A DNA stretch of 64,000 nucleotides from Levilactobacillus wangkuiensis. Lineage in GTDB: Bacteria > Bacillota > Bacilli > Lactobacillales > Lactobacillaceae. The position numbers and the translations under genes are program-made. The notes beneath the pieces were generated by a model that saw nothing but the letters and a program-made list of their open reading frames with translations, made no database searches and was not told the origin of the DNA. This document shows positions 1 to 64,000 of the stretch, one piece after another; the stretch's first letter is position 1; every line of letters starts with the position of its first letter. The stretch is from contig NZ_BOLM01000008.1 of NCBI RefSeq assembly GCF_016861605.1, forward strand, positions 62,001 through 126,000, given 5' to 3'.

Positions 1-311
1 ACAAACTGTACGCCAACGAAGAACAATATACCCACACGTTATACGACCAAATCGGCTGGTCCGACAAGGTCTTGACCTTCATCCGCTACAACGCCAACAA
101 GGCACTGATGAACCTCGGCCAGGATCCGCTCTTCCCCGACACGGCCGAAGACGTCGACCCCGTGGTCATGAACGGAATTTCTACGTCGACCGCCAATCAC
201 GACTTCTTCTCCCAAGTCGGCAACGGCTACCTGTTAGGGAACGTTGAAGCCATGAGCAACGACGACTACAACATTGGCGAACCTGCCGACCCAGACGATT
301 CTCAACATTAA
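1..311 (+). CDS. nrdF: Ribonucleoside-diphosphate reductase class Ib, beta subunit (C-terminal part)
   Basis: The reading frame is open from the window edge (first full codon at base 3), so only about the last 102 residues are present. The segment KVLTFIRYNANKALMNLG and the tail with NGISTSTANHDFF match the C-terminal end of NrdF, the radical-generating subunit that with NrdE reduces ribonucleoside diphosphates for DNA synthesis. The metal-binding residues lie upstream, outside the window. A strong terminator follows 13 bases after the stop, so nrdF ends its operon. The identity rests on recognition of the conserved C-terminal block; confidence is high for the family. Confidence 0.88.
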   Translation, partial: KLYANEEQYTHTLYDQIGWSDKVLTFIRYNANKALMNLGQDPLFPDTAEDVDPVVMNGISTSTANHDFFSQVGNGYLLGNVEAMSNDDYNIGEPADPDDSQH

Positions 312-323
312 ATTAACGCCGAA

Positions 324-368
324 ACAGGCAACGCACAGCCCTCAAGGGTTGGCGTTGCCTGTTTTTTT
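324..368 (+). terminator. Rho-independent terminator after nrdF
   Basis: An 11-bp perfect stem (ACAGGCAACGC pairing with GCGTTGCCTGT) is followed by a run of seven T. Confidence 0.9.
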
Positions 369-562
369 GCGCTTGAATTTCAAGTAAATCATGACGATTT
401 GACGACTTGGAAATAAATATTTCAATCACGTAAATAACGGTTTTTATACGAATTCACATCGGTCGCTTATGGTACACCCCCAGTTAATTTTATACCCGTT
501 ATTTGCTTGTAATCTCGGTAGATTGGCGTAAGATTCAACCTAACCCGAAAAATGTGGGTACC

Positions 563-589
563 AAAAAGTCTGGCAATTTCTCACCAGAC
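563..589 (-). terminator. Terminator of the 3-hydroxyacyl-CoA dehydrogenase gene
   Basis: Read on the minus strand, GTCTGG and CCAGAC form a short stem around a loop of about 10 bases, followed by TTTTT. It lies just past the stop codon. The AT-rich stretch between 370 and 560 shows no gene. Confidence 0.7.
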
Positions 590-601
590 CTCTGATAGTG
601 A

Positions 602-1513
602 TTAAGCTTCACTGTCATCCTTTAAAAATTTCGCCGACGCAAAAGCCGGTGCCGGATAACTGTAAAATCCCTGATTACTTTCCTGACCCAGTTTATTTTG
701 ATCAATCATTTCTGACTTGATTTTGTGGGCGACGTCAACCAGCGTGCCCTTTCCTGGCTCCGTGCTGGCCGCTAGCATGATGTTGTAAGCTGTCCGTAAC
801 CCAATCTCATCCAGGATGCCAAAGGGTCCCATGGGCGCACCCGTGGCCACCATCCAGGCCCGGTCAATCGTTTGTGGATCAGCGACGCCATGGACCCATA
901 AGACCAAGGCCGCATCGACGAAGGGAATCAAAATCGTATTGAGAATGTAGGCGGGCTGCTCCTTGTGTAGCTGAATAACGACCATCCCAATCTGCCGGGC
1001 GAACGCCACGACCTGTTGGTAGACCTCAGACGACGTGCCCCGGTGGCCCATGACCTCCGCCATGTTGTTTTCCCACACGTGATTGGCAAAATGTAGCGCC
1101 AAGAACTGGGCGGGCCGCCCGGTAATGGCTGCAAATTGACTGGGTACCATTGTTGAGGAGTTCGTCGCAAAGATGGTGCGGGCCGGCGCGACCTTGGCCA
1201 GTGCCGCATAAAATTCGTTCTTAATGGCCACAACTTCGGGCACCGCCTCAATCACCAGGTCCGCGTCCTCCACTGCCGTCTCCAGGTCGGTCGCAAAGGC
1301 CAATCGCTCATTTGTGTCATGAATCACGGCTGGCGTGGCATTCATTTCCTGGGCATAGGCCTGGTCCCAGGTGGCAATACGCCGCTTGGCCGCCGCGATA
1401 GCCGCTGCATTCAGATCATAGATGGTCACCTGAAACCCACTGTAGGCTGTTTGGTAGGCAATCTGACTGCCCAGGGTCCCACCACCGGCGACGACAATTC
1501 TTTTAAACGCCAT
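602..1513 (-). CDS. 3-hydroxyacyl-CoA dehydrogenase family protein
   Basis: A 303-residue NAD-dependent dehydrogenase of the 3-hydroxyacyl/3-hydroxybutyryl-CoA type. The N-terminus carries the Rossmann dinucleotide motif (VVAGGGTLGSQIA) and the segment FATNSSTMVPSQ matches the family's active-site region; a C-terminal all-helical domain follows. The ORF could start further upstream, but AAGGAGGAT lies directly against the ATG at 1522 and about 9 bases from the ATG at 1513, so 1513 (MAFKRIVV) is preferred. It stands alone between terminators. Lactobacilli lack a full beta-oxidation pathway, so the true substrate is unclear; a role on short 3-hydroxyacyl-CoA or a related hydroxy acid is inference. 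Confidence 0.85.
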   Translation of the reverse strand: MAFKRIVVAGGGTLGSQIAYQTAYSGFQVTIYDLNAAAIAAAKRRIATWDQAYAQEMNATPAVIHDTNERLAFATDLETAVEDADLVIEAVPEVVAIKNEFYAALAKVAPARTIFATNSSTMVPSQFAAITGRPAQFLALHFANHVWENNMAEVMGHRGTSSEVYQQVVAFARQIGMVVIQLHKEQPAYILNTILIPFVDAALVLWVHGVADPQTIDRAWMVATGAPMGPFGILDEIGLRTAYNIMLAASTEPGKGTLVDVAHKIKSEMIDQNKLGQESNQGFYSYPAPAFASAKFLKDDSEA

Positions 1514-1691
1514 ATTGTTCATCCTCCTTAACACCGACTCATTTCGATTACCCCTAGCTTACTCAGCGAGCCAGCCGGCGGCAATCAAAACTAAGGTGTT
1601 AAGGTCAGTCATTAACTAAGTGACTTTATTCGCCAGGTTGGAACCATTTTGCGGTATAATTATTTAGACTAAAAACTTTGGGGGTAATCCT

Positions 1692-2270
1692 ATGCCAACT
1701 ATTAAAAATGTGTGTGTCTTCTGTGGCTCCAACCACGGCTACAATCCGAATTTTCTAAAAGAAACCAATGCGCTGGGCCAATACTTGGCCGACAATCACC
1801 ACCCGCTGGTTTACGGTGGCGGTAAGGAAGGCCTCATGGGCGCCATTGCCACCGCCACCATGGACGCTGGCGGCGAGGTCATCGGGATCATCCCAACCTT
1901 TCTAAGCGAAATGGGCCTGGCCAAAACGGATATCACCACGCTGCTTGAGACCAGCACCATGGACGAACGCAAGGATGAAATGATGCGCCAATCCGATGCC
2001 TTTATCGTGCTCCCTGGTGGTTTTGGCACCTTTGAGGAATTCACGACCATGCTCTCCTGGAGTCAAATCAACGTCCACCAGAAACCCATCGCCCTCTTCA
2101 ACATCGACCACTACTATGATCAACTCGTAGCCATGATGCAGAAGAGCTGTGATGAAGGCTTTGCGCCACAAGAAAATATGAACCTTTTCATCGATGCCGC
2201 CACGATCGACGACATGTTTACCGGTTTTGCCAATTTCAAACACCAATTACCATTCAAATACACGAACTAG
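1692..2270 (+). CDS. LOG family protein (putative nucleotide phosphoribohydrolase)
   Basis: A 192-residue Rossmann-fold protein. The signature LPGGFGTFEEF (near residue 98) is the PGGxGTxxE motif of the LOG family, whose members release a base from nucleoside 5'-monophosphates (cytokinin activation in plants). Older annotation calls such proteins lysine decarboxylase. A glycine-rich YGGGKEGLMGAIA segment precedes it. The start ATG has GGGGG about 6 bases upstream, and a TATAAT box lies at about 1655-1660 with no good -35 hexamer. It is divergent from the dehydrogenase gene. The family call is firm; the natural substrate in lactobacilli is unknown. Confidence 0.88.
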   Translation: MPTIKNVCVFCGSNHGYNPNFLKETNALGQYLADNHHPLVYGGGKEGLMGAIATATMDAGGEVIGIIPTFLSEMGLAKTDITTLLETSTMDERKDEMMRQSDAFIVLPGGFGTFEEFTTMLSWSQINVHQKPIALFNIDHYYDQLVAMMQKSCDEGFAPQENMNLFIDAATIDDMFTGFANFKHQLPFKYTN

Positions 2271-2277
2271 ACGAAAG

Positions 2278-2320
2278 ACGCCACGACCCGCAAGAATCTG
2301 CCAGCCGTGGCGCCTTTTTT
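2278..2320 (+). terminator. Terminator after the LOG gene
   Basis: CGCCACG pairs with CGTGGCG, followed by six T. It lies between two convergent genes and overlaps the last bases of mprF. Confidence 0.8.
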
Positions 2321-4928
2321 AATCATGATTTTGCCAGTGAATCTCATCCGTGACCCAGCTGCTCAACCAGCGTGGCGCTAGTCGTGGCAGCGGTGTCGTC
2401 GGTTGATTGATCACCAGGACCAGTTGGAGCATGGTAAAGATCAACGATTGCCGGCGACGGTAAGCCAAATATTTTGGCTGCCAGTCCGTCACGTATTTTT
2501 CTTTATACGCCCGCAAGCCTTGGAAACTGTAGAAGTTCGAGCCGTACTCGTAGATTAAGTGCGCCGCCCGTTCCTCAATGAAGCTAAATTCAGAGACCCC
2601 CACGTTTGCCAGGGGCGCCATCCCCAAATTAAAGCTGGCGTAGCCCTGATCACGACAGGTCTCAAATAGGTAGACGAAGAGGCCGTCCATAATCCCCGAA
2701 GGCGCATCTCGCCGGGCACGCATCAGGTCGATCGACGTCATCTGTTGGTCGCCGGTCGGCATCAGATTGGCAAAGGCCACCAGCGTTCCTTCAGCGTCGA
2801 CCACTACGGCGACCGGTGCTTCGTTCAGGTATTCTCGATCAAAGTAACCCATCGAGAAGCCCTTTTCCGTTTCGTCACCCAGCCAGGAATCGGAAATTGT
2901 CTTTAACGCCTGGTATTGGTCCTCGCTCAGTGGCGGTTGCAGGAGGTCAAAGCGATACCCCTCCCGCTTAAACTTGTTGATCAGTGCGCGTTCACCACGG
3001 TGGGCCTTCCCCGCCAAGGTAAAGTCCTGTAAGCGAACATGGCCCTCTTCACCGACCTTAATGAAGTCAAAGCCCATTTCATGGAGACGCAGCGTCAGTG
3101 TTTCACTAATTTCATAGAAGACCGGCCGTAAACCTGCTTGATTGGCATCGTGCATAAAGGCTTGCAGGGCCGGTGCCAATTTATCTTGATTGCCAATGGG
3201 TTCGCCCATCACCAGTAACTTGTCCGCCTTCTGTCGGTAAAGCAGGAAGAGTTGATCAACGCCGGCCTCCTGGTAGAAGTACGCGCGTTTATCCCGCAGA
3301 AAGGCCAGATGACTGACCTCATTGCCGCCAAACTGACGAATCACGTTCCGCATTCTCGGGGCATCGTAAGGCGCCTGAAGCCACTGGGGCTTGCCAGCTG
3401 CTAGGTACCGGAAGATGCCTAACAGAATCAGTAGGGCCACCAACAGGCTTCCTAAACCAGTCAACCAAACCTGCGTGGATGGTAAGAGCCACGATTCCGG
3501 TAAAAATGGCCGATGATGGTGACTGGGGAAGCTGGAGATACCAATGATCGTGTACACCACAAAGGTCCCCATGTAGATGGCCCCGTCCACCAGAAGTCCA
3601 CCCCAGGAGTAGTGAAAGCTGGTACGGTACAGCTCTGGTCGCGCAAAGAGCAGGCAGGCCAACACTAGCCCTAGCAAAATCGCCAGGCCAACCGGAAAGT
3701 TCTCCCGCCACAGCGTGTTACCAATGGCTACGACCAACACCACTAGCGTTGGCCAGTAGGCGCGTTTGACCCGTGCACCCACACCACGGGCCAGGCCAAT
3801 CAACAGGAAGGCCATCACGATGTTGGTAATCTGACTCAAGAAATAAAACATGTACGGCACTAATCGCAGGTAAAAATGATTGGCCAAAACCACGTCGGGA
3901 ATGGTCGCAAATAAGAGCATCATGACCCCGGAAAAATACATAAAGGTCGTCACAAATAAGTGTGCCGCTCGCCGGAACGTGGCTACCGGTAAGCCATTTA
4001 AGAATTCATTCAGTCGGTGCCCAACGTCGTGGATGAAGAAGCCCACGCCGACGCCAAACGGTAAGAGGTAGTAAAAGAGCCGGTAGAGCAACAACCAGCC
4101 CGTGGCATCCGCCCGACTGACGCCCAGAAAACCCAGGCCAATAATCATGAAGACATCAAAGGAACCCAGTCCCCCAGGAATCATGGAAACGACCCCGGCG
4201 ACCGAAGCCACCACAAACATCGGAAAGACCGCGGCCAGCGGAATGGGCAACCGCAAGGCCCAACCGATCAACAAGAAGAAAAGCGCACAGCTCCCCCACT
4301 CTAGACTGGACCCTAAGATCAGTTTGAATTCACGACGTAGCGTGAGGTCCTTAAAGAACTCCCCATCGCTGACACGGGTGAAGATAAAAATTCCCGGGAA
4401 ATAGAGTCCCCCGCCTAGTAACCAGAACCAGTACCCCCGAAATGGTTGACCCACATCAAAGCCGAATAGCAAAATTAACGCGACCCAACAAGATAGCGAC
4501 AGCCCCGCCAATAGGAACAAAGCAATCTTGGAGATGGCATACACCACCTGCTTTTTCGTCGCTGATTTGGCATAAAAGTTGGCGCGGAGACTGGCTCCCA
4601 GCAAGCCCCCCATGCCGGCTAAATTCGTAAACGTATTGGTGGTCCACCCGCTGCGAATCACGTAGCCCCGCGAAAACTTCCCCGGGAGGAATTCCACAAT
4701 CGTAAAATCATAGACCAGCATTGGTAAGACGGCCACGAATCCCCCTACCAGTAACAGGAGAAAGGTCCCCGTATCTAGTGTCGCCAGCTCCGCCCGCAGT
4801 TGTTCCCCGTTAACTTCGCGCGCTACCCTGCCGACCATTTGAATCACAAAAATCAAAATTGAAAATATAAAGAGCCCCTTGATCAGGGTCAAATGTTTCT
4901 GAATTCGCCCCCACAATCGTTTCCCCAT
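2319..4928 (-). CDS. mprF: Bifunctional lysyl-phosphatidylglycerol flippase/synthase MprF
   Basis: An 869-residue membrane protein, the usual length for full MprF. The first ~510 residues hold many hydrophobic helices (flippase part, with the conserved GGLGSFDVF segment); the C-terminal ~340 residues form the cytosolic GNAT-like aminoacyl transferase (DUF2156), which moves lysine from Lys-tRNA to phosphatidylglycerol. The product lowers the negative surface charge and protects against cationic peptides. The start at 4928 has GGGGAGG about 8 bases upstream. It is monocistronic, convergent with the LOG gene. No regulatory gene is adjacent. Confidence 0.95.
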   Translation of the reverse strand: MGKRLWGRIQKHLTLIKGLFIFSILIFVIQMVGRVAREVNGEQLRAELATLDTGTFLLLLVGGFVAVLPMLVYDFTIVEFLPGKFSRGYVIRSGWTTNTFTNLAGMGGLLGASLRANFYAKSATKKQVVYAISKIALFLLAGLSLSCWVALILLFGFDVGQPFRGYWFWLLGGGLYFPGIFIFTRVSDGEFFKDLTLRREFKLILGSSLEWGSCALFFLLIGWALRLPIPLAAVFPMFVVASVAGVVSMIPGGLGSFDVFMIIGLGFLGVSRADATGWLLLYRLFYYLLPFGVGVGFFIHDVGHRLNEFLNGLPVATFRRAAHLFVTTFMYFSGVMMLLFATIPDVVLANHFYLRLVPYMFYFLSQITNIVMAFLLIGLARGVGARVKRAYWPTLVVLVVAIGNTLWRENFPVGLAILLGLVLACLLFARPELYRTSFHYSWGGLLVDGAIYMGTFVVYTIIGISSFPSHHHRPFLPESWLLPSTQVWLTGLGSLLVALLILLGIFRYLAAGKPQWLQAPYDAPRMRNVIRQFGGNEVSHLAFLRDKRAYFYQEAGVDQLFLLYRQKADKLLVMGEPIGNQDKLAPALQAFMHDANQAGLRPVFYEISETLTLRLHEMGFDFIKVGEEGHVRLQDFTLAGKAHRGERALINKFKREGYRFDLLQPPLSEDQYQALKTISDSWLGDETEKGFSMGYFDREYLNEAPVAVVVDAEGTLVAFANLMPTGDQQMTSIDLMRARRDAPSGIMDGLFVYLFETCRDQGYASFNLGMAPLANVGVSEFSFIEERAAHLIYEYGSNFYSFQGLRAYKEKYVTDWQPKYLAYRRRQSLIFTMLQLVLVINQPTTPLPRLAPRWLSSWVTDEIHWQNHD

Positions 4929-5233
4929 AGTCGCTTACCTCCCCGTAGTTCTTCATTATCGCAACCAATTCGATGAAGAACAATTGTTAACCTGTACAAA
5001 GCGCTGGTTAATTTAACAACCTAACAGCTTCTCATTAGTACCCAGCATAGCAAAAAAGAGCAAGCCTCGACCAGTGTTTGTGGCGGGCTTACTCTAAATT
5101 TAAGGCTTTAATTATCAAATAACTATTTATTTCGCATGATACGGGTGATCCTTCATGACTTGTGCGTAGTGTCGCAGCTCATCACCTCACCTGACAGACC
5201 GTGAGTCTTTCCTGTCACCACAAAATTTGGATA
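4929..5233 (-). other. Intergenic region between rplL and mprF with an extra terminator and a coding-like remnant
   Basis: No complete gene is found. On the minus strand a short open stretch (about 5121-5180) reads ELRHYAQVMKDHPYHAK and a stop, but it is closed upstream by an in-frame stop and has no start codon, so it may be the tail of a lost gene. A second terminator hairpin follows at 5052-5095. Confidence 0.4.
5052..5095 (-). terminator. Second terminator downstream of rplL
   Basis: Minus strand: AGAGTAAGCC and GGCTTGCTCT pair with one mismatch and are followed by TTTTTT. It lies about 140 bases past the rplL terminator. Confidence 0.75.
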
Positions 5234-5264
5234 CAAAAAAACCGTCACCCGAGGGCAACGGTTT
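5234..5264 (-). terminator. rplL terminator
   Basis: Minus strand: AAACCGTTGCCC pairs with GGGTGACGGTTT (12 bp including G-T pairs), followed by a run of T. Confidence 0.9.
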
Positions 5265-5286
5265 CTCATTTCGTAAGTGAAGATGA

Positions 5287-5652
5287 TTACTTAAGAGTAA
5301 CCACACCACCAACGGCTTCAAGCTTTTCCTTGATGTCGTTGGCTTCGTCTTCAGTAGCGCCTTCCTTGATGACAGATGGTACGTTGTCAACGAGGCCCTT
5401 AGCGTCCTTCAAACCTAAACCAGTGATTTCACGGACAGCCTTGATGGCCTTAACCTTGGCGTCACCAGATTCAGTTAATTCAACGTCGAATGAATCCTTG
5501 GCAGCAGCGTCGCCACCAGCAGCACCGGCTGCAGCAACTGGGGCAGCAGCGGATACGCCGAATTCGTCTTCGATACCCTTAACTAAGTCGTTAAGGTCAG
5601 TAATGGATGCTTCTTTAAGAGAAGCGATGATAGCATCTTTATCAAAAGCCAT
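5287..5652 (-). CDS. rplL: 50S ribosomal protein L7/L12
   Basis: A 121-residue acidic protein: an N-terminal dimerisation domain, an Ala/Gly-rich hinge ([17 protein letters not shown]) and the conserved C-terminal domain with [20 protein letters not shown], which recruits translation factors. The start is [10 protein letters not shown] at 5652 with GGAGG about 8 bases upstream; the longer frame (adding MEENN) places its ATG before that site. It follows rplJ by about 57 bases in the same transcript and is controlled with it through the rplJ leader. Confidence 0.97.
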
Positions 5653-5709
5653 GTTATTTTCCTCCAATAATTGGGTTTTATTTTTTATGTTTCAAATTGA
5701 ATCAGGAAC

Positions 5710-6216
5710 TTAGGCTGCGTCGCCTTCGTCACCCTTTTCAGCAATAGCCTTAACAGCGTAAGCCACGTTCCGTACTGGTGCTTGTAAGACATTAGCCAGC
5801 ATAGAGAGCAGGTCTTCACGACTAGGCAAGCTTGCGTAAGTGTTGATTTCGTCAACGGAGACAATCTTGTCTTCGATGAAACCACCCTTGATTTCAAGGT
5901 CGTCAACGCTGTCAGCAAACTTCTTCAAAACCTTAGCTGGGGCAATTGCATCATCGTTAGAAAATGCAACGGCAGTAGGACCAGCGAAAAGATCATTCAG
6001 ACCTTCGTAACCAGCCTTTTCAGCAGCCCGAACCAAAATTTTGTTCTTGATAACGTTCATTTGAACGCCGGCGTCACGCAATTGCTTCCGTAAGTCAGTT
6101 GCTTCTTCAACAGTTAAACCACGGTAGTCAACAACGATAGCACTGGTGGCGTTGTTGAATTTTTCAACAACCTCATCAACCTTTTTAGCTTTAATTGCAA
6201 TAGCTTGTTCACTCAA
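5710..6216 (-). CDS. rplJ: 50S ribosomal protein L10
   Basis: A 168-residue L10 protein, the stalk base that carries L7/L12 dimers on 23S rRNA. The conserved N-terminal segment [20 protein letters not shown] is present and the C-terminal helix is hydrophobic and charged as usual. GGGAGGTGAATT precedes the ATG. It is first in the rplJ-rplL operon. In known bacteria, L10-L12 complex binds the leader to repress its own synthesis, and the leader found at 6217-6367 fits this. Confidence 0.97.
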
Positions 6217-6367
6217 ATTAATTCACCTCCCGGAGTAGTTTGGTGGGATAAAAAAATCCCCATGTCACCAAGACATAAGGAGTCAAAAGTTTAAGTAAAC
6301 TTCTTCCTCGGCAGGAAATTAAGACCATTAGGCCACCTGAGTCTTAGGTAGATCTATTAAATACAAC
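6217..6367 (-). ncRNA. Ribosomal protein L10 leader RNA with attenuator
   Basis: The stretch between the rplJ promoter and the rplJ start contains CCTGCCGAGG preceded by TTAATTT, which I recognise from L10 leaders of Gram-positive bacteria. Downstream of it lies a terminator-like hairpin (plus-strand 6250-6280): CCTTATGTC pairs with GACATGGGG and is followed by seven T, about 30 bases before the start codon. This suggests regulation by premature termination when L10(L12) binds. Recognition is by motif and context only. Confidence 0.8.
6250..6280 (-). terminator. Attenuator in the rplJ leader
   Basis: Minus strand: 9-bp stem CCTTATGTC/GACATGGGG (with G-T pairs), loop TTGGT, then ATTTTTTTAT. 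Confidence 0.75.
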
Positions 6368-6373
6368 TTCAAT

Positions 6374-6402
6374 AGCATACAATACTTCGGCATCACTGTC
6401 AA
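6374..6402 (-). promoter_or_regulatory. Promoter of rplJ-rplL
   Basis: Minus strand TTGACA (6397-6402), 17-base spacer, TATGCT (6374-6379). This is close to the vegetative consensus and lies directly between rplA and the L10 leader. Confidence 0.85.
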
Positions 6403-6438
6403 CGTATTGCAGGGGATTTTTTTAATTTAAAATTTAAC

Positions 6439-7137
6439 TTAGGCTAATAAAGAAGCCAAGTCAACGTTGACGCTAGGGCCAAACGTTGAAGCGATTGAAA
6501 CGTGTTGAACGTAAGTCCCACGCACAGCGGCTGGGCGGATACGTACAATCGTTTCGGCAATGGTCTTCAAGTTGCCGGCAAGCTTGTCAGCATCAAAGGA
6601 AACCTTACCAAATGGAACAGCAACGTTACCGTCCCGGTCAGTCCGGTAAGTAACTTGCCCGTTCTTAGCATCGGAAACAGCCTTTTCGACGTTCATCGTA
6701 ACAGTCCCCGTCTTAGGGTTAGGCATTAAGCCCTTAGGTCCTAAGACCCGACCTAAACGACCAACTTGGGCCATCATGTCTGGCGTTGCAATCGCAACGT
6801 CAAAGTCCAACCAGCCGTCTTGGATGCGTTCTACTAAGTCTTGTTCGCCAACAACGTCAGCACCGGCAGCTTCTGCAGCCTTAGCTTGGTCACCCTTAGC
6901 GAATACGATTACCGTGGTTTCCTTACCGGTACCATTTGGTAATACTAATGCGCCACGGAGTTGTTGGTCCGCTTGCTTCGTATCAACGTTAAGCTTGAAA
7001 GCAACTTCAACAGTTGCATCGAACTTAGCGAAATCCATCTTCTTAACTAAATCAATCGCGTCGCCCATGCCGTAGACCTTGTCAGCCTCGACCATTTTGG
7101 CAGCGTCTTGATAATTCTTACCTCGTTTGTGAGCCAT
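6439..7137 (-). CDS. rplA: 50S ribosomal protein L1
   Basis: A 232-residue L1 protein, which binds 23S rRNA at the E-site stalk and often represses its own operon by binding its mRNA. The motifs [15 protein letters not shown] and the C-terminal [10 protein letters not shown] are conserved. The ORF extends upstream, but the start [10 protein letters not shown] at 7137 is chosen because GGAGGA sits about 12 bases before it and family members begin there. It follows rplK by about 98 bases. Confidence 0.97.
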
Positions 7138-7235
7138 TTTTGTGTATTCCTCCTTGCAAATGTGGTTGTAACGGATAAACCTCCCACTTGACACATTTCA
7201 TTTTCGTGAAGTGTCCGACTATCCGAAAACTGAGC

Positions 7236-7661
7236 TTAACCTTCGACCGTGAAGCCCATGCTCCGGGCAGTACCTTCAATCATGCGCATAGCTGCTTCAA
7301 CATCAGCTGCGTTTAGATCTTGCATTTTAGTTTCAGCGATTTGCTTAACTTGATCTTTGGTTACCGTAGCAACCTTTTTCGTGTTAGGTTCGCCAGAACC
7401 ACTTTCAACACCAGCGGCCTTCTTCAACAGAACAGCTGCTGGAGGGGTCTTGGTGATGAAATCAAAGGAACGATCTTCATAGACACTGATCACAACAGGA
7501 ATGATCATACCAGCTTGGTCAGCGGTACGAGCGTTGAATTCCTTAGTGAAGCCCATGATGTTGATACCTGCTTGACCTAAAGCTGGTCCAACTGGGGGAG
7601 CTGGGGTTGCTTTACCCGCAGGAATTTGTAATTTAACGACATTAGCTACTTTTTTAGCCAC
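7236..7661 (-). CDS. rplK: 50S ribosomal protein L11
   Basis: A 141-residue L11 protein with the conserved proline-rich N-terminus ([20 protein letters not shown]) and C-terminal RNA-binding domain ([12 protein letters not shown]). It binds the GTPase-associated region of 23S rRNA. AAGGAGG lies before the ATG. It is the first gene of the rplK-rplA unit with its own promoter at 7752-7780. Confidence 0.97.
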
Positions 7662-7751
7662 GAGACAATACCTCCTTGAGTCCGTGTGTGGTAAGTGGGG
7701 CTGTTAGTTTGCCCCTCCCACTTTGTACATATGCGTCACGCATACCTGAGA
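7662..7751 (-). promoter_or_regulatory. rplK 5' leader with hairpin (candidate L1 autoregulatory site)
   Basis: The leader between the promoter and rplK holds a hairpin: minus strand AAGTGGGAGGGGC, an unpaired stretch, then GCCCCACTT. L1 proteins are known to repress their operons by binding an mRNA helix of this general kind. I cannot confirm the L1 recognition loop, so this is a candidate. Confidence 0.35.
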
Positions 7752-7780
7752 ATCATACCACACTTTACTAACCACAACAA
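7752..7780 (-). promoter_or_regulatory. Promoter of rplK-rplA
   Basis: Minus strand TTGTTG (7775-7780), 17-base spacer, TATGAT (7752-7757). Confidence 0.7.
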
Positions 7781-7792
7781 GTTCTTTTTGAA

Positions 7793-8344
7793 TTAGCCTA
7801 AGATTGGGTCGACTTGGTCAAAGTTCAGTTCAGTACTGGTTTCCCGACCGAACATATCGATGTTGACCTTCAACTTCATCTTTTCGTCATCGACTTCGGT
7901 AATCTTACCGACTAAGCCACTGAAGGCACCGTCGACGATGGTTACGGAATCGCCAGGCGCAACGTCCAGGTCAGCGTGACGGGCAGAAATACCGACACGA
8001 CGTAAGATCCGTTCCACTTCATCGGGTAACAGTGGCGTTGGCTTACTTCCTTGCCCATGGGAACCCAAGAACCCGGTAACCCCAGGCGTGTTCCGGACGA
8101 TATACCAAGCTTGGTCACTCATGACCATTTCAACTAAGACGTAGCCAGGGAAAGTCTTTTCCATGGAGACCTTGTCCTTACCATTCTTAACTTCGTGTTC
8201 CTCTTCTTCAGGAACGACAACGCGGAAAATGTTGTCTTGCATCCCCATTGATTCGGACCGTGATTCCAAGTTCGCCATAACTTTGTTCTCGTAACCCGCG
8301 TAGGTGTGAAGAACGTACCATTGCTTTTCAGCTGACTCAACCAT
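7793..8344 (-). CDS. nusG: Transcription termination/antitermination protein NusG
   Basis: A 183-residue NusG. The NGN domain begins at WYVLHTYAGYENKV and contains FPGYVLVEM; the C-terminal KOW motif is GDSVTIVDGAFSGLVGKI (about residues 131-148). It binds RNA polymerase and modulates pausing and termination. It sits downstream of secE as in other Firmicutes, but a terminator-like hairpin separates the two genes. GGAGTG before the ATG acts as ribosome binding site. Confidence 0.96.
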   Translation of the reverse strand: MVESAEKQWYVLHTYAGYENKVMANLESRSESMGMQDNIFRVVVPEEEEHEVKNGKDKVSMEKTFPGYVLVEMVMSDQAWYIVRNTPGVTGFLGSHGQGSKPTPLLPDEVERILRRVGISARHADLDVAPGDSVTIVDGAFSGLVGKITEVDDEKMKLKVNIDMFGRETSTELNFDQVDPILG

Positions 8345-8386
8345 GTTTGGTGCACTCCTTTAATTTTCATTGACTTTTCGAGCAAA

Positions 8387-8413
8387 ATAAAAAAACTCCG
8401 CATACACGAAGTT
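8387..8413 (-). terminator. Intercistronic terminator between secE and nusG
   Basis: Minus strand AACTTCG and CGGAGTT form a 7-bp stem around TGTATG, followed by TTTTTTT. It would cut read-through from rpmG-secE into nusG. Confidence 0.65.
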
Positions 8414-8469
8414 CCCTGTTACCAACTAATATAGCATATTTTAAGTGATTTGACCACCGACAATTCCGA

Positions 8470-8646
8470 TTAGGAAAGGAACTTTAAGCCGTATTGCACG
8501 ACCCAGTCGACGACCGCAAAGAAGATTGCGAACAGGACAGAAATGCCGACCACAGTGCCCGTGTCGTGACGAGTCTGCTTAACGCCGGGCCAAGAAACTT
8601 GTTTCATTTCGGCACCGACCGATTTGAAGAAACGGAATAAACGCAT
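8470..8646 (-). CDS. secE: Preprotein translocase subunit SecE
   Basis: A 58-residue protein read directly from the sequence (MRLFRFFKSVGAEMKQVSWP start, LKFLS end). The conserved EMKQVSWPGVKQT segment and a single C-terminal membrane helix (VVGISVLFAIFFAVVDWVV) are diagnostic. SecE holds SecY in the Sec translocon. GGGAGG lies about 8 bases before the ATG. It is between rpmG and nusG, the expected place. Confidence 0.95.
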   Translation of the reverse strand: MRLFRFFKSVGAEMKQVSWPGVKQTRHDTGTVVGISVLFAIFFAVVDWVVQYGLKFLS

Positions 8647-8692
8647 GGTGTTGCCTCCCTAAAATTAATGTTTGTCGTGATTATCAGTCAAA

Positions 8693-8842
8693 TTAACGGG
8701 TTTCCCGGTGTAACGTGTGCTTGCCACAGTACTTACAATACTTCATAACCTCAAGTCGTTGTGTCCGTGTTGCACTCGCAGTGATGGTGTAATTCCGCGA
8801 CCCGCAAACTGAACAGGCCAGGGCAATTTTCCGTTGAGCCAT
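8693..8842 (-). CDS. rpmG: 50S ribosomal protein L33 (zinc-binding type)
   Basis: A 49-residue protein read directly ([19 protein letters not shown] start). It has two Cys-x-x-Cys pairs (CSVC near residue 10 and CKYC near residue 36), so this is the zinc-binding form of L33; the zinc-free paralogue, if present, is outside the window. A GGTGG box precedes the start. It is followed by secE after 46 bases, as in Bacillus. Confidence 0.93.
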
Positions 8843-8916
8843 CTTTCCACCACCTTTATTTTTATCCAATCCAACTCATACTGTAGTAGCTTACCATCCT
8901 TTGCCCCTGCCGTCAA

Positions 8917-9486
8917 TCATTCGGCGAGGACTTGACGTAGCTTTGCCTGTCCCCGGTGGCAAGCGCCCCGCACCTGCTGATCACTCAGTTGATACTGCTG
9001 GCTAATACTCGCCAGTGTCTGTCCGAGCAGTAGCCCGGTGAACACCGTGTGCTCGATGCCCGAGAGTCTCGGCAAAACCTGGTAAATGGCCTCCTTGGTC
9101 TCGAGTTGTTCCCGCAATAACCAGTGGTGATCTGGCACCGTATCCGCAATGTACTCGGCCTCCGTCTCAATCGACATGGCGTTGCGGGTCATTTGTCGTT
9201 TGAGCGCCTGGGCCTGACGAATCAAGTCAAAAATCCGGTGGGCCAAGCGCAGCCGGTAGTAGGCCCCAAAGCTACGGAGCCGGTCTGCGTCAAACCGGCG
9301 AACCGTGTCACACATGACTAGCAACGCCTCCTGTTCCCAATCTCCCGGCTCAAACTCCGGGATAAAATATTGTTTTTGCAGTCGCTGTAACACGGGTCGG
9401 TAGCGCTCAAACAAAATGGGTAACGCGGGTGAATCCAGACTCTGATGCAGCAGCTCAATTAACGCGTGATCGGATAAGTCAGACAC
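8917..9486 (-). CDS. sigH: Sigma-70 family factor, SigH/ComX-like
   Basis: A 189-residue sigma factor. Region 2 is visible at about residues 45-90 (FEPGDWEQEALLVMCDTVRRF, then AYYRLRLAHRIFDLIRQ) and a region 4 helix-turn-helix near the C-terminus (LASISQQYQLSDQQVRGACHRG). Its place between yacP and rpmG is that of sigH in Bacillus and of the sigH/comX-like gene of lactobacilli, where it can turn on competence genes. The start is GTG at 9486 with GGGGAGG about 8 bases upstream. The sequence is divergent from model SigH proteins, so the symbol rests partly on synteny. Confidence 0.82.
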   Translation of the reverse strand: MSDLSDHALIELLHQSLDSPALPILFERYRPVLQRLQKQYFIPEFEPGDWEQEALLVMCDTVRRFDADRLRSFGAYYRLRLAHRIFDLIRQAQALKRQMTRNAMSIETEAEYIADTVPDHHWLLREQLETKEAIYQVLPRLSGIEHTVFTGLLLGQTLASISQQYQLSDQQVRGACHRGQAKLRQVLAE

Positions 9487-9601
9487 GGGTAACGCCTCCC
9501 CTTAAGTAGTTACTTAAGTCTAAAGGAGCCCGTCCCCACGCCATAGCGAACGAACGTTTTCCGCGCAATTTATTTTGTTATGCAATCGATTTTCTCACCA
9601 A

Positions 9602-9640
9602 ATAAAAATGGTGCGCGCCCATCAAGCACCCACACCACTT
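9602..9640 (-). terminator. Terminator after yacP
   Basis: Minus strand TGGTGTG and CGCACCA pair (one G-T) around a GC-rich loop and are followed by TTTTTATT. Confidence 0.6.
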
Positions 9641-9655
9641 TCCCGCAAAAGAGAC

Positions 9656-10201
9656 TTACGGTTTCTTTTTTCGTTTTGGTTTCGCCATCATCTGGTCGCG
9701 GAGCTTTTCCAACTTGTACAGCTGTTGGTCATTCCACGGCGACTTGCGCACGATACCCTTGTCCGCAAATTCACGGGCGGTCTGTTTCACTTCGTTTTGC
9801 GCCCGCTCAATGTCCGTCAGCAGTTCCCCGGCTGGAATCCGCAGGGCCCCCTCCGAAAAGATGGTCCACTGCTCCGCCTGGTCACTGGTGGCGACCGTCA
9901 CCTGGGTGAACCGCGTCTGCCGTTCCTTCGCTAATTTTTCAATATAGCTGTCGGCGGTCTCGTCGCGGTTGGTCCAGACAACCTCCAAGTCAAACTGCTT
10001 ATAACTCTTAGAAATGCCGGGTACGTACATGGCATCAAACACCACCGTGATCTTGGCATCCCGCAATTTTTTATAGTTGGCCAGCATGTTCAACAGCTCA
10101 TCCCGTGCCTCTGGTAACCGGTCCGTTAACTTCAGCCGGTTGAGTTTGGGCCAGTTGCCGATCATGTTGTAGGCATCGACAATTAAAATGTCTTCTTTCA
10201 T
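9656..10201 (-). CDS. yacP: YacP/Rae1-type NYN domain endoribonuclease
   Basis: A 181-residue NYN (PIN-like) nuclease. The start ILIVDAYNMIGNWP with Asp8 and the later VVFDAMYV and TSDQAEQ segments supply the acidic cluster of this fold. In Bacillus the homologue Rae1 cleaves mRNA in the ribosomal A site. The C-terminus is a lysine-rich tail (KPKRKKKP). It lies between rlmB and sigH, the conserved order. Activity is inferred from the family. Confidence 0.85.
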   Translation of the reverse strand: MKEDILIVDAYNMIGNWPKLNRLKLTDRLPEARDELLNMLANYKKLRDAKITVVFDAMYVPGISKSYKQFDLEVVWTNRDETADSYIEKLAKERQTRFTQVTVATSDQAEQWTIFSEGALRIPAGELLTDIERAQNEVKQTAREFADKGIVRKSPWNDQQLYKLEKLRDQMMAKPKRKKKP

Positions 10202-10231
10202 TACAACTTACCCCTCGCTCGTAACCGTTCT

Positions 10232-10999
10232 TTAGTGTTGAACCGGATGCCGAGAACTGAAGCCTTGATACATCAACAGTCCCGCAGCGACACTCGCGTT
10301 CAAGCTCTGCACTTCACCGACCATGGGAATCGTTAACATCTGGTCAACGGTTTCCTTTAAGAGGCGAGAAATACCCTTGCCTTCGTTCCCAATGATCAGG
10401 GCACTGGCGCCCTTGGCGTTCCAGTCTCGGTAGTCGGTCCCGGCCATATCGGTCCCAAAGACCCAGACACCGCGGTCCTTCAGGTCATGTACGGTGTTGA
10501 CCAGGTTGGTCACCCGGGCAACGGGCACGCGTTCGATGGCCCCGGTCGAGGTCTTGGCCACGACTGACGTCAACCCAACGGCCCGGCGCTTGGGGATAAT
10601 CACCCCGTGCACACCACTGGCATCGGCCGTCCGCAAGATGGACCCCAAGTTATGGGGATCTTCAACGCCGTCCAGAATCAAGAAGAAGGGTTCTTCGCCG
10701 GCCTTTTTGGCGTTGGCGAAGAGGTCATCGATCGTGGCGTATTCAAATGCGGCCACGCCCAGAGCAACCCCTTGGTGATTCTGGTGGTCGGTTAAGAGGT
10801 CTAACTTTTGCTTAGGCACTTCAGAAATCACTAAGTGCCGCTTCTTAGCCAATTGGCGAATTTCGTCAATGGCCTCAGCCTTTAAGCCACTTTGGAGAAA
10901 GACCTTGTTGATCGTTTGTTGACTCCGCAATGCGGCGACGGCTGGGTGCCGGCCAATCACGAAATCGTTACTGGTTTCGGTATTTGCTTGTTCTGTCAT
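10232..10999 (-). CDS. rlmB: 23S rRNA (guanosine-2'-O-)-methyltransferase RlmB
   Basis: A 255-residue SPOUT methyltransferase. The N-terminal substrate-binding domain (VIGRHPAVAALRS) is followed by the knotted domain with the three family motifs: DPHNLGSILRTA, IGNEGKGIS and VQSLNASVAAGLLMY. It methylates a guanosine in the peptidyl-transferase centre using SAM. Its start codon overlaps the mrnC stop by one base, which indicates translational coupling. Confidence 0.93.
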   Translation of the reverse strand: MTEQANTETSNDFVIGRHPAVAALRSQQTINKVFLQSGLKAEAIDEIRQLAKKRHLVISEVPKQKLDLLTDHQNHQGVALGVAAFEYATIDDLFANAKKAGEEPFFLILDGVEDPHNLGSILRTADASGVHGVIIPKRRAVGLTSVVAKTSTGAIERVPVARVTNLVNTVHDLKDRGVWVFGTDMAGTDYRDWNAKGASALIIGNEGKGISRLLKETVDQMLTIPMVGEVQSLNASVAAGLLMYQGFSSRHPVQH

Positions 11000-11406
11000 T
11001 ATTCAGTCCGCCCCGCTTCTACTTGTTCAATGCACCATTGGCCGAGTTCATCCACGCGGTCCTGCCGTCCACTCAAGGCCAGGTAGCCCATTAAAGCTTC
11101 AAACCCGGTTGAGATGCGGTAGGTCACGACGTCCGTGTTCTTAGCGTGGGTGTAACTCTTGGCGTTGCGCCCCCGTTTGAACATGGTCCACTCGTCCTCA
11201 CTTAAAATGCCGTCTTGTTCCATCAGGCTGATCAAGGCTGCTTGGGCCTTGGCCGACACGTAATGGGTGGCCTTCTTCTGTAAATGATTGGGCTTGGCTA
11301 GGCCTTCCGCAATCAGGTGCCGCCGTATGATGACCTCATAGGAAGCATCACCCATGTAGGCCAGGGCCACCCCATTCAGTTGTTGATAATCTACTGTCGC
11401 TGTCAT
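10999..11406 (-). CDS. mrnC: Mini-ribonuclease III
   Basis: A 135-residue RNase III catalytic domain without a double-stranded RNA binding domain, which defines Mini-III; it matures 23S rRNA. The signature [18 protein letters not shown] contains the catalytic Asp. The start at 11406 (MTATVDYQQ) has AAAGGAAAA about 7 bases upstream and overlaps the cysS stop by one base; the in-frame start 18 bases earlier is less likely. cysS-mrnC-rlmB form a tightly packed unit. Confidence 0.93.
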
Positions 11407-12818
11407 TAATTTTCCTTTCGCCAACGCGTCCCTTGGGGCGTGTCTTCCAAAATAATCCCTTGGTTCTTCAATTGTTCTCTGATTTCATCGCTGCGTTCAA
11501 AGTTCCGGGCCTTCCGGGCAGCCAAGCGTTCATCGATCAAGGCTTGAATCCCGTCGTCACCCAGACTCGTCGCCTCGGCCAACTTCACCCCAAAGACACT
11601 GAGTAGGTCGGCTAACGTCTTACGCATAAATTCTAGCGTCCCGGCAAACACCACGGGCCGTTCCGCGTAAACGTTGCCCAAACGGGAAAGTTCAAAGACT
11701 TCGGCGACCCCATTTTGGACGTTAAAATCATCATCCATCGCATCAATGTAGTCGGCAACGATTTGCCGGGTTTCTTGTTCAACCTTAGGATCATTGCCAG
11801 CTTCGGCATCCTTCAGGCGGTACCCCATGTTGTTGTACGCCGTCTGGAGCCGTTCCAGGTTGCGTTCCGCCGTATCCAGGTTCTGTTGCGTGTACTGGAT
11901 GGGTCGACGATACTGGGTCGTTGCCATGAAGAAGCGCAACGTCTGGGGATCCACGGTCTTCAAGATGTCATGGACCGTGACGAAATTACCGAGCGACTTG
12001 CTCATCTTTTCATCATCATCGCCCACCGTGACAAAGCCGTTGTGCATCCAATAATGAACAAAGGTTTTGCCCGTCTTGGCTTCACTCTGAGCAATTTCGT
12101 TTTGATGATGGGGGAAGATCAGGTCTTCGCCACCACCGTGAATGTCAAAGGTATCGCCCAGGTAGTGCGTCGACATGACCGAGCACTCGATGTGCCAGCC
12201 CGGCCGACCAGCGCCCCAAGGAGATGGCCAGGAAATTTCACCCGGTTTGGCGCCCTTCCACAGAGCAAAGTCGACGGGATCTTCCTTGCGGGCGGTCTCC
12301 TCATCATTGGTATGCTGGGAAGCCCCCTCTTCAAGGTCGTCGAGGTTCAGGTGAGCCAGTTCGCCGTAGTGGGCAAACTTATGCGCGCGATAATAGACGT
12401 CCCCATCAACCGGATAGGCATAACCCTTATCGATCAATTCCTGAACAAACGCCACGATCTCAGTGATGTGGTCGGTAGCCCGGGGATTGACCGTGGCGGG
12501 TTCTACGTTCAAGGCCGCCGTATCTTCCTTAAAGGCTGCAATGAACTTGTCTCCCAACTCGGGCACGGTAATACCTTCCTTGTGGGCTTCATTGATCATT
12601 TTATCATCGACATCCGTGAAGTTAGACACGTAGGTCACTTGATAGCCGCGATACTCAAAGTACCGGCGAATCGTATCAAAGGCAATGGCACTCCGCGCAT
12701 TCCCAATATGAATGTAATTGTAAACGGTCGGGCCACACACGTACATGTTGACCACTCCCGGGGTAATTGGTTCGAATGTTTCTTTCTGGCGAGTCATGGT
12801 ATTAAAAACTTTGAGCAT
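11406..12818 (-). CDS. cysS: Cysteinyl-tRNA synthetase
   Basis: A 470-residue class I aminoacyl-tRNA synthetase. The Zn-binding [16 protein letters not shown] region contains the HIGH-type motif (HIGN), further zinc ligands lie in ECSVMS and [13 protein letters not shown], and KMSKSLGN is the second ATP motif. It charges tRNA-Cys. It heads a compact cluster with mrnC and rlmB. No T-box leader was found in the 240-base upstream region. Confidence 0.96.
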
Positions 12819-13007
12819 GCCGAAGCTCCTTTCACGTCATTAGTTGAATTATAGTTTGAATTAATCCTGCTGGCGGCTATTTACGTGTGCCCGCGATTGG
12901 GCTGACATCAAAGTAGCTACTTTGCCACACTGACGAAACCTTTTAAAACAGGCAAACCATGCAGGACCAAATGAGTTAGCTCCATTGTAGCATATTCACC
13001 CGATAAC
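12819..13007 (-). other. Upstream region of cysS
   Basis: This leader-sized region contains TATAAT near 12852 and a TACAAT near 12983 on the minus strand, either of which could be a -10 box, but neither has a convincing -35 partner. No T-box (no GGTGGTACC-like sequence) and no small ORF with a ribosome binding site is seen. Confidence 0.4.
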
Positions 13008-13051
13008 AAAGAAGCCGAATGAGCGCCAATTGGCCCTCATTCGGCTTCTTT
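13008..13051 (-). terminator. gltX terminator
   Basis: A perfect 16-bp inverted repeat (AAAGAAGCCGAATGAG and CTCATTCGGCTTCTTT) with a 12-base loop, located 10 bases past the gltX stop. The stem alone ends in TTCTTT. Confidence 0.85.
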
Positions 13052-13060
13052 ACCAAATCA

Positions 13061-14551
13061 TTAGCCTTCTAATTGTGCTAAGGTCTGGTGAATGTGTTCT
13101 AAGGCGGTTTCCCGTCCAACTAATTCGATGGATTCAGGTAATTCTGGTCCGTGCATTTCGTGGGTCACGGCAATTCGGATTGGCATCCAAAGTTGACGGC
13201 CCTTAATGCCGGTCTTAGCTTGAACGGCCTTGATCACGTGGAAGATTTCTACGGAATCAAAGAGGTCGAGCTTTTCAATTTGGGCAGCGAATTCCTTCAA
13301 AACGACAGGGGCCGTTTCGTTGTTGATTTCGTCAAAGGCTTCACCACTGACTTGTTCGGGTTCTTCAAAGAAGACCGAAGCCATGTCATTGATTTGAGCC
13401 ATGTAACTCATTTGCCGCTTGTACAAATTGATTAATTGACGTGCCCATTCCAACTTCATGTTGTCTGGGTTAGCAGGAATATTGCCGGCCTTGATCAATT
13501 GCTTCAAGGCCAAGTCCATGATGGTGCTGTCGTCAGCATCCTTCACGTAACGGTTGTTCAACCATTCCAGCTTGTCGCTATCAAAGGTGGCTGGTGAAGA
13601 GCTCAGACGCGTTTCATCATACATCTTGATAAATTGCTTCCGGTTAAAGATTTCATCTTCACCGACTGGGGACCAGCCCAACAACAGAATGAAGTTGAAC
13701 ATGGCTTCTGGTAAGTAACCCAGGTCGCGGTATTGTTCGATGAATTGTAAGACGGATTCGTCACGCTTGGACAGCTTCTTACCGGTGTCCTTGCTGATGA
13801 TCAGACTCATGTGCCCAAACTTTGGTGCTTCCCAACCGAATGCTTGGTAGATCATCAATTGTTTTGGCGTGTTGGCAACGTGGTCATCACCCCGGAAGAC
13901 GTGGCTGATAGCCATCTTGTGGTCGTCAACGACAACGGCAAAGTTGTAGGTTGGCATCCCATCGCGCTTGGCGATAACAAAGTCCCCACCAATGGTGTCG
14001 GAGTTAAAGGCCACGTGACCCTTTACCATGTCGTCCCATTCAAAGACTTCATCCTTAGGGACGCGGAAACGAATAACTGGCTTCAAGCCCTTAGCCTTAG
14101 CGGCGTCAATGGCAGCTTGCTTTTCTTCTTCGTTCATCCCAGCATATTCGTATTCGTAATGAGGCATTTCCTTACGCGCCTTTTGGGCTTCGCGGTCAGC
14201 AGTTAATTCATCTTCCGTCCGGTATGATTCGTAAGCTTTGCCTTCGTCCAACAATTGTTGGATGAGTGGCGTGTAAATGTCGCGGCGTTCAGACTGACGG
14301 TAAGGACCGTAGTCGCCACCGACGTCGGGACCTTCGTCCCAATCCAAACCGAGCCACTTCAAGTTTTCTAATTGGCTCCGTTCACCGTCAGCGATGTTCC
14401 GTTTCGTATCCGTATCCTCGATCCGAATGATGAACTTACCCTTGTTGTGACGGGCAAATAAATAGTTGAAAATGGCCGTCCGGGCATTACCAATATGCAA
14501 ATGACCGGTTGGGCTCGGAGCGTACCGAACCCGAATTGAATTTTTCGCCAA
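13061..14551 (-). CDS. gltX: Glutamyl-tRNA synthetase
   Basis: A 496-residue class I synthetase. The N-terminus has [18 protein letters not shown] (HIGH motif as HIGN) and the KMSKS motif appears as KLSKRDE. In lactobacilli this enzyme usually charges both tRNA-Glu and tRNA-Gln, the latter corrected by GatCAB; I infer this from the group, not from residues here. It stands between a PIN/TRAM gene and cysS as in Bacillus (cysE is absent between them). Confidence 0.95.
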
Positions 14552-14703
14552 AACGTTTGCGCCTCTTTCTAAATTTTATTACGTTAATTTGGTGAAACCT
14601 CGTCATAATTTTATGACGCAATGCTTTAATTCTACAATGTCGTCGCGGAAAAATAAAGGCGTGAGCCTCAATCCTTTCCAGAAATGTGAAATTGTCTAGT
14701 CCA

Positions 14704-15882
14704 TTACCGTGAACGTTTGGCGTTTTTGGACTCGCTAGACCCCTTCTTACCGGCATCGGCTTGTTCTTCAATATTCTTGCTGGAATGTAATGGCTTGGCA
14801 AAAATCATCCGCCCAGCATCCGTTTGAATGGCACTGGTAACCACGACATCCAGTTGTTTATTGATAAAGTACCGCCCGTCTTCGACCACGACCATCGTGC
14901 CGTCGTCGAGGTAAGCGACCCCCTGTTGGCGTTCAGTCCCGTTCTTCACGACCATCACGTGGAGGTTTTCTCCAGGAATGACTCGTGGTTTCAGGGCGTT
15001 GGCTAAGGAGTTAATGTTCAGCACCTGAACATTTTGGAACTGGATGACCTTGTTCAAGTTGTAATCATTGGTGACGATGACCCCGCCGTTTTGCTTGGCC
15101 AACGCAATCAATTTGCTATCTACCTCAGGAATATCTTCGAAGTCACCTTCGTACATTTCAATTGGCATGATATGTTCATTTTGCAACTTGTTCAAAATAT
15201 CCAGTCCGCGCCGACCACGAACCCGTTTGATAGAATCGCTAGAATCCGCGATGTACTGGAGTTCATAGAGCACGAAGTTGGGCACCAGTAGCGTGCCTTC
15301 CAGGAAACCGGTCTTGGCTAAATCATAGATCCGCCCATCGATTAAAATGTTGGTATCCAAGATTTTGTAGTGATGGAAATTAGGTTCCGTCTCCTTGTCC
15401 AAGACCTTCTTGTCGGCCTCTTCCTCAGCCTTTTTCCCGCGGGATTGGAACAGCTTACGCCACTCCTCCAGCCGAATCTTGCTGAGCCGCGCCCCGATAC
15501 GGAACCCGAAGTAACCGAACAGCAACATCAGGATCCACGGAATCACCGTTCCAATAAAGAATGACGGCACGTGGAATAGAAATTGCGAAATCAGTAAAGC
15601 CAGTGCCAGACCCACAATGGTCAGCAGGCTACCGAAGATAATGGTCATCGGGTTTTGCTTATTCAGGTACGTTTCAATGCGGTTGATCAGTCGGAGAATC
15701 ACGCCCGCGAAGAGGACTCCAAGAATAAGGAAAATAATGGCACCAAGCAAAATATTCACGATAACGTTGTTCAGTAACCGACTGGTCACCCCCATCAGTA
15801 GCCAGAGCCGGGAGAAGTAAGCGGCTCCCATGACCCCACCTAAGATGGCGAAAATAATTAACACAACCGTTTTTTTACGCAT
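14704..15882 (-). CDS. PIN/TRAM domain membrane protein (YacL-like)
   Basis: A 392-residue protein with about four N-terminal membrane helices (residues 5-140), a PIN nuclease domain starting at KILDTNILIDGRIYDLA, with further acidic residues in TNDYNLNK, and a C-terminal TRAM domain. It ends in a lysine/serine-rich tail. The same gene lies between radA and gltX in many Firmicutes. It is predicted to be a membrane-tethered RNase, but its role is not established. Confidence 0.9.
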   Translation of the reverse strand: MRKKTVVLIIFAILGGVMGAAYFSRLWLLMGVTSRLLNNVIVNILLGAIIFLILGVLFAGVILRLINRIETYLNKQNPMTIIFGSLLTIVGLALALLISQFLFHVPSFFIGTVIPWILMLLFGYFGFRIGARLSKIRLEEWRKLFQSRGKKAEEEADKKVLDKETEPNFHHYKILDTNILIDGRIYDLAKTGFLEGTLLVPNFVLYELQYIADSSDSIKRVRGRRGLDILNKLQNEHIMPIEMYEGDFEDIPEVDSKLIALAKQNGGVIVTNDYNLNKVIQFQNVQVLNINSLANALKPRVIPGENLHVMVVKNGTERQQGVAYLDDGTMVVVEDGRYFINKQLDVVVTSAIQTDAGRMIFAKPLHSSKNIEEQADAGKKGSSESKNAKRSR

Positions 15883-15915
15883 ATTTGTTCACCTCCCTTC
15901 AAAGGTCCCTATGGC

Positions 15916-17298
15916 TTACACGCCGAGGGCTAATTTTAACGCTTGCCGCAAGGTGGAGACCCCCACCACATCAATGCCTTTGGGGGCCGTCCAACCTTGG
16001 AGGTTATTCTTAGGAACAAAAATCCGTTTGAAACCGAGCTTCTTGGCTTCAGCCACCCGGGATTCGATCCGGTTGACCCGACGAATTTCACCGGTCAAGC
16101 CGACTTCACCCACGAAGCAGTCCGTTGGTGCCGTGGCCGTGTCGCGATAGCTGGAGGCGATGGACAAGGCAATGGCCAAATCAATCGCTGGTTCATCCAG
16201 CTTAACGCCACCAGCCGCCTTCAAGAAGGCATCCTGGTTCTGGAGCATCAGGTTGGCCCGCTTTTCCAAAACCGCCATCAACAGGGCCACGCGGTTACGA
16301 TCCAAACCACTTGAGGTCCGCTGGGCATTCCCGAAAACGGACGGTGAAATCAAGGCCTGAACTTCGACCAGAATTGGCCGCGTCCCTTCCATTGAAACCA
16401 CGATAGCGGAACCTGTCGCATCCTTGAGCCGTTCCTCCAGGAATATTTCCGACGGGTTGGCAACCTCGTACAGGCCACCCTCGCGCATTTCAAAGATTCC
16501 CAGTTCGTTGGTCGAGCCAAACCGGTTCTTGACCGCCCGCAAAATCCGGTAGGTGTGGTGCAGGTCCCCTTCAAAGTAGAGGACGGTATCCACCATGTGC
16601 TCCAAAATCTTAGGGCCGGCAATCGCGCCACCCTTGGTCACGTGACCCACCACAAAGATGGTAATGTTATTGGTCTTGGCAATCTGCATCAGCTCACCCG
16701 TGACGGCCCGAATTTGTGAAACGGACCCGATGGCGGACTCAATGCCCGGTGCCTGCATCGTTTGGACGGAGTCAATCACCACGTAATCCGGCTGCATCTG
16801 CTCGATGTTGGCCCGAATACTGGCCATATCCGTCTCGGGATAGAGGTAAAGGTTATCACTGTTGACGACTAACCGGTCGGCCCGCATCTTGATCTGCGAG
16901 GCACTTTCTTCACCGGAAACGTACAGCACCTTGCCACCGGTCTCACTCAACTGGCCAGAAACCTGCAGGAGCAACGTGGACTTCCCGATACCGGGGTCCC
17001 CACCAATTAAGATGAGAGAACCGGCCACGATACCGCCACCCAAGACCCGGTTGAGTTCTTCCATCTTGGTCTTGGTTCGAGCCTCTGAGGAATGCTTGAT
17101 GTCCTTCATTAATTGGGGATGGGATTGTTCGCTACCAACCGCAGTCCGGGTTGACTGAGGCTTAGCCTTTGCGGCCGTAGGTGTGACAACTTCTTCCACC
17201 ATGGTATTCCACTCACCACAGTTCGGGCAACGCCCGAGATAACGCGGTGAACTATAATCACAATTTTGACATACGTAAGTCGTTCTTGGTTTAGCCAC
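15916..17298 (-). CDS. radA: DNA repair protein RadA
   Basis: A 460-residue RadA/Sms. Order of parts: four-cysteine zinc finger ([18 protein letters not shown], residues 10-27), RecA-like ATPase with Walker [13 protein letters not shown], the RadA-specific [15 protein letters not shown] motif, and a Lon-protease-like C-terminal domain. It drives branch migration of recombination intermediates and helps natural transformation in some species. It lies between dut and the PIN/TRAM gene, 33 bases before the latter. Confidence 0.96.
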
Positions 17299-17390
17299 GG
17301 AGATCCCCCTTTTTCTTAGTCTGAATACCTATATTTTAGCATATCTAGCGGGTAATCCCCCACTAGTCTATCAGCGTCAATTGTAAAGTT

Positions 17391-17930
17391 TTAGTTACGG
17401 TCAGACGACCCAAATCCACCGGTCCGCTGTTGTTGCGGCGCCTGCTCATCATCAGCCAATAAATACGGCATGAACAGGCCCTGGGCAATGCGTTGCCCCT
17501 TCTTGATGACCTGGTCCTTTAACCCGACATTGATTAACTGGACGAAGATTTCGCCCTCGTTCTTTTCATTATTGTAGTAATCCGCATCAATCACCCCGAT
17601 ACCATTGGGTAAAATTAGGTTGTGTTTCAACGGACTGCTGGACCGATTGGCCAGAATCAAGACCTCGCCCGGTTGCATGTAGGCCTTAACGCCAGTTGGC
17701 ACCAGCCAAGGCTTCAGGTCGCTTTGACCGGCCAGTAATTCATCGGTCGTCAACTCGTCCTGGTGCCGGAGTCGCTTGAAGGCGTGGAGCAGGTCATGCC
17801 GCCAAATAGATGGCAGGGTAAAGTCTTCGGCACACTCAAAATCGTAGCCGGCCGCCTGTTGAGTGGTCCGGTACGGTAGTTTCAGTCCGTGGTTGGCGTA
17901 CTTGCTGACAATTTCAAATCCTCGTTGCAT
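17391..17930 (-). CDS. dut: dUTP diphosphatase
   Basis: A 179-residue trimeric-type dUTPase, which turns dUTP into dUMP. Visible motifs: AGYDFECAEDF (motif 1), NRSSSPLKHNL (motif 2), GIGVIDADYYNNEKNEGEI (motif 3) and C-terminal TGGFGSSDR (motif 5). The ORF is open 34 codons further upstream, into repeat DNA, but GGGAG about 9 bases before the ATG at 17930 (MQRGFEIV) and family length fix the start. It lies just upstream of radA in the same direction. Confidence 0.92.
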   Translation of the reverse strand: MQRGFEIVSKYANHGLKLPYRTTQQAAGYDFECAEDFTLPSIWRHDLLHAFKRLRHQDELTTDELLAGQSDLKPWLVPTGVKAYMQPGEVLILANRSSSPLKHNLILPNGIGVIDADYYNNEKNEGEIFVQLINVGLKDQVIKKGQRIAQGLFMPYLLADDEQAPQQQRTGGFGSSDRN

Positions 17931-18631
17931 GTCAAAACACTCCCTTGATAGTCTTTTATCTTTTTCCTTGGTGTCGCCTCCGGGCTGGTGAAAACTGGGC
18001 CTGGTCGCGTCCGTTCCCGGCGGTGAGCTCAAGCTGCCCTGCTGTGGGGTCGGTTCCAGCCTGAGAAACGGGCTTCCACCTCAACTTTGCGCCTGAAAAC
18101 CGGTCGCAAAGGTTGCCCCGTGGACTAGGCTGGCAAAGAACGCCAGCCAAGACCACCGACACAGCTGGTCACCTTGGCTCGCCTCTGGTCACTTCCACGA
18201 CTGACCCAGTTTTCCCAGCCCTGCGGCTTACATTGGCTTAACCCGTAATCGACTAATCCGTCTGTCGCTGTCTTTCGCTGAGCATTTCAATCAATTAATA
18301 TGATAACGGTCAGACTGGCAGAGGACTTCATCGGTGTCTCCTGCCGCTTGGTTCAACAATTTTCACACGGAAGGTAACTTAAACAAGCATTGGCCTAGTT
18401 ACCGTGAGTTATTAATTTTACCATTTACACCAGCATTCGCAACGATTATATCCGAACGAGTTGAGCAAATTGGTCGAGCGGCTTCTTGTTGCCATCACTG
18501 TTTATCGTTTAAACATTGTGAGTCTCCCAATTCGGTCGGCCCAGCAATGCCTACTTTAGTGTAAGCAACCTCCCCCGTGATTACCAGCAAAAGTCTGACC
18601 ATCGCCAAACTTTTTTGCCGGGGAAAAGGAG
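17931..18631. other. Long intergenic region with a dispersed repeat
   Basis: No credible gene is present. The first part is a dispersed repeat (separate entry, 18010-18193). The remainder (18200-18630) has open frames on the plus strand but none with a ribosome binding site or protein-like composition. Confidence 0.6.
18010..18193 (+). repeat. Dispersed intergenic repeat, copy A
   Basis: This block closely matches the reverse complement of 48702-48884, including the shared 19-mer GGGCTTCCACCTCAACTTT and the ends GTTCCCGGCGG and CGCCTCTGGTCAC. A more diverged copy lies at 48262-48492. It contains no ORF of its own. It sits directly upstream of dut. Confidence 0.85.
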
Positions 18632-18660
18632 TTGACAATGACCGGCCGATAGACCAGAAT
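18632..18660 (+). promoter_or_regulatory. Promoter of the acetyltransferase-like gene and rpiA
   Basis: TTGACA (18632-18637), 17-base spacer, CAGAAT (18655-18660), 34 bases before the start codon. Confidence 0.75.
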
Positions 18661-18694
18661 TAGAGGCGAGACTGGTCATGAAAGGAGTTTACCC

Positions 18695-19039
18695 ATGACG
18701 ATTACGGAACAACCCGGGCAATTGCAGATTACCCAAGACGAGCAACCGCTGGCAAGCCTACACTACCTGTGTTTGAGCGACACCAGCTGGGTGCTTGAAC
18801 AAATCTTTGTCCGCCCATCACAGTCCGCCACGATGCTAGCTGACCAGCTGATAAATCGTTTTACCCAACTGGCAACGACCGCAAATGTGACGGTTAAACT
18901 GCTTGATCCGTACGCCAAACGGTACTTCAGCCAGCACCCCGAGGAACAGGCCATTTTGGCAGCTAATCAGCTACCCGTGACCGGCGACGCGGCGGTCAAA
19001 CCAGTTGCTTTACATCTAGAACACACAGAAGAGGAGTAG
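18695..19039 (+). CDS. Small GNAT-like protein (YjdJ-type N-acetyltransferase domain)
   Basis: A 114-residue protein. The pattern [24 protein letters not shown] and then [16 protein letters not shown] resembles short YjdJ-type GNAT domains, in which a predicted acetyl-CoA-binding segment is followed by a C-P-Y-x-x-x-Y-x-x-x-H motif (here D-P-Y, the Cys replaced by Asp). AAAGGAG lies 8 bases before the ATG. It ends 5 bases before rpiA, so both are co-transcribed from the promoter at 18632. Substrate unknown. Confidence 0.6.
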
Positions 19040-19044
19040 TTAAG

Positions 19045-19731
19045 ATGGATCAAAACGCATTAAAAGCCCTTGTTGGCCAAGAAGCCGTTAAGTACGTTAA
19101 GGACGGCATGATTTTAGGTATTGGGACCGGTTCGACCGTCCGTTACATGATCGACGCCCTCGGCGAACGAGTGAAGAACGAAGGCCTCAGCATCGTTGGT
19201 GTGGCTACGTCCGACCGTTCCGCCAAGCAAGCCGAATCCCTCGGCATCACCATCAAGCAATTAGATGAAGTCGACCACCTCGACCTCACCATCGATGGCG
19301 CCGACGAAATTGACGACAACTTCCAAGGTATCAAGGGTGGCGGTGCCGCTCACCTTTGGGAAAAGATCGTTGCCATCAACTCCACCAAGAACATGTGGAT
19401 CGTGGATGAAAGCAAAATGGTTCACCACTTGGGTAAGTTCCCCTTGCCACTGGAAGTCATCCCCTTTGGTTCCAGCCATGTCCTGGAAAAGTTAGACAAG
19501 ATGGGCTTCAACCCTAGTTTCCGGATGCAAGAAGACGGCAGCCACGTCTTAACCGACTCCAAGAACTACATCATCGACCTGCACCTGGGCCGCATCGACC
19601 ATCCCCACGAATTAGCCAACACGTTGAACGGTATCGTGGGTCTCGTGGAACACGGGTTATTCCTGGACACGGTCAACACGGTTATCGTTGGTCGCCAAGA
19701 CGGACCAGAAGTCTTGAACGCTCGCGACTAA
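19045..19731 (+). CDS. rpiA: Ribose-5-phosphate isomerase A
   Basis: A 228-residue RpiA, converting ribose 5-phosphate and ribulose 5-phosphate in the pentose phosphate pathway. Conserved segments: [23 protein letters not shown] (catalytic Asp) and [14 protein letters not shown] (catalytic Glu and Lys nearby). GAGGAG precedes the ATG. It follows the small acetyltransferase-like gene by 5 bases and is closed by a terminator. Confidence 0.96.
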
Positions 19732-19765
19732 TTTTTAAGAGTGTGCCATATAAGATTGCAATAAC

Positions 19766-19801
19766 AAACGCGTCTGGGATTTTCTTCCAGGCGCGTTTTT
19801 C
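19766..19801 (+). terminator. rpiA terminator
   Basis: AAACGCGTCTGG pairs with CCAGGCGCGTTT, followed by T. A near-identical hairpin occurs at 32071-32108. Confidence 0.85.
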
Positions 19802-19909
19802 GTACACCCAGCAATATATTGCTGTCGTTAAGACCCCACCCATGAAACTAATGACTCGGTAGTGTATCATTAAGTTATGCATTAAATATTTGTAGAGCGA
19901 GGTAATCAC

Positions 19910-20716
19910 ATGGAAACGACACAGTTAAGCAACGGCGTGACCATCCCAATGTTAGGATTCGGGACTTATTTAATCGATAGCAAGGACGTCCCCACATCAA
20001 TCAAGACGGCTTTAGACGCCGGTTACCGGCACCTCGATTGCGCCCACATTTACGGCAATGAACCAGCCGTTGGTGCGGCTATCAAGGCTTCCGGCGTTGA
20101 CCGTTCTGACCTGTTTATCACCTCCAAGGTCTGGAACGCCGATCAGGGCTACGACAAGACCCTGGCCGCTTTTGACAAGACGTTGGCCGACTTACAACTG
20201 GACTACCTGGATCTCTACCTGATCCACTGGCCTAATGAGAAAAACTTCGACCTGACCTTGGACACGTGGCGTGCCTTAGAAACCCTGTACCAACAAAAGA
20301 AGGTCCGGGCCATCGGGGTGTCTAACTTCTCCAAGGACCAACTCGAACAGGTCTTTGCCATGGCCAAGGTTAAGCCAATGGTCAACCAAATCGAACGCCA
20401 CCCTTACAAGGTACAAGCCGACTTGGGCAAGTTCGATACGGACAATGGCATCGTCAATGAAGGCTACTCCCCAATCGGTCATGGTCACTTGATTCTCGAA
20501 GACCCCGTCATTTCGAAATTGGCCGACAAATACGGCAAGTCCCCGGCGCAAATCGTTTTGCGGTGGCAAATCGACACGGGCTTCGTGGTCTTTCCGAAGT
20601 CGTCCAAGCCAGCTCGGGTTCGCGAAAACTTTGAAATTTCTGGTTTTCACTTAACGGATGCAGAAATTGCTGAGATTAATGGGTTGGATCAAGATAAGCA
20701 TTTGAACTACGACTAA
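19910..20716 (+). CDS. Aldo/keto reductase
   Basis: A 268-residue NADPH-dependent reductase of the AKR superfamily with TIM-barrel fold. The catalytic tetrad is visible: Asp and Tyr in DCAHIYGNEPAVG, Lys in ITSKVW, His in LIHWP. The C-terminal VVFPKSSKPARVRENFEI segment matches the cofactor-binding loop. It resembles 2,5-diketo-D-gluconate reductase-type enzymes of lactobacilli; the natural carbonyl substrate cannot be told. GAGGTAATCAC precedes the ATG. Monocistronic with a terminator at 20783. Confidence 0.92.
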   Translation: METTQLSNGVTIPMLGFGTYLIDSKDVPTSIKTALDAGYRHLDCAHIYGNEPAVGAAIKASGVDRSDLFITSKVWNADQGYDKTLAAFDKTLADLQLDYLDLYLIHWPNEKNFDLTLDTWRALETLYQQKKVRAIGVSNFSKDQLEQVFAMAKVKPMVNQIERHPYKVQADLGKFDTDNGIVNEGYSPIGHGHLILEDPVISKLADKYGKSPAQIVLRWQIDTGFVVFPKSSKPARVRENFEISGFHLTDAEIAEINGLDQDKHLNYD

Positions 20717-20782
20717 ACTGACTGGTTTGTTGCAATTGATTAACTGACGCTAGTCTGAAAAAAATTTACTAGCGTTTCATAC

Positions 20783-20823
20783 AGAACTTCCTGATGATAC
20801 TTGCATTGGGAGGTTCTTTTTTA
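20783..20823 (+). terminator. Terminator after the aldo/keto reductase
   Basis: AGAACTTCC pairs with GGAGGTTCT (one G-T), followed by TTTTTT. Confidence 0.75.
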
Positions 20824-20998
20824 ATGCGCTACTTTGCGTCTTTCCTGACGTACACGAAACAAGCTCCTTTGTATTTCACATTGTGTTATTCATTTGATTA
20901 ATCCGCACACGAATATATATAATTGAAAAACTAACGGTCATCGTAATTATTAACATTATGATTATCATGATTGAATTCAATACTTAGGAGATAATTTT

Positions 20999-21550
20999 TT
21001 GAAACTACATAAGTTACTCGCTGCTACGCTGGCAGCCGCCAGTTTGTTAGGTGGGACGCTAGCGACTGCTACCCCGGCAATGGCTAAGGCGAAGAAGTTT
21101 GTTTACTTTTCAAGTGATAGCCCGATTCATAAGCAGTATAAAAGCATGAACAAATATACCTTGAACAAAACTTTTGCTGTCAAGTATTCAAGTAAAATTA
21201 AGATTAAGCATCTCTATGTTTTCCACGTTTCACCTATGAACAGTCGCTACCAAACCTGGGTTAAAGTTACTGGAACCATCTATGATAATGGCACTAGTGA
21301 TATCGAACTCAGTGGCCAGGGATTATATGATCCTATCACATTTTTAGACACTGCCAATGCAGGCAAAATTTCTGCCGCTCTCGATTCATCTAATTTTTTT
21401 GGTGTCGCTTCACATTCTAAACAAAATTTTCAACTGCTTTATCACATTAAAGACAAAACTAACAAACTAGGCGCATCAAAACTGACTATAAGAACTGTTT
21501 ACGATAACAGTGCCTACACATCAAAAAAACTAAAACTAAATCTTAATTAG
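20999..21550 (+). CDS. Secreted protein of unknown function
   Basis: A 183-residue protein with a clear Sec signal peptide (positive start MKLHK, hydrophobic LLAATLAAASLLGGTLA, cleavage probably after AMA at residue 29). The mature part is lysine- and serine-rich with aromatic residues and looks beta-rich. No known domain or cell-wall anchor is seen. The start is TTG at 20999 with TAGGAG 10 bases before it; TTGATT and TATAAT spaced about 18 lie upstream (about 20897-20926). Base composition is visibly more AT-rich than the neighbours, especially near the 3' end, which may mean acquisition by transfer. Confidence 0.7.
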   Translation: MKLHKLLAATLAAASLLGGTLATATPAMAKAKKFVYFSSDSPIHKQYKSMNKYTLNKTFAVKYSSKIKIKHLYVFHVSPMNSRYQTWVKVTGTIYDNGTSDIELSGQGLYDPITFLDTANAGKISAALDSSNFFGVASHSKQNFQLLYHIKDKTNKLGASKLTIRTVYDNSAYTSKKLKLNLN

Positions 21551-21552
21551 CA

Positions 21553-21597
21553 AAAAGGACGTTCCCTCAACAAACTGAAGCAGGACGTCCTTTTCAT
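21553..21597. terminator. Bidirectional terminator
   Basis: AAAAGGACGT and ACGTCCTTTT form a stem that offers T runs on both strands. It serves the secreted-protein gene (plus) and the small membrane peptide gene (minus). Confidence 0.8.
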
Positions 21598-21696
21598 TTA
21601 CTTTCGCCGCTTCAACAACAACCACACCAACCCAATAACCGTCACCCCAACAGCCCCCAAAACCACCATGTAAAAAATACTATCCGCAATAGCCAA
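21598..21696 (-). CDS. Putative small membrane peptide, 32 residues
   Basis: Read directly on the minus strand from a TTG start at 21696 (M)AIADSIFYMVVLGAVG to ...LLLKRRK and stop. It would contain one membrane helix (about residues 8-27) followed by a positively charged KRRK end. GGGGAG lies 7 bases before the TTG, an ideal spacing, and the gene ends at a bidirectional terminator. No family is recognised; small peptides of this form include toxins, membrane regulators and unknown conserved peptides. Confidence 0.5.
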   Translation of the reverse strand: MAIADSIFYMVVLGAVGVTVIGLVWLLLKRRK

Positions 21697-21844
21697 GTCA
21701 CCACTCCCCTTTTCACGCGTTTACCCTTTAGTATCCACAAACCTGCCCCGCCTGTCACCACATTTTTCACCAACTTGCCCAATTCTATACAAAAAATGAG
21801 AAGATTGGAGTACAATGAGAGAATAAGATAGGAGAGTGACGTCA

Positions 21845-23179
21845 TTGAGTAAAGAAATCACGGCGGATCAAACCGCCCGTTATCAACAAGCTTTAGCTAC
21901 TGACCCAACCGCGAAGGTCTTGGAACGCGCCGTCAGTCATCAAGGTATCTTAGCAACGTCTGCCGATTACGCTTCCGAAACCGACATGACTCCCGTGTTC
22001 TCCATTGACTTGGACACCGGGAAAGTTGCCAACCAAAAGCAAAGTGGCCGCTGCTGGATGTTTGCCGCATTGAACACCATGCGTCATCATTTAGCTGACC
22101 TGTTTAACTTAAGTGACTTTGAATTATCCCAAAACTACACCAACTTCTGGGACAAATTTGAAAAAGCGAACTACTTCTACGAAAACGTCTTGGCCACCGC
22201 TGACCAACCTACGTCTAGCCGGAAGGTTGCCTTCTTAATGGCGACCCCCCAACAAGACGGTGGGCAATGGGACATGCTGTGTGCCATCATTCAAAAATAC
22301 GGGATCGTGCCAAAGTCCGTGATGCCTGAAACTTACAACAGTTCCAAGTCTAACGAACTCAACAGCACCTTGAACCTGAAGCTGCGTAAGGATTCCGTTA
22401 TCTTACGTAAGCTGGTTGCTGACAAGGCTAGCGCCGACGATATCGCCGCTGCCAAAGACAAGATGCTCGGCGAAGTTTACCGCTTACTGAGCTTCTCCCT
22501 CGGCGAACCCGTCAGCAAGTTTGACTTTGAATACCGTGACGATGACAAGCAATACCACATCGACAAGGACTTAACGCCAAAGTCATTCTTCGACAAGTAC
22601 ATCAACTGGGACTTGACCGACTACGTGTCCATCATCAACGCCCCAACCGCTGACAAGCCATACAACCACACCTACACCGTTGAAATGCTGGGTAACGTGG
22701 TCAGTGGCCGTCAAGTGAAGCATTTGAACGTTACAATGAAGGACTTTAAACAATTAGCCATCAAGCAATTGCAGGCTGGCCAATCCGTTTGGTTCGGTTG
22801 TGATGTTGGTCAATCTTCCGAACGTCAAAAGGGGATCATGGACACCAAATACTACGACAAGGATGCCCTCTTCAACATCGACTTCTCCACGACCAAGGCA
22901 GAACGCCTGGACTACGGGGAAAGCATGATGACCCACGCCATGGTCTTGACTGGTGTCGATTTAGTCGACGGCCAACCAACCAAGTGGAAGGTTGAAAACT
23001 CCTGGGGTGAAAAGGTCGGCACGAAGGGTTACTTCGTGATGAGCGATGCCTGGATGGACGAATACTGCTACCAAGTTGTTGTTAACAAGCAATTCTTGCC
23101 TGACGACTTGAAGCAAATCCAAGAATCTGAAGAACCAACTGTTTTGGCCCCTTGGGATCCAATGGGTGCCTTAGCCTAA
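21845..23179 (+). CDS. pepC: Aminopeptidase C (bleomycin hydrolase family)
   Basis: A 444-residue cysteine peptidase of family C1B, cytosolic and hexameric, releasing N-terminal residues from peptides. The catalytic triad is visible: Cys in KQSGRCWMFAALN, His in MMTHAMVLTG and Asn in VENSWGEK. The start TTG at 21845 (MSKEITADQ) is 10 bases from AGGAG, whereas the GTG at 21836 nearly touches it. It contributes to casein-type peptide use together with a dipeptide transporter seen elsewhere in the window. Confidence 0.96.
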   Translation: MSKEITADQTARYQQALATDPTAKVLERAVSHQGILATSADYASETDMTPVFSIDLDTGKVANQKQSGRCWMFAALNTMRHHLADLFNLSDFELSQNYTNFWDKFEKANYFYENVLATADQPTSSRKVAFLMATPQQDGGQWDMLCAIIQKYGIVPKSVMPETYNSSKSNELNSTLNLKLRKDSVILRKLVADKASADDIAAAKDKMLGEVYRLLSFSLGEPVSKFDFEYRDDDKQYHIDKDLTPKSFFDKYINWDLTDYVSIINAPTADKPYNHTYTVEMLGNVVSGRQVKHLNVTMKDFKQLAIKQLQAGQSVWFGCDVGQSSERQKGIMDTKYYDKDALFNIDFSTTKAERLDYGESMMTHAMVLTGVDLVDGQPTKWKVENSWGEKVGTKGYFVMSDAWMDEYCYQVVVNKQFLPDDLKQIQESEEPTVLAPWDPMGALA

Positions 23180-23194
23180 GTTGTTGGTCACTAG

Positions 23195-23229
23195 AAAACG
23201 CCTGAGATGAAAGTCTCAGACGTTTTTTT
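23195..23229 (+). terminator. pepC terminator
   Basis: AACGCCTGAGA and TCTCAGACGTT pair with one mismatch and are followed by TTTTTTT. It overlaps the stop codon of the convergent gene. Confidence 0.85.
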
Positions 23230-23539
23230 GATGCCGTTTGTTTTCCTGCTGGTCATGCCGCTGCCTGGCGACTTGCCGTTGATACCCATCCAAAATGAGC
23301 ATCAAATCAATTAATAAAAACAGCCCACCCAACACTAAATTAAACCGCACATAGGCCATTTGGACCGCTGAAAATGCCAGGATGGGTGCCAACTGCCACC
23401 ACATGCTGTTAAGCACCGGATAACGCCAGTGCCACCGTTTCTGAACCAGCGGCACCACGATGACCGCCAACAAGACCATGACGGCCAGTGACACGCCGTA
23501 CACCCCGGATAACTGATGATTGAACCCAACGTCGAGCAT
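23216..23539 (-). CDS. Small membrane protein of unknown function
   Basis: A 107-residue protein with three predicted membrane helices (about residues 14-33, 45-63 and 66-84) and a charged, histidine- and lysine-rich C-terminal tail (QRQVARQRHDQQENKRHQK). GGGGG lies 8 bases before the ATG. No family recognised. It is convergent with pepC and shares the terminator region. Confidence 0.65.
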   Translation of the reverse strand: MLDVGFNHQLSGVYGVSLAVMVLLAVIVVPLVQKRWHWRYPVLNSMWWQLAPILAFSAVQMAYVRFNLVLGGLFLLIDLMLILDGYQRQVARQRHDQQENKRHQKNV

Positions 23540-23656
23540 GGTTCCGCCCCCTTTTCTTTAGTGTACCGCAACGACGCAATGATATACTGACTAATCATTC
23601 CCACTGACGAATTTGTCCGTCGGTGACGCGACCTGCCGACCGACAAACTTCCCCCT

Positions 23657-23703
23657 AAAAAACTGCCTAATCGTCTCCCCCAAATGGACAGACGACTAAG
23701 CAG
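23657..23703 (-). terminator. Terminator of the serine hydrolase gene
   Basis: Minus strand CTGCTTAGTCGTCT and AGACGATTAGGCAG form a 14-bp stem (with G-T pairs), followed by TTTTTT. Confidence 0.85.
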
Positions 23704-23711
23704 TCGTTGAT

Positions 23712-24959
23712 TTACTTTAATTTTTTCGCTGAATTGATCTGTTGGAACGTCTGTAACGCCAAATCTTCCGTTGACCAGTCCGGATACATCGTTTTCTTCT
23801 CGAAGTTGTTCGACAGGAAGACGACGCCATTCTTGCCGTTCTTACTGATGGCAAAGGTGCTCTCGTAGTAATCGCCCATGCCGTGACCGTAATACCCGTT
23901 GCCCTGGTCAAGGTGGTAAACCCCACCGGCGTAATGAATCGTGGCGTCCGCCTCATGAAGCACCTGCGCGCCCGCTGGCGTGTTTAGCAGGCTACCCTGG
24001 ACAATTGCCCGTTCCGCTCTGAACACGTCACCCGTGCTCATTGTGGCGTTCCCTGTGGCCACCTGGACGGCCATGCTGGCGGCCGATGGCTTGTGTGGCT
24101 CACTGTAATCCCGCGGCGTGGCGCCGGCATAGCCCGTCGTCATCCCCTTGGTCTTGGACCGCAGCTGCGCAAATCCGGTGTGGTTCAGGTTCAGTGGCGT
24201 GACCATTTGTTGGTAAAATAAATCGTAATAGGAATCATGCGTTACCTGATGCAAAATGCCCGCCAGCAACGTGAAACAGATCTGCTGGTAGTCGAATTGG
24301 CCGATCTTGCTAGGGTCGATCCGCACGTTTTGACTGACGTACTGGTAAACCTCATTTTCCGTCAGCGTCCGGCCCGGTTTGAGCTCACCGGTAATCCCGG
24401 CCTCCATGTTGAGCATCTGGCGAATCGTCACGCGGTTACTGCCCTTGATGCCCGGATAATACTGGTTCAACCGGTCCGTCAGCTGCAGTTGACCCGCCTG
24501 AGCCGCCTTAATGACCAAGAACCCGGTCATGGATTTTTGCACGGAATTGATCAGATACTGCGACGTGACCTTGTTCTTCTTGTGCTTGGCCGCGTTGGCA
24601 AACCCGAAGGCCCGCTGATAAACGACCCGATCATTCTTCACGACCAGCGCCGTTCCCACGAACTTCTTGTTCTTCAGTTCCTGGGTCAGGTGGGCGCTAA
24701 ATTTTGGATGCGCCTGTCCTTTGTTCGTGCGGTCAAAGGCCGTCTTGCTTAAATTCCGGTGACGCTTGCTGGCCGCGGCATCCGCCGCCAACGTCGCCTT
24801 GGTTTGCTGGGCGTGCTGACGATTGCTCATCGCCACTTCTCGCTTATCCTGCTGATCAATGGCGTGCATCCCAAAAACCACGCCGCCAATCCCCAAGATG
24901 ACGACGAACAATACCGCCCAATGGCGTAAGTTTCGTTTATTCAATTTTCTCTCCCCCAA
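23712..24959 (-). CDS. Beta-lactamase-related serine hydrolase (penicillin-binding-protein-like)
   Basis: A 415-residue extracellular protein anchored by an N-terminal helix (residues 13-31). The SxxK catalytic motif is S139-V-Q-K142 (NSVQKSMTG); a third motif is HGMG at residues 359-362. The second motif, usually Y-x-N, reads Y224-Q-Q, so the Asn is replaced by Gln. Related proteins are FmtA-like or PBP4*-like esterases and peptidases acting on cell wall or teichoic acid D-alanine; which one applies here is unknown. Transcribed alone. Confidence 0.8.
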   Translation of the reverse strand: MGERKLNKRNLRHWAVLFVVILGIGGVVFGMHAIDQQDKREVAMSNRQHAQQTKATLAADAAASKRHRNLSKTAFDRTNKGQAHPKFSAHLTQELKNKKFVGTALVVKNDRVVYQRAFGFANAAKHKKNKVTSQYLINSVQKSMTGFLVIKAAQAGQLQLTDRLNQYYPGIKGSNRVTIRQMLNMEAGITGELKPGRTLTENEVYQYVSQNVRIDPSKIGQFDYQQICFTLLAGILHQVTHDSYYDLFYQQMVTPLNLNHTGFAQLRSKTKGMTTGYAGATPRDYSEPHKPSAASMAVQVATGNATMSTGDVFRAERAIVQGSLLNTPAGAQVLHEADATIHYAGGVYHLDQGNGYYGHGMGDYYESTFAISKNGKNGVVFLSNNFEKKTMYPDWSTEDLALQTFQQINSAKKLK

Positions 24960-25025
24960 TTAGATTCCCCTACTGCCTTTTTACCGCCTAAACGGTCGGA
25001 CCTAACTGTCTTACCTTGATTATAC

Positions 25026-25063
25026 GAAAAAGTCGGCCAAAGACAATGAATGTCTTCGCCGAC
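25026..25063 (-). terminator. gpmA terminator
   Basis: Minus strand GTCGGCGAAGAC and GTCTTTGGCCGAC pair with a small bulge, followed by TTTTTCG. Confidence 0.8.
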
Positions 25064-25092
25064 AGCGGGAACTTATTATTTACTTTAAAAAC

Positions 25093-25764
25093 TTACAGGG
25101 TTTGCTTGGCTAACACGTTTAGGCGGTCATCAAAGTCGTAGCGAATAGGTTCACCGTTCGCAACTTCAACCTTGCTAATGTCCGCATCGGCCACGTGGTC
25201 CAAGTACTTAATCAATGCGCGTAACGTACTGCCGTGGGCCACGACTAACTGATTGTGCCCATCCAATAACCGTGGGGCAATCTGGTCCGTCCAGTAAGGC
25301 AGTAACCGATGATAGGCCATCTCCAGGCTCTCACCCCGGGGTTCCACGTGCGGCCCGAACTGGTCGTAACGCCGGTCCTGACTCACGTGATCCAGTAAGG
25401 GCGGCACCGTTTCAAAGCTTCGCCGCCAAATCTTGATTTGCGCCTCACCGACCCGCGCCTTGACCGCGGCTTTGTTCTTCCCCCGTAACGCGCCGTAATG
25501 GCGTTCGTTCAGTCGCCACGACTTGTATTCAGGAATATACAGTTGGTCGATGGCTTCCAGCACGATGTTGGACGTCACAATGGCGCGCTGTAGCATGGAG
25601 GTGTGTAACGCCTCAAACTGTAAGCCCGTGGCCGCCACCAATTTGCCAGCCGCGGCCGCCTGTTCACGACCCTTAGCCGTCAGTGGCACGTCACTCCACC
25701 CCGTGAAAATGTTGTCTCGGTTCGCGACACTTTCCCCGTGTCGTAAAATGACCAGCGTTGCCAT
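25093..25764 (-). CDS. gpmA: 2,3-bisphosphoglycerate-dependent phosphoglycerate mutase
   Basis: A 223-residue enzyme of the histidine phosphatase superfamily that interconverts 3- and 2-phosphoglycerate in glycolysis. [21 protein letters not shown] holds the phosphorylated His; [10 protein letters not shown] and [16 protein letters not shown] hold the other active-site residues. Slightly shorter than E. coli GpmA (250 residues), as in many lactobacilli. It has its own terminator. Lactobacilli often carry several paralogues, so whether this is the main glycolytic one is not known. Confidence 0.92.
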
Positions 25765-25901
25765 TGATCATGCTCCCTTTCTCTCGTTGCAATTCTCACT
25801 GATAATCATAACATAGGTTTGACGTGGCTTCGCGCAATTTGTGCTCATTTTCACGTATTTTTCTCCTGCCCCTAACCTTTTGGAAACACCTATGGCAACC
25901 A

Positions 25902-25936
25902 TAAAAAAAGCGTTCCCCAGAAGTTCTGAGAAACGC
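25902..25936 (-). terminator. Terminator of the EamA transporter gene
   Basis: Minus strand GCGTTTCTCAG and CTGGGGAACGC pair (with G-T) around AACTT, followed by TTTTTTT. Confidence 0.8.
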
Positions 25937-25963
25937 CTCATAGAAATTTTAAAAGTTAAACGC

Positions 25964-26995
25964 TTAGTCAGCTGAGGATTCAGAGTGCGCTGCCAATTTC
26001 GCAGCCACAGAGTCGTCGGCTTCCTGGAAGTCGCTGGCGTCTTCTTCTGCCAGAGCAGATTCGCGCGCCTTGACCCGGTTCCCCATGAAGGTGATGACCG
26101 ACCCAATCAGGATAATCACGATGCCGACAATCGTGTTGGTCAAGATCTTTTCGTGAATCAGGACTGCGGCCATGATCGGTGCCAACCCTGGCTTGATGAA
26201 GAAGACCAGAGACGCCGTGGAGACATCGGAACGTTCCATGGCTAAGAAGTAAAAGGCAAACCCACCACCGGTGACACAGACCCCGATGAAGAATAAGATC
26301 CAGAAGTATTGTAAGCTAATATTTTGCAAGATTGGCATCGCGGCAAATTGGCGCGACCAGTTTGCTTGCCGTAAGCCACCCGCAACGGCAGGAATGTGGG
26401 TGATCAACATGATCACGAACAATTCCAATGACCCGGCCAAGAACGTGAAGCAGGTCATGACGATTCCGTTGAAGTGGTGACGCACGGAGCCCCACCGGGA
26501 CACGATACTATACAACCCAAAGGTCAAGGCGGAGGCAATCGCCAGCGTCAAGCCAACGGGATTGGTCAAATGGGCGGGGTTCACAATGACGACCAGCCCA
26601 ATGATTGACACGATAACGGCAATCAAGTTCGCTCGGCCTAACCGTTCGTGCAAGATCAGGTAAGAGAAGATCAAGGCGAAGACGGGGTTACAGCTGAACA
26701 GAACGGCCACGGTCGAGGCTTCGTCGACGCTGATAGCCAATTGGTACAGCGTCATACTGATGATGACACAGACCAGCCCGGTCAAGAAGAACAGGGCCCA
26801 GTCACCACGGTTTAACCGGTGACTTTGTTTATGTAAGGCTCGTAAAGCAATGGGTAATAGGATCAAGCCCCCGATGAAAAAGCGAATCAGGTTCAGCTGA
26901 ATCGGATTGAACGCATTTCCAGCGGACTTCAGAGCAATTTCCATGGAACTAAACATTAACGTTGAAAACGCGATATACAGTAGTGTTTTTCTCAA
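25964..26995 (-). CDS. EamA/DMT family transporter
   Basis: A 343-residue membrane protein with ten predicted helices in two repeated EamA halves (the second starting near VNPVGLTLAIASALTFG) and an acidic, alanine-rich cytosolic C-terminal tail. Drug/metabolite transporters of this type export amino acids, nucleobases or drugs. The start is TTG at 26995; AAGGAGG lies 14 bases upstream, longer than usual, and no better start was found. Substrate unknown. Confidence 0.82.
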   Translation of the reverse strand: MRKTLLYIAFSTLMFSSMEIALKSAGNAFNPIQLNLIRFFIGGLILLPIALRALHKQSHRLNRGDWALFFLTGLVCVIISMTLYQLAISVDEASTVAVLFSCNPVFALIFSYLILHERLGRANLIAVIVSIIGLVVIVNPAHLTNPVGLTLAIASALTFGLYSIVSRWGSVRHHFNGIVMTCFTFLAGSLELFVIMLITHIPAVAGGLRQANWSRQFAAMPILQNISLQYFWILFFIGVCVTGGGFAFYFLAMERSDVSTASLVFFIKPGLAPIMAAVLIHEKILTNTIVGIVIILIGSVITFMGNRVKARESALAEEDASDFQEADDSVAAKLAAHSESSAD

Positions 26996-27036
26996 AACGA
27001 AAAAATGTTCCTCCTTATTAAGTCAAACGGCATCAA

Positions 27037-27984
27037 TCAGGCAACGTGTTGGACGATGACCATCAGAATCGGAATGACCACTAAACTTAGGAGGGTAGTT
27101 TCGGTTACCATGATGGCCGCGTAATCGGCGTCGGCGCGGTAGAGTTTCGCCACCACCGGCGCGTTGGTCATTACGGGCATCGCTGCTTGTAAAATAAAGA
27201 CTTGTTTCATTAGAATTGGCATGCTAGTTGGTAAGACGAGCAATCCCATCAAGACCGGGGCGACGATGAAGCGTCCCAGGAGAATTCCCAGGCTGTCGCG
27301 GTCGACGTGGACATTTTGTAAGCCCGCCCCGGCAATCGCCGTTCCGATGAAAATCATCGACAACGGAATCGTTAGGCCACCAATATATTGGAAGTCTTGC
27401 ATGATCCAACTCGGCAATTGAATGTCGAGCAGAACCAGCAGGACCCCCAGAATGAATCCCAGTAACGGCGGCGAGAAAATCTTCTGCAGCGTCTGTTTGA
27501 GGTCAAACTTAGCTGCGCCCTGCCCGTCGCGTTGAATCAGGTAAACCCCCAACGTCCAGAAAAAAGTCGTGTTGGCCATGTAATAGACCAGCACAAATGG
27601 CAGACTCTTGGGGCCGAACAACGCTTCGTTGACCGGCAATCCCACGAACACGGTGTTGGAATTCAAAAACATGGATTCAAACAGGCCGCGGTGCTTGGGG
27701 TTAATGCGAAACACATGAAAGGCAATAATGGAGAGCCCAAACATGATCAGCATCGAGACGATGGGAAACCGTAGATCCGGCAGCGTCTTCTTCAGCGTTT
27801 CCGCCGAGAATTTCGCCGTGATCGTACTGATCATGTAGGCGGGCAACGCAATCTGCGTGACCAACCGGGCAATTAACTTGGGCGCTTGGTCATCAAACCA
27901 GCCACGCCGGGAAAGCACGTAGCCCAGGCCAATCATGACTAGGATGATCAAAACACCCGAAACGCTTCGAATAAAGACGGCCAT
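27037..27984 (-). CDS. Auxin efflux carrier (AEC) family transporter
   Basis: A 315-residue membrane protein with about ten helices. Such transporters in lactobacilli include malate permeases; specificity cannot be read here. The start at 27984 (MAVFIRSVSG) has GGGAGG 7 bases upstream and is preferred over an in-frame ATG 30 bases earlier. An extended -10 box (TGCTATAAT, plus-strand 28044-28052) lies 60 bases upstream. It precedes the EamA gene on the same strand, but no shared function is evident. Confidence 0.82.
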   Translation of the reverse strand: MAVFIRSVSGVLIILVMIGLGYVLSRRGWFDDQAPKLIARLVTQIALPAYMISTITAKFSAETLKKTLPDLRFPIVSMLIMFGLSIIAFHVFRINPKHRGLFESMFLNSNTVFVGLPVNEALFGPKSLPFVLVYYMANTTFFWTLGVYLIQRDGQGAAKFDLKQTLQKIFSPPLLGFILGVLLVLLDIQLPSWIMQDFQYIGGLTIPLSMIFIGTAIAGAGLQNVHVDRDSLGILLGRFIVAPVLMGLLVLPTSMPILMKQVFILQAAMPVMTNAPVVAKLYRADADYAAIMVTETTLLSLVVIPILMVIVQHVA

Positions 27985-28014
27985 CGGCGTCCCTCCCCAC
28001 TTAAACATTACCAA

Positions 28015-28349
28015 AAATTAGAGTTTCTTAAGCAACGCTTCTTATTATAGCACGCCCCCACCGCCGACTCCCTTCGCAACCGTTTACAAATAGCGCTATA
28101 ATACACTTTAGGTTACCTTGACAACTCGGTAGATTTGGCTTTATCCGGTCTAGACGGCTCCCCAAACTAGCCGATTTAGCCGGAAGAAACATTTACGAAT
28201 GACGATTTTTATGGTCTAATGAATTAATTGAGTCTACAGATGGGATTCCAGGGGAATTAGCAAATCTGTATCACCGGTGCCGCCACGCTTCTCGTGCGCC
28301 TGGCCCGGCGCGTCAGCCAAAGTTTTTTAATGAGGATGAGGAAATAATT
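28015..28349. other. Divergent intergenic region before the LCP gene
   Basis: No gene. Plus-strand promoter candidates for the LCP gene are TTGACA-16-TTTATC (starting near 28118) and TTTACG-17-TCTAAT (about 28191-28219). A GC-rich block at 28275-28320 follows. GAGGATGAGGAAATAATT directly precedes the LCP start. Confidence 0.45.
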
Positions 28350-29471
28350 ATGCCAAATGACAATACACCTAAACGGCAGCACAAACCCGAGGATTTCGAA
28401 CAGGTCTATGACAGCCGCGCCGACCGTAACTCACACTTTAAAACACCCAAGGTTCACCCACACCGCCCCATTATGTGGACGGTCGTGCTCTTCATTTTAG
28501 TCATGATCGGTGGTGGCCTCGCGTATGGTTACCAGGCTTGGACGTCCGCTAAGAAGACGTTTAGCCAGACCTACGAGGCCTCAAATGCTGCCAAGAGCCG
28601 GAACGTTTCCGCCGTGCTGAAGTCCAACAAACCCTTCTCGATTCTCCTGATGGGGACCGACACCGGGGCGCTGGGCCGTTCAGACGTCGGCCGGACCGAT
28701 ACCATGATGGTCGCTACCATCAACCCAACCAAGGAAACCGCCTACCTGACCAGTATTCCCCGGGATACCCGGGTAACGGTCGGTTCCGGCGCCAACGCGT
28801 CGATTCAAAAGATCAACGCTGCCTACACGATTGGTGGGCCAAAGACGGCCGTGAAGACCGTGGAAGACCTGTTGGACATCCCCATCGACTTCTACGCCAT
28901 CGTCAACATGGGTGGCCTGGAAAAAATGGTCAATGCCGTGGGCGGGGTCGATGTGAAACCGACGCTGACCTTCCAGTACGGTGCGGCCAACGTGGTCAAG
29001 GGCAAGAAGACCCATTTGAATGGGAAACAAGCGTTGGACTACTCCCGGATGCGGCATGACGATCCGTTGGGTGACTACGGTCGACAGAAACGGCAACGTG
29101 AGGTCTTACAGAAACTGGTCGTGAAGGCGGCTGGCCTGTCCTCCATTACCCGGTACCAAACCATTTTGAAATCATTGAATGGGAACCTGAAGACCGACCT
29201 GACCTTTGACGACCTGATGCAGATTCGGGCCAAGTACGGGGATGCCTCCCACCACATCAAGTCCGAAACCCTGCAGGGGCAAGACGCGATGATTGATGGG
29301 CTCTCCTATCAAGTCCCAACCACGACCGAGCTGAAACGGGTGTCGAACCACATTCGTAAGACGCTGGGCCTGGCCAATACCAAGAAATTCACGACTGACG
29401 CTGATACCAGCACGACCGGTGATACCTCCTATGACAATAGCGGGGCTACCGGGAGCGGATACGGCTACTAA
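28350..29471 (+). CDS. LytR-CpsA-Psr (LCP) family protein
   Basis: A 373-residue membrane-anchored enzyme: cytosolic N-terminus, one membrane helix (about residues 40-60), then the LCP domain starting at SILLMGTDTGALGRSDVGRTDTMM with DTRV and the RMRHDDPLGDYGRQKRQREV segment that holds the catalytic Arg residues. LCP enzymes join wall teichoic acid or polysaccharide from undecaprenyl carriers to peptidoglycan. The C-terminal tail is Ser/Thr/Gly-rich. Ends at a terminator. Confidence 0.93.
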   Translation: MPNDNTPKRQHKPEDFEQVYDSRADRNSHFKTPKVHPHRPIMWTVVLFILVMIGGGLAYGYQAWTSAKKTFSQTYEASNAAKSRNVSAVLKSNKPFSILLMGTDTGALGRSDVGRTDTMMVATINPTKETAYLTSIPRDTRVTVGSGANASIQKINAAYTIGGPKTAVKTVEDLLDIPIDFYAIVNMGGLEKMVNAVGGVDVKPTLTFQYGAANVVKGKKTHLNGKQALDYSRMRHDDPLGDYGRQKRQREVLQKLVVKAAGLSSITRYQTILKSLNGNLKTDLTFDDLMQIRAKYGDASHHIKSETLQGQDAMIDGLSYQVPTTTELKRVSNHIRKTLGLANTKKFTTDADTSTTGDTSYDNSGATGSGYGY

Positions 29472-29487
29472 GTTAAAATTGTTTCAC

Positions 29488-29521
29488 CTGGCGTCCGGGA
29501 AATTTCCGGATGCCTTTTTTG
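29488..29521 (+). terminator. Terminator after the LCP gene
   Basis: GGCGTCCGG pairs with CCGGATGCC (one G-T), followed by TTTTTT. Confidence 0.85.
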
Positions 29522-29997
29522 TTGGCACGGGTCGCCTAATTCTTAAGATTACGGTCCCGGGCATTTTCTTCTTGCATTTTTTTGAAACACCCGGTAGAAT
29601 TGGCAAATCGCTTACACGTGGCTTTGACTTGACGGCACAGTTTTAGGATATCCCTAACAAAATTTAGGCCGCTGGTTGCTAAAATTTTAACGGTTTACTT
29701 ATTAAAAATGACAGTTATGGGTTATCATTCGTTAACTAATACACACTTCCTTCGTTTCGGCTAAAATCATGCAGACAACTACTCTCAGTAAGGAAGATAG
29801 CCTAACGAGTCTTACCGGCAGTCGCCTTAATCACGACCCCATTCGTTAGTGTGACTGTCCAATGATTTGCGTCGCAAGCAAGTCATAGTCTCCCGCAGTT
29901 ACCACACTAAAAGATATATGTCGTTGTGCTTTTAAAAGTTTGCGGTAGAATAGACTTAAAGTCACGAGTAGGAAGATTCTAAAGGAGTGGATCGGTT
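29522..29997 (+). other. Intergenic region upstream of the EAL gene
   Basis: About 475 bases without a gene. The only clear signal is the promoter at 29924-29951. The rest is AT-rich with scattered short inverted repeats; the long distance may hold regulatory sites for the EAL gene, but I see none that I can name. Confidence 0.5.
29924..29951 (+). promoter_or_regulatory. Promoter of the EAL gene
   Basis: TTGTGC (29924-29929), 16-base spacer, TAGAAT (29946-29951), 46 bases before the start codon; AAAGGAG precedes the ATG. Confidence 0.65.
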
Positions 29998-30645
29998 ATG
30001 TATCGTTTCTTTGTACAACCACAAATCAATCAAGATGACCACCGAGTCTTCGGCTATGAAGTCTTGTTACGTAAGCAGGAAGAGGACGCTTGGGTCTTGC
30101 CGCATCATTTTACGGACATCTCTGTTGCCGATCAGGCTAAGCTCCTTGAGGACACGGCTTCTTCGTTACACACAGCCGTTAACAATCAGGTACTCGCTTT
30201 TAATCTCAATAATCAACAGCTTCGCAATCCCCTCACGTTGGGGACGGTGATTGCTTTAAAGAAACGCATTGCCCCAGCCGCATTGACCATTGAGTTGACG
30301 GAGGCCCCGACCCTCGAGGAAATGAAGCAATTCAGTCTGGCCGTTCATCAATATGGCATTGGTTTAGTCTTAGACGATGTGGGCACGGGGTCCAACACGT
30401 ACCAAAACATTCGCGACCTGTTACCCTTCGTGGACGAAATCAAGTTTGCCATGCAAAACCTACGGATGAGTGGGGAAGCCGACTTGATTCCCGCCAGCCT
30501 CGCCTTCTGGGCCCAAATTTCTCGGGAATACCGGTTACGCTTGATTCTTGAAGGCGTCGAGGATGCGGACGACCAGGCGTTGGCCAAGCAATTCGGTATC
30601 ACCCTGCATCAAGGCTACTTATACGGTAAGCCTAGCTTAGTTTAA
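29998..30645 (+). CDS. EAL domain protein, putative c-di-GMP phosphodiesterase
   Basis: A 215-residue stand-alone EAL domain. The name-giving motif reads E21-V-L (GYEVLLR, keeping ExLxR), the Asp pair is D126-D127 (LDDVGTG), Lys149 is in EIKFA, Glu185 in LEGVED and Gln205 in HQGYLYGKP. Metal- and substrate-binding residues of active EAL enzymes are thus largely kept, although FGTG is VGTG and the loop-6 region is altered, so cleavage of c-di-GMP to pGpG is likely but not certain. It is cytosolic, closed by a terminator and followed after 155 bases by a GGDEF gene on the same strand. Confidence 0.85.
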   Translation: MYRFFVQPQINQDDHRVFGYEVLLRKQEEDAWVLPHHFTDISVADQAKLLEDTASSLHTAVNNQVLAFNLNNQQLRNPLTLGTVIALKKRIAPAALTIELTEAPTLEEMKQFSLAVHQYGIGLVLDDVGTGSNTYQNIRDLLPFVDEIKFAMQNLRMSGEADLIPASLAFWAQISREYRLRLILEGVEDADDQALAKQFGITLHQGYLYGKPSLV

Positions 30646-30651
30646 CTTTTA

Positions 30652-30697
30652 TAAGGGAGTCTCGGAACCGGTTTCGGTGCTGAGACTCCCTCTTTTT
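30652..30697 (+). terminator. Terminator after the EAL gene
   Basis: AGGGAGTCTCGG and CTGAGACTCCCT form an 11-12 bp stem followed by CTTTTT. Confidence 0.85.
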
Positions 30698-30799
30698 ACC
30701 CAAAACGTCCCAACTGCATGTGTCACTTTTAAGTTTGGTGAGTTAACATGTATGGTAGGTACAAATAAATGCTGAATATAGATTGGATGGTGTTCCTTA

Positions 30800-31930
30800 A
30801 TGACTTGGTCTCACTGGTTTGTGACCCCGGCAATTACGAGTCTGTTCTTCTTGCTGGGCGTGTTGACGCTGTACTGGTACCTCACCAACCGCATTATTCG
30901 GTGGTTCAAAACCCGCGGCAAACACCCCAATGAGGACAAGGTCCGCACCGACGTCGGTCTCGTTTATATGGTTGTCCTCAACGTTGGCGTGCAGCTCGCC
31001 GTCAATCACACCCCCTATAGCTGGGCCTTCACCAATTTCCAAATCTTCGCGATCGTCTTTGTCAGTTACTTTTTGATGTTGGAAATTAAGTTCTGGCAGT
31101 TGGCCCTCGCTATCCTGCTGTTCATGGCCGTCAACCAAACGCTGGGGCTGGGACTCGCCTGGGTCTTTGCGGTGGTCTTCATCGCCTACTTCTACGTGAT
31201 GAAGTTCGTTCGCAGTCGACGGCATCATATGTGGCTCGACTACATCGAATACACTGTCGCCTCGTTGCTACTCTCCGCAATTCTCTGGGGCGTGGTTGGT
31301 CAGCGTTTCGGCCTATCCTCCTCCATCATGATGTGGGAGCTCATTTTCAGTTTCTTCCTGCTCACCATCATGTACATCTACGTGGATTCGTTGATGAGCG
31401 GCGCGGCCACCCTGGCGCAGCTGACCTATACCACGAACTACGATGACCTTACCCACGTGAAGAACTACTTTGCCTTTAAAAATGACTTCAGCGCGGCCTT
31501 CGATAACAGTAAGGTCACGCACAAGCCGCTGACGCTGATGCTGTTCGACATCGACCACTTCAAGCACGTCAACGACACTTACGGCCACTTGGCGGGTGAC
31601 TACGTGCTGGGCCACACGGCCACCCTGATCAGTGATCAGATTCGGCGCATTGACCCTAATCTGGTCCTCTACCGAACCGGTGGCGAGGAATTCACGATTC
31701 TCTTTAAGAATTACACGACCGATCAGGCCCGCGAACACGTCGACGACATCGCCGAGAGTGTCCGGTCGGCCATCTTCTCCCACGGCGGCCAGCAAATTAG
31801 CGTCAGCATCTCCGTTGGTCTGACGCAACTCCAAACGGCCGACGAAGAACAACTGGACGTTTACCGGCGGGCCGATCAGAGCCTGTACTACTCTAAACGT
31901 AACGGTCGGGATCAAGTGACTGTGGGCTAG
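30800..31930 (+). CDS. Membrane-bound diguanylate cyclase (GGDEF)
   Basis: A 376-residue protein: about six membrane helices (residues 10-195) as a sensory region, a short linker, then a GGDEF domain from about residue 210. The active site reads GGEEF (residues 294-298) and LFDIDHFKHVND supplies the metal-binding Asp250, so it should make c-di-GMP from two GTP. An RRID sequence lies eight residues before GGEEF rather than five, so it is probably not the classical inhibitory site. The ribosome binding site is weak (GATGG, about 11 bases from the ATG). Confidence 0.9.
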   Translation: MTWSHWFVTPAITSLFFLLGVLTLYWYLTNRIIRWFKTRGKHPNEDKVRTDVGLVYMVVLNVGVQLAVNHTPYSWAFTNFQIFAIVFVSYFLMLEIKFWQLALAILLFMAVNQTLGLGLAWVFAVVFIAYFYVMKFVRSRRHHMWLDYIEYTVASLLLSAILWGVVGQRFGLSSSIMMWELIFSFFLLTIMYIYVDSLMSGAATLAQLTYTTNYDDLTHVKNYFAFKNDFSAAFDNSKVTHKPLTLMLFDIDHFKHVNDTYGHLAGDYVLGHTATLISDQIRRIDPNLVLYRTGGEEFTILFKNYTTDQAREHVDDIAESVRSAIFSHGGQQISVSISVGLTQLQTADEEQLDVYRRADQSLYYSKRNGRDQVTVG

Positions 31931-31935
31931 ACAAG

Positions 31936-32055
31936 AGTGGGCCAAAAGGCGATTAGTCGGCGAGCATTAAGGCTGATAACCGGTCAATCCTGGTCTTGGA
32001 TTGTTGGTTATCAGTTTTAAGCGGAACCGACTGCCTTTTGGCGCACGTTTCCACT
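31936..32055 (+). repeat. Long imperfect inverted repeat (about 120 bases)
   Basis: The two halves match in blocks when one is reversed and complemented: AGTGG, GCCAAAAGGC, AGTCGG, TTAA, CTGATAACC and CAATCC occur in this order on the left and complementary on the right, with a loop of about 7 bases near 31995. The structure begins 6 bases after the cyclase stop codon and would fold as one long hairpin in its mRNA. Confidence 0.75.
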
Positions 32056-32070
32056 ATCTAAGATTAGAAC

Positions 32071-32108
32071 AAAAACGCGTCTGGAATTTTTCTCCCAGGC
32101 GCGTTTTT
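32071..32108 (+). terminator. Terminator after the diguanylate cyclase
   Basis: AAAACGCGTCTGG and CCAGGCGCGTTTTT pair. The hairpin is nearly the same as that after rpiA (19766-19801), including the preceding AAGATT. Confidence 0.85.
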
Positions 32109-32222
32109 GTGTACAATTTAACCGTTATTTTTTATCAAAAAGGTTATAAGGTAAATGGCGTGAACCATCGTCTTGGTCATGCTATAGTAAGGCTACCAAA
32201 TCAGAAGATAGGCGGTGTTCCT

Positions 32223-32336
32223 ATGTCCCCTGTGCTTACGCTTCGTTGCTTGCCGTTACCACGCTTGTTGGCTCAGTCCCGGCTTCTCAACGTCTCACCA
32301 CAGCAGTTGCGCATACCACCCAAGCACCCACCGCGA
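32223..32336 (+). pseudogene. Possible truncated signal-peptide gene fragment
   Basis: GGCGG precedes an ATG at 32223 (MSPVLTLR). A +2 frame nearby reads SLLAVTTLVGSVPASQRLTT, which looks like the core and cleavage region of a secretion signal. Joined by a frameshift, the two would form a signal peptide start, but the frame then runs into the opposite-strand PTS IID gene. This could be the broken start of a lost secreted-protein gene; it may also be chance. Confidence 0.25.
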
Positions 32337-33164
32337 TTACCGGAAAATGCCTAACCAGTAACCACCCAGGCCGATCACGAAGACGCCGACTAACAGCCAC
32401 AACGGCTTCACGTGGCGACGCAATAACCAGACACAGCCCAACGTTAACAGCAAAGGTACTAGTCCCGGCAGCAACCGGTCCAACATGCCTTGCAATGACA
32501 GACTCCCATGAGCACTCATCGCGATGATGGGTGCCAGTTTGACCCGCGTCCACCGTGGCACGATAGCGCCCATGACAAACATCCCAACGATGGACGCCCC
32601 CAGGGTCAGCTTCTGCAGCATGCCACTGCTCAGGGCCGTCACGACCTTGAGTCCCTGGTGATAGCCCCACCGCTGTGCAATCCAGCGAAAGGCTAACCGC
32701 ACCACATTCCAACCGATAAAGAAGACTAAGGGCCCAACGATACCAAAGCCACTTAGCGCCAAGCTGGCCGCAAAGGCACTCAGAATCGGTCGCCAGGTCC
32801 CCCACCAAACGGGATCGGCCACCCCGGCTAAGGACCCCATCATGCCAACCTTGACGGCACTGATGTTCTCAGCCGAGACCGGCTTGCCATTCGCGTGGTC
32901 CTCTTCGAGCGACAGCGTCACCCCGGTAATCAACGACTGCATGTAGGGCATGGTATTGAACAACGCCAAATGCCGTTCTGCTGCCTCACCGGCCTCTTGT
33001 TTATCCGGATAAAGCCGCCGAATCGCCGGAATCATTAAATAACAAAAGCCTAAATTTTGTAACCGCGGATAATTCCACGCTGCTTGTTCCCAACCGGATC
33101 GCCCGAAAATCAGGAATTGATCCCCCAGCGTGAGTTGGCGCGGTTTTGTTTGTTCAGTTGCCAC
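32337..33164 (-). CDS. PTS mannose/fructose/sorbose family IID component
   Basis: A 275-residue membrane subunit of a mannose-class PTS permease. The segments EQAAWNYPRLQNLGFCY, LEEDHANGKPVSAENISAVKVGMMGSLAGVADP and WGTWRPILSA are typical of IID. With IIC it forms the membrane channel that moves and phosphorylates sugars. Last gene of the IIA-IIB-IIC-IID unit, 13 bases after IIC. Sugar specificity is not visible. Confidence 0.92.
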   Translation of the reverse strand: MATEQTKPRQLTLGDQFLIFGRSGWEQAAWNYPRLQNLGFCYLMIPAIRRLYPDKQEAGEAAERHLALFNTMPYMQSLITGVTLSLEEDHANGKPVSAENISAVKVGMMGSLAGVADPVWWGTWRPILSAFAASLALSGFGIVGPLVFFIGWNVVRLAFRWIAQRWGYHQGLKVVTALSSGMLQKLTLGASIVGMFVMGAIVPRWTRVKLAPIIAMSAHGSLSLQGMLDRLLPGLVPLLLTLGCVWLLRRHVKPLWLLVGVFVIGLGGYWLGIFR

Positions 33165-33177
33165 TCATCACGCCTCC

Positions 33178-33972
33178 TTAAAGATCATCCAGTTCCCGGT
33201 CTAATTCGTCTTCATCAGCCTGCGTACCGCCGCCCCCACCATTATCGTGGTGACCGCCATCTTGCAGACGCAGGTAGAGAATGGCCAGTCCCACGCCAAT
33301 TAAGCCTAGCGCTACCAGACTCAGATGGCCATCCGTCGCGAGGGCAAACCCAATGAAGAAGAACGGCCAGAGCTGCCGGGTCGCCATCATATTGATAACA
33401 ATGGCAAAGCTGACCACGACCAGCAGGCCCGCAGATACCCGTAGACCACCCTGAATGACTTGTGGCAACAGATGATAACTCGCGTGAATCCACGTACTGG
33501 GAATCCACATCAAGAGTGCCGTTGGAATCAAGACGCGAAGTCCCTGTAAGACCACGCTGAGGCGCAGAATCCAGTCAATCCGGTGCAGATTGCCACTGGC
33601 AGCGGCCACGTCGGCCTGTTGCACCAACGGAATAATCAGTTTACGCAAGCCCTGCGTCAAGCCCTGACCAATCAAGGCCAAGGGAATAGCTAAAATGACC
33701 CCTGCGGCCACGGGCAGGTGTGCCGGGCCACTGACCCACCACGCGGCCACAACGGCGGCTAACGCCGGATCAGGGGCAACAGCGGCCCCAATGTTCATCC
33801 AACCTAGAGTCACCAACTGCAGTGAAGCCCCGAGGGCAATCCCACTCACGAGATTCCCGGTTGCCAAGCCGACCAGCGTACAGGCAACGATAGGTTGATG
33901 AAATTCCCACTCATCAATCACACCTTCAATCCCCGCTAAGAAGGCAATAATCAAAACTCCCCAAATGCTCAT
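33178..33972 (-). CDS. PTS mannose/fructose/sorbose family IIC component
   Basis: A 264-residue membrane protein with several helices; VGLATGNLVSGIALGASLQLVTLGWMNIGAAVAPDPALA is split over the conserved N-terminal part of IIC subunits. The C-terminus is glycine- and acid-rich (QADEDELDRELDDL), an unusual but plausible tail. It follows IIB after a hairpin that may lower expression of IIC and IID. Confidence 0.9.
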   Translation of the reverse strand: MSIWGVLIIAFLAGIEGVIDEWEFHQPIVACTLVGLATGNLVSGIALGASLQLVTLGWMNIGAAVAPDPALAAVVAAWWVSGPAHLPVAAGVILAIPLALIGQGLTQGLRKLIIPLVQQADVAAASGNLHRIDWILRLSVVLQGLRVLIPTALLMWIPSTWIHASYHLLPQVIQGGLRVSAGLLVVVSFAIVINMMATRQLWPFFFIGFALATDGHLSLVALGLIGVGLAILYLRLQDGGHHDNGGGGGTQADEDELDRELDDL

Positions 33973-34009
33973 GACCCGTTGACTCCCTTCTACTTTCTAA
34001 TATGTACCG

Positions 34010-34053
34010 CAAAAACACCCCGCTCAGGTGGGGTGACCACCGAGTGAGGTGTT
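34010..34053 (-). terminator. Intra-operon hairpin between PTS IIB and IIC
   Basis: Minus strand AACACCTCACTCGGTGG and CCACCTGAGCGGGGTGTT form a long stem (a mismatch and a one-base bulge), followed by TTTTT. Its left arm overlaps the IIB stop codon. It looks like a partial terminator or an mRNA-processing/stability element. Confidence 0.7.
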
Positions 34054-34555
34054 ACGACAAACCCTTTTTAGCTGCTAACTTTAAGAAATCCTGTTTTCGA
34101 TCCGTGGGAACCGTCTGCGCATAAACGTCGACGCCAGCCGCCACCAACTTCTTGGCAGCCGCAACATCCGCTTCATCGGCGGACAGACTAGCCGTCAACA
34201 GGGTCTTTCCGGCCGTATAGGCCAGGTTGCCCACGTTCACGCCAATCGCGGTCAGGTCGACACCTTGGTCTACCAAACTAGCCATTTCCGGCAACGTTTC
34301 CATTAAGATAATTGGCTGAAACCCATCAAAACGGGCATCCTGATAAATCTGGGCCATTTTCGCTAACGTAATGACGTTGGCCTTGGCTTCAGCCGGCGCC
34401 GCTTGAACGATCAGCGTCTTACGCAGTTGGTCCTGCGCCACGTCATCGGAGACGACCAAAATCCGGTTAGGCCGTACCGTCTTGGTCCACACCGTCGCAA
34501 CTTGACCGTGCAGTAAGCGGTTATCGACCCGCGCTAATTTAATTGTCATCGTCAT
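34052..34555 (-). CDS. PTS mannose/fructose/sorbose family IIB component
   Basis: A 167-residue cytosolic subunit. RVDNRLLHGQVATVW contains the phosphorylated His (residue 16), the hallmark of IIB of this class. It takes phosphate from IIA and hands it to the sugar. The first ATG (34555) overlaps the IIA stop as ATGA, suggesting coupled translation; a second ATG two codons later is possible too. Confidence 0.93.
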   Translation of the reverse strand: MTMTIKLARVDNRLLHGQVATVWTKTVRPNRILVVSDDVAQDQLRKTLIVQAAPAEAKANVITLAKMAQIYQDARFDGFQPIILMETLPEMASLVDQGVDLTAIGVNVGNLAYTAGKTLLTASLSADEADVAAAKKLVAAGVDVYAQTVPTDRKQDFLKLAAKKGLS

Positions 34556-34971
34556 AGTAACTCGTCATCTCCCGTGTTCGCTTGTAAATCTAAATGGCGA
34601 ATGCCACCCTGAGCTGCGCGCTCTAAGTGGGGAATCACCTCAGCCAAGGTCTGGTTCTGAATCGACAGTGCTTCAATCAGCATTGGTAGATTCAAGCCAG
34701 CCACGAGACCATACCGGTCCGGATGCTGGGCAACGACCCGACTAGCCGCGTTAAAGGGCGAACCGCCCCATAAGTCGACTAAAAATAACAGTTCATCTAC
34801 CGGGGCCATTTCTTGAATCGCCGCCTGGTAGTGATTTGCCAAGTCCTCAACACTTTCGTCGGCCGCCAGTGTAACGGCAATAATTTTTTGAGCTTTACCG
34901 AAGATCATTTCGGCACTTTGTAAAATTCCACGGGCAAATTCACCATGGCTCGTGACGATTATGGCGAGCAT
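34552..34971 (-). CDS. PTS mannose/fructose/sorbose family IIA component
   Basis: A 139-residue cytosolic subunit; IIVTSHGEFARGIL holds the phosphorylated His9 and LFLVDLWGGSPFNAA is the second conserved segment. It accepts phosphate from HPr. First gene of the four-gene permease operon; no sigma-54 promoter or LevR-type activator is present in the window. Confidence 0.93.
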   Translation of the reverse strand: MLAIIVTSHGEFARGILQSAEMIFGKAQKIIAVTLAADESVEDLANHYQAAIQEMAPVDELLFLVDLWGGSPFNAASRVVAQHPDRYGLVAGLNLPMLIEALSIQNQTLAEVIPHLERAAQGGIRHLDLQANTGDDELL

Positions 34972-35042
34972 TCTGCCACCCCTTCATCAATTCCGCTATT
35001 CAGCGGTTTTCCGTAAATTGCGTCCGAATTAAATATAGCATA

Positions 35043-35056
35043 AAAAAGCGGTTCCA
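35043..35056 (-). promoter_or_regulatory. Candidate cre-like site upstream of the PTS operon
   Basis: Minus strand TGGAACCGCTTTTT fits the first ten or so positions of the CcpA cre consensus but lacks the final C-A. It lies about 75 bases upstream of the IIA start, near an AT-rich TATATTTAAT stretch that could be a -10 region. Weak evidence. Confidence 0.25.
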
Positions 35057-35075
35057 GCTACTCCCTCAGCCAAAT

Positions 35076-35687
35076 TTACAGGTGGTCCAGCATGGCCGCT
35101 GGCGTGATAAAACTAACGTCCGGCGTAAAATCAGTCGGGGTCCGCCCGTTCCACGCAGCGAAACCAAAGGTCACATGGGCCGCCGCCGAAGCCTCGGCGT
35201 CGTACACCGTGTCCCCCACGTAAACGGTCTCCGTCGGGTCAGCCCCGAGCCGGTCCATGGCCAACAGAATTCCATCCGGTTCCGGCTTGCCGTGGGCAAT
35301 GTCTTCGGCAACGATGGCCTGACTAAAGTAGCTGTCCAGCCCCATGCTGACCACATCCCGGTCATATTCAAACCGTTGCTTGGAGGTCATGATGGCGAGA
35401 CCCGCGCCGGCGGCCTTCAGCTGGGCAAGTGCTGAGGTGACTCCCGCGTAGATGGCCACCGTATCCCGGTAATCCTGTGTCCGGGGTCCCCACTCGGCCA
35501 AAATGTCGTCCACATCCGGCAACTGCAACCGAATCAGCGCGTCCCGGCTGGGAATGCCAAACGTCTTCGCTAACGTCGCATATTCCCGTTCAATCCCCCG
35601 GTCATGAAGAACGGCCTGGAGCGACTTCATGTACATGGCCTCGGTATCCAGTAAGGTCCCGTCAATATCAAAAATAAAATTTTTCAT
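35076..35687 (-). CDS. HAD superfamily hydrolase (phosphatase)
   Basis: A 203-residue HAD phosphatase of the phosphoglycolate phosphatase/beta-phosphoglucomutase type. Motif I FDIDGTLLDTEA, motif II IMTSKQ, motif III Lys in GKPEPDG and motif IV YVGDTVYDAEAS are all seen, with a helical cap after motif I. It precedes the PTS operon on the same strand by 104 bases and may act on the sugar phosphate made by it, which is inference. AAGGAGA lies 10 bases before the ATG. Confidence 0.87.
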   Translation of the reverse strand: MKNFIFDIDGTLLDTEAMYMKSLQAVLHDRGIEREYATLAKTFGIPSRDALIRLQLPDVDDILAEWGPRTQDYRDTVAIYAGVTSALAQLKAAGAGLAIMTSKQRFEYDRDVVSMGLDSYFSQAIVAEDIAHGKPEPDGILLAMDRLGADPTETVYVGDTVYDAEASAAAHVTFGFAAWNGRTPTDFTPDVSFITPAAMLDHL

Positions 35688-35724
35688 TTCGCAAGGTCTC
35701 CTTGTGCGTTTTTTACATTTTTAG

Positions 35725-35761
35725 GTAAAAAAATGGTGCGGCCATCACTGACCACACCATA
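35725..35761 (-). terminator. Terminator after the MATE gene
   Basis: Minus strand ATGGTGTGG and CCGCACCAT pair with G-T/bulge, followed by TTTTTTT. Confidence 0.75.
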
Positions 35762-35766
35762 GTTTA

Positions 35767-37224
35767 TCACGCTTTACGGTAAGACTCTAATTCAGGTGCT
35801 GATGAAATTGTTTCACCTACAGGTTCGGTACGCGCAACTGATGCGGCCAACGCTTCGGCCTCTGGGTCCTTCCCAGCAGCGATGTCTTCTGAACGTTGCA
35901 AGTTCCGCAATTGCTTCACGGCCCGAATCCAAGACGGCACCAGGATGGCACAGGAACCCAACCAAGCCAACGGTTCAGCGGAAACGGCCCCGGCATAACC
36001 CAACGTGCCCACCAGGAACACCGCCGCAAAGACCCGCATGGTCAGTTCCCCGACACCGGCTAAGGTTGGCAGAACTCGTCGACCAAGGCCTTGGAGTGTG
36101 TTCCGGATGATAAAGAGGACACTTAACAAAAGGTACGTGCTCCCAATAATGTTGAAGTAGGTTTGTGATAATTGAATGACGTGTTCATCGGCCGTTCCAA
36201 TGATCAGCGTCACAATTGGCTTACCGAAGAAGATGACTAGGCTCCCCGCCAAGACGGCGAAGGTTCCGGATAACCAGAGGGTCTTCTTGACCCCTTCCAT
36301 GATACGACCGTACTTGCCGGCACCAAAGTTCTGCGCGGCAAAAGTTGCCATGGTGACCCCGAAGGAAGACATGGGCAGTGAACACAATTGGTCGACCTTG
36401 GACGCTGCAGTCGATGCCGCAACGGAGTCAGTTCCTAAGGAGTTCAAAGCTGCCTGCATCACCATTGTCCCAATCGCAATGATGGACAGTTGAAAGCCCA
36501 TGGGCATCCCCGTGGAGAAATGTTGCCAGAGTTCATCGAACCCGAATTTAAAATCTTCCTTAGTGATGTGTAGGAGCGGAATGGACCGGATGATGTAACC
36601 CACACAGAGGAGTGAGGCGACCACCTGAGAGATGACGGTTGCCCAACCGGCACCAGCGACGCCCATGTGGAAGACCAGGATGAAGAGTAATTCTAAAAGC
36701 ACGTTGACCACGGTCCCGATGACCAGGAAAATCAGCGGCGTCCGGGAATCCCCGAGCGCCCGAATAATGTTAGAGAGTAAGTTGAACGCCATCGACGCAA
36801 AAATCCCGGCAAAAATCGTGCTGATAAAGATCCGAGCATTGTCAAAGATGGATGCCGGGGTTTGCATTAATTTCAAGATAGGATCAACGAAGGTCAACGA
36901 CAAGACCGTCAATACAATCGTCATTAAGATTGAAATGATAATGCTCGCGGCAAAGGACCGCCGCACACCCTTGTAATCGCGGGCCCCGAACCGAGTGGCC
37001 GTAATAATGGCCAAGCCAGCGGTCAGGCCTTGCGCGAAGCCAATAATTAAGAAGTTGATTGAACCGGTCGCACCAACGGCGGCCAGCGCCTTCACACCAA
37101 GGGTTTGCCCCACAACTACAGTATCAGAGACGTTATATAATTGCTGAAATAAATTACCAATCAACAATGGAATCGTGAAAAAGAAAATAAGTTTGAGGGA
37201 ATTGCCCTTGGTTAAGTCGCTCAT
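35767..37224 (-). CDS. MATE family efflux transporter
   Basis: A 485-residue protein with twelve predicted membrane helices in two homologous halves; FQQLYNVSDTVVVGQTLG and the matching CSLPMSSFGVTMATFAAQNFGAG region are typical. MATE pumps export drugs or metabolites using Na+ or H+. The start at 37224 (MSDLTKGNS) has AGAAGGAGG about 9 bases upstream and is preferred over a more distal ATG. The C-terminus is a long hydrophilic tail. Substrate unknown. Confidence 0.9.
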   Translation of the reverse strand: MSDLTKGNSLKLIFFFTIPLLIGNLFQQLYNVSDTVVVGQTLGVKALAAVGATGSINFLIIGFAQGLTAGLAIITATRFGARDYKGVRRSFAASIIISILMTIVLTVLSLTFVDPILKLMQTPASIFDNARIFISTIFAGIFASMAFNLLSNIIRALGDSRTPLIFLVIGTVVNVLLELLFILVFHMGVAGAGWATVISQVVASLLCVGYIIRSIPLLHITKEDFKFGFDELWQHFSTGMPMGFQLSIIAIGTMVMQAALNSLGTDSVAASTAASKVDQLCSLPMSSFGVTMATFAAQNFGAGKYGRIMEGVKKTLWLSGTFAVLAGSLVIFFGKPIVTLIIGTADEHVIQLSQTYFNIIGSTYLLLSVLFIIRNTLQGLGRRVLPTLAGVGELTMRVFAAVFLVGTLGYAGAVSAEPLAWLGSCAILVPSWIRAVKQLRNLQRSEDIAAGKDPEAEALAASVARTEPVGETISSAPELESYRKA

Positions 37225-37388
37225 ACGCCGACCTCCTTCTAAAATTATGGTCAATTAAATTGACACAAGAGAACTACTATAACGCGTTCACCACCGCTTG
37301 TCAGTACATTTGCTTAGAAAAATGAAAAGTGGTTGATTTAATTTTCAATCTTACGCTCTTCTTAAGAGTTTTTGAAGGCCTATTTTCA

Positions 37389-37402
37389 TGAAAACGATTG
37401 CT
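37389..37402 (+). promoter_or_regulatory. Candidate cre (CcpA) site
   Basis: TGAAAACGATTGCT fits TGNAANCGNWNNCW at every fixed position. It lies about 165 bases upstream of the MATE start and downstream of the frameshifted small gene, so its target is uncertain. Confidence 0.35.
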
Positions 37403-37471
37403 TGTTGAAAATGTTATCTGTTTGTCATTTTTCGGGGGTAATTTAATTGTTTTGGGCCTTTATCGTTAACT

Positions 37472-37512
37472 CAAAACCGTGCTGGCCATGACTCTCGGCT
37501 AACACGGTTTTG
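37472..37512. terminator. Hairpin, probable terminator of the small frameshifted gene
   Basis: CAAAACCGTG and CACGGTTTTG form a perfect 10-bp stem around a 21-base loop; the T run is only four bases in either direction. Confidence 0.5.
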
Positions 37513-37527
37513 CGTACACGCTAATCA

Positions 37528-37727
37528 TCACATGTCATGAGTTTGTTTTGTACGTCCACTCGATTTTTCCTGCAACATACCTAATTCCTTGGCCCGCGCA
37601 ATGGCCTTTTTTCCTCTTCATCAGAAAGGCCTACCATGCGATAACGCAGAAGATCCTCTTCAGTTGCGTGTGCTATATCAAGCGGCGGAAAGTTCTGGTC
37701 CAACTCTTCAAGTAAATTAAACGCCAT
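37528..37727 (-). pseudogene. Small unknown gene interrupted by a one-base shift in an A6 run
   Basis: From the ATG at 37727 (AAAGGAA about 10 bases upstream) the frame reads MAFNLLEELDQNFPPLDIAH and on to GLSDEEEKR, then ends early at 37581. If one base of the A6 run at 37607-37612 is read twice (a -1 shift), it continues as EEEKKAIARAKELGMLQEK to a stop at 37528, a fluent, charged helical sequence of about 66 residues in total. So this is a frameshifted gene, a sequencing error, or a case of -1 slippage. No family is recognised. Confidence 0.6.
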
Positions 37728-37837
37728 CGTTTTCACGTTCCTTTCAACTGCAACTAGATTTTTAAACCGACTTGCCACCTTGTAGTCTTATAGCCACAAT
37801 CATATGGCTTTTCCTGCATAACCACCCTAACAAAAAC

Positions 37838-37867
37838 AAAAAAGCACCAACCCAATAGGTCGGTACT
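37838..37867 (-). terminator. Terminator after tRNA-Leu
   Basis: Minus strand AGTACCGACC and GGTTGGTGCT form a 10-bp stem (with G-T pairs), followed by TTTTTT. Confidence 0.85.
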
Positions 37868-37883
37868 TTCTGTAAACCTCTGA

Positions 37884-37968
37884 TGCGGCCAAGAAGATTC
37901 GAACTTCCACCCGGATTACCCGGACAAGATCCTTAATCTTGCGCGTCTGCCAATTCCGCCATGGCCGC
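37884..37968 (-). tRNA. tRNA-Leu (anticodon AAG)
   Basis: An 85-base class II tRNA. Acceptor GCGGCCA pairs with TGGCCGC; anticodon stem CAAGA/TCTTG encloses the loop TTAAGGA, giving AAG; a long variable arm (GTCCGGGTAATCCGGGT region) and the TTCGAAT T-loop follow. CCA is not encoded. Confidence 0.93.
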
Positions 37969-38047
37969 ATTAACTCACAAGAAATAGTATAACAAATGAT
38001 TCCGCACCTGACAATATTTTTTGCAAGTTAATTCAAAAAAATTTTAT

Positions 38048-38929
38048 TTATGCATCGGTTAAGACGGTCGCACCGTCCTGATCAAGGTCGATAACCCGCA
38101 AGCTACCGGCCATATCAAGCTTTGCTAACTTTGCCCGCAAAATTGTTAATTGTGGCGAAGTGCCAAAGGTCACAACGGTTGGACCGGCCCCACTGAGGTA
38201 GGTCCCGGTGATATTTAACTCGTGAGCGGCTTCCCGAATCTGATTGAGCTCCGGTACCAGTTGGGAACGCGCTTGTTCGTGGAACTCATCACGTTCAATC
38301 ATGGTCGAGGCCAGGTCCCAATCACCCTTGAGCAGCGCGGCAACCAAGACGTTGGCCACACTGCTGGCATGAACCGCCGTCTGCAGGGGCAACTTTTCCG
38401 GTAAGACCGCGCGACTCTTGCGGGCCAACAGCTTTTGTCCTGGAATGAAGACCAGCACCCGCAAGTCCGGTAATGGTAGCTTGATGGCGTGAGCCTCATC
38501 GCCCTCCGCCGTGGCAACCGTGGCCTGGCCCATCAAGGCGGGCGCCACGTTATCCAGCGTGCCCCCTAATTTGACGGCCCAATTCAACTGCTGGGGAATC
38601 GTCAATTTCATATCGCCCAATTCATTGGCAATCTTAATCCCAGCGATAATGGCACTGGTCGAGCTCCCCAACCCCCGTGAGACGGGAATATCGGACATGA
38701 CCGTTAACTGGTGCGCTGGTAAATCGGGGTTGACCTTCAAGGCCGTTTCCACCATCAGGTTGTGCTCGTCACGCGGAATCTCGGTGCCCAACGCATGGTT
38801 GACCCGCCAAGCTTCCGTTTTTTCTTCAATGATAACCGTTAAATATAAATGTAATGCCGCCCCAATCGAGTCGATTCCGGGGCCCAGGTTAGCCGCCGTA
38901 GCGGGAACCCGAATAATGGTTTTACCCAT
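38048..38929 (-). CDS. thrB: Homoserine kinase
   Basis: A 293-residue GHMP kinase. The ATP motif PVSRGLGSSTSAIIAG and the N-terminal VPATAANLGPGIDSIG are typical of ThrB, which phosphorylates homoserine for threonine synthesis. hom and thrC are not next to it. The start at 38929 (MGKTIIRVP) has AAGGAGG about 9 bases upstream. Its longer open frame overlaps the sprT-like gene, so both may be co-transcribed with tex. Confidence 0.9.
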   Translation of the reverse strand: MGKTIIRVPATAANLGPGIDSIGAALHLYLTVIIEEKTEAWRVNHALGTEIPRDEHNLMVETALKVNPDLPAHQLTVMSDIPVSRGLGSSTSAIIAGIKIANELGDMKLTIPQQLNWAVKLGGTLDNVAPALMGQATVATAEGDEAHAIKLPLPDLRVLVFIPGQKLLARKSRAVLPEKLPLQTAVHASSVANVLVAALLKGDWDLASTMIERDEFHEQARSQLVPELNQIREAAHELNITGTYLSGAGPTVVTFGTSPQLTILRAKLAKLDMAGSLRVIDLDQDGATVLTDA

Positions 38930-38948
38930 CAGTGATGACCTCCTTACG

Positions 38949-39428
38949 TTATTGTGGTCGCTCCTCGGCAATCACGGTCTTTTGCCAACGCAAATGCCCA
39001 TGACACCGTCCGCAAACCATTTTGGAAACATCAATCCGTCGTGCCCGGTAATACCGCTGGTGACACTGAACGCATTCATACAGCATCCAGCGGCGCATCC
39101 GAGGTTGACGGTGGGGCGGTGCCGGCGCGAACCGGAGGCCACCCACCTGTTGCAGTAATTTTTTAAATGCCACGGTCCGGTGCTGCCCGGATTGGCCCGC
39201 CAAGTGCAAGTGATAGTGACACAACTCATGCTTGATCACGCCAATCAGAACGGCCTCACCGTGTTCCGTCAACATTTTAGGGTTGATTTCAATATCATGA
39301 TCCGTCAGCCGGTAGCGGCCCCCCGTCGTTCGCAGCCGTGCGTTGAACGTGGCGTGATGCCGAAAGGGTTTGCCGAAGCTGGCCAGCGAAATCTGTTCAA
39401 CCAACCGTTGTAAGTCGTCATTAGTCAT
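38949..39428 (-). CDS. SprT-like zinc-binding protein
   Basis: A 159-residue SprT family protein. HELCHYHLH (about residue 66) is the HExxH-type metal site and the C-terminus has a zinc ribbon with CVQCH and CGRCHG pairs. Firmicute homologues (YdcK/SprT) are of uncertain function; human SPRTN is a DNA-protein crosslink protease. Its start overlaps the tex stop by eight bases, so it is translated after tex. Confidence 0.88.
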   Translation of the reverse strand: MTNDDLQRLVEQISLASFGKPFRHHATFNARLRTTGGRYRLTDHDIEINPKMLTEHGEAVLIGVIKHELCHYHLHLAGQSGQHRTVAFKKLLQQVGGLRFAPAPPHRQPRMRRWMLYECVQCHQRYYRARRIDVSKMVCGRCHGHLRWQKTVIAEERPQ

Positions 39429-41613
39429 GGTTCTCAGCTCGCATCGTCAGTTGAATCCGTTGCCGGTTCTCGTCGACGCTCAGCACCCAGACCGTGACCA
39501 CATCCCCAATCGTCACGACCGTGCTGGGATCACTCACGTAATGGTCAGCCAACTGAGAAATGTGGACCAGTCCATCCTGCTTGACCCCAATATCCACAAA
39601 CGCCCCGAAGTCGACCACGTTGCGGACGGTGCCTTGCAGCTCCATCCCCGGTTTCAAATCGGCCATGGTCAACACATCTTGGCGCAACAGTGGCGCTGGC
39701 ATGCTGTCTCGCAGGTCCCGGCCCGGTTTCCGCAGGCTGGCGACGATGTCACTCAGGGTTGCCGCGCCAACATCTAACTTGTCTGCCCACTGCGTTTGAT
39801 TGAGTTGAGCCAACTGTTGCTGTAGCTTAGGCTGACCAATCGTCTGGTCCGTACCCAATGCCTGCAATAATTGTCGTGCCACTGGATAACTTTCCGGGTG
39901 AATATCCGTGTTGTCCAGTGGTTCGCGACCATCAATGATTCGCAGGAAGCCAACCGCTTGTTGGTAGGCTTTCGGTCCTAGCCGTGGCACCTTCTTCAAT
40001 TCCTGCCGGGCCGCAAAGCTCCCGTTATCATTGCGATAGGTCACAATATTTTGCGCGGTCGTCGCCGTCAGCCCAGAAATATGGGTCAACAGCTCTGGAC
40101 TCGCCGTGTTCACGTTGACGCCGACCTGGTTGACGGCCGTTTCGACGACTCGGTCCAGCTGCTCGTCCAAGGCCTTTTCGGGCACGTCGTGTTGGTATTG
40201 GCCAACGCCGACCGCCTTGGGGTCAATTTTAATCAATTCGGCCAAGGGATCCTGTAGGCGCCGACCAATGCTGACGGCCGACCGCTCCTCAACGTGAAAG
40301 TCCGCAAACTCCGCGCGGGCGTTGGCACTAGCCGAGTAAACTGACGCACCGGCCTCGTTGACCAGCACGTAGTAGACCGGATGATTCAGCGTCTTTAAGA
40401 TGCCACTCACAAACTCTTCGGACTCCCGACTCGCGGTCCCATTCCCGATGGCAATCATTTCAACGTGATAGTCCTCGAGCAATTTCTTAAACGCTGGACC
40501 CGCGGCTGCCCGGTCCTTGGCCTTCGCTGGCTTGTGCGGATAGATCACTTGCTTGGCGAGAAAACGCCCGTTGGGGTCCATGATGGCCAGCTTACAGCCA
40601 GTCCGGTACGCGGGGTCAAAGCCCATGACGACCTTCCCCTTCAATGGCGCCTGCATCAGCAGGTGATACAGGTTGTTGCCAAAAACCTGAATGGCATGCT
40701 CATCCGCCTGGTCTGTCAACTGGCGGCGGAGCTCCCGTTCAATGGCGGGGCCCAAGAACCGCTTGTAGGCGTCCGCAAAGGCGTCCTTAACCTTGGCCAC
40801 AGCTGGACCCTGGTGCTGCCCAACCAGGCGGAAATGCCCGTACTGCAAAATGGACGTTGGGTCGACCGAGATGCCAACGGACAGAATTTTCTCCCGTTCC
40901 CCCCGATTGATGGCCAAGACCCGGTATGGTGGCAACTGCTTTAAACTCTGACTAAAGTCATAGTAGGTCGCGTAAACCTGCTGCTCATCGTCGTCCGCGG
41001 CGCCCCGCTTGAGCTTGCTGGTCAGTTCACCATGTTGCCAGGTGTAGGTACGGATCCATTCCCGAAACGCCGCCTGTTCGCTAAACGTTTCCGCCAAGAT
41101 TTCGTGAACGCCGGCCCAAACGGCGGTGACATCCGGTAATTCCTTGGCAGGCGCCACAAACTGCTGCGCCTTGGCGGTTAGGCCAGTCGCCGGAAAGGTC
41201 AATAACCATTGCGCTAATGGCGCCAAGCCGGCCTCCCGCGCAACCGTAGCCTTGGTCCGACGCTTCTGCTTGTAAGGCAGGTAAAGATCCTCAACCTGTT
41301 GTAAAACCGTGGCGTGGGCCAAGCTCTGCTTAAGGGCTGGCGTCAATTTGCCTTGCTCAGTAATAATCTTTAAAACTTCTTGCCTTCGCTGATTCAACTT
41401 CAGCAGGCGGTGCGCTTCATCCTCAATATCCCGAATGGCCACTTCATCCAGTGAACCCGTCCGTTCCTTCCGATACCGCGCAATGAAGGGCACCGTATTG
41501 CCCTCGTCTAACAGGGTCAACACGGCCTGAATCTGTTGGACCCGGTACTGGCTCAGTTGTTGGTGAACCGGCTTAGCCAGGTCGCTTAGTGCTGTTTCGT
41601 GGGTAGTTGCCAT
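39421..41613 (-). CDS. tex: Tex family RNA-binding transcription accessory protein
   Basis: A 730-residue Tex protein. It has the N-terminal helical part, the YqgF/RNase H-like domain (VMGFDPAYRTGCKLAIMD), helix-hairpin-helix repeats (LTHISGLTATTAQNIVTYR) and a C-terminal S1 domain (GMELQGTVRNVVDFGAFVDIG). It binds nucleic acids and affects transcription. It is followed directly by sprT-like and thrB genes, a usual neighbour for sprT. Confidence 0.95.
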   Translation of the reverse strand: MATTHETALSDLAKPVHQQLSQYRVQQIQAVLTLLDEGNTVPFIARYRKERTGSLDEVAIRDIEDEAHRLLKLNQRRQEVLKIITEQGKLTPALKQSLAHATVLQQVEDLYLPYKQKRRTKATVAREAGLAPLAQWLLTFPATGLTAKAQQFVAPAKELPDVTAVWAGVHEILAETFSEQAAFREWIRTYTWQHGELTSKLKRGAADDDEQQVYATYYDFSQSLKQLPPYRVLAINRGEREKILSVGISVDPTSILQYGHFRLVGQHQGPAVAKVKDAFADAYKRFLGPAIERELRRQLTDQADEHAIQVFGNNLYHLLMQAPLKGKVVMGFDPAYRTGCKLAIMDPNGRFLAKQVIYPHKPAKAKDRAAAGPAFKKLLEDYHVEMIAIGNGTASRESEEFVSGILKTLNHPVYYVLVNEAGASVYSASANARAEFADFHVEERSAVSIGRRLQDPLAELIKIDPKAVGVGQYQHDVPEKALDEQLDRVVETAVNQVGVNVNTASPELLTHISGLTATTAQNIVTYRNDNGSFAARQELKKVPRLGPKAYQQAVGFLRIIDGREPLDNTDIHPESYPVARQLLQALGTDQTIGQPKLQQQLAQLNQTQWADKLDVGAATLSDIVASLRKPGRDLRDSMPAPLLRQDVLTMADLKPGMELQGTVRNVVDFGAFVDIGVKQDGLVHISQLADHYVSDPSTVVTIGDVVTVWVLSVDENRQRIQLTMRAENHD

Positions 41614-41985
41614 GCAACCCCTCCGTTCTTGTTTTTTAGTAAGTGTCTCTAAGTTTTTTTGTATTCAGTTCTGTAAGTTCCTAGAAAATGGTGTTCCCAG
41701 ATAAAACGGCTAACACCAAGCCATAGGAATACGACGATGCCACGGGCTAAACCAGCGTTAGCCGCAGAGATGGTGAAAATGAGCCTGGAGACCGCCCTTT
41801 GGCTCCGGGCGGGCGCCCACAGCGCACCGGTCTCATTTTCACCATCCCGGAGGCGCTGTCACCGATGGTTTAACCCAGGCTGGCGCCGTTCCCCACAACG
41901 AGGTACCTTGAATCCGCCGCCGGGAACGACATTGTCTTGCACCATTATACCATGCTAGCCGCTGACCACGATGAATTACCGCAAG
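41614..41985. other. Intergenic region with a palindromic repeat
   Basis: No gene; mostly occupied by the repeat at 41738-41932. Confidence 0.6.
41738..41932 (+). repeat. Long palindromic element sharing a terminus with the dispersed repeat
   Basis: The core is a perfect 15-bp inverted repeat (GATGGTGAAAATGAG at 41769-41783, complement at 41832-41846) flanked by imperfect outer arms (GGGCTAAACCA on the left, TGGTTTAACCC on the right). The right end CTTGAATCCGCCGCCGGGAA resembles the end of the repeats at 48702-48884 and 18010-18193. Confidence 0.75.
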
Positions 41986-42022
41986 CAAAAAGGTCACCCC
42001 ACAAGCTGTGAAGCGACCCTTT
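41986..42022 (-). terminator. Terminator of the pncB-nadE operon
   Basis: Minus strand AAAGG, a bulged G, TCGCTTCACA pairs with TGTGGGGTGA, CCTTT; TTTTT follows. Confidence 0.8.
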
Positions 42023-42033
42023 CATTTAACTGA

Positions 42034-42468
42034 TTACATGGGACTCGTCATGATCCGTTGTGTTGCGGCCGTAACCTTTTCCATGGCATTTTCTTGCGTG
42101 GCTTCTGCCGCGTTGAAGGCCTCAGTGTTGACCGTTTGGTGTTCCACGTCAATGCTGTCCGTCATGGATTGGCAGGCGTCCGTGTAAGTCCGGTAAGCGG
42201 CCACCAAGGACTTGTGCTTGCCCAAAACGCGAACGGGCACGCTGGCCTGTTCAAGCTTGTTCAAGTTGTCTTCGTAGGCGTCGGTCCCGCGTTGGAAATT
42301 GTCGGCAACCTTTTGCAAGTCGACTTGGCTCAGCTCACTGACCGTGTCGTTGTCGATAGCGTTGCGCATCTTTTCAAAATCATCATTCATGGTACCCGCA
42401 CCCTCTTCGGTCGTTTGTAACACGCCCGAGAGAACTTTAATGTAGCCGTTCATATTATTTTTTTGCAT
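42034..42468 (-). CDS. Unknown helical protein, last gene of the NAD salvage operon
   Basis: A 144-residue protein, nearly all alpha-helical by composition, without membrane segment, cysteine pair or signal peptide (one Cys only). No family recognised. It starts at 42468 with GGAGGC 9 bases upstream; a second ATG lies five codons in. It follows nadE by 18 bases, so it is made together with NAD salvage enzymes, but it may only be carried along. Confidence 0.65.
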   Translation of the reverse strand: MQKNNMNGYIKVLSGVLQTTEEGAGTMNDDFEKMRNAIDNDTVSELSQVDLQKVADNFQRGTDAYEDNLNKLEQASVPVRVLGKHKSLVAAYRTYTDACQSMTDSIDVEHQTVNTEAFNAAEATQENAMEKVTAATQRIMTSPM

Positions 42469-42486
42469 CGTCTTGGTGCCTCCAAA

Positions 42487-43317
42487 TTAGTCTTGCCAGA
42501 ATGTATCGTAAACGTTGACCGGTAAATGGCGCTTGTGCGCGGTCTTCCGGTACCAGTTCTCGATGCGTTCCGCTGCAGTGTCACTGACGGTCCGACCTTC
42601 CAGGTAGTCGTCAATGTCTTCGTAACGCACACCCAGCGCTGCCTCATCGGGCAAGGCTGGCCGGTCTTCCTCCAAATCAGCCGTTGGAATCTTCTTGTAC
42701 AGGTGTTCCGGCGCACCGAGGTAGGTCAACATGGCCGCCCCCTGACGCTTATCCAGCCGCCAGATCGGACAAATGTCCGTGGCGCCATCCCCATACTTAG
42801 TGTAGAAACCCGTCACGGCTTCGGCGGCGTGATCCGTCCCGACAACGGCACCGGAGCGCGCTCCAGCAATCGCGTACTGGGCGATCATCCGTTGCCGCGC
42901 CTTGATATTACCTTTATTAAAGTCGCTCACGTTTTCGTGGTTGGCTGAAACGGCCGCTACCATGGCGTCGGTGGCCGGTTGGATGTTCACCCGTTCCACC
43001 TCGTCGGCACCCATGAAGTCAATGGCCATCATGGCGTCATCCTCATCGGCCTGCTCGCCGTAAGGCAACCGCACCGCAATGAATCGGTAGTCGCTGTCGC
43101 CGGTCTCTTGGCGCAACTCCGTGACCGCCTGCTCGCACAGGATGCCGGCCAAGGTTGAATCCTGACCGCCGGAGATTCCTAAGACTAAGGTCTTCATAAA
43201 CTCATAGTGTTGGAGGTAGCTCTTTAAAAAGCCCACGCTCCGTCGAACTTCAGTCGCCGGATCAATGGTGGGCTGCACCTTCAACGCCGCAATAATTTCT
43301 TTTTGCATGGCACGCAT
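42487..43317 (-). CDS. nadE: NH3-dependent NAD+ synthetase
   Basis: A 276-residue N-type ATP pyrophosphatase; the P-loop [10 protein letters not shown] and the conserved [19 protein letters not shown] motif are clear. It makes NAD+ from nicotinate adenine dinucleotide using ammonia (no glutaminase domain). GGGGG lies 6 bases before the ATG at 43317; a second ATG three codons on would be too far. It follows pncB by 30 bases. nadD is elsewhere. Confidence 0.95.
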
Positions 43318-43347
43318 AACTTTGCCCCCTAATTTATTTGCTCGGGC

Positions 43348-44814
43348 TTACTCGGGCATGGTTTGAACGTAACTGTGAATGTCTTTGATGATGGCCATCT
43401 TGTGGTCCCAGCAATCTTGTGACAGGTCCACGGGATACTTTTGTGGATTCAGGTCCCGCTTGTACTCTGGCCACAGGTTCGCTAAGGCCCCACGACACCG
43501 GTCACGCACCGCCGACAGGGTCGGCAACTTGTAAACCAGTTCACCCTGATCAAAGATATCTTGCAAAATGGGCCGCGCATTGAAGTCGTTCACGGTCTTG
43601 TTGATATAGGTAAAGCTGGGATGGAACATGAACAGCGAGTCCTCGTTCCGGGGATCCTCATTGACCAAGGCCACGTAATCCCCTTCGGTCTTGCCATCCG
43701 CCTTCTTGGTAATCCGCCAAACCTGCTTCTTACCTGGCGTCGTAACCTTTTCAGCGTTGTTCGACAGCTTGATTGTACCCTTCATCTTGCCGGTCTCGTC
43801 TTCGATGGCCACCATCTTGTAAACGGCCCCCAGCGCGGGTTGGTCGAAGGCCGTGATCAGCTTGGTCCCAATCCCCCAGACGTCGATCTTGGCATCCTGC
43901 ATCTTGAGACTTTGGATCGTCTTTTCATCCAGATCGTTGGACGCGTAAATTTTAGCGTTCGGGAAGCCTGCTTCATCCAGTTTTTGCCGAACCCGTTTGG
44001 ACAGGTAGGCCATATCCCCGGAATCAATGCGGACCCCTTGGAAATTGATCTGGTCGCCGAGTTCCTTGGCTACCTTAATGGCGTTTGGCACCCCACTGCG
44101 TAACGTATCGTAGGTGTCAACCAGGAAGACACAGTCGCGGTGGGTCTTGGCGTAGGCCATGAAGGCGTCGTAATCGTTGCCGTAGGTCTGAACCAGCGCG
44201 TGCGCGTGGGTCCCACTAATCGGGATGCCAAAAATTTTCCCCGCACGGACGTTAGACGTGGCGTTAAAGCCACCGATAAAGGCCGCCCGAGTGCCCCAGA
44301 TAGCAGCATCAAATTCCTGAGCCCGCCGCGTCCCAAATTCCATCAGGGCGTCATCGCCGGCCACGGAACGAATCCGCGCGGCCTTGGTGGCAATCAGCGT
44401 TTGGTAATTAATGATATTCAAGATGGCCGTTTCAACCAATTGGCAATCAGCTAATGGCCCTTCGACCTGTAACAGGGGTTCGTGGGCATAGACCAATTCC
44501 CCTTCAACGGCTGAACGAATCGAGCCACGGAATTTAAAATTGGCGAGATAGTTTAGAAAATCTTCGGAATAATCTTCAGCTTCCCGTAAGTAATCAATAT
44601 CTGTTTGGGAAAAATGTAGATTTTGGATATAATGAACAATGTGTTCCAAGCCAGCAAATACCGCGTAACCGTTTTTAAACGGCATGTCTCGGAAGAAGAC
44701 TTCAAAGACGGCGCGCTTGTCAGCGATGCCTTGTTCGTAATAAGTCTGAATCATATTGATCTGATAGGCATCCGTATGCAGAGTCATACTGTCGTCAGGA
44801 TACAAATTCGTCAT
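43348..44814 (-). CDS. pncB: Nicotinate phosphoribosyltransferase
   Basis: A 488-residue enzyme that makes nicotinate mononucleotide from nicotinate, the entry to NAD salvage. Conserved segments: LHTDAYQINMIQTYYE, EFGTRRAQEFDAAIWGTRAAFIGG split across the active site, and GVRIDSGDM. First gene of pncB-nadE-unknown. This organism therefore probably depends on external niacin. Confidence 0.95.
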   Translation of the reverse strand: MTNLYPDDSMTLHTDAYQINMIQTYYEQGIADKRAVFEVFFRDMPFKNGYAVFAGLEHIVHYIQNLHFSQTDIDYLREAEDYSEDFLNYLANFKFRGSIRSAVEGELVYAHEPLLQVEGPLADCQLVETAILNIINYQTLIATKAARIRSVAGDDALMEFGTRRAQEFDAAIWGTRAAFIGGFNATSNVRAGKIFGIPISGTHAHALVQTYGNDYDAFMAYAKTHRDCVFLVDTYDTLRSGVPNAIKVAKELGDQINFQGVRIDSGDMAYLSKRVRQKLDEAGFPNAKIYASNDLDEKTIQSLKMQDAKIDVWGIGTKLITAFDQPALGAVYKMVAIEDETGKMKGTIKLSNNAEKVTTPGKKQVWRITKKADGKTEGDYVALVNEDPRNEDSLFMFHPSFTYINKTVNDFNARPILQDIFDQGELVYKLPTLSAVRDRCRGALANLWPEYKRDLNPQKYPVDLSQDCWDHKMAIIKDIHSYVQTMPE

Positions 44815-44844
44815 AATAGCTACTCCTTAGCTGGTTTTCGAACT

Positions 44845-44873
44845 GAATTATCACGTTTCATTTTTAATTTCAA
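44845..44873 (-). promoter_or_regulatory. Promoter of pncB
   Basis: Minus strand TTGAAA (44868-44873), 17-base spacer, TAATTC (44845-44850). AAGGAG lies before the ATG. No NiaR-type operator was recognised. Confidence 0.5.
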
Positions 44874-44972
44874 TACGTTTATTTTAGCATGAAACAAACA
44901 GAGCGTCATACTATTTAATGCGGCAACGGGGGCTTAATTCGTTCTCGTGCCAATCTTGAGAGGAGTCCCCCT

Positions 44973-45716
44973 ATGCAAACCACATTTCCCACCGTCACCG
45001 TGCTTGACTTACCCTTCGTCAAGACCACCGCGGCGGACTTACTACCCGTCTTACAACAACGTATCACCCAGCAGCAAAATACCTTCGTGGTGACCGCCAA
45101 TCCGGAAATTGCGATGTACGCCCATGAACACGCGGCTTACCGCGACCTGATCTTAGGCGCGGACTTCATCACACCGGACGGGGTCGGCATCCTGGACGGG
45201 GCTAAAATCTTAAAGCAGCCCCTTCCCGAACGCATCACCGGGTTCGACACCTTACAGGACCTACTCGCCTGGGGCAGTGAGCAGCACCGCTCCGCCTATT
45301 TCCTAGGTGCCAAGCCAGAGGTGATTGCACAACTCAAACCGATTCTGGCCCGGGACTACCCCGGACTGAAAATTGCCGGCATCCACGACGGCTACTTCCA
45401 AGACGAAGCCCCCATCGTGGCCGACATCACGGCCAAACAACCGGACATGGTCTTCGCCGCGTTGGGTTTTCCCAAGCAAGAACAGTTCATTCATCAGTAC
45501 CGGCACACGACCAAGGGCCTCTGGATGGGAGTCGGCGGTAGTTTTGACGTTCTGGCCGGCGCCGTGATTCGGGCACCCAAGTTCTGGCAAGACCACCATT
45601 TGGAATGGTTCTACCGGACGTTGAAGGAACCCAAGCGTCTCAAGCGCATCGCGGTCATTCCCCGCTACCTGCACCTCGTGCGGCAGCAGGCCAAACGTAC
45701 GCTACCTCGCGGATAG
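44973..45716 (+). CDS. tagA: WecB/TagA/CpsF family N-acetylmannosaminyltransferase
   Basis: A 247-residue glycosyltransferase (GT26). VTANPEIAMYA, DFITPDGVGIL (catalytic Asp), FLGAKPEV and the C-terminal FAALGFPKQEQFI...RAPKFWQDHHLEWFYR patterns match TagA, which adds ManNAc to the GlcNAc-lipid and begins the wall teichoic acid linker. GAGAGGAG lies about 8 bases before the ATG. It is divergent from pncB and overlaps the convergent GNAT gene by 62 bases. Confidence 0.9.
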   Translation: MQTTFPTVTVLDLPFVKTTAADLLPVLQQRITQQQNTFVVTANPEIAMYAHEHAAYRDLILGADFITPDGVGILDGAKILKQPLPERITGFDTLQDLLAWGSEQHRSAYFLGAKPEVIAQLKPILARDYPGLKIAGIHDGYFQDEAPIVADITAKQPDMVFAALGFPKQEQFIHQYRHTTKGLWMGVGGSFDVLAGAVIRAPKFWQDHHLEWFYRTLKEPKRLKRIAVIPRYLHLVRQQAKRTLPRG

Positions 45717-46161
45717 GCCCCTGAATCTTCACGCATTCCGTGGCCACAAAGCCGCAGTGCTGGTAAAATTGACGCGCCGATTCATTGGTCGCCAGAACCC
45801 ACAGGACGATGCGGTCAAACGCTTGCGCCTGCAGGGCGGTCATGGCTCGCTGCATGAATTGGCGGCCCAAGCCCTGGTGCTGCACCGTTGGCAACAGATA
45901 GATTGAATTGATCTCGCCCCACACAGCAAACTGGGCATCGCGGGCCGGACCAAAGGCACAGGTGCCCACTAACTGGTGTTGGTCGTCAAACGCTAGTAAC
46001 TGATGACGCCAGTTCCGTTCGGGATGCCAAGTCGCCGGTGTTAGCTCGGCCAAGAACTCTGCCGGCAACAGCCCCCGATAGGTGTCCTGCCAAACGGTCC
46101 AGTAGAGTTGGGCCACCGTCTGAAAATCATCATCGGCTCGGGCCAATCGAATCGTGACCAT
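45655..46161 (-). CDS. GNAT family N-acetyltransferase
   Basis: A 168-residue acetyltransferase. INSIYLLPTVQHQGLGRQFMQRAM is the acetyl-CoA-binding motif A and LWVLATNESARQFYQHCGF is motif B. The start ATG at 46161 has GGGG about 7 bases upstream. Its 3' end overlaps the end of tagA on the other strand. Substrate unknown. Confidence 0.88.
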   Translation of the reverse strand: MVTIRLARADDDFQTVAQLYWTVWQDTYRGLLPAEFLAELTPATWHPERNWRHQLLAFDDQHQLVGTCAFGPARDAQFAVWGEINSIYLLPTVQHQGLGRQFMQRAMTALQAQAFDRIVLWVLATNESARQFYQHCGFVATECVKIQGPIREVAYVWPAAARGAGSGE

Positions 46162-46181
46162 CACATCACCCCGCTTACAAC

Positions 46182-46231
46182 AAGTGCCTCACAAACGCGT
46201 TAGCATTTCAGCTAACCTTTGTGAGGCACTT
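46182..46231. terminator. Long hairpin after nagR
   Basis: AAGTGCCTCACAAA pairs with TTTGTGAGGCACTT, extended inside by GTTAGC/GCTAAC. The stem is over 18 bp; the T run is short on either strand. It sits between nagR and the GNAT gene. Confidence 0.7.
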
Positions 46232-46245
46232 TTCGCATTCATTGC

Positions 46246-46947
46246 TTATTTTTCCAAATAAAATTCAAACCGTTCGCCGACGTATTGCGTCCGAACATAT
46301 TCAAACGGTGTGCCATCTTGCAGATAGGTCACCTGACGCAACCGTAAAATGGCGTCGCCCCGCTTGATATTCAGGTATTCCGCAATCCGTTCTGAGGCGG
46401 ACATGGCCGAGACGGTCTGTTGGGCCTTCCCTGGATTCAACTTTTTCTTATCTTCCAAGGCCCGGTACAGCGAGCTCGTGACTTCCTTCTTGTTCAAGCC
46501 GTCGACCAATTTTTCTGGCACGGTGGCCACTTCAAAACAAATCGGGACATCGTCGCCGTAGCGAATCCGTTCCATCCGTAACACCTGATCATCCTCGTTG
46601 AGCTTGAGCTTTTCGGCTTCACTCAAGGATGGGTTCATCACGTGATACGAAATGGTCTTGCTGGTGGGTTGCTTGCCCTGGGTCAACATTAAATCGGTAA
46701 AACTGGTCACCCCGGACATCTTTTCCTGAACCTTTTGATTGGCCACGTAGGTTCCAGAACCCACTTGGCGTTCCAAGATTCCTTCATCCACCAACGTCTG
46801 AATGGCCTGACGGAGCGTCATCCGACTCACATCAAAATCACGAGACAGCTCCCGTTCGGACGGAATTCGATCGCCTACCGCCCATTTTCCGGCTTCAATT
46901 GCACGTTTAATGTCATTATGAATTTGAATATAAATCGGTGAACTCAC
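46246..46947 (-). CDS. nagR: GntR family regulator, NagR/YvoA-like
   Basis: A 233-residue regulator of the HutC subfamily: winged helix (PSERELSRDFDVSRMTLRQAIQTLVDEG, about residues 30-57) followed by a UTRA effector domain. YvoA/NagR binds glucosamine-6-phosphate or GlcNAc-6-phosphate and represses nag genes. The frame is open to a TTG at 46956; the GTG at 46947 (MSSPIYIQIH) has AAGGGA about 11 bases upstream and fits family N-termini, so it is preferred. It is the second gene of nagA-nagR, 35 bases after nagA, and likely represses the promoter at 48167. Confidence 0.9.
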   Translation of the reverse strand: MSSPIYIQIHNDIKRAIEAGKWAVGDRIPSERELSRDFDVSRMTLRQAIQTLVDEGILERQVGSGTYVANQKVQEKMSGVTSFTDLMLTQGKQPTSKTISYHVMNPSLSEAEKLKLNEDDQVLRMERIRYGDDVPICFEVATVPEKLVDGLNKKEVTSSLYRALEDKKKLNPGKAQQTVSAMSASERIAEYLNIKRGDAILRLRQVTYLQDGTPFEYVRTQYVGERFEFYLEK

Positions 46948-46982
46948 AGCACCCAACGTCCCTTCTCAAAATAACTACATTT

Positions 46983-48125
46983 TTATTTAACTAATTCCTG
47001 CATGTTCCGGCCCAAACTGAAGGTCGTGTCCACGTGTAAATCACGGGTCAACAGGTTCAAGTCGGCATCGCGGCCTACTTCCAGTTTACCCTTCTGTGTC
47101 AAGCCGAACTCTTCGGCCTGGTTCACAGCACTCATTTGCACGGCTTCGTTGACGTCACAGCCGGTGAAGGCAATGACGTTGCGGAAGGCTTCATCGTAAC
47201 GGAGCACGGATCCGGCCAGGTTGCCGCTCTCGAGCCGCGCTTGACGGTCCTTGACGATCACCTTTTGACCACCCAGTTCACTGACGCCTTCTGGCATGCC
47301 CTTGGCCCGCATGGAGTCGGTCACCAACTCCAACCGGTGTTGGCCCTTTTGCTCGTAAGCCAACTTGATCATGTCGGGCACGATGTGGAACCCATCACAA
47401 ATAATTTCACAGAACAGGCTTTCTTCCAGCATGGCGTGACCGGTAACCCCGGGTTCACGGTGCCGCAAGCCCCGTTGTGCGTTGTATAAGTGGGTCACAT
47501 GGGTGGCTCGGCTTTCCAACAATTGTTCCCGCGTGGCGTTAGAATGCCCCACGGATGGCACGATACCATTGGCTAAACAGTAGGTCTCAAACTTCTTGGC
47601 CCCATCGTCTTCTGGCGCGTAGGTAATCAGTTTGACCCGGCCACCGGACAGTTTGTTCCAGCGGTCCAACAGTGCCACGTCGGGATCCTTGATGTACTTT
47701 TCAGGCTGAGCCCCTTTGAAAATGGCCGCAATAAATGGCCCTTCCAAATGGACGCCCTGAATCAACGGATTCCGTTCAGCAGCCACAGCAATCCCCTGCA
47801 TGGCATGGTCAATGGCTTCGTTAGACTGGGTCATCGTGGTTGGGAAGATGGACGTGATACCCTCTAAGGACATCAAGTTAACCATCTTATCAATTTGGTC
47901 GGGGTCCCCATCCATACTATCATATCCGTAGCCCCCATGGCTATGAACGTCAATAAATCCGGGAACAATCGTCTTGCCAGTCACCACGTGGATTTCATCG
48001 GCAGGCAATGGTCGAAAATCAGCCACGGGACCAACCGCTTCAATTTCACGATCAAAACGAATAAACCCGTCTGGAATAACCTCGTCACCGGTGTAAATCT
48101 TCGCGTGCTTTAAAACAATACTCAT
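46983..48125 (-). CDS. nagA: N-acetylglucosamine-6-phosphate deacetylase
   Basis: A 380-residue amidohydrolase that converts GlcNAc-6-phosphate to glucosamine-6-phosphate and acetate. Metal and catalytic residues: GFIDVHSHGGYG, QGVHLEGPF (Glu), VGHSNA, THLYNA and the Asp in LVTDSMRAKG. The start at 48125 (MSIVLKHAK) is 6 bases from AGGAGG, so in-frame codons upstream are not used. It is regulated by NagR through an operator inside its promoter. Confidence 0.95.
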   Translation of the reverse strand: MSIVLKHAKIYTGDEVIPDGFIRFDREIEAVGPVADFRPLPADEIHVVTGKTIVPGFIDVHSHGGYGYDSMDGDPDQIDKMVNLMSLEGITSIFPTTMTQSNEAIDHAMQGIAVAAERNPLIQGVHLEGPFIAAIFKGAQPEKYIKDPDVALLDRWNKLSGGRVKLITYAPEDDGAKKFETYCLANGIVPSVGHSNATREQLLESRATHVTHLYNAQRGLRHREPGVTGHAMLEESLFCEIICDGFHIVPDMIKLAYEQKGQHRLELVTDSMRAKGMPEGVSELGGQKVIVKDRQARLESGNLAGSVLRYDEAFRNVIAFTGCDVNEAVQMSAVNQAEEFGLTQKGKLEVGRDADLNLLTRDLHVDTTFSLGRNMQELVK

Positions 48126-48166
48126 GAGTCTCCTCCTCATCAATTATACCTTCAGTCAACACTGTT

Positions 48167-48195
48167 ATTATAATCGGTATAGACCAAAAAGGCAA
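48167..48195 (-). promoter_or_regulatory. nagA promoter with NagR (dre-type) operator
   Basis: Minus strand TTGCCT (48190-48195), 17-base spacer, TATAAT (48167-48172). Inside the spacer lies TTGGTCTATACCGA (48174-48187), which matches the TGGTCTA-ACCA palindrome bound by NagR/DasR-type regulators. Repressor binding would block RNA polymerase directly. Confidence 0.8.
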
Positions 48196-48261
48196 CTCAC
48201 CAGACTGCAAAACGCGATATTTATTCTGTTATGTTTTGGGCTGGGGTTCTCCGCCTGCGTC

Positions 48262-48492
48262 GGTCAGGATGGCCCCTGCTGTGGGGACCGGTTTGACTGG
48301 AATTCTCCACCTAACGACCGCCAAAACGCGACCCGCTATGGGGACCGCCTTCGGCCTGAGAAACGGTCCTACAGCTCGACTTGAAGCCGCAAAAACCAGC
48401 GTCTCCAAGCTCGTCCCGTGCTGTAAGGCCGGGAAAAATCCCCCGGTCTAACACCACTGACACAGCGGGTCCCATTTTGTCTGTCTCTGGCT
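48262..48492 (+). repeat. Dispersed intergenic repeat, copy B (diverged)
   Basis: Parts align with copy A in the same direction: CCTGCTGTGGGG, GCCTGAGAAACGG, the GACACAGC block and GTCTCTGG. It is longer and more diverged than the other two copies. Confidence 0.65.
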
Positions 48493-48701
48493 CCGAACCC
48501 CAGCCAAACTAACCGACTAGTATCACGTGTTGCCACTGTCCGTGTCCTTGGTAGCAAGCTTCTTATCACAAACTAACAGCATTACCTGATAGTGACTAAG
48601 ATTGCCTGAAGTTAATTCATCATCAGCGCTCACTGACCTACTCAGAACATACCAGCACATACCAGCTAATCGGCCACGCGCAAAGCACCAAACCAGTCTA
48701 A

Positions 48702-48884
48702 AGTGACCAGAGGCGGGCCAAGGCGCCCGGCTGTGTCGATGGTCTTAGCTGAGTGATTTTCTCAGCTTAGAGCATGGGACAACCTTTGAGACCGCTTTTC
48801 AGGCTCAAAGTTGAGGTGGAAGCCCGCCCTTCAGGCTGGAACCGGTCCCACAGCAGGGCCCCTTGAGCCCGCCGCCGGGAACGA
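48702..48884 (-). repeat. Dispersed intergenic repeat, copy C
   Basis: Reverse complement of copy A with high similarity over its full length of about 183 bases. Its end lies 24 bases from the proC stop codon. Confidence 0.85.
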
Positions 48885-48907
48885 ACGACCAGACACGCAA
48901 AGGTGCT

Positions 48908-49711
48908 TTAAGCTGGACCGCCGGCGTCGCGCTTGATGGTGGCGTCGATACCCTTGACCACCGCCGTCATCAGCCCAGCCTCTTCCATGGCGAGCAACCC
49001 GGCTACAGTACTGCCACCGGGTGAGGCGACCTGGTCGATCAGGGCAAACGGAATCTTGTCACTTTCCAGAACCATTTTAGCGGAACCAAGTGTCGCTTGA
49101 GCCGCAATCTGGGTGGCCTGGTCCTTGCTTAGCCCGTGCTTAACACCGGCACGGCTCAGACTGTCGATGAAGAAATCGATGTAGGCTGGTGAACTCCCGG
49201 CCAGCGCGCTGAAGACGCCGAATTGGTCTTCGGCTAACGTGGTCGTGGAGCCAATCGTGTTGAACACGCGCAACGCTGCGGCCAGGTCATCCCCGGTCAA
49301 ATGCGCATTGGCGGCTACGGCGGTCATCCCTGCGCCCACCTCAACGTTCACGTTGGGCAGCGTCCGTAGAATCGGCACGTTTTCGCCCACCACGTTGGCC
49401 ATGTCTGCCAGGGACAGCCCGGCCACAATGGAGATCAACGTCTTTTGCCCGTCAACCAGTTGTGCTTCAATTTCCTGGAGCACGTCGCTGGCCACGTTGG
49501 GCGTCACGGCTAAGACGACCAGGTCGCTGGCTGCCGCAACGTCCGCGTTGCTGGCGGCTGTTTGAAGGCCGTGGGCTTCGGCGTAAGGACCGTAGCTTTC
49601 AAGCCGATGACTGTGCACGATGATGTCGCTAGGGGCAAACGTTTTCGCCTTGAGCAGGCCGCCGATAATGGCTTGGGCCATGCCGCCGACGCCGATAAAA
49701 CCAATTTTCAT
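48908..49711 (-). CDS. proC: Pyrroline-5-carboxylate reductase
   Basis: A 267-residue ProC, the last step of proline synthesis. The Rossmann motif IGFIGVGGMAQAIIGGL is at the N-terminus and the C-terminal substrate motif reads DQVASPGGSTVAGLLAME. It lies 3 bases after the S9 peptidase gene (stop to start), so both are co-transcribed; a peptidase that frees proline-containing peptides next to proC is a sensible pairing but this is inference. Confidence 0.94.
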   Translation of the reverse strand: MKIGFIGVGGMAQAIIGGLLKAKTFAPSDIIVHSHRLESYGPYAEAHGLQTAASNADVAAASDLVVLAVTPNVASDVLQEIEAQLVDGQKTLISIVAGLSLADMANVVGENVPILRTLPNVNVEVGAGMTAVAANAHLTGDDLAAALRVFNTIGSTTTLAEDQFGVFSALAGSSPAYIDFFIDSLSRAGVKHGLSKDQATQIAAQATLGSAKMVLESDKIPFALIDQVASPGGSTVAGLLAMEEAGLMTAVVKGIDATIKRDAGGPA

Positions 49712-49714
49712 AAC

Positions 49715-51679
49715 TTAATGTTCCTCCTTGGCTGGTAAGTGGTCTTGGAACCACTGATTGATACGATTCAACCGTTCGATCCGCAGGTTGGGCAGACCGG
49801 AACGGGATAATTCGTGATTAGATTTCGGGAACAGGACCAGTTGCGTGTCCACGCCGGCTTCCTTTAGGCCGACGAAGAACTCCTCACCTTGCGTAGTGGG
49901 ACAACGCAGGTCTTCCTCGCCGTGGAGCACCAAAATAGGTGTCGAGGCGTCTTGCACGTAGGCCAGCGGCGAGAATTTCCAGAGCACGTCGATGTTGTGC
50001 ATGTCCTGCTTGAGCTCCCACGGCGTGAAGAAGTAGCCGATGTCGCTGGTGCCGTAGAAACTGATCCAATTGGAAATGGAGCGTTGCGTGACGGCCGCAG
50101 CGAAGCGGTTGGTGTGGGTCTCAATCCAGTTGGTCATGAAGCCACCGTAGGAGCCACCGGTGACGCACAGTTGCTTAGGGTCAATCGTGGGATCCACTTT
50201 CAGCGCCGCGTCGGTTCCCAGCATCAGGTCTTCGAAGTCGCCCTCGCCGTAATGGCCGATGACGGCCGTCTCAAAGTCCTGGCCGTAACTGTTGCCGCCG
50301 CGCGGATTGATGGTGATGACGCCATACCCTTGGCCCGCAAGAAATTGCAGCTCGTGGTAGAAGCCATAGCCAAAGTCGACTTGCGGTCCCCCATGAACGT
50401 AGAGCACGGCGGGATGTTGTGGCGCTGGCGTAACGGGTGGGAAATACCAGCCCTCGATGTCCCAGTCGGCCGCCCCCTTGAAGGTGAAGCGCTGGCCGGC
50501 CACCAGCGCGTGTTTGGCCTCGTAGACGGCATTGGGGTTAATCAGCTCCCGTTCCTCGCCTGTGGCGACGTTAAGGGCCTTTAACCGGCTCACACTGGTC
50601 ATGGTCGACTCGGTGAAGACGATGGTCTGCGGGTCAACCACGCTAAAGTCCGTGATAGCCCGGTCGCCCCCCAGCAACGTCCGTGGTTGCGCATCGCCGT
50701 CGAGGCTTTGACTGACCAGGCTCAACCGCCCGTGTTCATTTTCCAAAGTTAAAAAGGTGTTGTGCGTCAGCCAAGCCACAAACTGGCCGGACTGCCGCTG
50801 CTGACTGTCGATGGCCAGCATGTCGCCGACTTCCACGTCGCGGGGCGCGGTCAGGTCGGTCAATTCACCGGTCGTGAGGTTACCCAGCCACGCGTGAAAT
50901 TGCGAGACGTTGGGGATGTGATTGTCCTGGCCCCACATCAACACGTGTTGGCCGTCTGCATCCAGCTGTCCCTGGTCGAAGGACCCAGCAGGTAGCTTTT
51001 CATTTAAGAGCCGGTCGGCCGTCCCATCGAAGGGATGCCAGTAAACGCCCTCGCTGAAGTCGTGCTCGTCTTCGGGCAGGCGTTCCGTTGAGAACAAGAG
51101 GCCCTGGTCGTTGGCCGCGGTCACGGTAAATGCATCCGTGCGTTCGAGGACGACGGATTGGTCGCGGCTGGCACATTGGTAACGAATGCATTGATACGTC
51201 AGGCCTTGCGGTAAGAGGCCGCGGCCGTTCATTTTGTATTGTAATTTGTCGACGATCTGGACGCTGGGGAGCGCATCCTTTGCCGGTTGTTTGGCACCGG
51301 TCGTCGTTTGAAAGTAGAGCACGTCGCTGTTGGCTTCCCAGGTCAGCTGGCTGATGTCGGCATCCCCGCGCGTAATCTGTTCCGGCGCCCCACCGTTGAG
51401 CGGCACCAGGAATAATTGGGCGTGGTCCTTAACCACCCCACTGAAGGCTAAATAGCGGCGGCTCGGGCTTAACGCCAGTTCGTTGACGCTCACATCGGCC
51501 GGACTCCACCGCCGCCGATCACTGCCATCCGCCAGTTGAACGGAATAAATGGCGGCTTGACTGGCATTCTTCTGCTGGTCTAGTTGACTCTCCACGTAGT
51601 ACACCCGCTGCCCATCACTCACTGGTTGAGCCAGCGGACGCAAGGCGAACAGGTCTTCCGGTTTCACGATTGTTGCCAT
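49715..51679 (-). CDS. S9 family serine peptidase (acylaminoacyl-peptidase-like)
   Basis: A 654-residue peptidase with an N-terminal beta-propeller and a C-terminal alpha/beta-hydrolase domain. The triad is Ser in VTGGSYGGFMTNW, Asp in HGEEDLRCP and His in KSNHELSRSG. Such cytosolic enzymes cut short peptides, often at proline or blocked N-termini. Two ATGs in a row (51682, 51679) follow GTGGGG; 51679 has better spacing. It is the first gene of the S9-proC pair. Confidence 0.9.
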   Translation of the reverse strand: MATIVKPEDLFALRPLAQPVSDGQRVYYVESQLDQQKNASQAAIYSVQLADGSDRRRWSPADVSVNELALSPSRRYLAFSGVVKDHAQLFLVPLNGGAPEQITRGDADISQLTWEANSDVLYFQTTTGAKQPAKDALPSVQIVDKLQYKMNGRGLLPQGLTYQCIRYQCASRDQSVVLERTDAFTVTAANDQGLLFSTERLPEDEHDFSEGVYWHPFDGTADRLLNEKLPAGSFDQGQLDADGQHVLMWGQDNHIPNVSQFHAWLGNLTTGELTDLTAPRDVEVGDMLAIDSQQRQSGQFVAWLTHNTFLTLENEHGRLSLVSQSLDGDAQPRTLLGGDRAITDFSVVDPQTIVFTESTMTSVSRLKALNVATGEERELINPNAVYEAKHALVAGQRFTFKGAADWDIEGWYFPPVTPAPQHPAVLYVHGGPQVDFGYGFYHELQFLAGQGYGVITINPRGGNSYGQDFETAVIGHYGEGDFEDLMLGTDAALKVDPTIDPKQLCVTGGSYGGFMTNWIETHTNRFAAAVTQRSISNWISFYGTSDIGYFFTPWELKQDMHNIDVLWKFSPLAYVQDASTPILVLHGEEDLRCPTTQGEEFFVGLKEAGVDTQLVLFPKSNHELSRSGLPNLRIERLNRINQWFQDHLPAKEEH

Positions 51680-51862
51680 CATAAGACCCCACTTTCTCTA
51701 TCAAATACACAAATGGTCTGGAGCAATTATTAGTTTGACTTTAGCGAAGTTAGGGGTGAATGTCAATTTTTTCGGGTGATTCCGGAGATATTGCTGGGGT
51801 GAACCGTTTGACTACCAAATGGTCGTTCATTCAGGCTGGTTAGCCAAGTAATTGCTGGTACA

Positions 51863-51896
51863 CGAAATAGGACTGCAACGAGGGTCACAGTCCTAT
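51863..51896 (-). terminator. Terminator of surface protein gene 1
   Basis: Minus strand ATAGGACTG and CAGTCCTAT form a perfect stem followed by TTTCG. Confidence 0.65.
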
Positions 51897-51909
51897 TTGA
51901 ATTGCTTAT

Positions 51910-54882
51910 TTAGTTGTGTTTGCGCCGTAACCCGAACCAGCTGAGGCCGGATAAGAGGGCTAGACCGACTAGCTGCCAGCCGGTTGCTGGTTGTTCACGT
52001 GTCTGCGGTAGCGTCGCCGAAGTTGCCGGCGTTAGCGTGCCAGCGGACCACACCCAGATACCTTGAGCTTGGCTGTAGTGCCAGCCGGTTGTGGGGGTCG
52101 AAGTTCCGTTTGCAGGCGTCGTTGTGAGCTGATCCCAGCTCAGCGATTGTGGCCGCCGAGCAGTTGCGGTTGCCCGGTGTCCTTGTGGTTGGGCAGGATA
52201 CTGCGTGGCTGTTTGCCGCGTTGGATTTCCTGCTGGTTGCTTGGACGTTGTTTTGTTGGACTTGGTTGTTGGGTGCTTGGCTTTTGGGTGCTTGGATTTA
52301 GGCGACTTGTTCTTAGGCGTTGTGGACGTGGTTGGTGTCGATGTGCCTGAGGTTGCAGGATTCGTTGGTGTATCTGGCGTGGTGGTGCTGGTACCAGAGC
52401 CGCTGGATTGTGGTGTCCAGGTTAACGTCAGATCCTCCACGCCATAGTTTCCAGAATGATCCGTACTGCCTCCTGTAGTTCCTGAACTTACTGCTAATAC
52501 TAGACTCGTTCCAATAAATCCTCCAGGCAGAGTTAACGTACCGCCGTCTGAATCAACATAGTCTAGTTTTTCACCCTTATAGGTAAACACTGGTGAAGTC
52601 AATGTTAAGCCTAGTTCGGCTTTAATTGCATCTGTCACGCCGGTTAAGTAGTTACCTTCTCGGGCAACCCCAACACTCAATTCTTTTTGGTTTGCAAACG
52701 CATCGTCACCTACATAGGCAAGTTCCTCCGGCGTATTATGAATTTTTTTCAAAGCATTCTCAGCAAATGCCTCATTCCCAACACTTCTGTCTGCACCAAC
52801 TATTCCTGCACCTAAAGTTAAATCACTTAGCTCGTTATCAGCAAACGCTCTAGAACCAACATTTTGGACACTATCTGGAATAGTCAAGGCACCTGCTAAT
52901 CCAACGTTCTCAAACGCTGAACTTCCGATAGTTGCCACAAACTTGCCTAATTTCACCTTAGGTATTTGTTCCTTAAGACTGTTGTCATCCTTACGACTAA
53001 ATGCATAGGCTCCAATGGTGGTCACGCTATCAGGGATAATCAAAGTATTCTCATTATCCGTTACATTAAATGGATTATCAGCAAAAGAGTAATCTCCAAT
53101 TATCTTGCTGCTACTACCAAATTTTACATCAGTTATTTTATTGCCTTGAAAGGCAGAGACACCAATTGAATCTAAACTATTAGCTAATTCAAGATTCCCG
53201 TCAATAGCATTATTTAAAAAAGCATTTTCTCCAATCGAATTCAACTTACTTTCAGATGTATTCATCGTCAGCCCAGTTATGTGATTGCCTGCAAAGGCAG
53301 AGGTTCCAATTGTCTCCAACGAGTTTGGTAATTTTAACGTACCAGAATAGTTGTCCCCCTCAAACGCATTTGAACCAATATTTTCAACACCTTCATTCAA
53401 GCCTAACTGGTCTAAGTTTTTGTTGAGAGCAAATGCTGAATCTTCAATTCGCAAAGTATTTTTATCAGTATTGGTAAAACTAATCGTATTCAAATTGTTA
53501 TTTGCAAAGGCATTAGTCCAAATTTCTTGGAGTAGCCCCCCAGAAAAGGTCACACTTGTCAACTGATTACCGGTACCATCAGGATTACCCGCAAAGGCTG
53601 AAGCCCCAACTGTTGTAACGGCATCCGGAACTGTCAATGATCCGTTCAACTTATTATTGGCAAAAGCACTTGGACCAATAGTTGTTAAGTCCTTATCCAA
53701 CTGAACCGACTTCAAGTGATTATTCTCAAATGCTGAATCATCAATTTCCGTAACTGAATCCGGTAATGAAAGCTTCTCTAAACCATTGTTTGCAAAGGCT
53801 TCGTCACTAATTTCCCAAGCAGTCGTATGTTCTCCAAATGTAATGCTCTCTAACTTGTTGTGCTCAAATGCTTGTTTCCCTAGCACACCTAATTTGTCAG
53901 GCAAAATAACACTAGTGAGACTATTGTTTTGAAACGCACCATTACCAATTGAGGTAATATGCGCACCAAAAGTCACATTCGTTAATCCTTTACCGGTAAA
54001 AGCATTATCGCCAATCGCCGTCACCCACGCACCGTCAAAGGTATCCGGAATGGTAACCTCTGAACTACTTCCTGGTGTATAACCAGTAACAGTATACGAA
54101 TCACCATAAATACTCGTGACTTTTTGATAAACCAATCCACTCTTTTCATCCGTCTCAGGAGTCGGCGTGTTAACCGGTGTGTCAACCGGTGTATCGTCCG
54201 TATCAGCCAACAAACTCGCAGCCATAGGTACATTCATGCGTGACAAAAATAACCGCGGACTAAACAATCGGCTGTCAGCCACCACAAACTTCTGCCGATC
54301 AGTCTTCTCATCAGTCGTTTCTTCGGGTGGTACCGTCTGCTTTTTATCGTTATCTGCCGTCGTCACCTGTTGCGTTTGAACTGTTTTAACTACCTCAGAC
54401 TGGTCGGACTGTTCTGAAACTTTCTCACCACTCCCGGTCGTCTTCTCATCATCGTTTAGCTCATATGGCGATGACCCCTGATTCCGTGGCGCTACAGGTT
54501 CAGCCGGCGTCTTTTCTTTCGCATCAGTCTGTGATTCCGTATCCGCCTGAACCTTGTCGTCAGACCGTTCATCAGTCGCGTTCGACTGATTCTTTTCGGC
54601 GTCTTCATCCCCCGCAGACTGCTTCTCGGTAGTCTTGGTGTCGTCCGTTTCCGTTTCTGTCGCCGTTGATTCCTGAGTCTTATCCGCTGTGTCAGTGGTC
54701 GTCGGCTCACTAGCGGTGACCGCGGTCACCGAACTGCTACTGGCGGCCGTGGCCGGTTGGTCTGCCGCCTGGGCCTTGAGGATGTTGGCATTCAACGCCA
54801 ACCCTGCACTTAAACTGATCACCGTTAGGCCGGTTGACAACCATTTCTTCTGTCCAGCCGTCAACGGCCGGTTTTCCGTCAT
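51910..54882 (-). CDS. LPQTxE-anchored BspA-type leucine-rich-repeat surface protein 1
   Basis: A 990-residue secreted protein. Parts in order: signal peptide (residues 1-39, W-x-x-TGLT core as in KxYKxGKxW-type signals, cut after AQA); acidic Ser/Thr/Glu/Asp-rich stretch (41-200); BspA-like LRR_5 repeats of about 23 residues (about 255-740, pattern IPDSVTTIGAYAFS); Thr/Pro/Lys-rich wall spanner with KSKHPKAKHP; sorting signal LPQTR at 958, hydrophobic helix and RRKH tail. The Gly of LPxTG is Arg, though the Lactobacillus LPQTxE form is kept. Probably an adhesin. The LRR-coding DNA is more AT-rich than both ends. No good ribosome binding site lies right before the ATG: a seven-codon mini-ORF (MGFQRQN) behind AGGAGAGG ends in TAATG, which overlaps the start. 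Confidence 0.85.
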   Translation of the reverse strand: MTENRPLTAGQKKWLSTGLTVISLSAGLALNANILKAQAADQPATAASSSSVTAVTASEPTTTDTADKTQESTATETETDDTKTTEKQSAGDEDAEKNQSNATDERSDDKVQADTESQTDAKEKTPAEPVAPRNQGSSPYELNDDEKTTGSGEKVSEQSDQSEVVKTVQTQQVTTADNDKKQTVPPEETTDEKTDRQKFVVADSRLFSPRLFLSRMNVPMAASLLADTDDTPVDTPVNTPTPETDEKSGLVYQKVTSIYGDSYTVTGYTPGSSSEVTIPDTFDGAWVTAIGDNAFTGKGLTNVTFGAHITSIGNGAFQNNSLTSVILPDKLGVLGKQAFEHNKLESITFGEHTTAWEISDEAFANNGLEKLSLPDSVTEIDDSAFENNHLKSVQLDKDLTTIGPSAFANNKLNGSLTVPDAVTTVGASAFAGNPDGTGNQLTSVTFSGGLLQEIWTNAFANNNLNTISFTNTDKNTLRIEDSAFALNKNLDQLGLNEGVENIGSNAFEGDNYSGTLKLPNSLETIGTSAFAGNHITGLTMNTSESKLNSIGENAFLNNAIDGNLELANSLDSIGVSAFQGNKITDVKFGSSSKIIGDYSFADNPFNVTDNENTLIIPDSVTTIGAYAFSRKDDNSLKEQIPKVKLGKFVATIGSSAFENVGLAGALTIPDSVQNVGSRAFADNELSDLTLGAGIVGADRSVGNEAFAENALKKIHNTPEELAYVGDDAFANQKELSVGVAREGNYLTGVTDAIKAELGLTLTSPVFTYKGEKLDYVDSDGGTLTLPGGFIGTSLVLAVSSGTTGGSTDHSGNYGVEDLTLTWTPQSSGSGTSTTTPDTPTNPATSGTSTPTTSTTPKNKSPKSKHPKAKHPTTKSNKTTSKQPAGNPTRQTATQYPAQPQGHRATATARRPQSLSWDQLTTTPANGTSTPTTGWHYSQAQGIWVWSAGTLTPATSATLPQTREQPATGWQLVGLALLSGLSWFGLRRKHN

Positions 54883-54914
54883 TAATTTTGTCGTTGGAAC
54901 CCCATCCTCTCCTG

Positions 54915-54952
54915 ATAAAAATGGGCCAAATTCGTTGGAATCTGTCCCATTT
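54915..54952 (-). terminator. Terminator-like hairpin after surface protein gene 2
   Basis: Minus strand AAATGGG and CCCATTT, with AGATTC/GAATTT inside, form a long stem followed by TTTTATC. It lies between surface protein genes 2 and 1. Confidence 0.6.
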
Positions 54953-54963
54953 CAGCGTTGCTA

Positions 54964-57789
54964 TTAATCATCTTGTTTTTTCTTCATGACTCCCAGCCAA
55001 CTGGCGGCCAACAATCCAATGGCCCCTAACCAGCGCCACTGACTGTTTTGCTCGTTCGTTTGTGGCAAAGTCGTAGCCTTAGTGGCTACTGTCGATTGTG
55101 CTCCTTTATCCGTTACAGACTTTTGCGTTCGCACCTGTGGCTGTGCGGTGTTTTTTTTCATCACCGTACTTGCCCCAACACTGGGAACACCTTCACCGGT
55201 CACCACAATTTGTGCGGCTTGTCGCGGTGTATAAGTCCATTGATTATTATGCACCGATATTGTATCAGAATCAATCGGTCTGGGCGTGTCCAAATAGGTC
55301 TGAACAGGGACATCTGTGGTGTGCCGTTTGGTTTCCGCGGTAACGCTAGGTGTCGTGATTTCTGATGTTGAACCAGGCTTACTTGGGGATGTCGGTGTTA
55401 CTGGTGTAACAGGATCAATAGGGTCAACCTCAGAATCAATATCCGGTCGTTGACTACCAGATTTAACATATAAAACATAATCTGGCGTCGTCACACTAGC
55501 CAAGTTGACCGTCGCCGTCACCGCCATAGGATCCATCTCGTATCCGGCAATTACAGGTGCTGGCACTTTAAGTGTCGAACCAACCTGGCCCTCATAATAG
55601 TCTTCAGTCGTCAAAGTGCCCAAGTTACTGGGAATATTTACCTGGGCCGATTCCATCAACTTGTACAGCTTCAACTCAAGCGTATGAACGCCTAACCGCC
55701 CCGTATCCGTTCCACCTGAAGCGAAGTGAACCAGAAACGAAGTCGGCACGGAATTATCGTCCGACAGCGTGGCGGACAGACCAGCCGGTAACATCAGCGT
55801 ATCTGTATACTCGTTGTAGGCCAACTGTCGGTAATCTTCAGGTGTCTCACCAATACTAAAGGTTAAGTTCGCCAGGTCAAAATTGGCCAGGCCAATAGCA
55901 TCCCGCAAAAGTTGCTTAACGCCCAGTGCTGAAGTGACGGTGGTCCCAACCCCATCTAGCACCAAGGCAGACTGGTCCGCAAAGGCATTATCACCAATCG
56001 ACCCAACAGTCCCCGTCGCGTTAATATCTTGTAAAGAATTATTCGCAAACGACCATTCGTCAAGGGTTACAACCTGATTACCAAACTGAACAGCGGCCAA
56101 TTTATTATTTTGAAACGCACTCGTCCCAATATTCAGAATGCTGTCAGGGAAAACCAAGCCACCGGCCAACATGTTGTCAGCAAAAGCCCTCTCCGCAATC
56201 GTCTGCACCTGACTACCAAAGGTTAATCCGGTCAACTGATTGTTAGCGAAGGCAGCCTGCCCAATCGACGTAATCCCGTCTGGAATCACCAGTGTGCCTG
56301 TTAAGAGATTGTCCTTGAAAATATCGTCATTCAATTTGGTCAGTTGACTACTCAGGTAAACCCCAGTTAATTGATTGGACGCAAATGAAGCGGCCCCCAA
56401 GTCCGTCACTGAATCCGGTATCGTTAGTGTGCCCGTTAAGGCATCACCCTGGAAGGCGCTGGTCCCAATTCGCTTTAGATTCTGACCGAGCACCACACCC
56501 TGCAACCCCTTATTATTTGCAAACGCAAAATCACCCAGATCGGTCACAGTATCTGGAATCGTCACCGTCCCTGTCAATCCATCATTTTGAAAAGCACCGG
56601 TCCCAATGCGTGTCAGATTTTGACTGAGCGCCACACCTTGCAACTCAGAATTATCAGCAAACGCAAAATCGCCCAGGTCGGTCACGGTATCTGGAATCGT
56701 CACCGTGCCTGTCAAAGTATTGTTTTGAAAAGCACTAGTCCCAATTTGCGTCAGATTCTGACTGAGTTTAACATCAGTCAATCGATTATTCTGAAAAGCA
56801 TAGTCCCCAATTCTCGTCACAGCATCCGGAATGGTCACCGTCGTGAGTTGATTGTTTTTAAACGCATTGTCCCAAATGGCAACAGCGCCATTCAAATCAA
56901 CTGCCTTCAATTCATTATCGGCAAAGGCCCCACTATAAATATAAATCCAGGTACCCGGCAACGTTAGCGAAGTCAGTTGGTTCCCGGCAAACGCATTTTC
57001 CTTGATGGCATGAATGTTTTGCCCTATCGTTACCTGTGTCAGTTTCGTAATCGCCGTTCCTAAAGTGGCATTAAAGGCGTTCGCGGCAATCTCAGTCACG
57101 TATTTTCCTTCATACATATCAGGAATCGTAATGGCCGTGCTGAACCCACCCACCGGGGCCGTGCCATCAGCCTGCCGCTGGGCATCCCCCGTGTAACCGG
57201 TCACAGCCACGTTTCCGTCCGCCAATTCTTCGAAAGAAAAATCGGAGACACTGGTACTGTCGGTTACTTTCAATAATGAACGCGTCTTTTTGAGGTTTTG
57301 CGTTTGACCAGTGGTATCATCCGGTTCCTCGGCATCATCGTCCAACGTGTCATCACCGCCGTCAGAAACGTCGACTGAATCAGGGATCTCATGATTATTT
57401 CCGTCTTGATTAGGTTCTTGATTGTCAGCCGGCTGTTCGGGCAACTTGTCTAATTGATCATCATCAGTATCGCCTGGAGTCGCGCCAGAAACAGATTCTT
57501 CTTGGCCGCCTGGTTTTTGTTGATCTGCAGTCTCCGAGTCAGTGCCTGCTGCCTCATCACCTGAATCATTGTCTGAGTCATTCAGTTTAGCAGCCGTTTC
57601 TGTTGATTGTTTCTGTTTATCGGTTGAATCCGTTTCACTCATTTGTGTCGTGGGTGTGGTCGCCGCACGAGCTACCTGTTCCCCAAAGGCGACACCGCTA
57701 GTCAAAGCCGCCACCGTCAGGCCAGTATAGAGCCACTTGTTGCAGAACACATTTGCTTCGGTGTCCCCTTGCTTATTGCCATTTCGCAT
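54964..57789 (-). CDS. LPQTxE-anchored BspA-type leucine-rich-repeat surface protein 2
   Basis: A 941-residue secreted protein. Signal peptide residues 1-42 (NKWLYTGLTVAALTSGVAFG core); Asp/Glu/Gln-rich stretch (45-175); LRR_5 repeats (about 200-640) including nearly identical 46-residue units built on TGTVTIPDTVTDLGDFAFA and LTRIGTGAFQN; a MucBP-like segment (YYEGQVGSTLKVPAPVIAGY) near residue 760; Thr/Pro-rich linker; LPQTN at 908 with a membrane helix and KKKQDD tail. AAGGGAAAGG precedes the ATG. Likely a wall-anchored adhesin; the ligand is unknown. Confidence 0.87.
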   Translation of the reverse strand: MRNGNKQGDTEANVFCNKWLYTGLTVAALTSGVAFGEQVARAATTPTTQMSETDSTDKQKQSTETAAKLNDSDNDSGDEAAGTDSETADQQKPGGQEESVSGATPGDTDDDQLDKLPEQPADNQEPNQDGNNHEIPDSVDVSDGGDDTLDDDAEEPDDTTGQTQNLKKTRSLLKVTDSTSVSDFSFEELADGNVAVTGYTGDAQRQADGTAPVGGFSTAITIPDMYEGKYVTEIAANAFNATLGTAITKLTQVTIGQNIHAIKENAFAGNQLTSLTLPGTWIYIYSGAFADNELKAVDLNGAVAIWDNAFKNNQLTTVTIPDAVTRIGDYAFQNNRLTDVKLSQNLTQIGTSAFQNNTLTGTVTIPDTVTDLGDFAFADNSELQGVALSQNLTRIGTGAFQNDGLTGTVTIPDTVTDLGDFAFANNKGLQGVVLGQNLKRIGTSAFQGDALTGTLTIPDSVTDLGAASFASNQLTGVYLSSQLTKLNDDIFKDNLLTGTLVIPDGITSIGQAAFANNQLTGLTFGSQVQTIAERAFADNMLAGGLVFPDSILNIGTSAFQNNKLAAVQFGNQVVTLDEWSFANNSLQDINATGTVGSIGDNAFADQSALVLDGVGTTVTSALGVKQLLRDAIGLANFDLANLTFSIGETPEDYRQLAYNEYTDTLMLPAGLSATLSDDNSVPTSFLVHFASGGTDTGRLGVHTLELKLYKLMESAQVNIPSNLGTLTTEDYYEGQVGSTLKVPAPVIAGYEMDPMAVTATVNLASVTTPDYVLYVKSGSQRPDIDSEVDPIDPVTPVTPTSPSKPGSTSEITTPSVTAETKRHTTDVPVQTYLDTPRPIDSDTISVHNNQWTYTPRQAAQIVVTGEGVPSVGASTVMKKNTAQPQVRTQKSVTDKGAQSTVATKATTLPQTNEQNSQWRWLGAIGLLAASWLGVMKKKQDD

Positions 57790-58170
57790 GAATCTACCTT
57801 TCCCTTCGCTGGTGTCTTCGAGTGATTAGTTTACAGACCGTTTCGTTTCACATTAGTTGCTTATGCGAAATATTCTATGATATTCATACTATCACGACTT
57901 AACCAAAACACCAGTGTTACTTAATTGCCAAGGGGGATAACGATTACCGCTATATGCAGATATTTATTATCAAACCAATTTTTCCCCACACCTACCACAA
58001 TTAGTGACTTTGCTTATTTACTTGAGCACAACCGAATCACCCCGAGTCAATCTCGTAACACAACCAGAGAAGTGTGGTGAAAAAACTTTTTTCTGAAAAT
58101 TAAAAAAATTCACAAAAAAGTACGGCCAACACACAGAAAGCGCGTCAATCGTACTGGTAAATCGTTAAAT
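57790..58170. other. Intergenic region between surface protein genes 3 and 2
   Basis: About 380 bases, AT-rich, no gene. It holds the terminator of gene 3 (58113-58155) and presumably the promoter of gene 2, for which I see no clear hexamer pair (TTGGTT with a TATCAT about 18 bases on, near 57880-57903, is the best candidate). Confidence 0.5.
58113..58155 (-). terminator. Terminator of surface protein gene 3
   Basis: Minus strand AGTACG and CGTACT enclose a long loop and are followed by TTTTTTG. Confidence 0.6.
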
Positions 58171-61100
58171 TTAATTGTGATTTCGCTTGTGAGCTAAACC
58201 TAACCAGCTCAATCCAACCAGCAACATCGTCCCTAGCCACTGCCAACCAGTTGCGTGTTCATTGGTTTGTGGTAACGTCTGTTGCTTAACAGCTGGCGCC
58301 GACGTCCGTGCTGGATTCGTGGCTTGCAAGTCAGTTGAAGACTGTTGCTCTGTCCGGGTAACCTGGCCACCCTCAAACTGCGAGTTAACCCGATACCCTG
58401 GCGTAGCGACTGTCGTCCGCGTGGTGGCCCGTTGCTGGATAGCGGTTGTCGTCAAGCGTTGCGGCACGACACGTTTCAGTTGCCAGTTAGGCCCTTCAAT
58501 GACCAGCTTCGGTGAAACGATACCAGCCTGATGGGCGTCCGAACCCTTTTTCGTCTGCGATTTTCCACCGTCAAAGTTGGGTGGATAAGGAATGGCCTTA
58601 TCTCCACCAGTTGTCGGCGTAACGACGGGTGTCGCTGGAGGCGTCACTGGCGTCACCGCCGGATCACCACCGGGTGTATTTCCCGGGTTAACTGGAGTTT
58701 CGGGTGTAACAGGGGTTACGGGGGTATCTGGTGCGCCCGGATCAGTCGTCCCACCAGGTTGTGTCGGATCAGTTGTATCATGGCCGCCGCCACCGGGCGT
58801 TAGGTCCGGCGTGTACAAGACATCCTCATTGGCTGTGATGGTGCCGTTCGGGTTGACTGTCGCCGTAATGGTCTTCTTGTTCGCGGTATACCCGCCAACC
58901 ACCGGAACCGTCACGACCACTTGCGTATTGCCAACGCGGTCGGTAATACCCCACGCCTTATCCGCATGCATCCCCTGCAGCATGCCAATCATGTCAGGAT
59001 TGCGGCTGAGGTTACTCGGAATCGCCACGTCATCCGTGACCCACCGATTCAAGTCCAGTCTGAGGTTTTCAACGCCATAACGCCCGGTATCAGTACTGTT
59101 AGTCGTCAGGCTCAGAACCACCTTGCCGTTCTGCACCCAATCCGGCAAAGTCGCACCGTCAGAAACAGGCGGCAGCGTCAGGGTATCCGTAACCGGATCA
59201 TAGACCAGTTGGGCTTGATTGTCGGTGAAAATGAAGGTTAATCCCGCAATATCCAGATTCTTCATTCCCAGGGCATCGCGAATTGCCTGCTGGACACCAG
59301 AGGCAACCGTGGTGATAGTACCGTTTTGATTAGCGACAATGGCCCCGGCAACACCGGCATTCAACAAGGTTTGACCGGCAAAGGCATAGTCCGCGATGGT
59401 CGCAATCTGGCCACTAGCATTGATTTTCTGCAAGCTATTATAAGCAAACGCGTAACTTTCCAGACTGTTCATGTTCGACCCCATCTCGAGGTCAGCCAGC
59501 TTGTTATAAGCAAACGCATATTTCCCAACATCATGAACGTTATCGCCTAACTTCAGGGTACCGCTTAATTGATTATGTTCAAACGCTTCATCGTTAACAG
59601 TCACCAAACCGGTCCCAAAGGTTAAACCGTTCAATTGGTTATTCACGAATGCATCGGCCCCGACGTTGGTCAGCGTATCTGGAAAATTCAGAACACCCGT
59701 TAAGTTATTGTTGGCAAACGCGTTGGCTTCAATCGTTGACAACGGGGCCGTCCCCAGCTCAAGCCGCGTCAATTGGTTGCCACCCGCAAAGGCAGACTCG
59801 CCAATACTCGTCAGCTCATCCGATAACGCCAGTTTCCCAGTCAATTTATTCCCGTAAAAAGCATACTTTTCAATCGTGTTTAGCTTGGTGCCACCGGTCA
59901 AACCGGTCAGTTGGTTATTGGCAAAGGCGGACGTCCCCACGTTTAAGATGCTGTCCGGCAGATTCAGGGTGCCTGTCAGCTGATTATCGGCAAACGTTTG
60001 CGGCCCAATCTCCGTCAATTTGTCATTCAACGTCACGCTACTCAACTGATTATCCCAGAAGGCTTGGTCCCCCAGGTACGTCAGGCTGGCTGGTAAGTTA
60101 AGTGACCCAGCTATGCGATTATGCGCAAACGCGGCCGTCCCAATCGATGTCACGCTGTCGTCCAGCTGCAAGCCGGTTAGCTGATTCCCGTCGAAGGCGG
60201 CGTCCCCAATACTGGTAATGGTCGCGGGAATCGTTAACGCACCGGTCAGTTGGTTATTGGCAAAGACGCCGGTGTTCAACAGGCTCAGACCGGCGTCTAA
60301 GGTCAACCCGGTCAGCTGATTGTTGGCAAAGGCTTGATCCCCCAGCGCGGTCAGTGTCTCGGGTAACACCAAGTGACCCTGAATCTGGTTATTCGCAAAG
60401 GCTGCCGTTCCAATCGAGACCACCTTTTGACTCAGCGTCAGGGATTGAATCGTATTATTTTCAAAGGCATCGGCCGCAATACTAGTCACCGAATCCGGAA
60501 CGACCAGCTGCCGAATCTGATTACTCTGAAAGGCCCCGGCGTTGATCTGCTGCAAGTTCCCCAGATCAACCGTCACCAAGTCGTTATTGGCAAACGCCCC
60601 GGCCCCCACGGACCAGATGCCATTCGTAAATTTAATTGTTTTTAATTGATTATTCGCAAACGCATGGTCCCAAATGACCTGTAGGTTCTGCCCTAGCGTC
60701 ACATCGGTCAACCCGGCGCCATTAAAGGCGTTCGCGGCAATCTCTGTGACCGGCAAGTTTAAATAGGTATCCGGAATAGTAATCTGCGTACCGTGCGTCG
60801 GATTGGCAAAACCGGTCACCACGTAACCGTCCTTGCCGTCATTTAACGTGTAGGCCAAGGCAGACTGCGTATCGGCGTCAGAAGTCGTGGTCACCGCTGC
60901 CGTTGTGGCTGGCGCGATCGGCACATCGCTCGCAGGTGTCGTATCGGGTGTTGGATTCGTTACGTCAGTCGACGGTTCGTCTTGTTTCGCTGGCTGCTCC
61001 GCGTCTCTTAACAGGAGATACCGAGCCGCTCGCAGCGATGGCTTGATTGCCGTGGTTGTTTTTTCGGTTGGAACCGTTGGTTTGGGTGTCACCGTCGTCT

Positions 61101-61511
61101 GAGTCGGCGTGTCAGTTGCCGCGGATGTCACCGGTGTCTTCCCAGTCGTTGGTGCTGGTTTCGTTGTCGGTTCAGAACTCGATGTCACGGTTTTAGCCGG
61201 ATTTTCCGCCGTCATCGTCTCGTCTGACGTCCCATTACCTTTCTGAGTGGAACCAGTCCGGGCAAACCGGTACCGGTTTGCCCGGACTGCGACACATCAG
61301 CCGGCGTGACCGAACTCGTTGTTTGGGTGGCCGTCACGTTCTCCGTTTGGGGCGTACCATCACCGGTAGCCGTCTCGCGGGTATCCGCAAAAACCGGCGT
61401 CGTGACGAGCATGACCCCCGCCCCTAGGCTCACTAGGGTGACACCGGCATAGATCCACCGACAACTAGGCCGCTGAACTTGACTACGATGTTGCCATTTT
61501 TCTTTAAACAT
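58171..61511 (-). pseudogene. BspA-type leucine-rich-repeat surface protein 3, split by a frameshift
   Basis: Two frames make up one gene. 61212-61511 (ATG after GGGGTGG) encodes a signal peptide (CRWIYAGVTLVSLGAGVML core, cut after VFA) and the first Thr-rich residues, ending early in a run of charged residues. 58171-61215 (1014 residues, start overlapping the first stop as ATGA) encodes a Thr/Pro-rich stretch, LRR_5 repeats (about residues 120-600), a C-terminal linker and LPQTN at 981 with a membrane helix and charged tail. The break coincides with a perfect 36-bp palindrome (61254-61289); deleting 20 bases there rejoins SQSGQTG to STQKGNGTSDET. Unless the frame is restored, the large part lacks a signal peptide and would stay inside the cell. 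Confidence 0.85.
61254..61289. repeat. Perfect 36-bp palindrome at the frameshift of surface protein gene 3
   Basis: CAGTCCGGGCAAACCGGT is followed immediately by its own reverse complement (centre between 61271 and 61272). Flanking bases do not pair. The first arm (on the minus strand) continues the signal-peptide frame. Confidence 0.97.
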
Positions 61512-61828
61512 CAATTGCCACCCCTTTCACGAGCACCGACTACCCCTTTTAAGATTATCCTAACACCCAACGAACTATTTGTCAGCGATGATAAATTGAA
61601 AACTAGGGTAACGATTGTCCCTATAATTTGCTAGTGCCATGTTCTATCGGTTCTTGGTGCCGATGGAACCCGGATGAACGCCTGGGTCCCTCCACGTGTC
61701 TGTCTAATCATCGACTCGTTTACGGGACGACCACAAAAAACTGTCCCATTCTAAACTATTTTCGTAGGGTACACAAAAGGCGCTCGAGAAATTCCCGGGC
61801 TCCACAATCTAGAATATAAATGAGAACA
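61512..61828. other. Upstream region of surface protein gene 3
   Basis: No gene. A possible promoter on the minus strand is CTGACA-17-TAGGAT (about 61556-61584). At 61639-61667 GTTCTATCGG and CCGATGGAAC form a hairpin with one mismatch. No function is assigned to the remainder. Confidence 0.4.
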
Positions 61829-61859
61829 TAAAAAAAACAGTCACACACCGTGACTGTTC
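61829..61859 (-). terminator. Terminator of the tRNA-Tyr/tRNA-Gln unit
   Basis: Minus strand AACAGTCAC and GTGACTGTT form a 9-bp perfect stem around GGTGT, followed by TTTTTT. Confidence 0.9.
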
Positions 61860-61864
61860 CTTAG

Positions 61865-61936
61865 TTGGGCTAGCTGGGTTCGAACCAGCGCATGACAGGA
61901 TCAAAACCTGTTGCCTTACCACTTGGCTATAGCCCA
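61865..61936 (-). tRNA. tRNA-Gln (anticodon TTG)
   Basis: 72 bases; acceptor TGGGCTA/TAGCCCA, anticodon stem ACAGG/CCTGT with loop TTTTGAT giving TTG, T-loop GTTCGAAC. CCA not encoded. Downstream of tRNA-Tyr in one transcript. Confidence 0.95.
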
Positions 61937-61946
61937 ATAATAAAAA

Positions 61947-62029
61947 TGGTGGGGAGTGGATTCGAACCACCGAACCCGAAGGAGCGGATTTACAGTCCGC
62001 CGCGTTTAGCCAGACTTCGCTACCCCACC
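61947..62029 (-). tRNA. tRNA-Tyr (anticodon GTA)
   Basis: 83-base class II tRNA; acceptor GGTGGGG/CCCCACC, anticodon stem GCGGA/TCCGC with loop CTGTAAA giving GTA, long variable arm CTCCTTCGGGT, T-loop TTCGAAT. Confidence 0.95.
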
Positions 62030-62111
62030 AAAACGTGAATCGTCGTAACGAATCAACTACACTATCATACAAAAAACTGCATAAATCGTCAAGACTTTTT
62101 TGCAGTTTTTT

Positions 62112-62927
62112 TTATTTTAAATCCAAAATCCTTAATTGACGCTGCCATTCGACGAAAAAATCGGGCTGAGACCACTCGTTGATTCGCCGATTGTGGTACC
62201 CAACCGCCTGATTGTAATAGGTGGTTGGGCCAAAGGTTGCTGGGGCAAACCGATGATGGACGTGACCGAATAAAGTATCAGCCACTGAATATTTTTCCAA
62301 AACGGCGCCAATCCGCGGACTCCCTAGCATGGCGTTGGCCATGTTCCAGAAACGGTTGTCATCTGTATACCGGATATAGTCCTGACGCGGGACGAAGTGG
62401 GTCATAAACAGGACCCGTTTGCCAGCTACCTGTGCCTGCGCCAATTGCTCGGTCATCTGTGCCACCACCTGGTCTAGCCGTTCAGGATCACTTTGGGGCT
62501 GCACAATCGTACTGTCGATCCAAAAGGCCCGTTTCCAGCTCAAGAAATTCCGCCCGACCAGGTTATTAGCAAATTGATAATCATACCAGCCATTATTGCC
62601 GATTACCCGCCAGTTAGTCCCCGGGAGGTCTAAAGACCCACGATGGAAGTAAACAGGCGTCTGTGACGCTTCTAGGCCCGCATACGTGATGTCGTGTAAC
62701 ATGTCGTGATTGCCCGCAATAAACCGTACCTTGGCTGGTGCCATGAGCGCTTGTAGCCGGGTGACGAAGGCTAGCGACTGACTAAAGTAATTGGTCACGT
62801 CACCAGCAATTAAATACAGTCCCACGTTCCGTTGGGTCAAGTACGCTGCCTGCTGTTGGGCAACGGTCTCTGGATCCTGTTGATTGATGTCTAAATGTAA
62901 GTCACTGATCATGGCCACCTTAACCAC
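62112..62927 (-). CDS. Calcineurin-like metallophosphoesterase
   Basis: A 271-residue phosphoesterase. All metal motifs are present: ISDLHLD, AGDVTNYF, GNHDM, THFVP and FGHVHHRF. Target (nucleotide, lipid or protein phosphate) unknown. The start is GTG at 62927 (MVKVAMISD) with GGGGGC 6 bases upstream; the frame is open further up through the neighbouring terminator and that part is not used. The gene follows the peptide transporter terminator. Confidence 0.88.
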   Translation of the reverse strand: MVKVAMISDLHLDINQQDPETVAQQQAAYLTQRNVGLYLIAGDVTNYFSQSLAFVTRLQALMAPAKVRFIAGNHDMLHDITYAGLEASQTPVYFHRGSLDLPGTNWRVIGNNGWYDYQFANNLVGRNFLSWKRAFWIDSTIVQPQSDPERLDQVVAQMTEQLAQAQVAGKRVLFMTHFVPRQDYIRYTDDNRFWNMANAMLGSPRIGAVLEKYSVADTLFGHVHHRFAPATFGPTTYYNQAVGYHNRRINEWSQPDFFVEWQRQLRILDLK

Positions 62928-62956
62928 GTCGTCGCCCCCTTTCAAATATAGCGGCA

Positions 62957-62990
62957 CAAAAAAATGCCACTCCATCATAGAGTAGCACTT
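62957..62990 (-). terminator. Terminator of the peptide transporter gene
   Basis: Minus strand AGTGCTACTC and GAGTGGCATT pair (one G-T), followed by TTTTTT. Confidence 0.8.
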
Positions 62991-63006
62991 TTTCGCCAGA
63001 AACAAA

Positions 63007-64000
63007 TTATTTAATTCCGGCCATTAAGTTCTTAATTGGTTTAACCAAGACAAACATAATCAGCCCAGCGACGATGGCCACGATGGCCACACCCATGAAG
63101 TAAGCTGCTTCGTTTTCTGGTGTGTATAGCTTAACGATTTGCGCGTTAACGGCTTGACCAGCGGCATCGGCTAAGAACCACATACTCATCATTTGAGATT
63201 GGAACGCCTTCGGTGCTAACTTGGTCGTCACGGACAATCCGATTGGTGAAATCAACAGTTCGGCAATTTCAACAACTGCCCAGCTACCGACTAACCAAAG
63301 CGGACTGACCCGGGCATCCGTCCCGAACATAACCACGGGAACCACCATGATCAGGTAAGAAGCCCCGGCGAACAGCATCCCAGTTGCAAACTTGGCTGGT
63401 GAGCTAGGTTGTTTCTTACCCCAACGGTTCCACATTGCGGCAAAGAATGGCGTGTAGATCAAGATGAACAATGGGTTTAACATTTGGTACCAAGATGGCA
63501 AAATGTGTACCCCTAAGAAATGGTTGTTCGTCTGGTTGGCAGCGAATAAGGCCAACACAGATGACCCTTGTTCTTCAATTGCCCAGAAGATCATGGCAGC
63601 GATGAACAGGCCTAAGTAAGCCCACACGTGCTTCCGTTCAGTGCTGGTAACTTTTTTACTGGTTAAGAAAATCGTGAAGTAAACGACTGGTGCAGCAATC
63701 GCGATAACGGATAATAAGAGCACGAAGTTGTTTAAGTTCAATGAACCTAAGAGGTACATCAGGATAATGACCAATCCGAAAGCAACCAAACCAATGGTCC
63801 CCCGAACAGTCAGCTTCTTCATGTCACCGGGTTCCAGTGGGTCGGTTGGGTAAAGGCTGTCCTTACTCAAGTACTTCTTCCCACCGATCCAGTATTGAAC
63901 CAGACCCAAGAACATCCCAATAGCGGCCAAGGAGAACCCTAAATGGAAGTTGTATTTCAGACCTAACCACCCAACTAAGAGCGGTGCGACCAAGGACCCC
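63007..64000 (-). CDS. dtpT: POT family di-/tripeptide transporter (C-terminal part)
   Basis: About 330 residues are inside the window; the N-terminal part runs off the right edge, with the frame open to the last base. Nine or so membrane helices are visible. The segments AAMIFWAIEEQGSSVLALFA, PLFILIYTPFFAAMW and the C-terminal EIAELLISPIGLSVTTKLAP are typical of proton-coupled DtpT, which imports di- and tripeptides. It ends at a terminator. It complements pepC and the S9 peptidase in peptide use. Confidence 0.92.
   Translation of the reverse strand, partial: GSLVAPLLVGWLGLKYNFHLGFSLAAIGMFLGLVQYWIGGKKYLSKDSLYPTDPLEPGDMKKLTVRGTIGLVAFGLVIILMYLLGSLNLNNFVLLLSVIAIAAPVVYFTIFLTSKKVTSTERKHVWAYLGLFIAAMIFWAIEEQGSSVLALFAANQTNNHFLGVHILPSWYQMLNPLFILIYTPFFAAMWNRWGKKQPSSPAKFATGMLFAGASYLIMVVPVVMFGTDARVSPLWLVGSWAVVEIAELLISPIGLSVTTKLAPKAFQSQMMSMWFLADAAGQAVNAQIVKLYTPENEAAYFMGVAIVAIVAGLIMFVLVKPIKNLMAGIK

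Follow-up and report, generated by a model that had tools for sequence, protein, structure and literature searches.

A perfect palindrome at the frameshift of a Levilactobacillus surface protein gene, probably left by quasipalindrome template switching

Within the 64,000-nucleotide stretch of DNA analysed here (hereafter the window), a gene for a large surface protein is divided between two reading frames, and the site at which the frame changes is occupied by a perfect palindrome. This arrangement raises the question of how palindrome and frameshift came about, and whether together they constitute a switch or mark the loss of the gene. The gene lies on the minus strand, where three LRR_5 genes stand in tandem, and it is the one that is read first. 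Open reading frame analysis and profile searches place its signal-peptide frame at 61212–61511 on the minus strand, where 99 codons extend from an ATG at 61511 to a stop (61212–61214) located past the palindrome. The body frame (58171–61215, minus strand) comprises 1014 codons free of stops, carries six stretches of BspA-type LRR_5 repeats (388.2 bits against a profile cut-off of 27.7), and ends with a C-terminal LPQTN, which we take to be a sortase motif. It is open from 61296 to 58171 and thus overlaps the signal-peptide frame across the palindrome, and its ATG at 61215 lies on the signal-frame stop as ATGA. Both the split between signal peptide and body and the ATGA overlap, as described in an earlier note on this DNA, are borne out by these coordinates. 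The N-terminal piece resembles a long signal peptide, but its score of 20.7 bits for the KxYKxGKxW signal peptide (PF19258) falls below the curated cut-off of 23.6, and the whole-protein score for the LRR adhesin HupY/LrrG (NF047961), 284.9 bits, is likewise under its curated cut-off of 1250. In its LRR_5 stretches and LPQTN, the gene resembles those of BspA-type LRR_5 surface proteins with a sortase-type C-terminus, but it differs from them in that signal peptide and body occupy separate frames. The two neighboring LRR_5 surface protein genes, identified in the same way, are uninterrupted on the minus strand, with LPQTN (54964–57789) and LPQTR (51910–54882), respectively. Upstream of the split gene is a promoter-like site (61557–61585, minus strand) whose second hexamer is preceded by TG; this is a consensus match only, and five such sites occur in the region compared to 3.5 in shuffled sequences.

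The palindrome spans positions 61254–61289, has no spacer, and consists of two 18-base arms in which 18 of 18 pairs are complementary, precisely as had been claimed. In the direction of the gene, the upstream arm is 61272–61289 and the downstream arm 61254–61271, both given for the minus strand. The window contains 20 spacer-less palindromes with arms of at least 6 bases, among which the runner-up to this one has arms of 9. In 50 first-order Markov sequences, the longest arms were 7–11 bases and the mean number of palindromes with arms of at least 6 was 16.1, so the window is unusual in the length of its palindromes and not in their number. Assuming uniform composition, palindromes with arms of at least 18 bases would be expected 9e-7 times per 64 kb and 4.6e-5 times per 3.14-Mb genome, and the length observed is far beyond chance. 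A repeated element was rejected, since the 18-base arm has no third copy in the 64-kb window when up to three mismatches are allowed, and a 341-base query against the genome itself (E <= 0.001) recovered only the palindrome site and its own reverse complement. A terminator was also rejected, as the palindrome is absent from the output of the terminator scan.

Comparison with close relatives reveals what preceded this structure. The closest named relatives are Levilactobacillus mulengensis (89%, best segment) and L. lanxiensis (62%), the sole two good matches among named records; the search for relatives' contigs returned these and a single distant record. On this basis the window is assigned to Levilactobacillus, a genus found mostly in food and on plants, or to something very close to it. 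In a set with one genome per species, the region was found by DNA search in 3 of 35 genus genomes, and a protein search gave matches in 21 of 35, the window's own genome being counted in each case. Over approximately 800 bases around the junction, the window is 86–87% identical to both relatives, in which a single stop-free frame runs through the junction (1117 codons in L. mulengensis and 1248 in L. lanxiensis, stop to stop). On the coding strand, the window aligns with them without gaps from the start codon up to the junction, at which it has 36 bases to the 34 of either relative. Relative to L. mulengensis, the upstream arm differs at only two positions, both third codon positions, and the downstream arm exhibits one contiguous replacement in which three bases have become five (61260–61264), all five of them complementary to the upstream arm. 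L. lanxiensis differs from the window in both arms, and for this reason the exact ancestral letters are uncertain. The comparison of this junction among relatives that the earlier note had proposed as a check thus finds, in both species, the 34-base form within a single open frame and the palindrome missing. The orthologue from L. lanxiensis (4363–8107 of its locus) is also 131 codons longer than that of L. mulengensis, stop to stop, and its identity to the window shifts along the gene from 90% to 77%, which suggests repeat gain or recombination.

Because both relatives carry 34 bases where the window carries 36, no 18-base arm has been inserted; rather, the downstream arm has been rewritten with a net gain of two bases. 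The proposal that a whole arm plus two bases had been acquired is therefore not upheld, as an imperfect 16-base downstream stretch was already present beforehand. The conversion of three bases into five as dictated by the other arm is, judged from the aligned sequences, the signature of quasipalindrome template switching, and the template-switch origin that had been put forward gains support from the 34-base form in the two relatives and from the scan of change clusters described below. We consider it likely that a mutation of this kind generated the frameshift, resulting in what is probably a recent, one-way loss of the surface protein gene. In such an event, the Ser/Thr-Gly linker that follows the signal peptide would, in an ancestor, have contained an inverted repeat with imperfect arms. 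While this DNA was being replicated, the nascent strand may have folded back, or the polymerase may have switched strands, whereupon the unmatched middle would have been copied from the other arm, the upstream arm being the likely template, before synthesis returned to the proper template at the next matching stretch. The outcome would be a frameshift separating the signal peptide from the LRR body, with the consequence that an exported, anchored form of the protein is most likely no longer produced.

Mutations of this type have been studied elsewhere. In Escherichia coli, template switching is described as completing a quasipalindrome or bringing it closer to perfection (PMC7202029), and in yeast, the homogenization of arms in coding genes has been inferred through strain comparison (PMC8604942). 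The present case resembles the Ripley model, as exemplified in E. coli by the thyA hotspot and the lacZ QP5/QP6 reporters, in that an inverted repeat is perfected through a contiguous multi-base change that alters the frame; it differs in concerning a natural Levilactobacillus-like surface-protein gene, in being deduced by species comparison, and in that the frame is broken here whereas the lacZ reporters regain theirs (PMC7202029). It is similar to the short inverted repeats of yeast in that arm homogenization by template switching is recognized from genome comparison, although the yeast study excluded repeats with indels and covered arms of 7–16 bp, whereas the arms here are 18 bases and two bases were gained (PMC8604942).

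When the downstream stretch of L. mulengensis is set against the upstream arm of the window, seven bases match before the unmatched middle and six after it, a repeat that would lend itself well to a template switch; for L. lanxiensis the corresponding figures are six and four. Within the relatives' own sequences, the matches extend over 3 and 6 bases in L. mulengensis, the first being broken by one mismatch, and 0 and 4 bases in L. lanxiensis, and a repeat finder detected at their junction only imperfect palindromes of 10–12 bases. As single-stranded DNA, the L. mulengensis hairpin is predicted to fold at −10.5 kcal/mol (z −1.7; 13 of 200 shuffles equally good) and that of L. lanxiensis at −7.8 kcal/mol (z −0.4; 67 of 200 shuffles equally good), compared to −21.8 kcal/mol (z −7.7) for the window with its 18 of 18 pairs. 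The repeat has thus grown more perfect, but the weakness of the repeats in living relatives is the weak point of the template-switch explanation, which consequently requires that the upstream arm had come to resemble that of the window before the event.

The distinctiveness of the junction was gauged against other changes nearby. Window positions 50000–64000 (about 14 kb) were aligned with the locus of each relative, a cluster being defined as at least two differences within at most 40 columns, with longer clusters left out, and each cluster was scored in both directions by the length of the nearby inverted match covering its changed bases. The alignments contain approximately 5200 gap columns each, and part of this interval therefore escaped comparison. 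Against L. mulengensis (285 clusters, 510 tests), the inverted match at the junction is 36 and the runner-up is 12; against L. lanxiensis (251 clusters, 458 tests), two junction clusters score 36 and the runner-up 18. The latter corresponds to a perfect 18-bp palindrome at 54714–54731, which resides in the N-terminal linker of a neighboring LRR_5 gene whose frame is kept. Its counterpart in L. mulengensis is 16 bp, and the L. lanxiensis locus has none with arms of at least 7; possibly this palindrome represents a milder arm-matching change.

The state of the body frame bears on the age of the loss. The synonymous distance assigned to the window branch, measured over the first 500 columns, is about 0.187. 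Had the body been unconstrained along that entire branch, approximately 16.6 stops would be expected, and none is seen in 1014 codons, which leaves no more than about the final 18% of the branch for any unconstrained period. The loss accordingly looks recent on the evidence of the codons, and the idea that the gene was freshly lost is supported by the intact genes of the two relatives together with the stop-free body, although a body without stops may instead reflect selection on some product. Among private codon changes in the same 500 columns, the ratio of synonymous to nonsynonymous is 36/22 for the window, 41/12 for L. mulengensis and 30/12 for L. lanxiensis. The nonsynonymous share is higher on the window branch, but relaxed selection there is suggestive at most, the differences being non-significant (Fisher p 0.10 against L. 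mulengensis, 0.39 against L. lanxiensis, and 0.11 against both).

The same export signal appears to have been lost once more in another species. We inspected the N-terminus in 12 matched loci (L004 and L005, from L. mulengensis and L. lanxiensis, and L010–L019), and in 11 of them the signal region and body share one frame as far as the locus reaches, L017 being cut by the locus end. The exception, L016 (genome G047, minus strand, about 2900–3200), seemingly has no ribosome site, start codon, or first half of the signal peptide when compared, partly by eye, with L015 and L013, and its body is open for 1007 codons. It looks as if the start had been deleted between short G-rich repeats, and the surrounding 200 bases contain no perfect inverted repeat with arms of at least 6 and a spacer of 0–8. 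If the L016 assembly is right, the export signal seems to have been lost twice through different mutations, and two losses by unlike mutations suggest a dispensable surface protein rather than a dedicated palindrome switch.

Several other explanations of the junction were weighed against template switching. Because the genome is a draft of 56 contigs, and because library artefacts at inverted repeats have been described (PMC10908179), a fold-back in the library or an assembler error might have created a palindrome that is not in the cell. We regard this as unlikely: only a short internal tract has changed and both flanks are collinear, the search of the genome itself produced no second version, and the published artefacts are described as low-frequency calls and not as a consensus. 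It is less probable still that ordinary independent changes, namely a two-base gain and substitutions, came to match the other arm by accident. Partial palindromes form easily in the linker because Thr-Gly codons (ACC GGT, for example) are self-complementary, and the repeat in the relatives, which are 86–87% identical to the window around the junction, is weak; however, five of five contiguous bases match the other arm, and no other scanned cluster approaches a score of 36. The two frames might also remain functionally connected, either through programmed ribosomal frameshifting at the hairpin, which in the mRNA is predicted to be very stable (−36 kcal/mol, z −6.3), or through re-initiation of the intact body frame at the ATGA overlap. 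Such a rescue seems very improbable, as the 87 bases from 61213 to 61299 contain no slippery X XXY YYZ heptamer in any frame, a re-initiated product would have no signal peptide, and the arrangement is missing in both close relatives.

Equally to be weighed is the suggestion, made in the earlier note, that the surface protein is toggled by gain and loss of the palindrome at high rate. A gene for a cell-surface protein is a plausible target for phase variation and its body frame is undamaged, yet such a switch is not supported, and we find it quite improbable. The palindrome, as a would-be switching sequence, is not kept in either of the two close relatives. Spacer-less palindromes with arms of at least 9 occur in only 5 of 37 loci (partial stretches totaling 184 kb), four of which are from the window's own genome (three contain the 61254–61289 palindrome and one that at 54714), and in the fifth, L035, the palindrome sits behind its gene. 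Template switching at an imperfect repeat proceeds towards perfection (PMC7202029), and perfecting a palindrome erases the old letters; in the other species noted above, the start of the gene was apparently lost by simple deletion. A broader version, in which the Thr/Ser-Gly linker is a contingency site where quasi-palindromes of self-complementary codons become perfect and diverge again time after time, so that the surface protein is silenced and restored in the population without a recombinase, appears very improbable as well. Linkers are unsupported as quasi-palindrome hotspots: in 11 orthologues they contain no long quasi-palindromes, with best ungapped scores of 5–9 that were equaled by 7 to 60 of 60 synonymous shuffles per orthologue, and in only one of the 11 (L015, 9 versus 8) did the linker score higher than the top block in the body of the same gene. 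This test is weak, given that the ungapped score is blind to a two-base gap and that the position at which the linker begins was assigned by an approximate rule, which placed it late in L004, L005 and L014 and ahead of the true linker in certain other loci.

Template switching at a quasipalindrome remains our preferred account of the frameshift. As regards a loss of hairpin-handling nucleases as its background, the profiles of SbcD and XseA score above their cut-offs in all 35 genus genomes, the window's own included, and hence these two enzymes provide no sign of a repair defect. A literature search, outside which most subscription journals lay, returned no paper that joins quasipalindrome, frameshift and lactobacillus, and none naming Levilactobacillus mulengensis. 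The mutation is likely of a type familiar from laboratory studies, represented here by what looks like a clean natural example with an inactivated surface gene, and the locus is likely a trace that quasipalindrome template switching has left in the genome of a Gram-positive bacterium, two relatives of which display the shorter arrangement. In other respects this would be an ordinary event, the loss of a gene in one genome, but it illustrates how a single short copying slip could detach a surface protein from its export signal while leaving the remainder of the gene whole.
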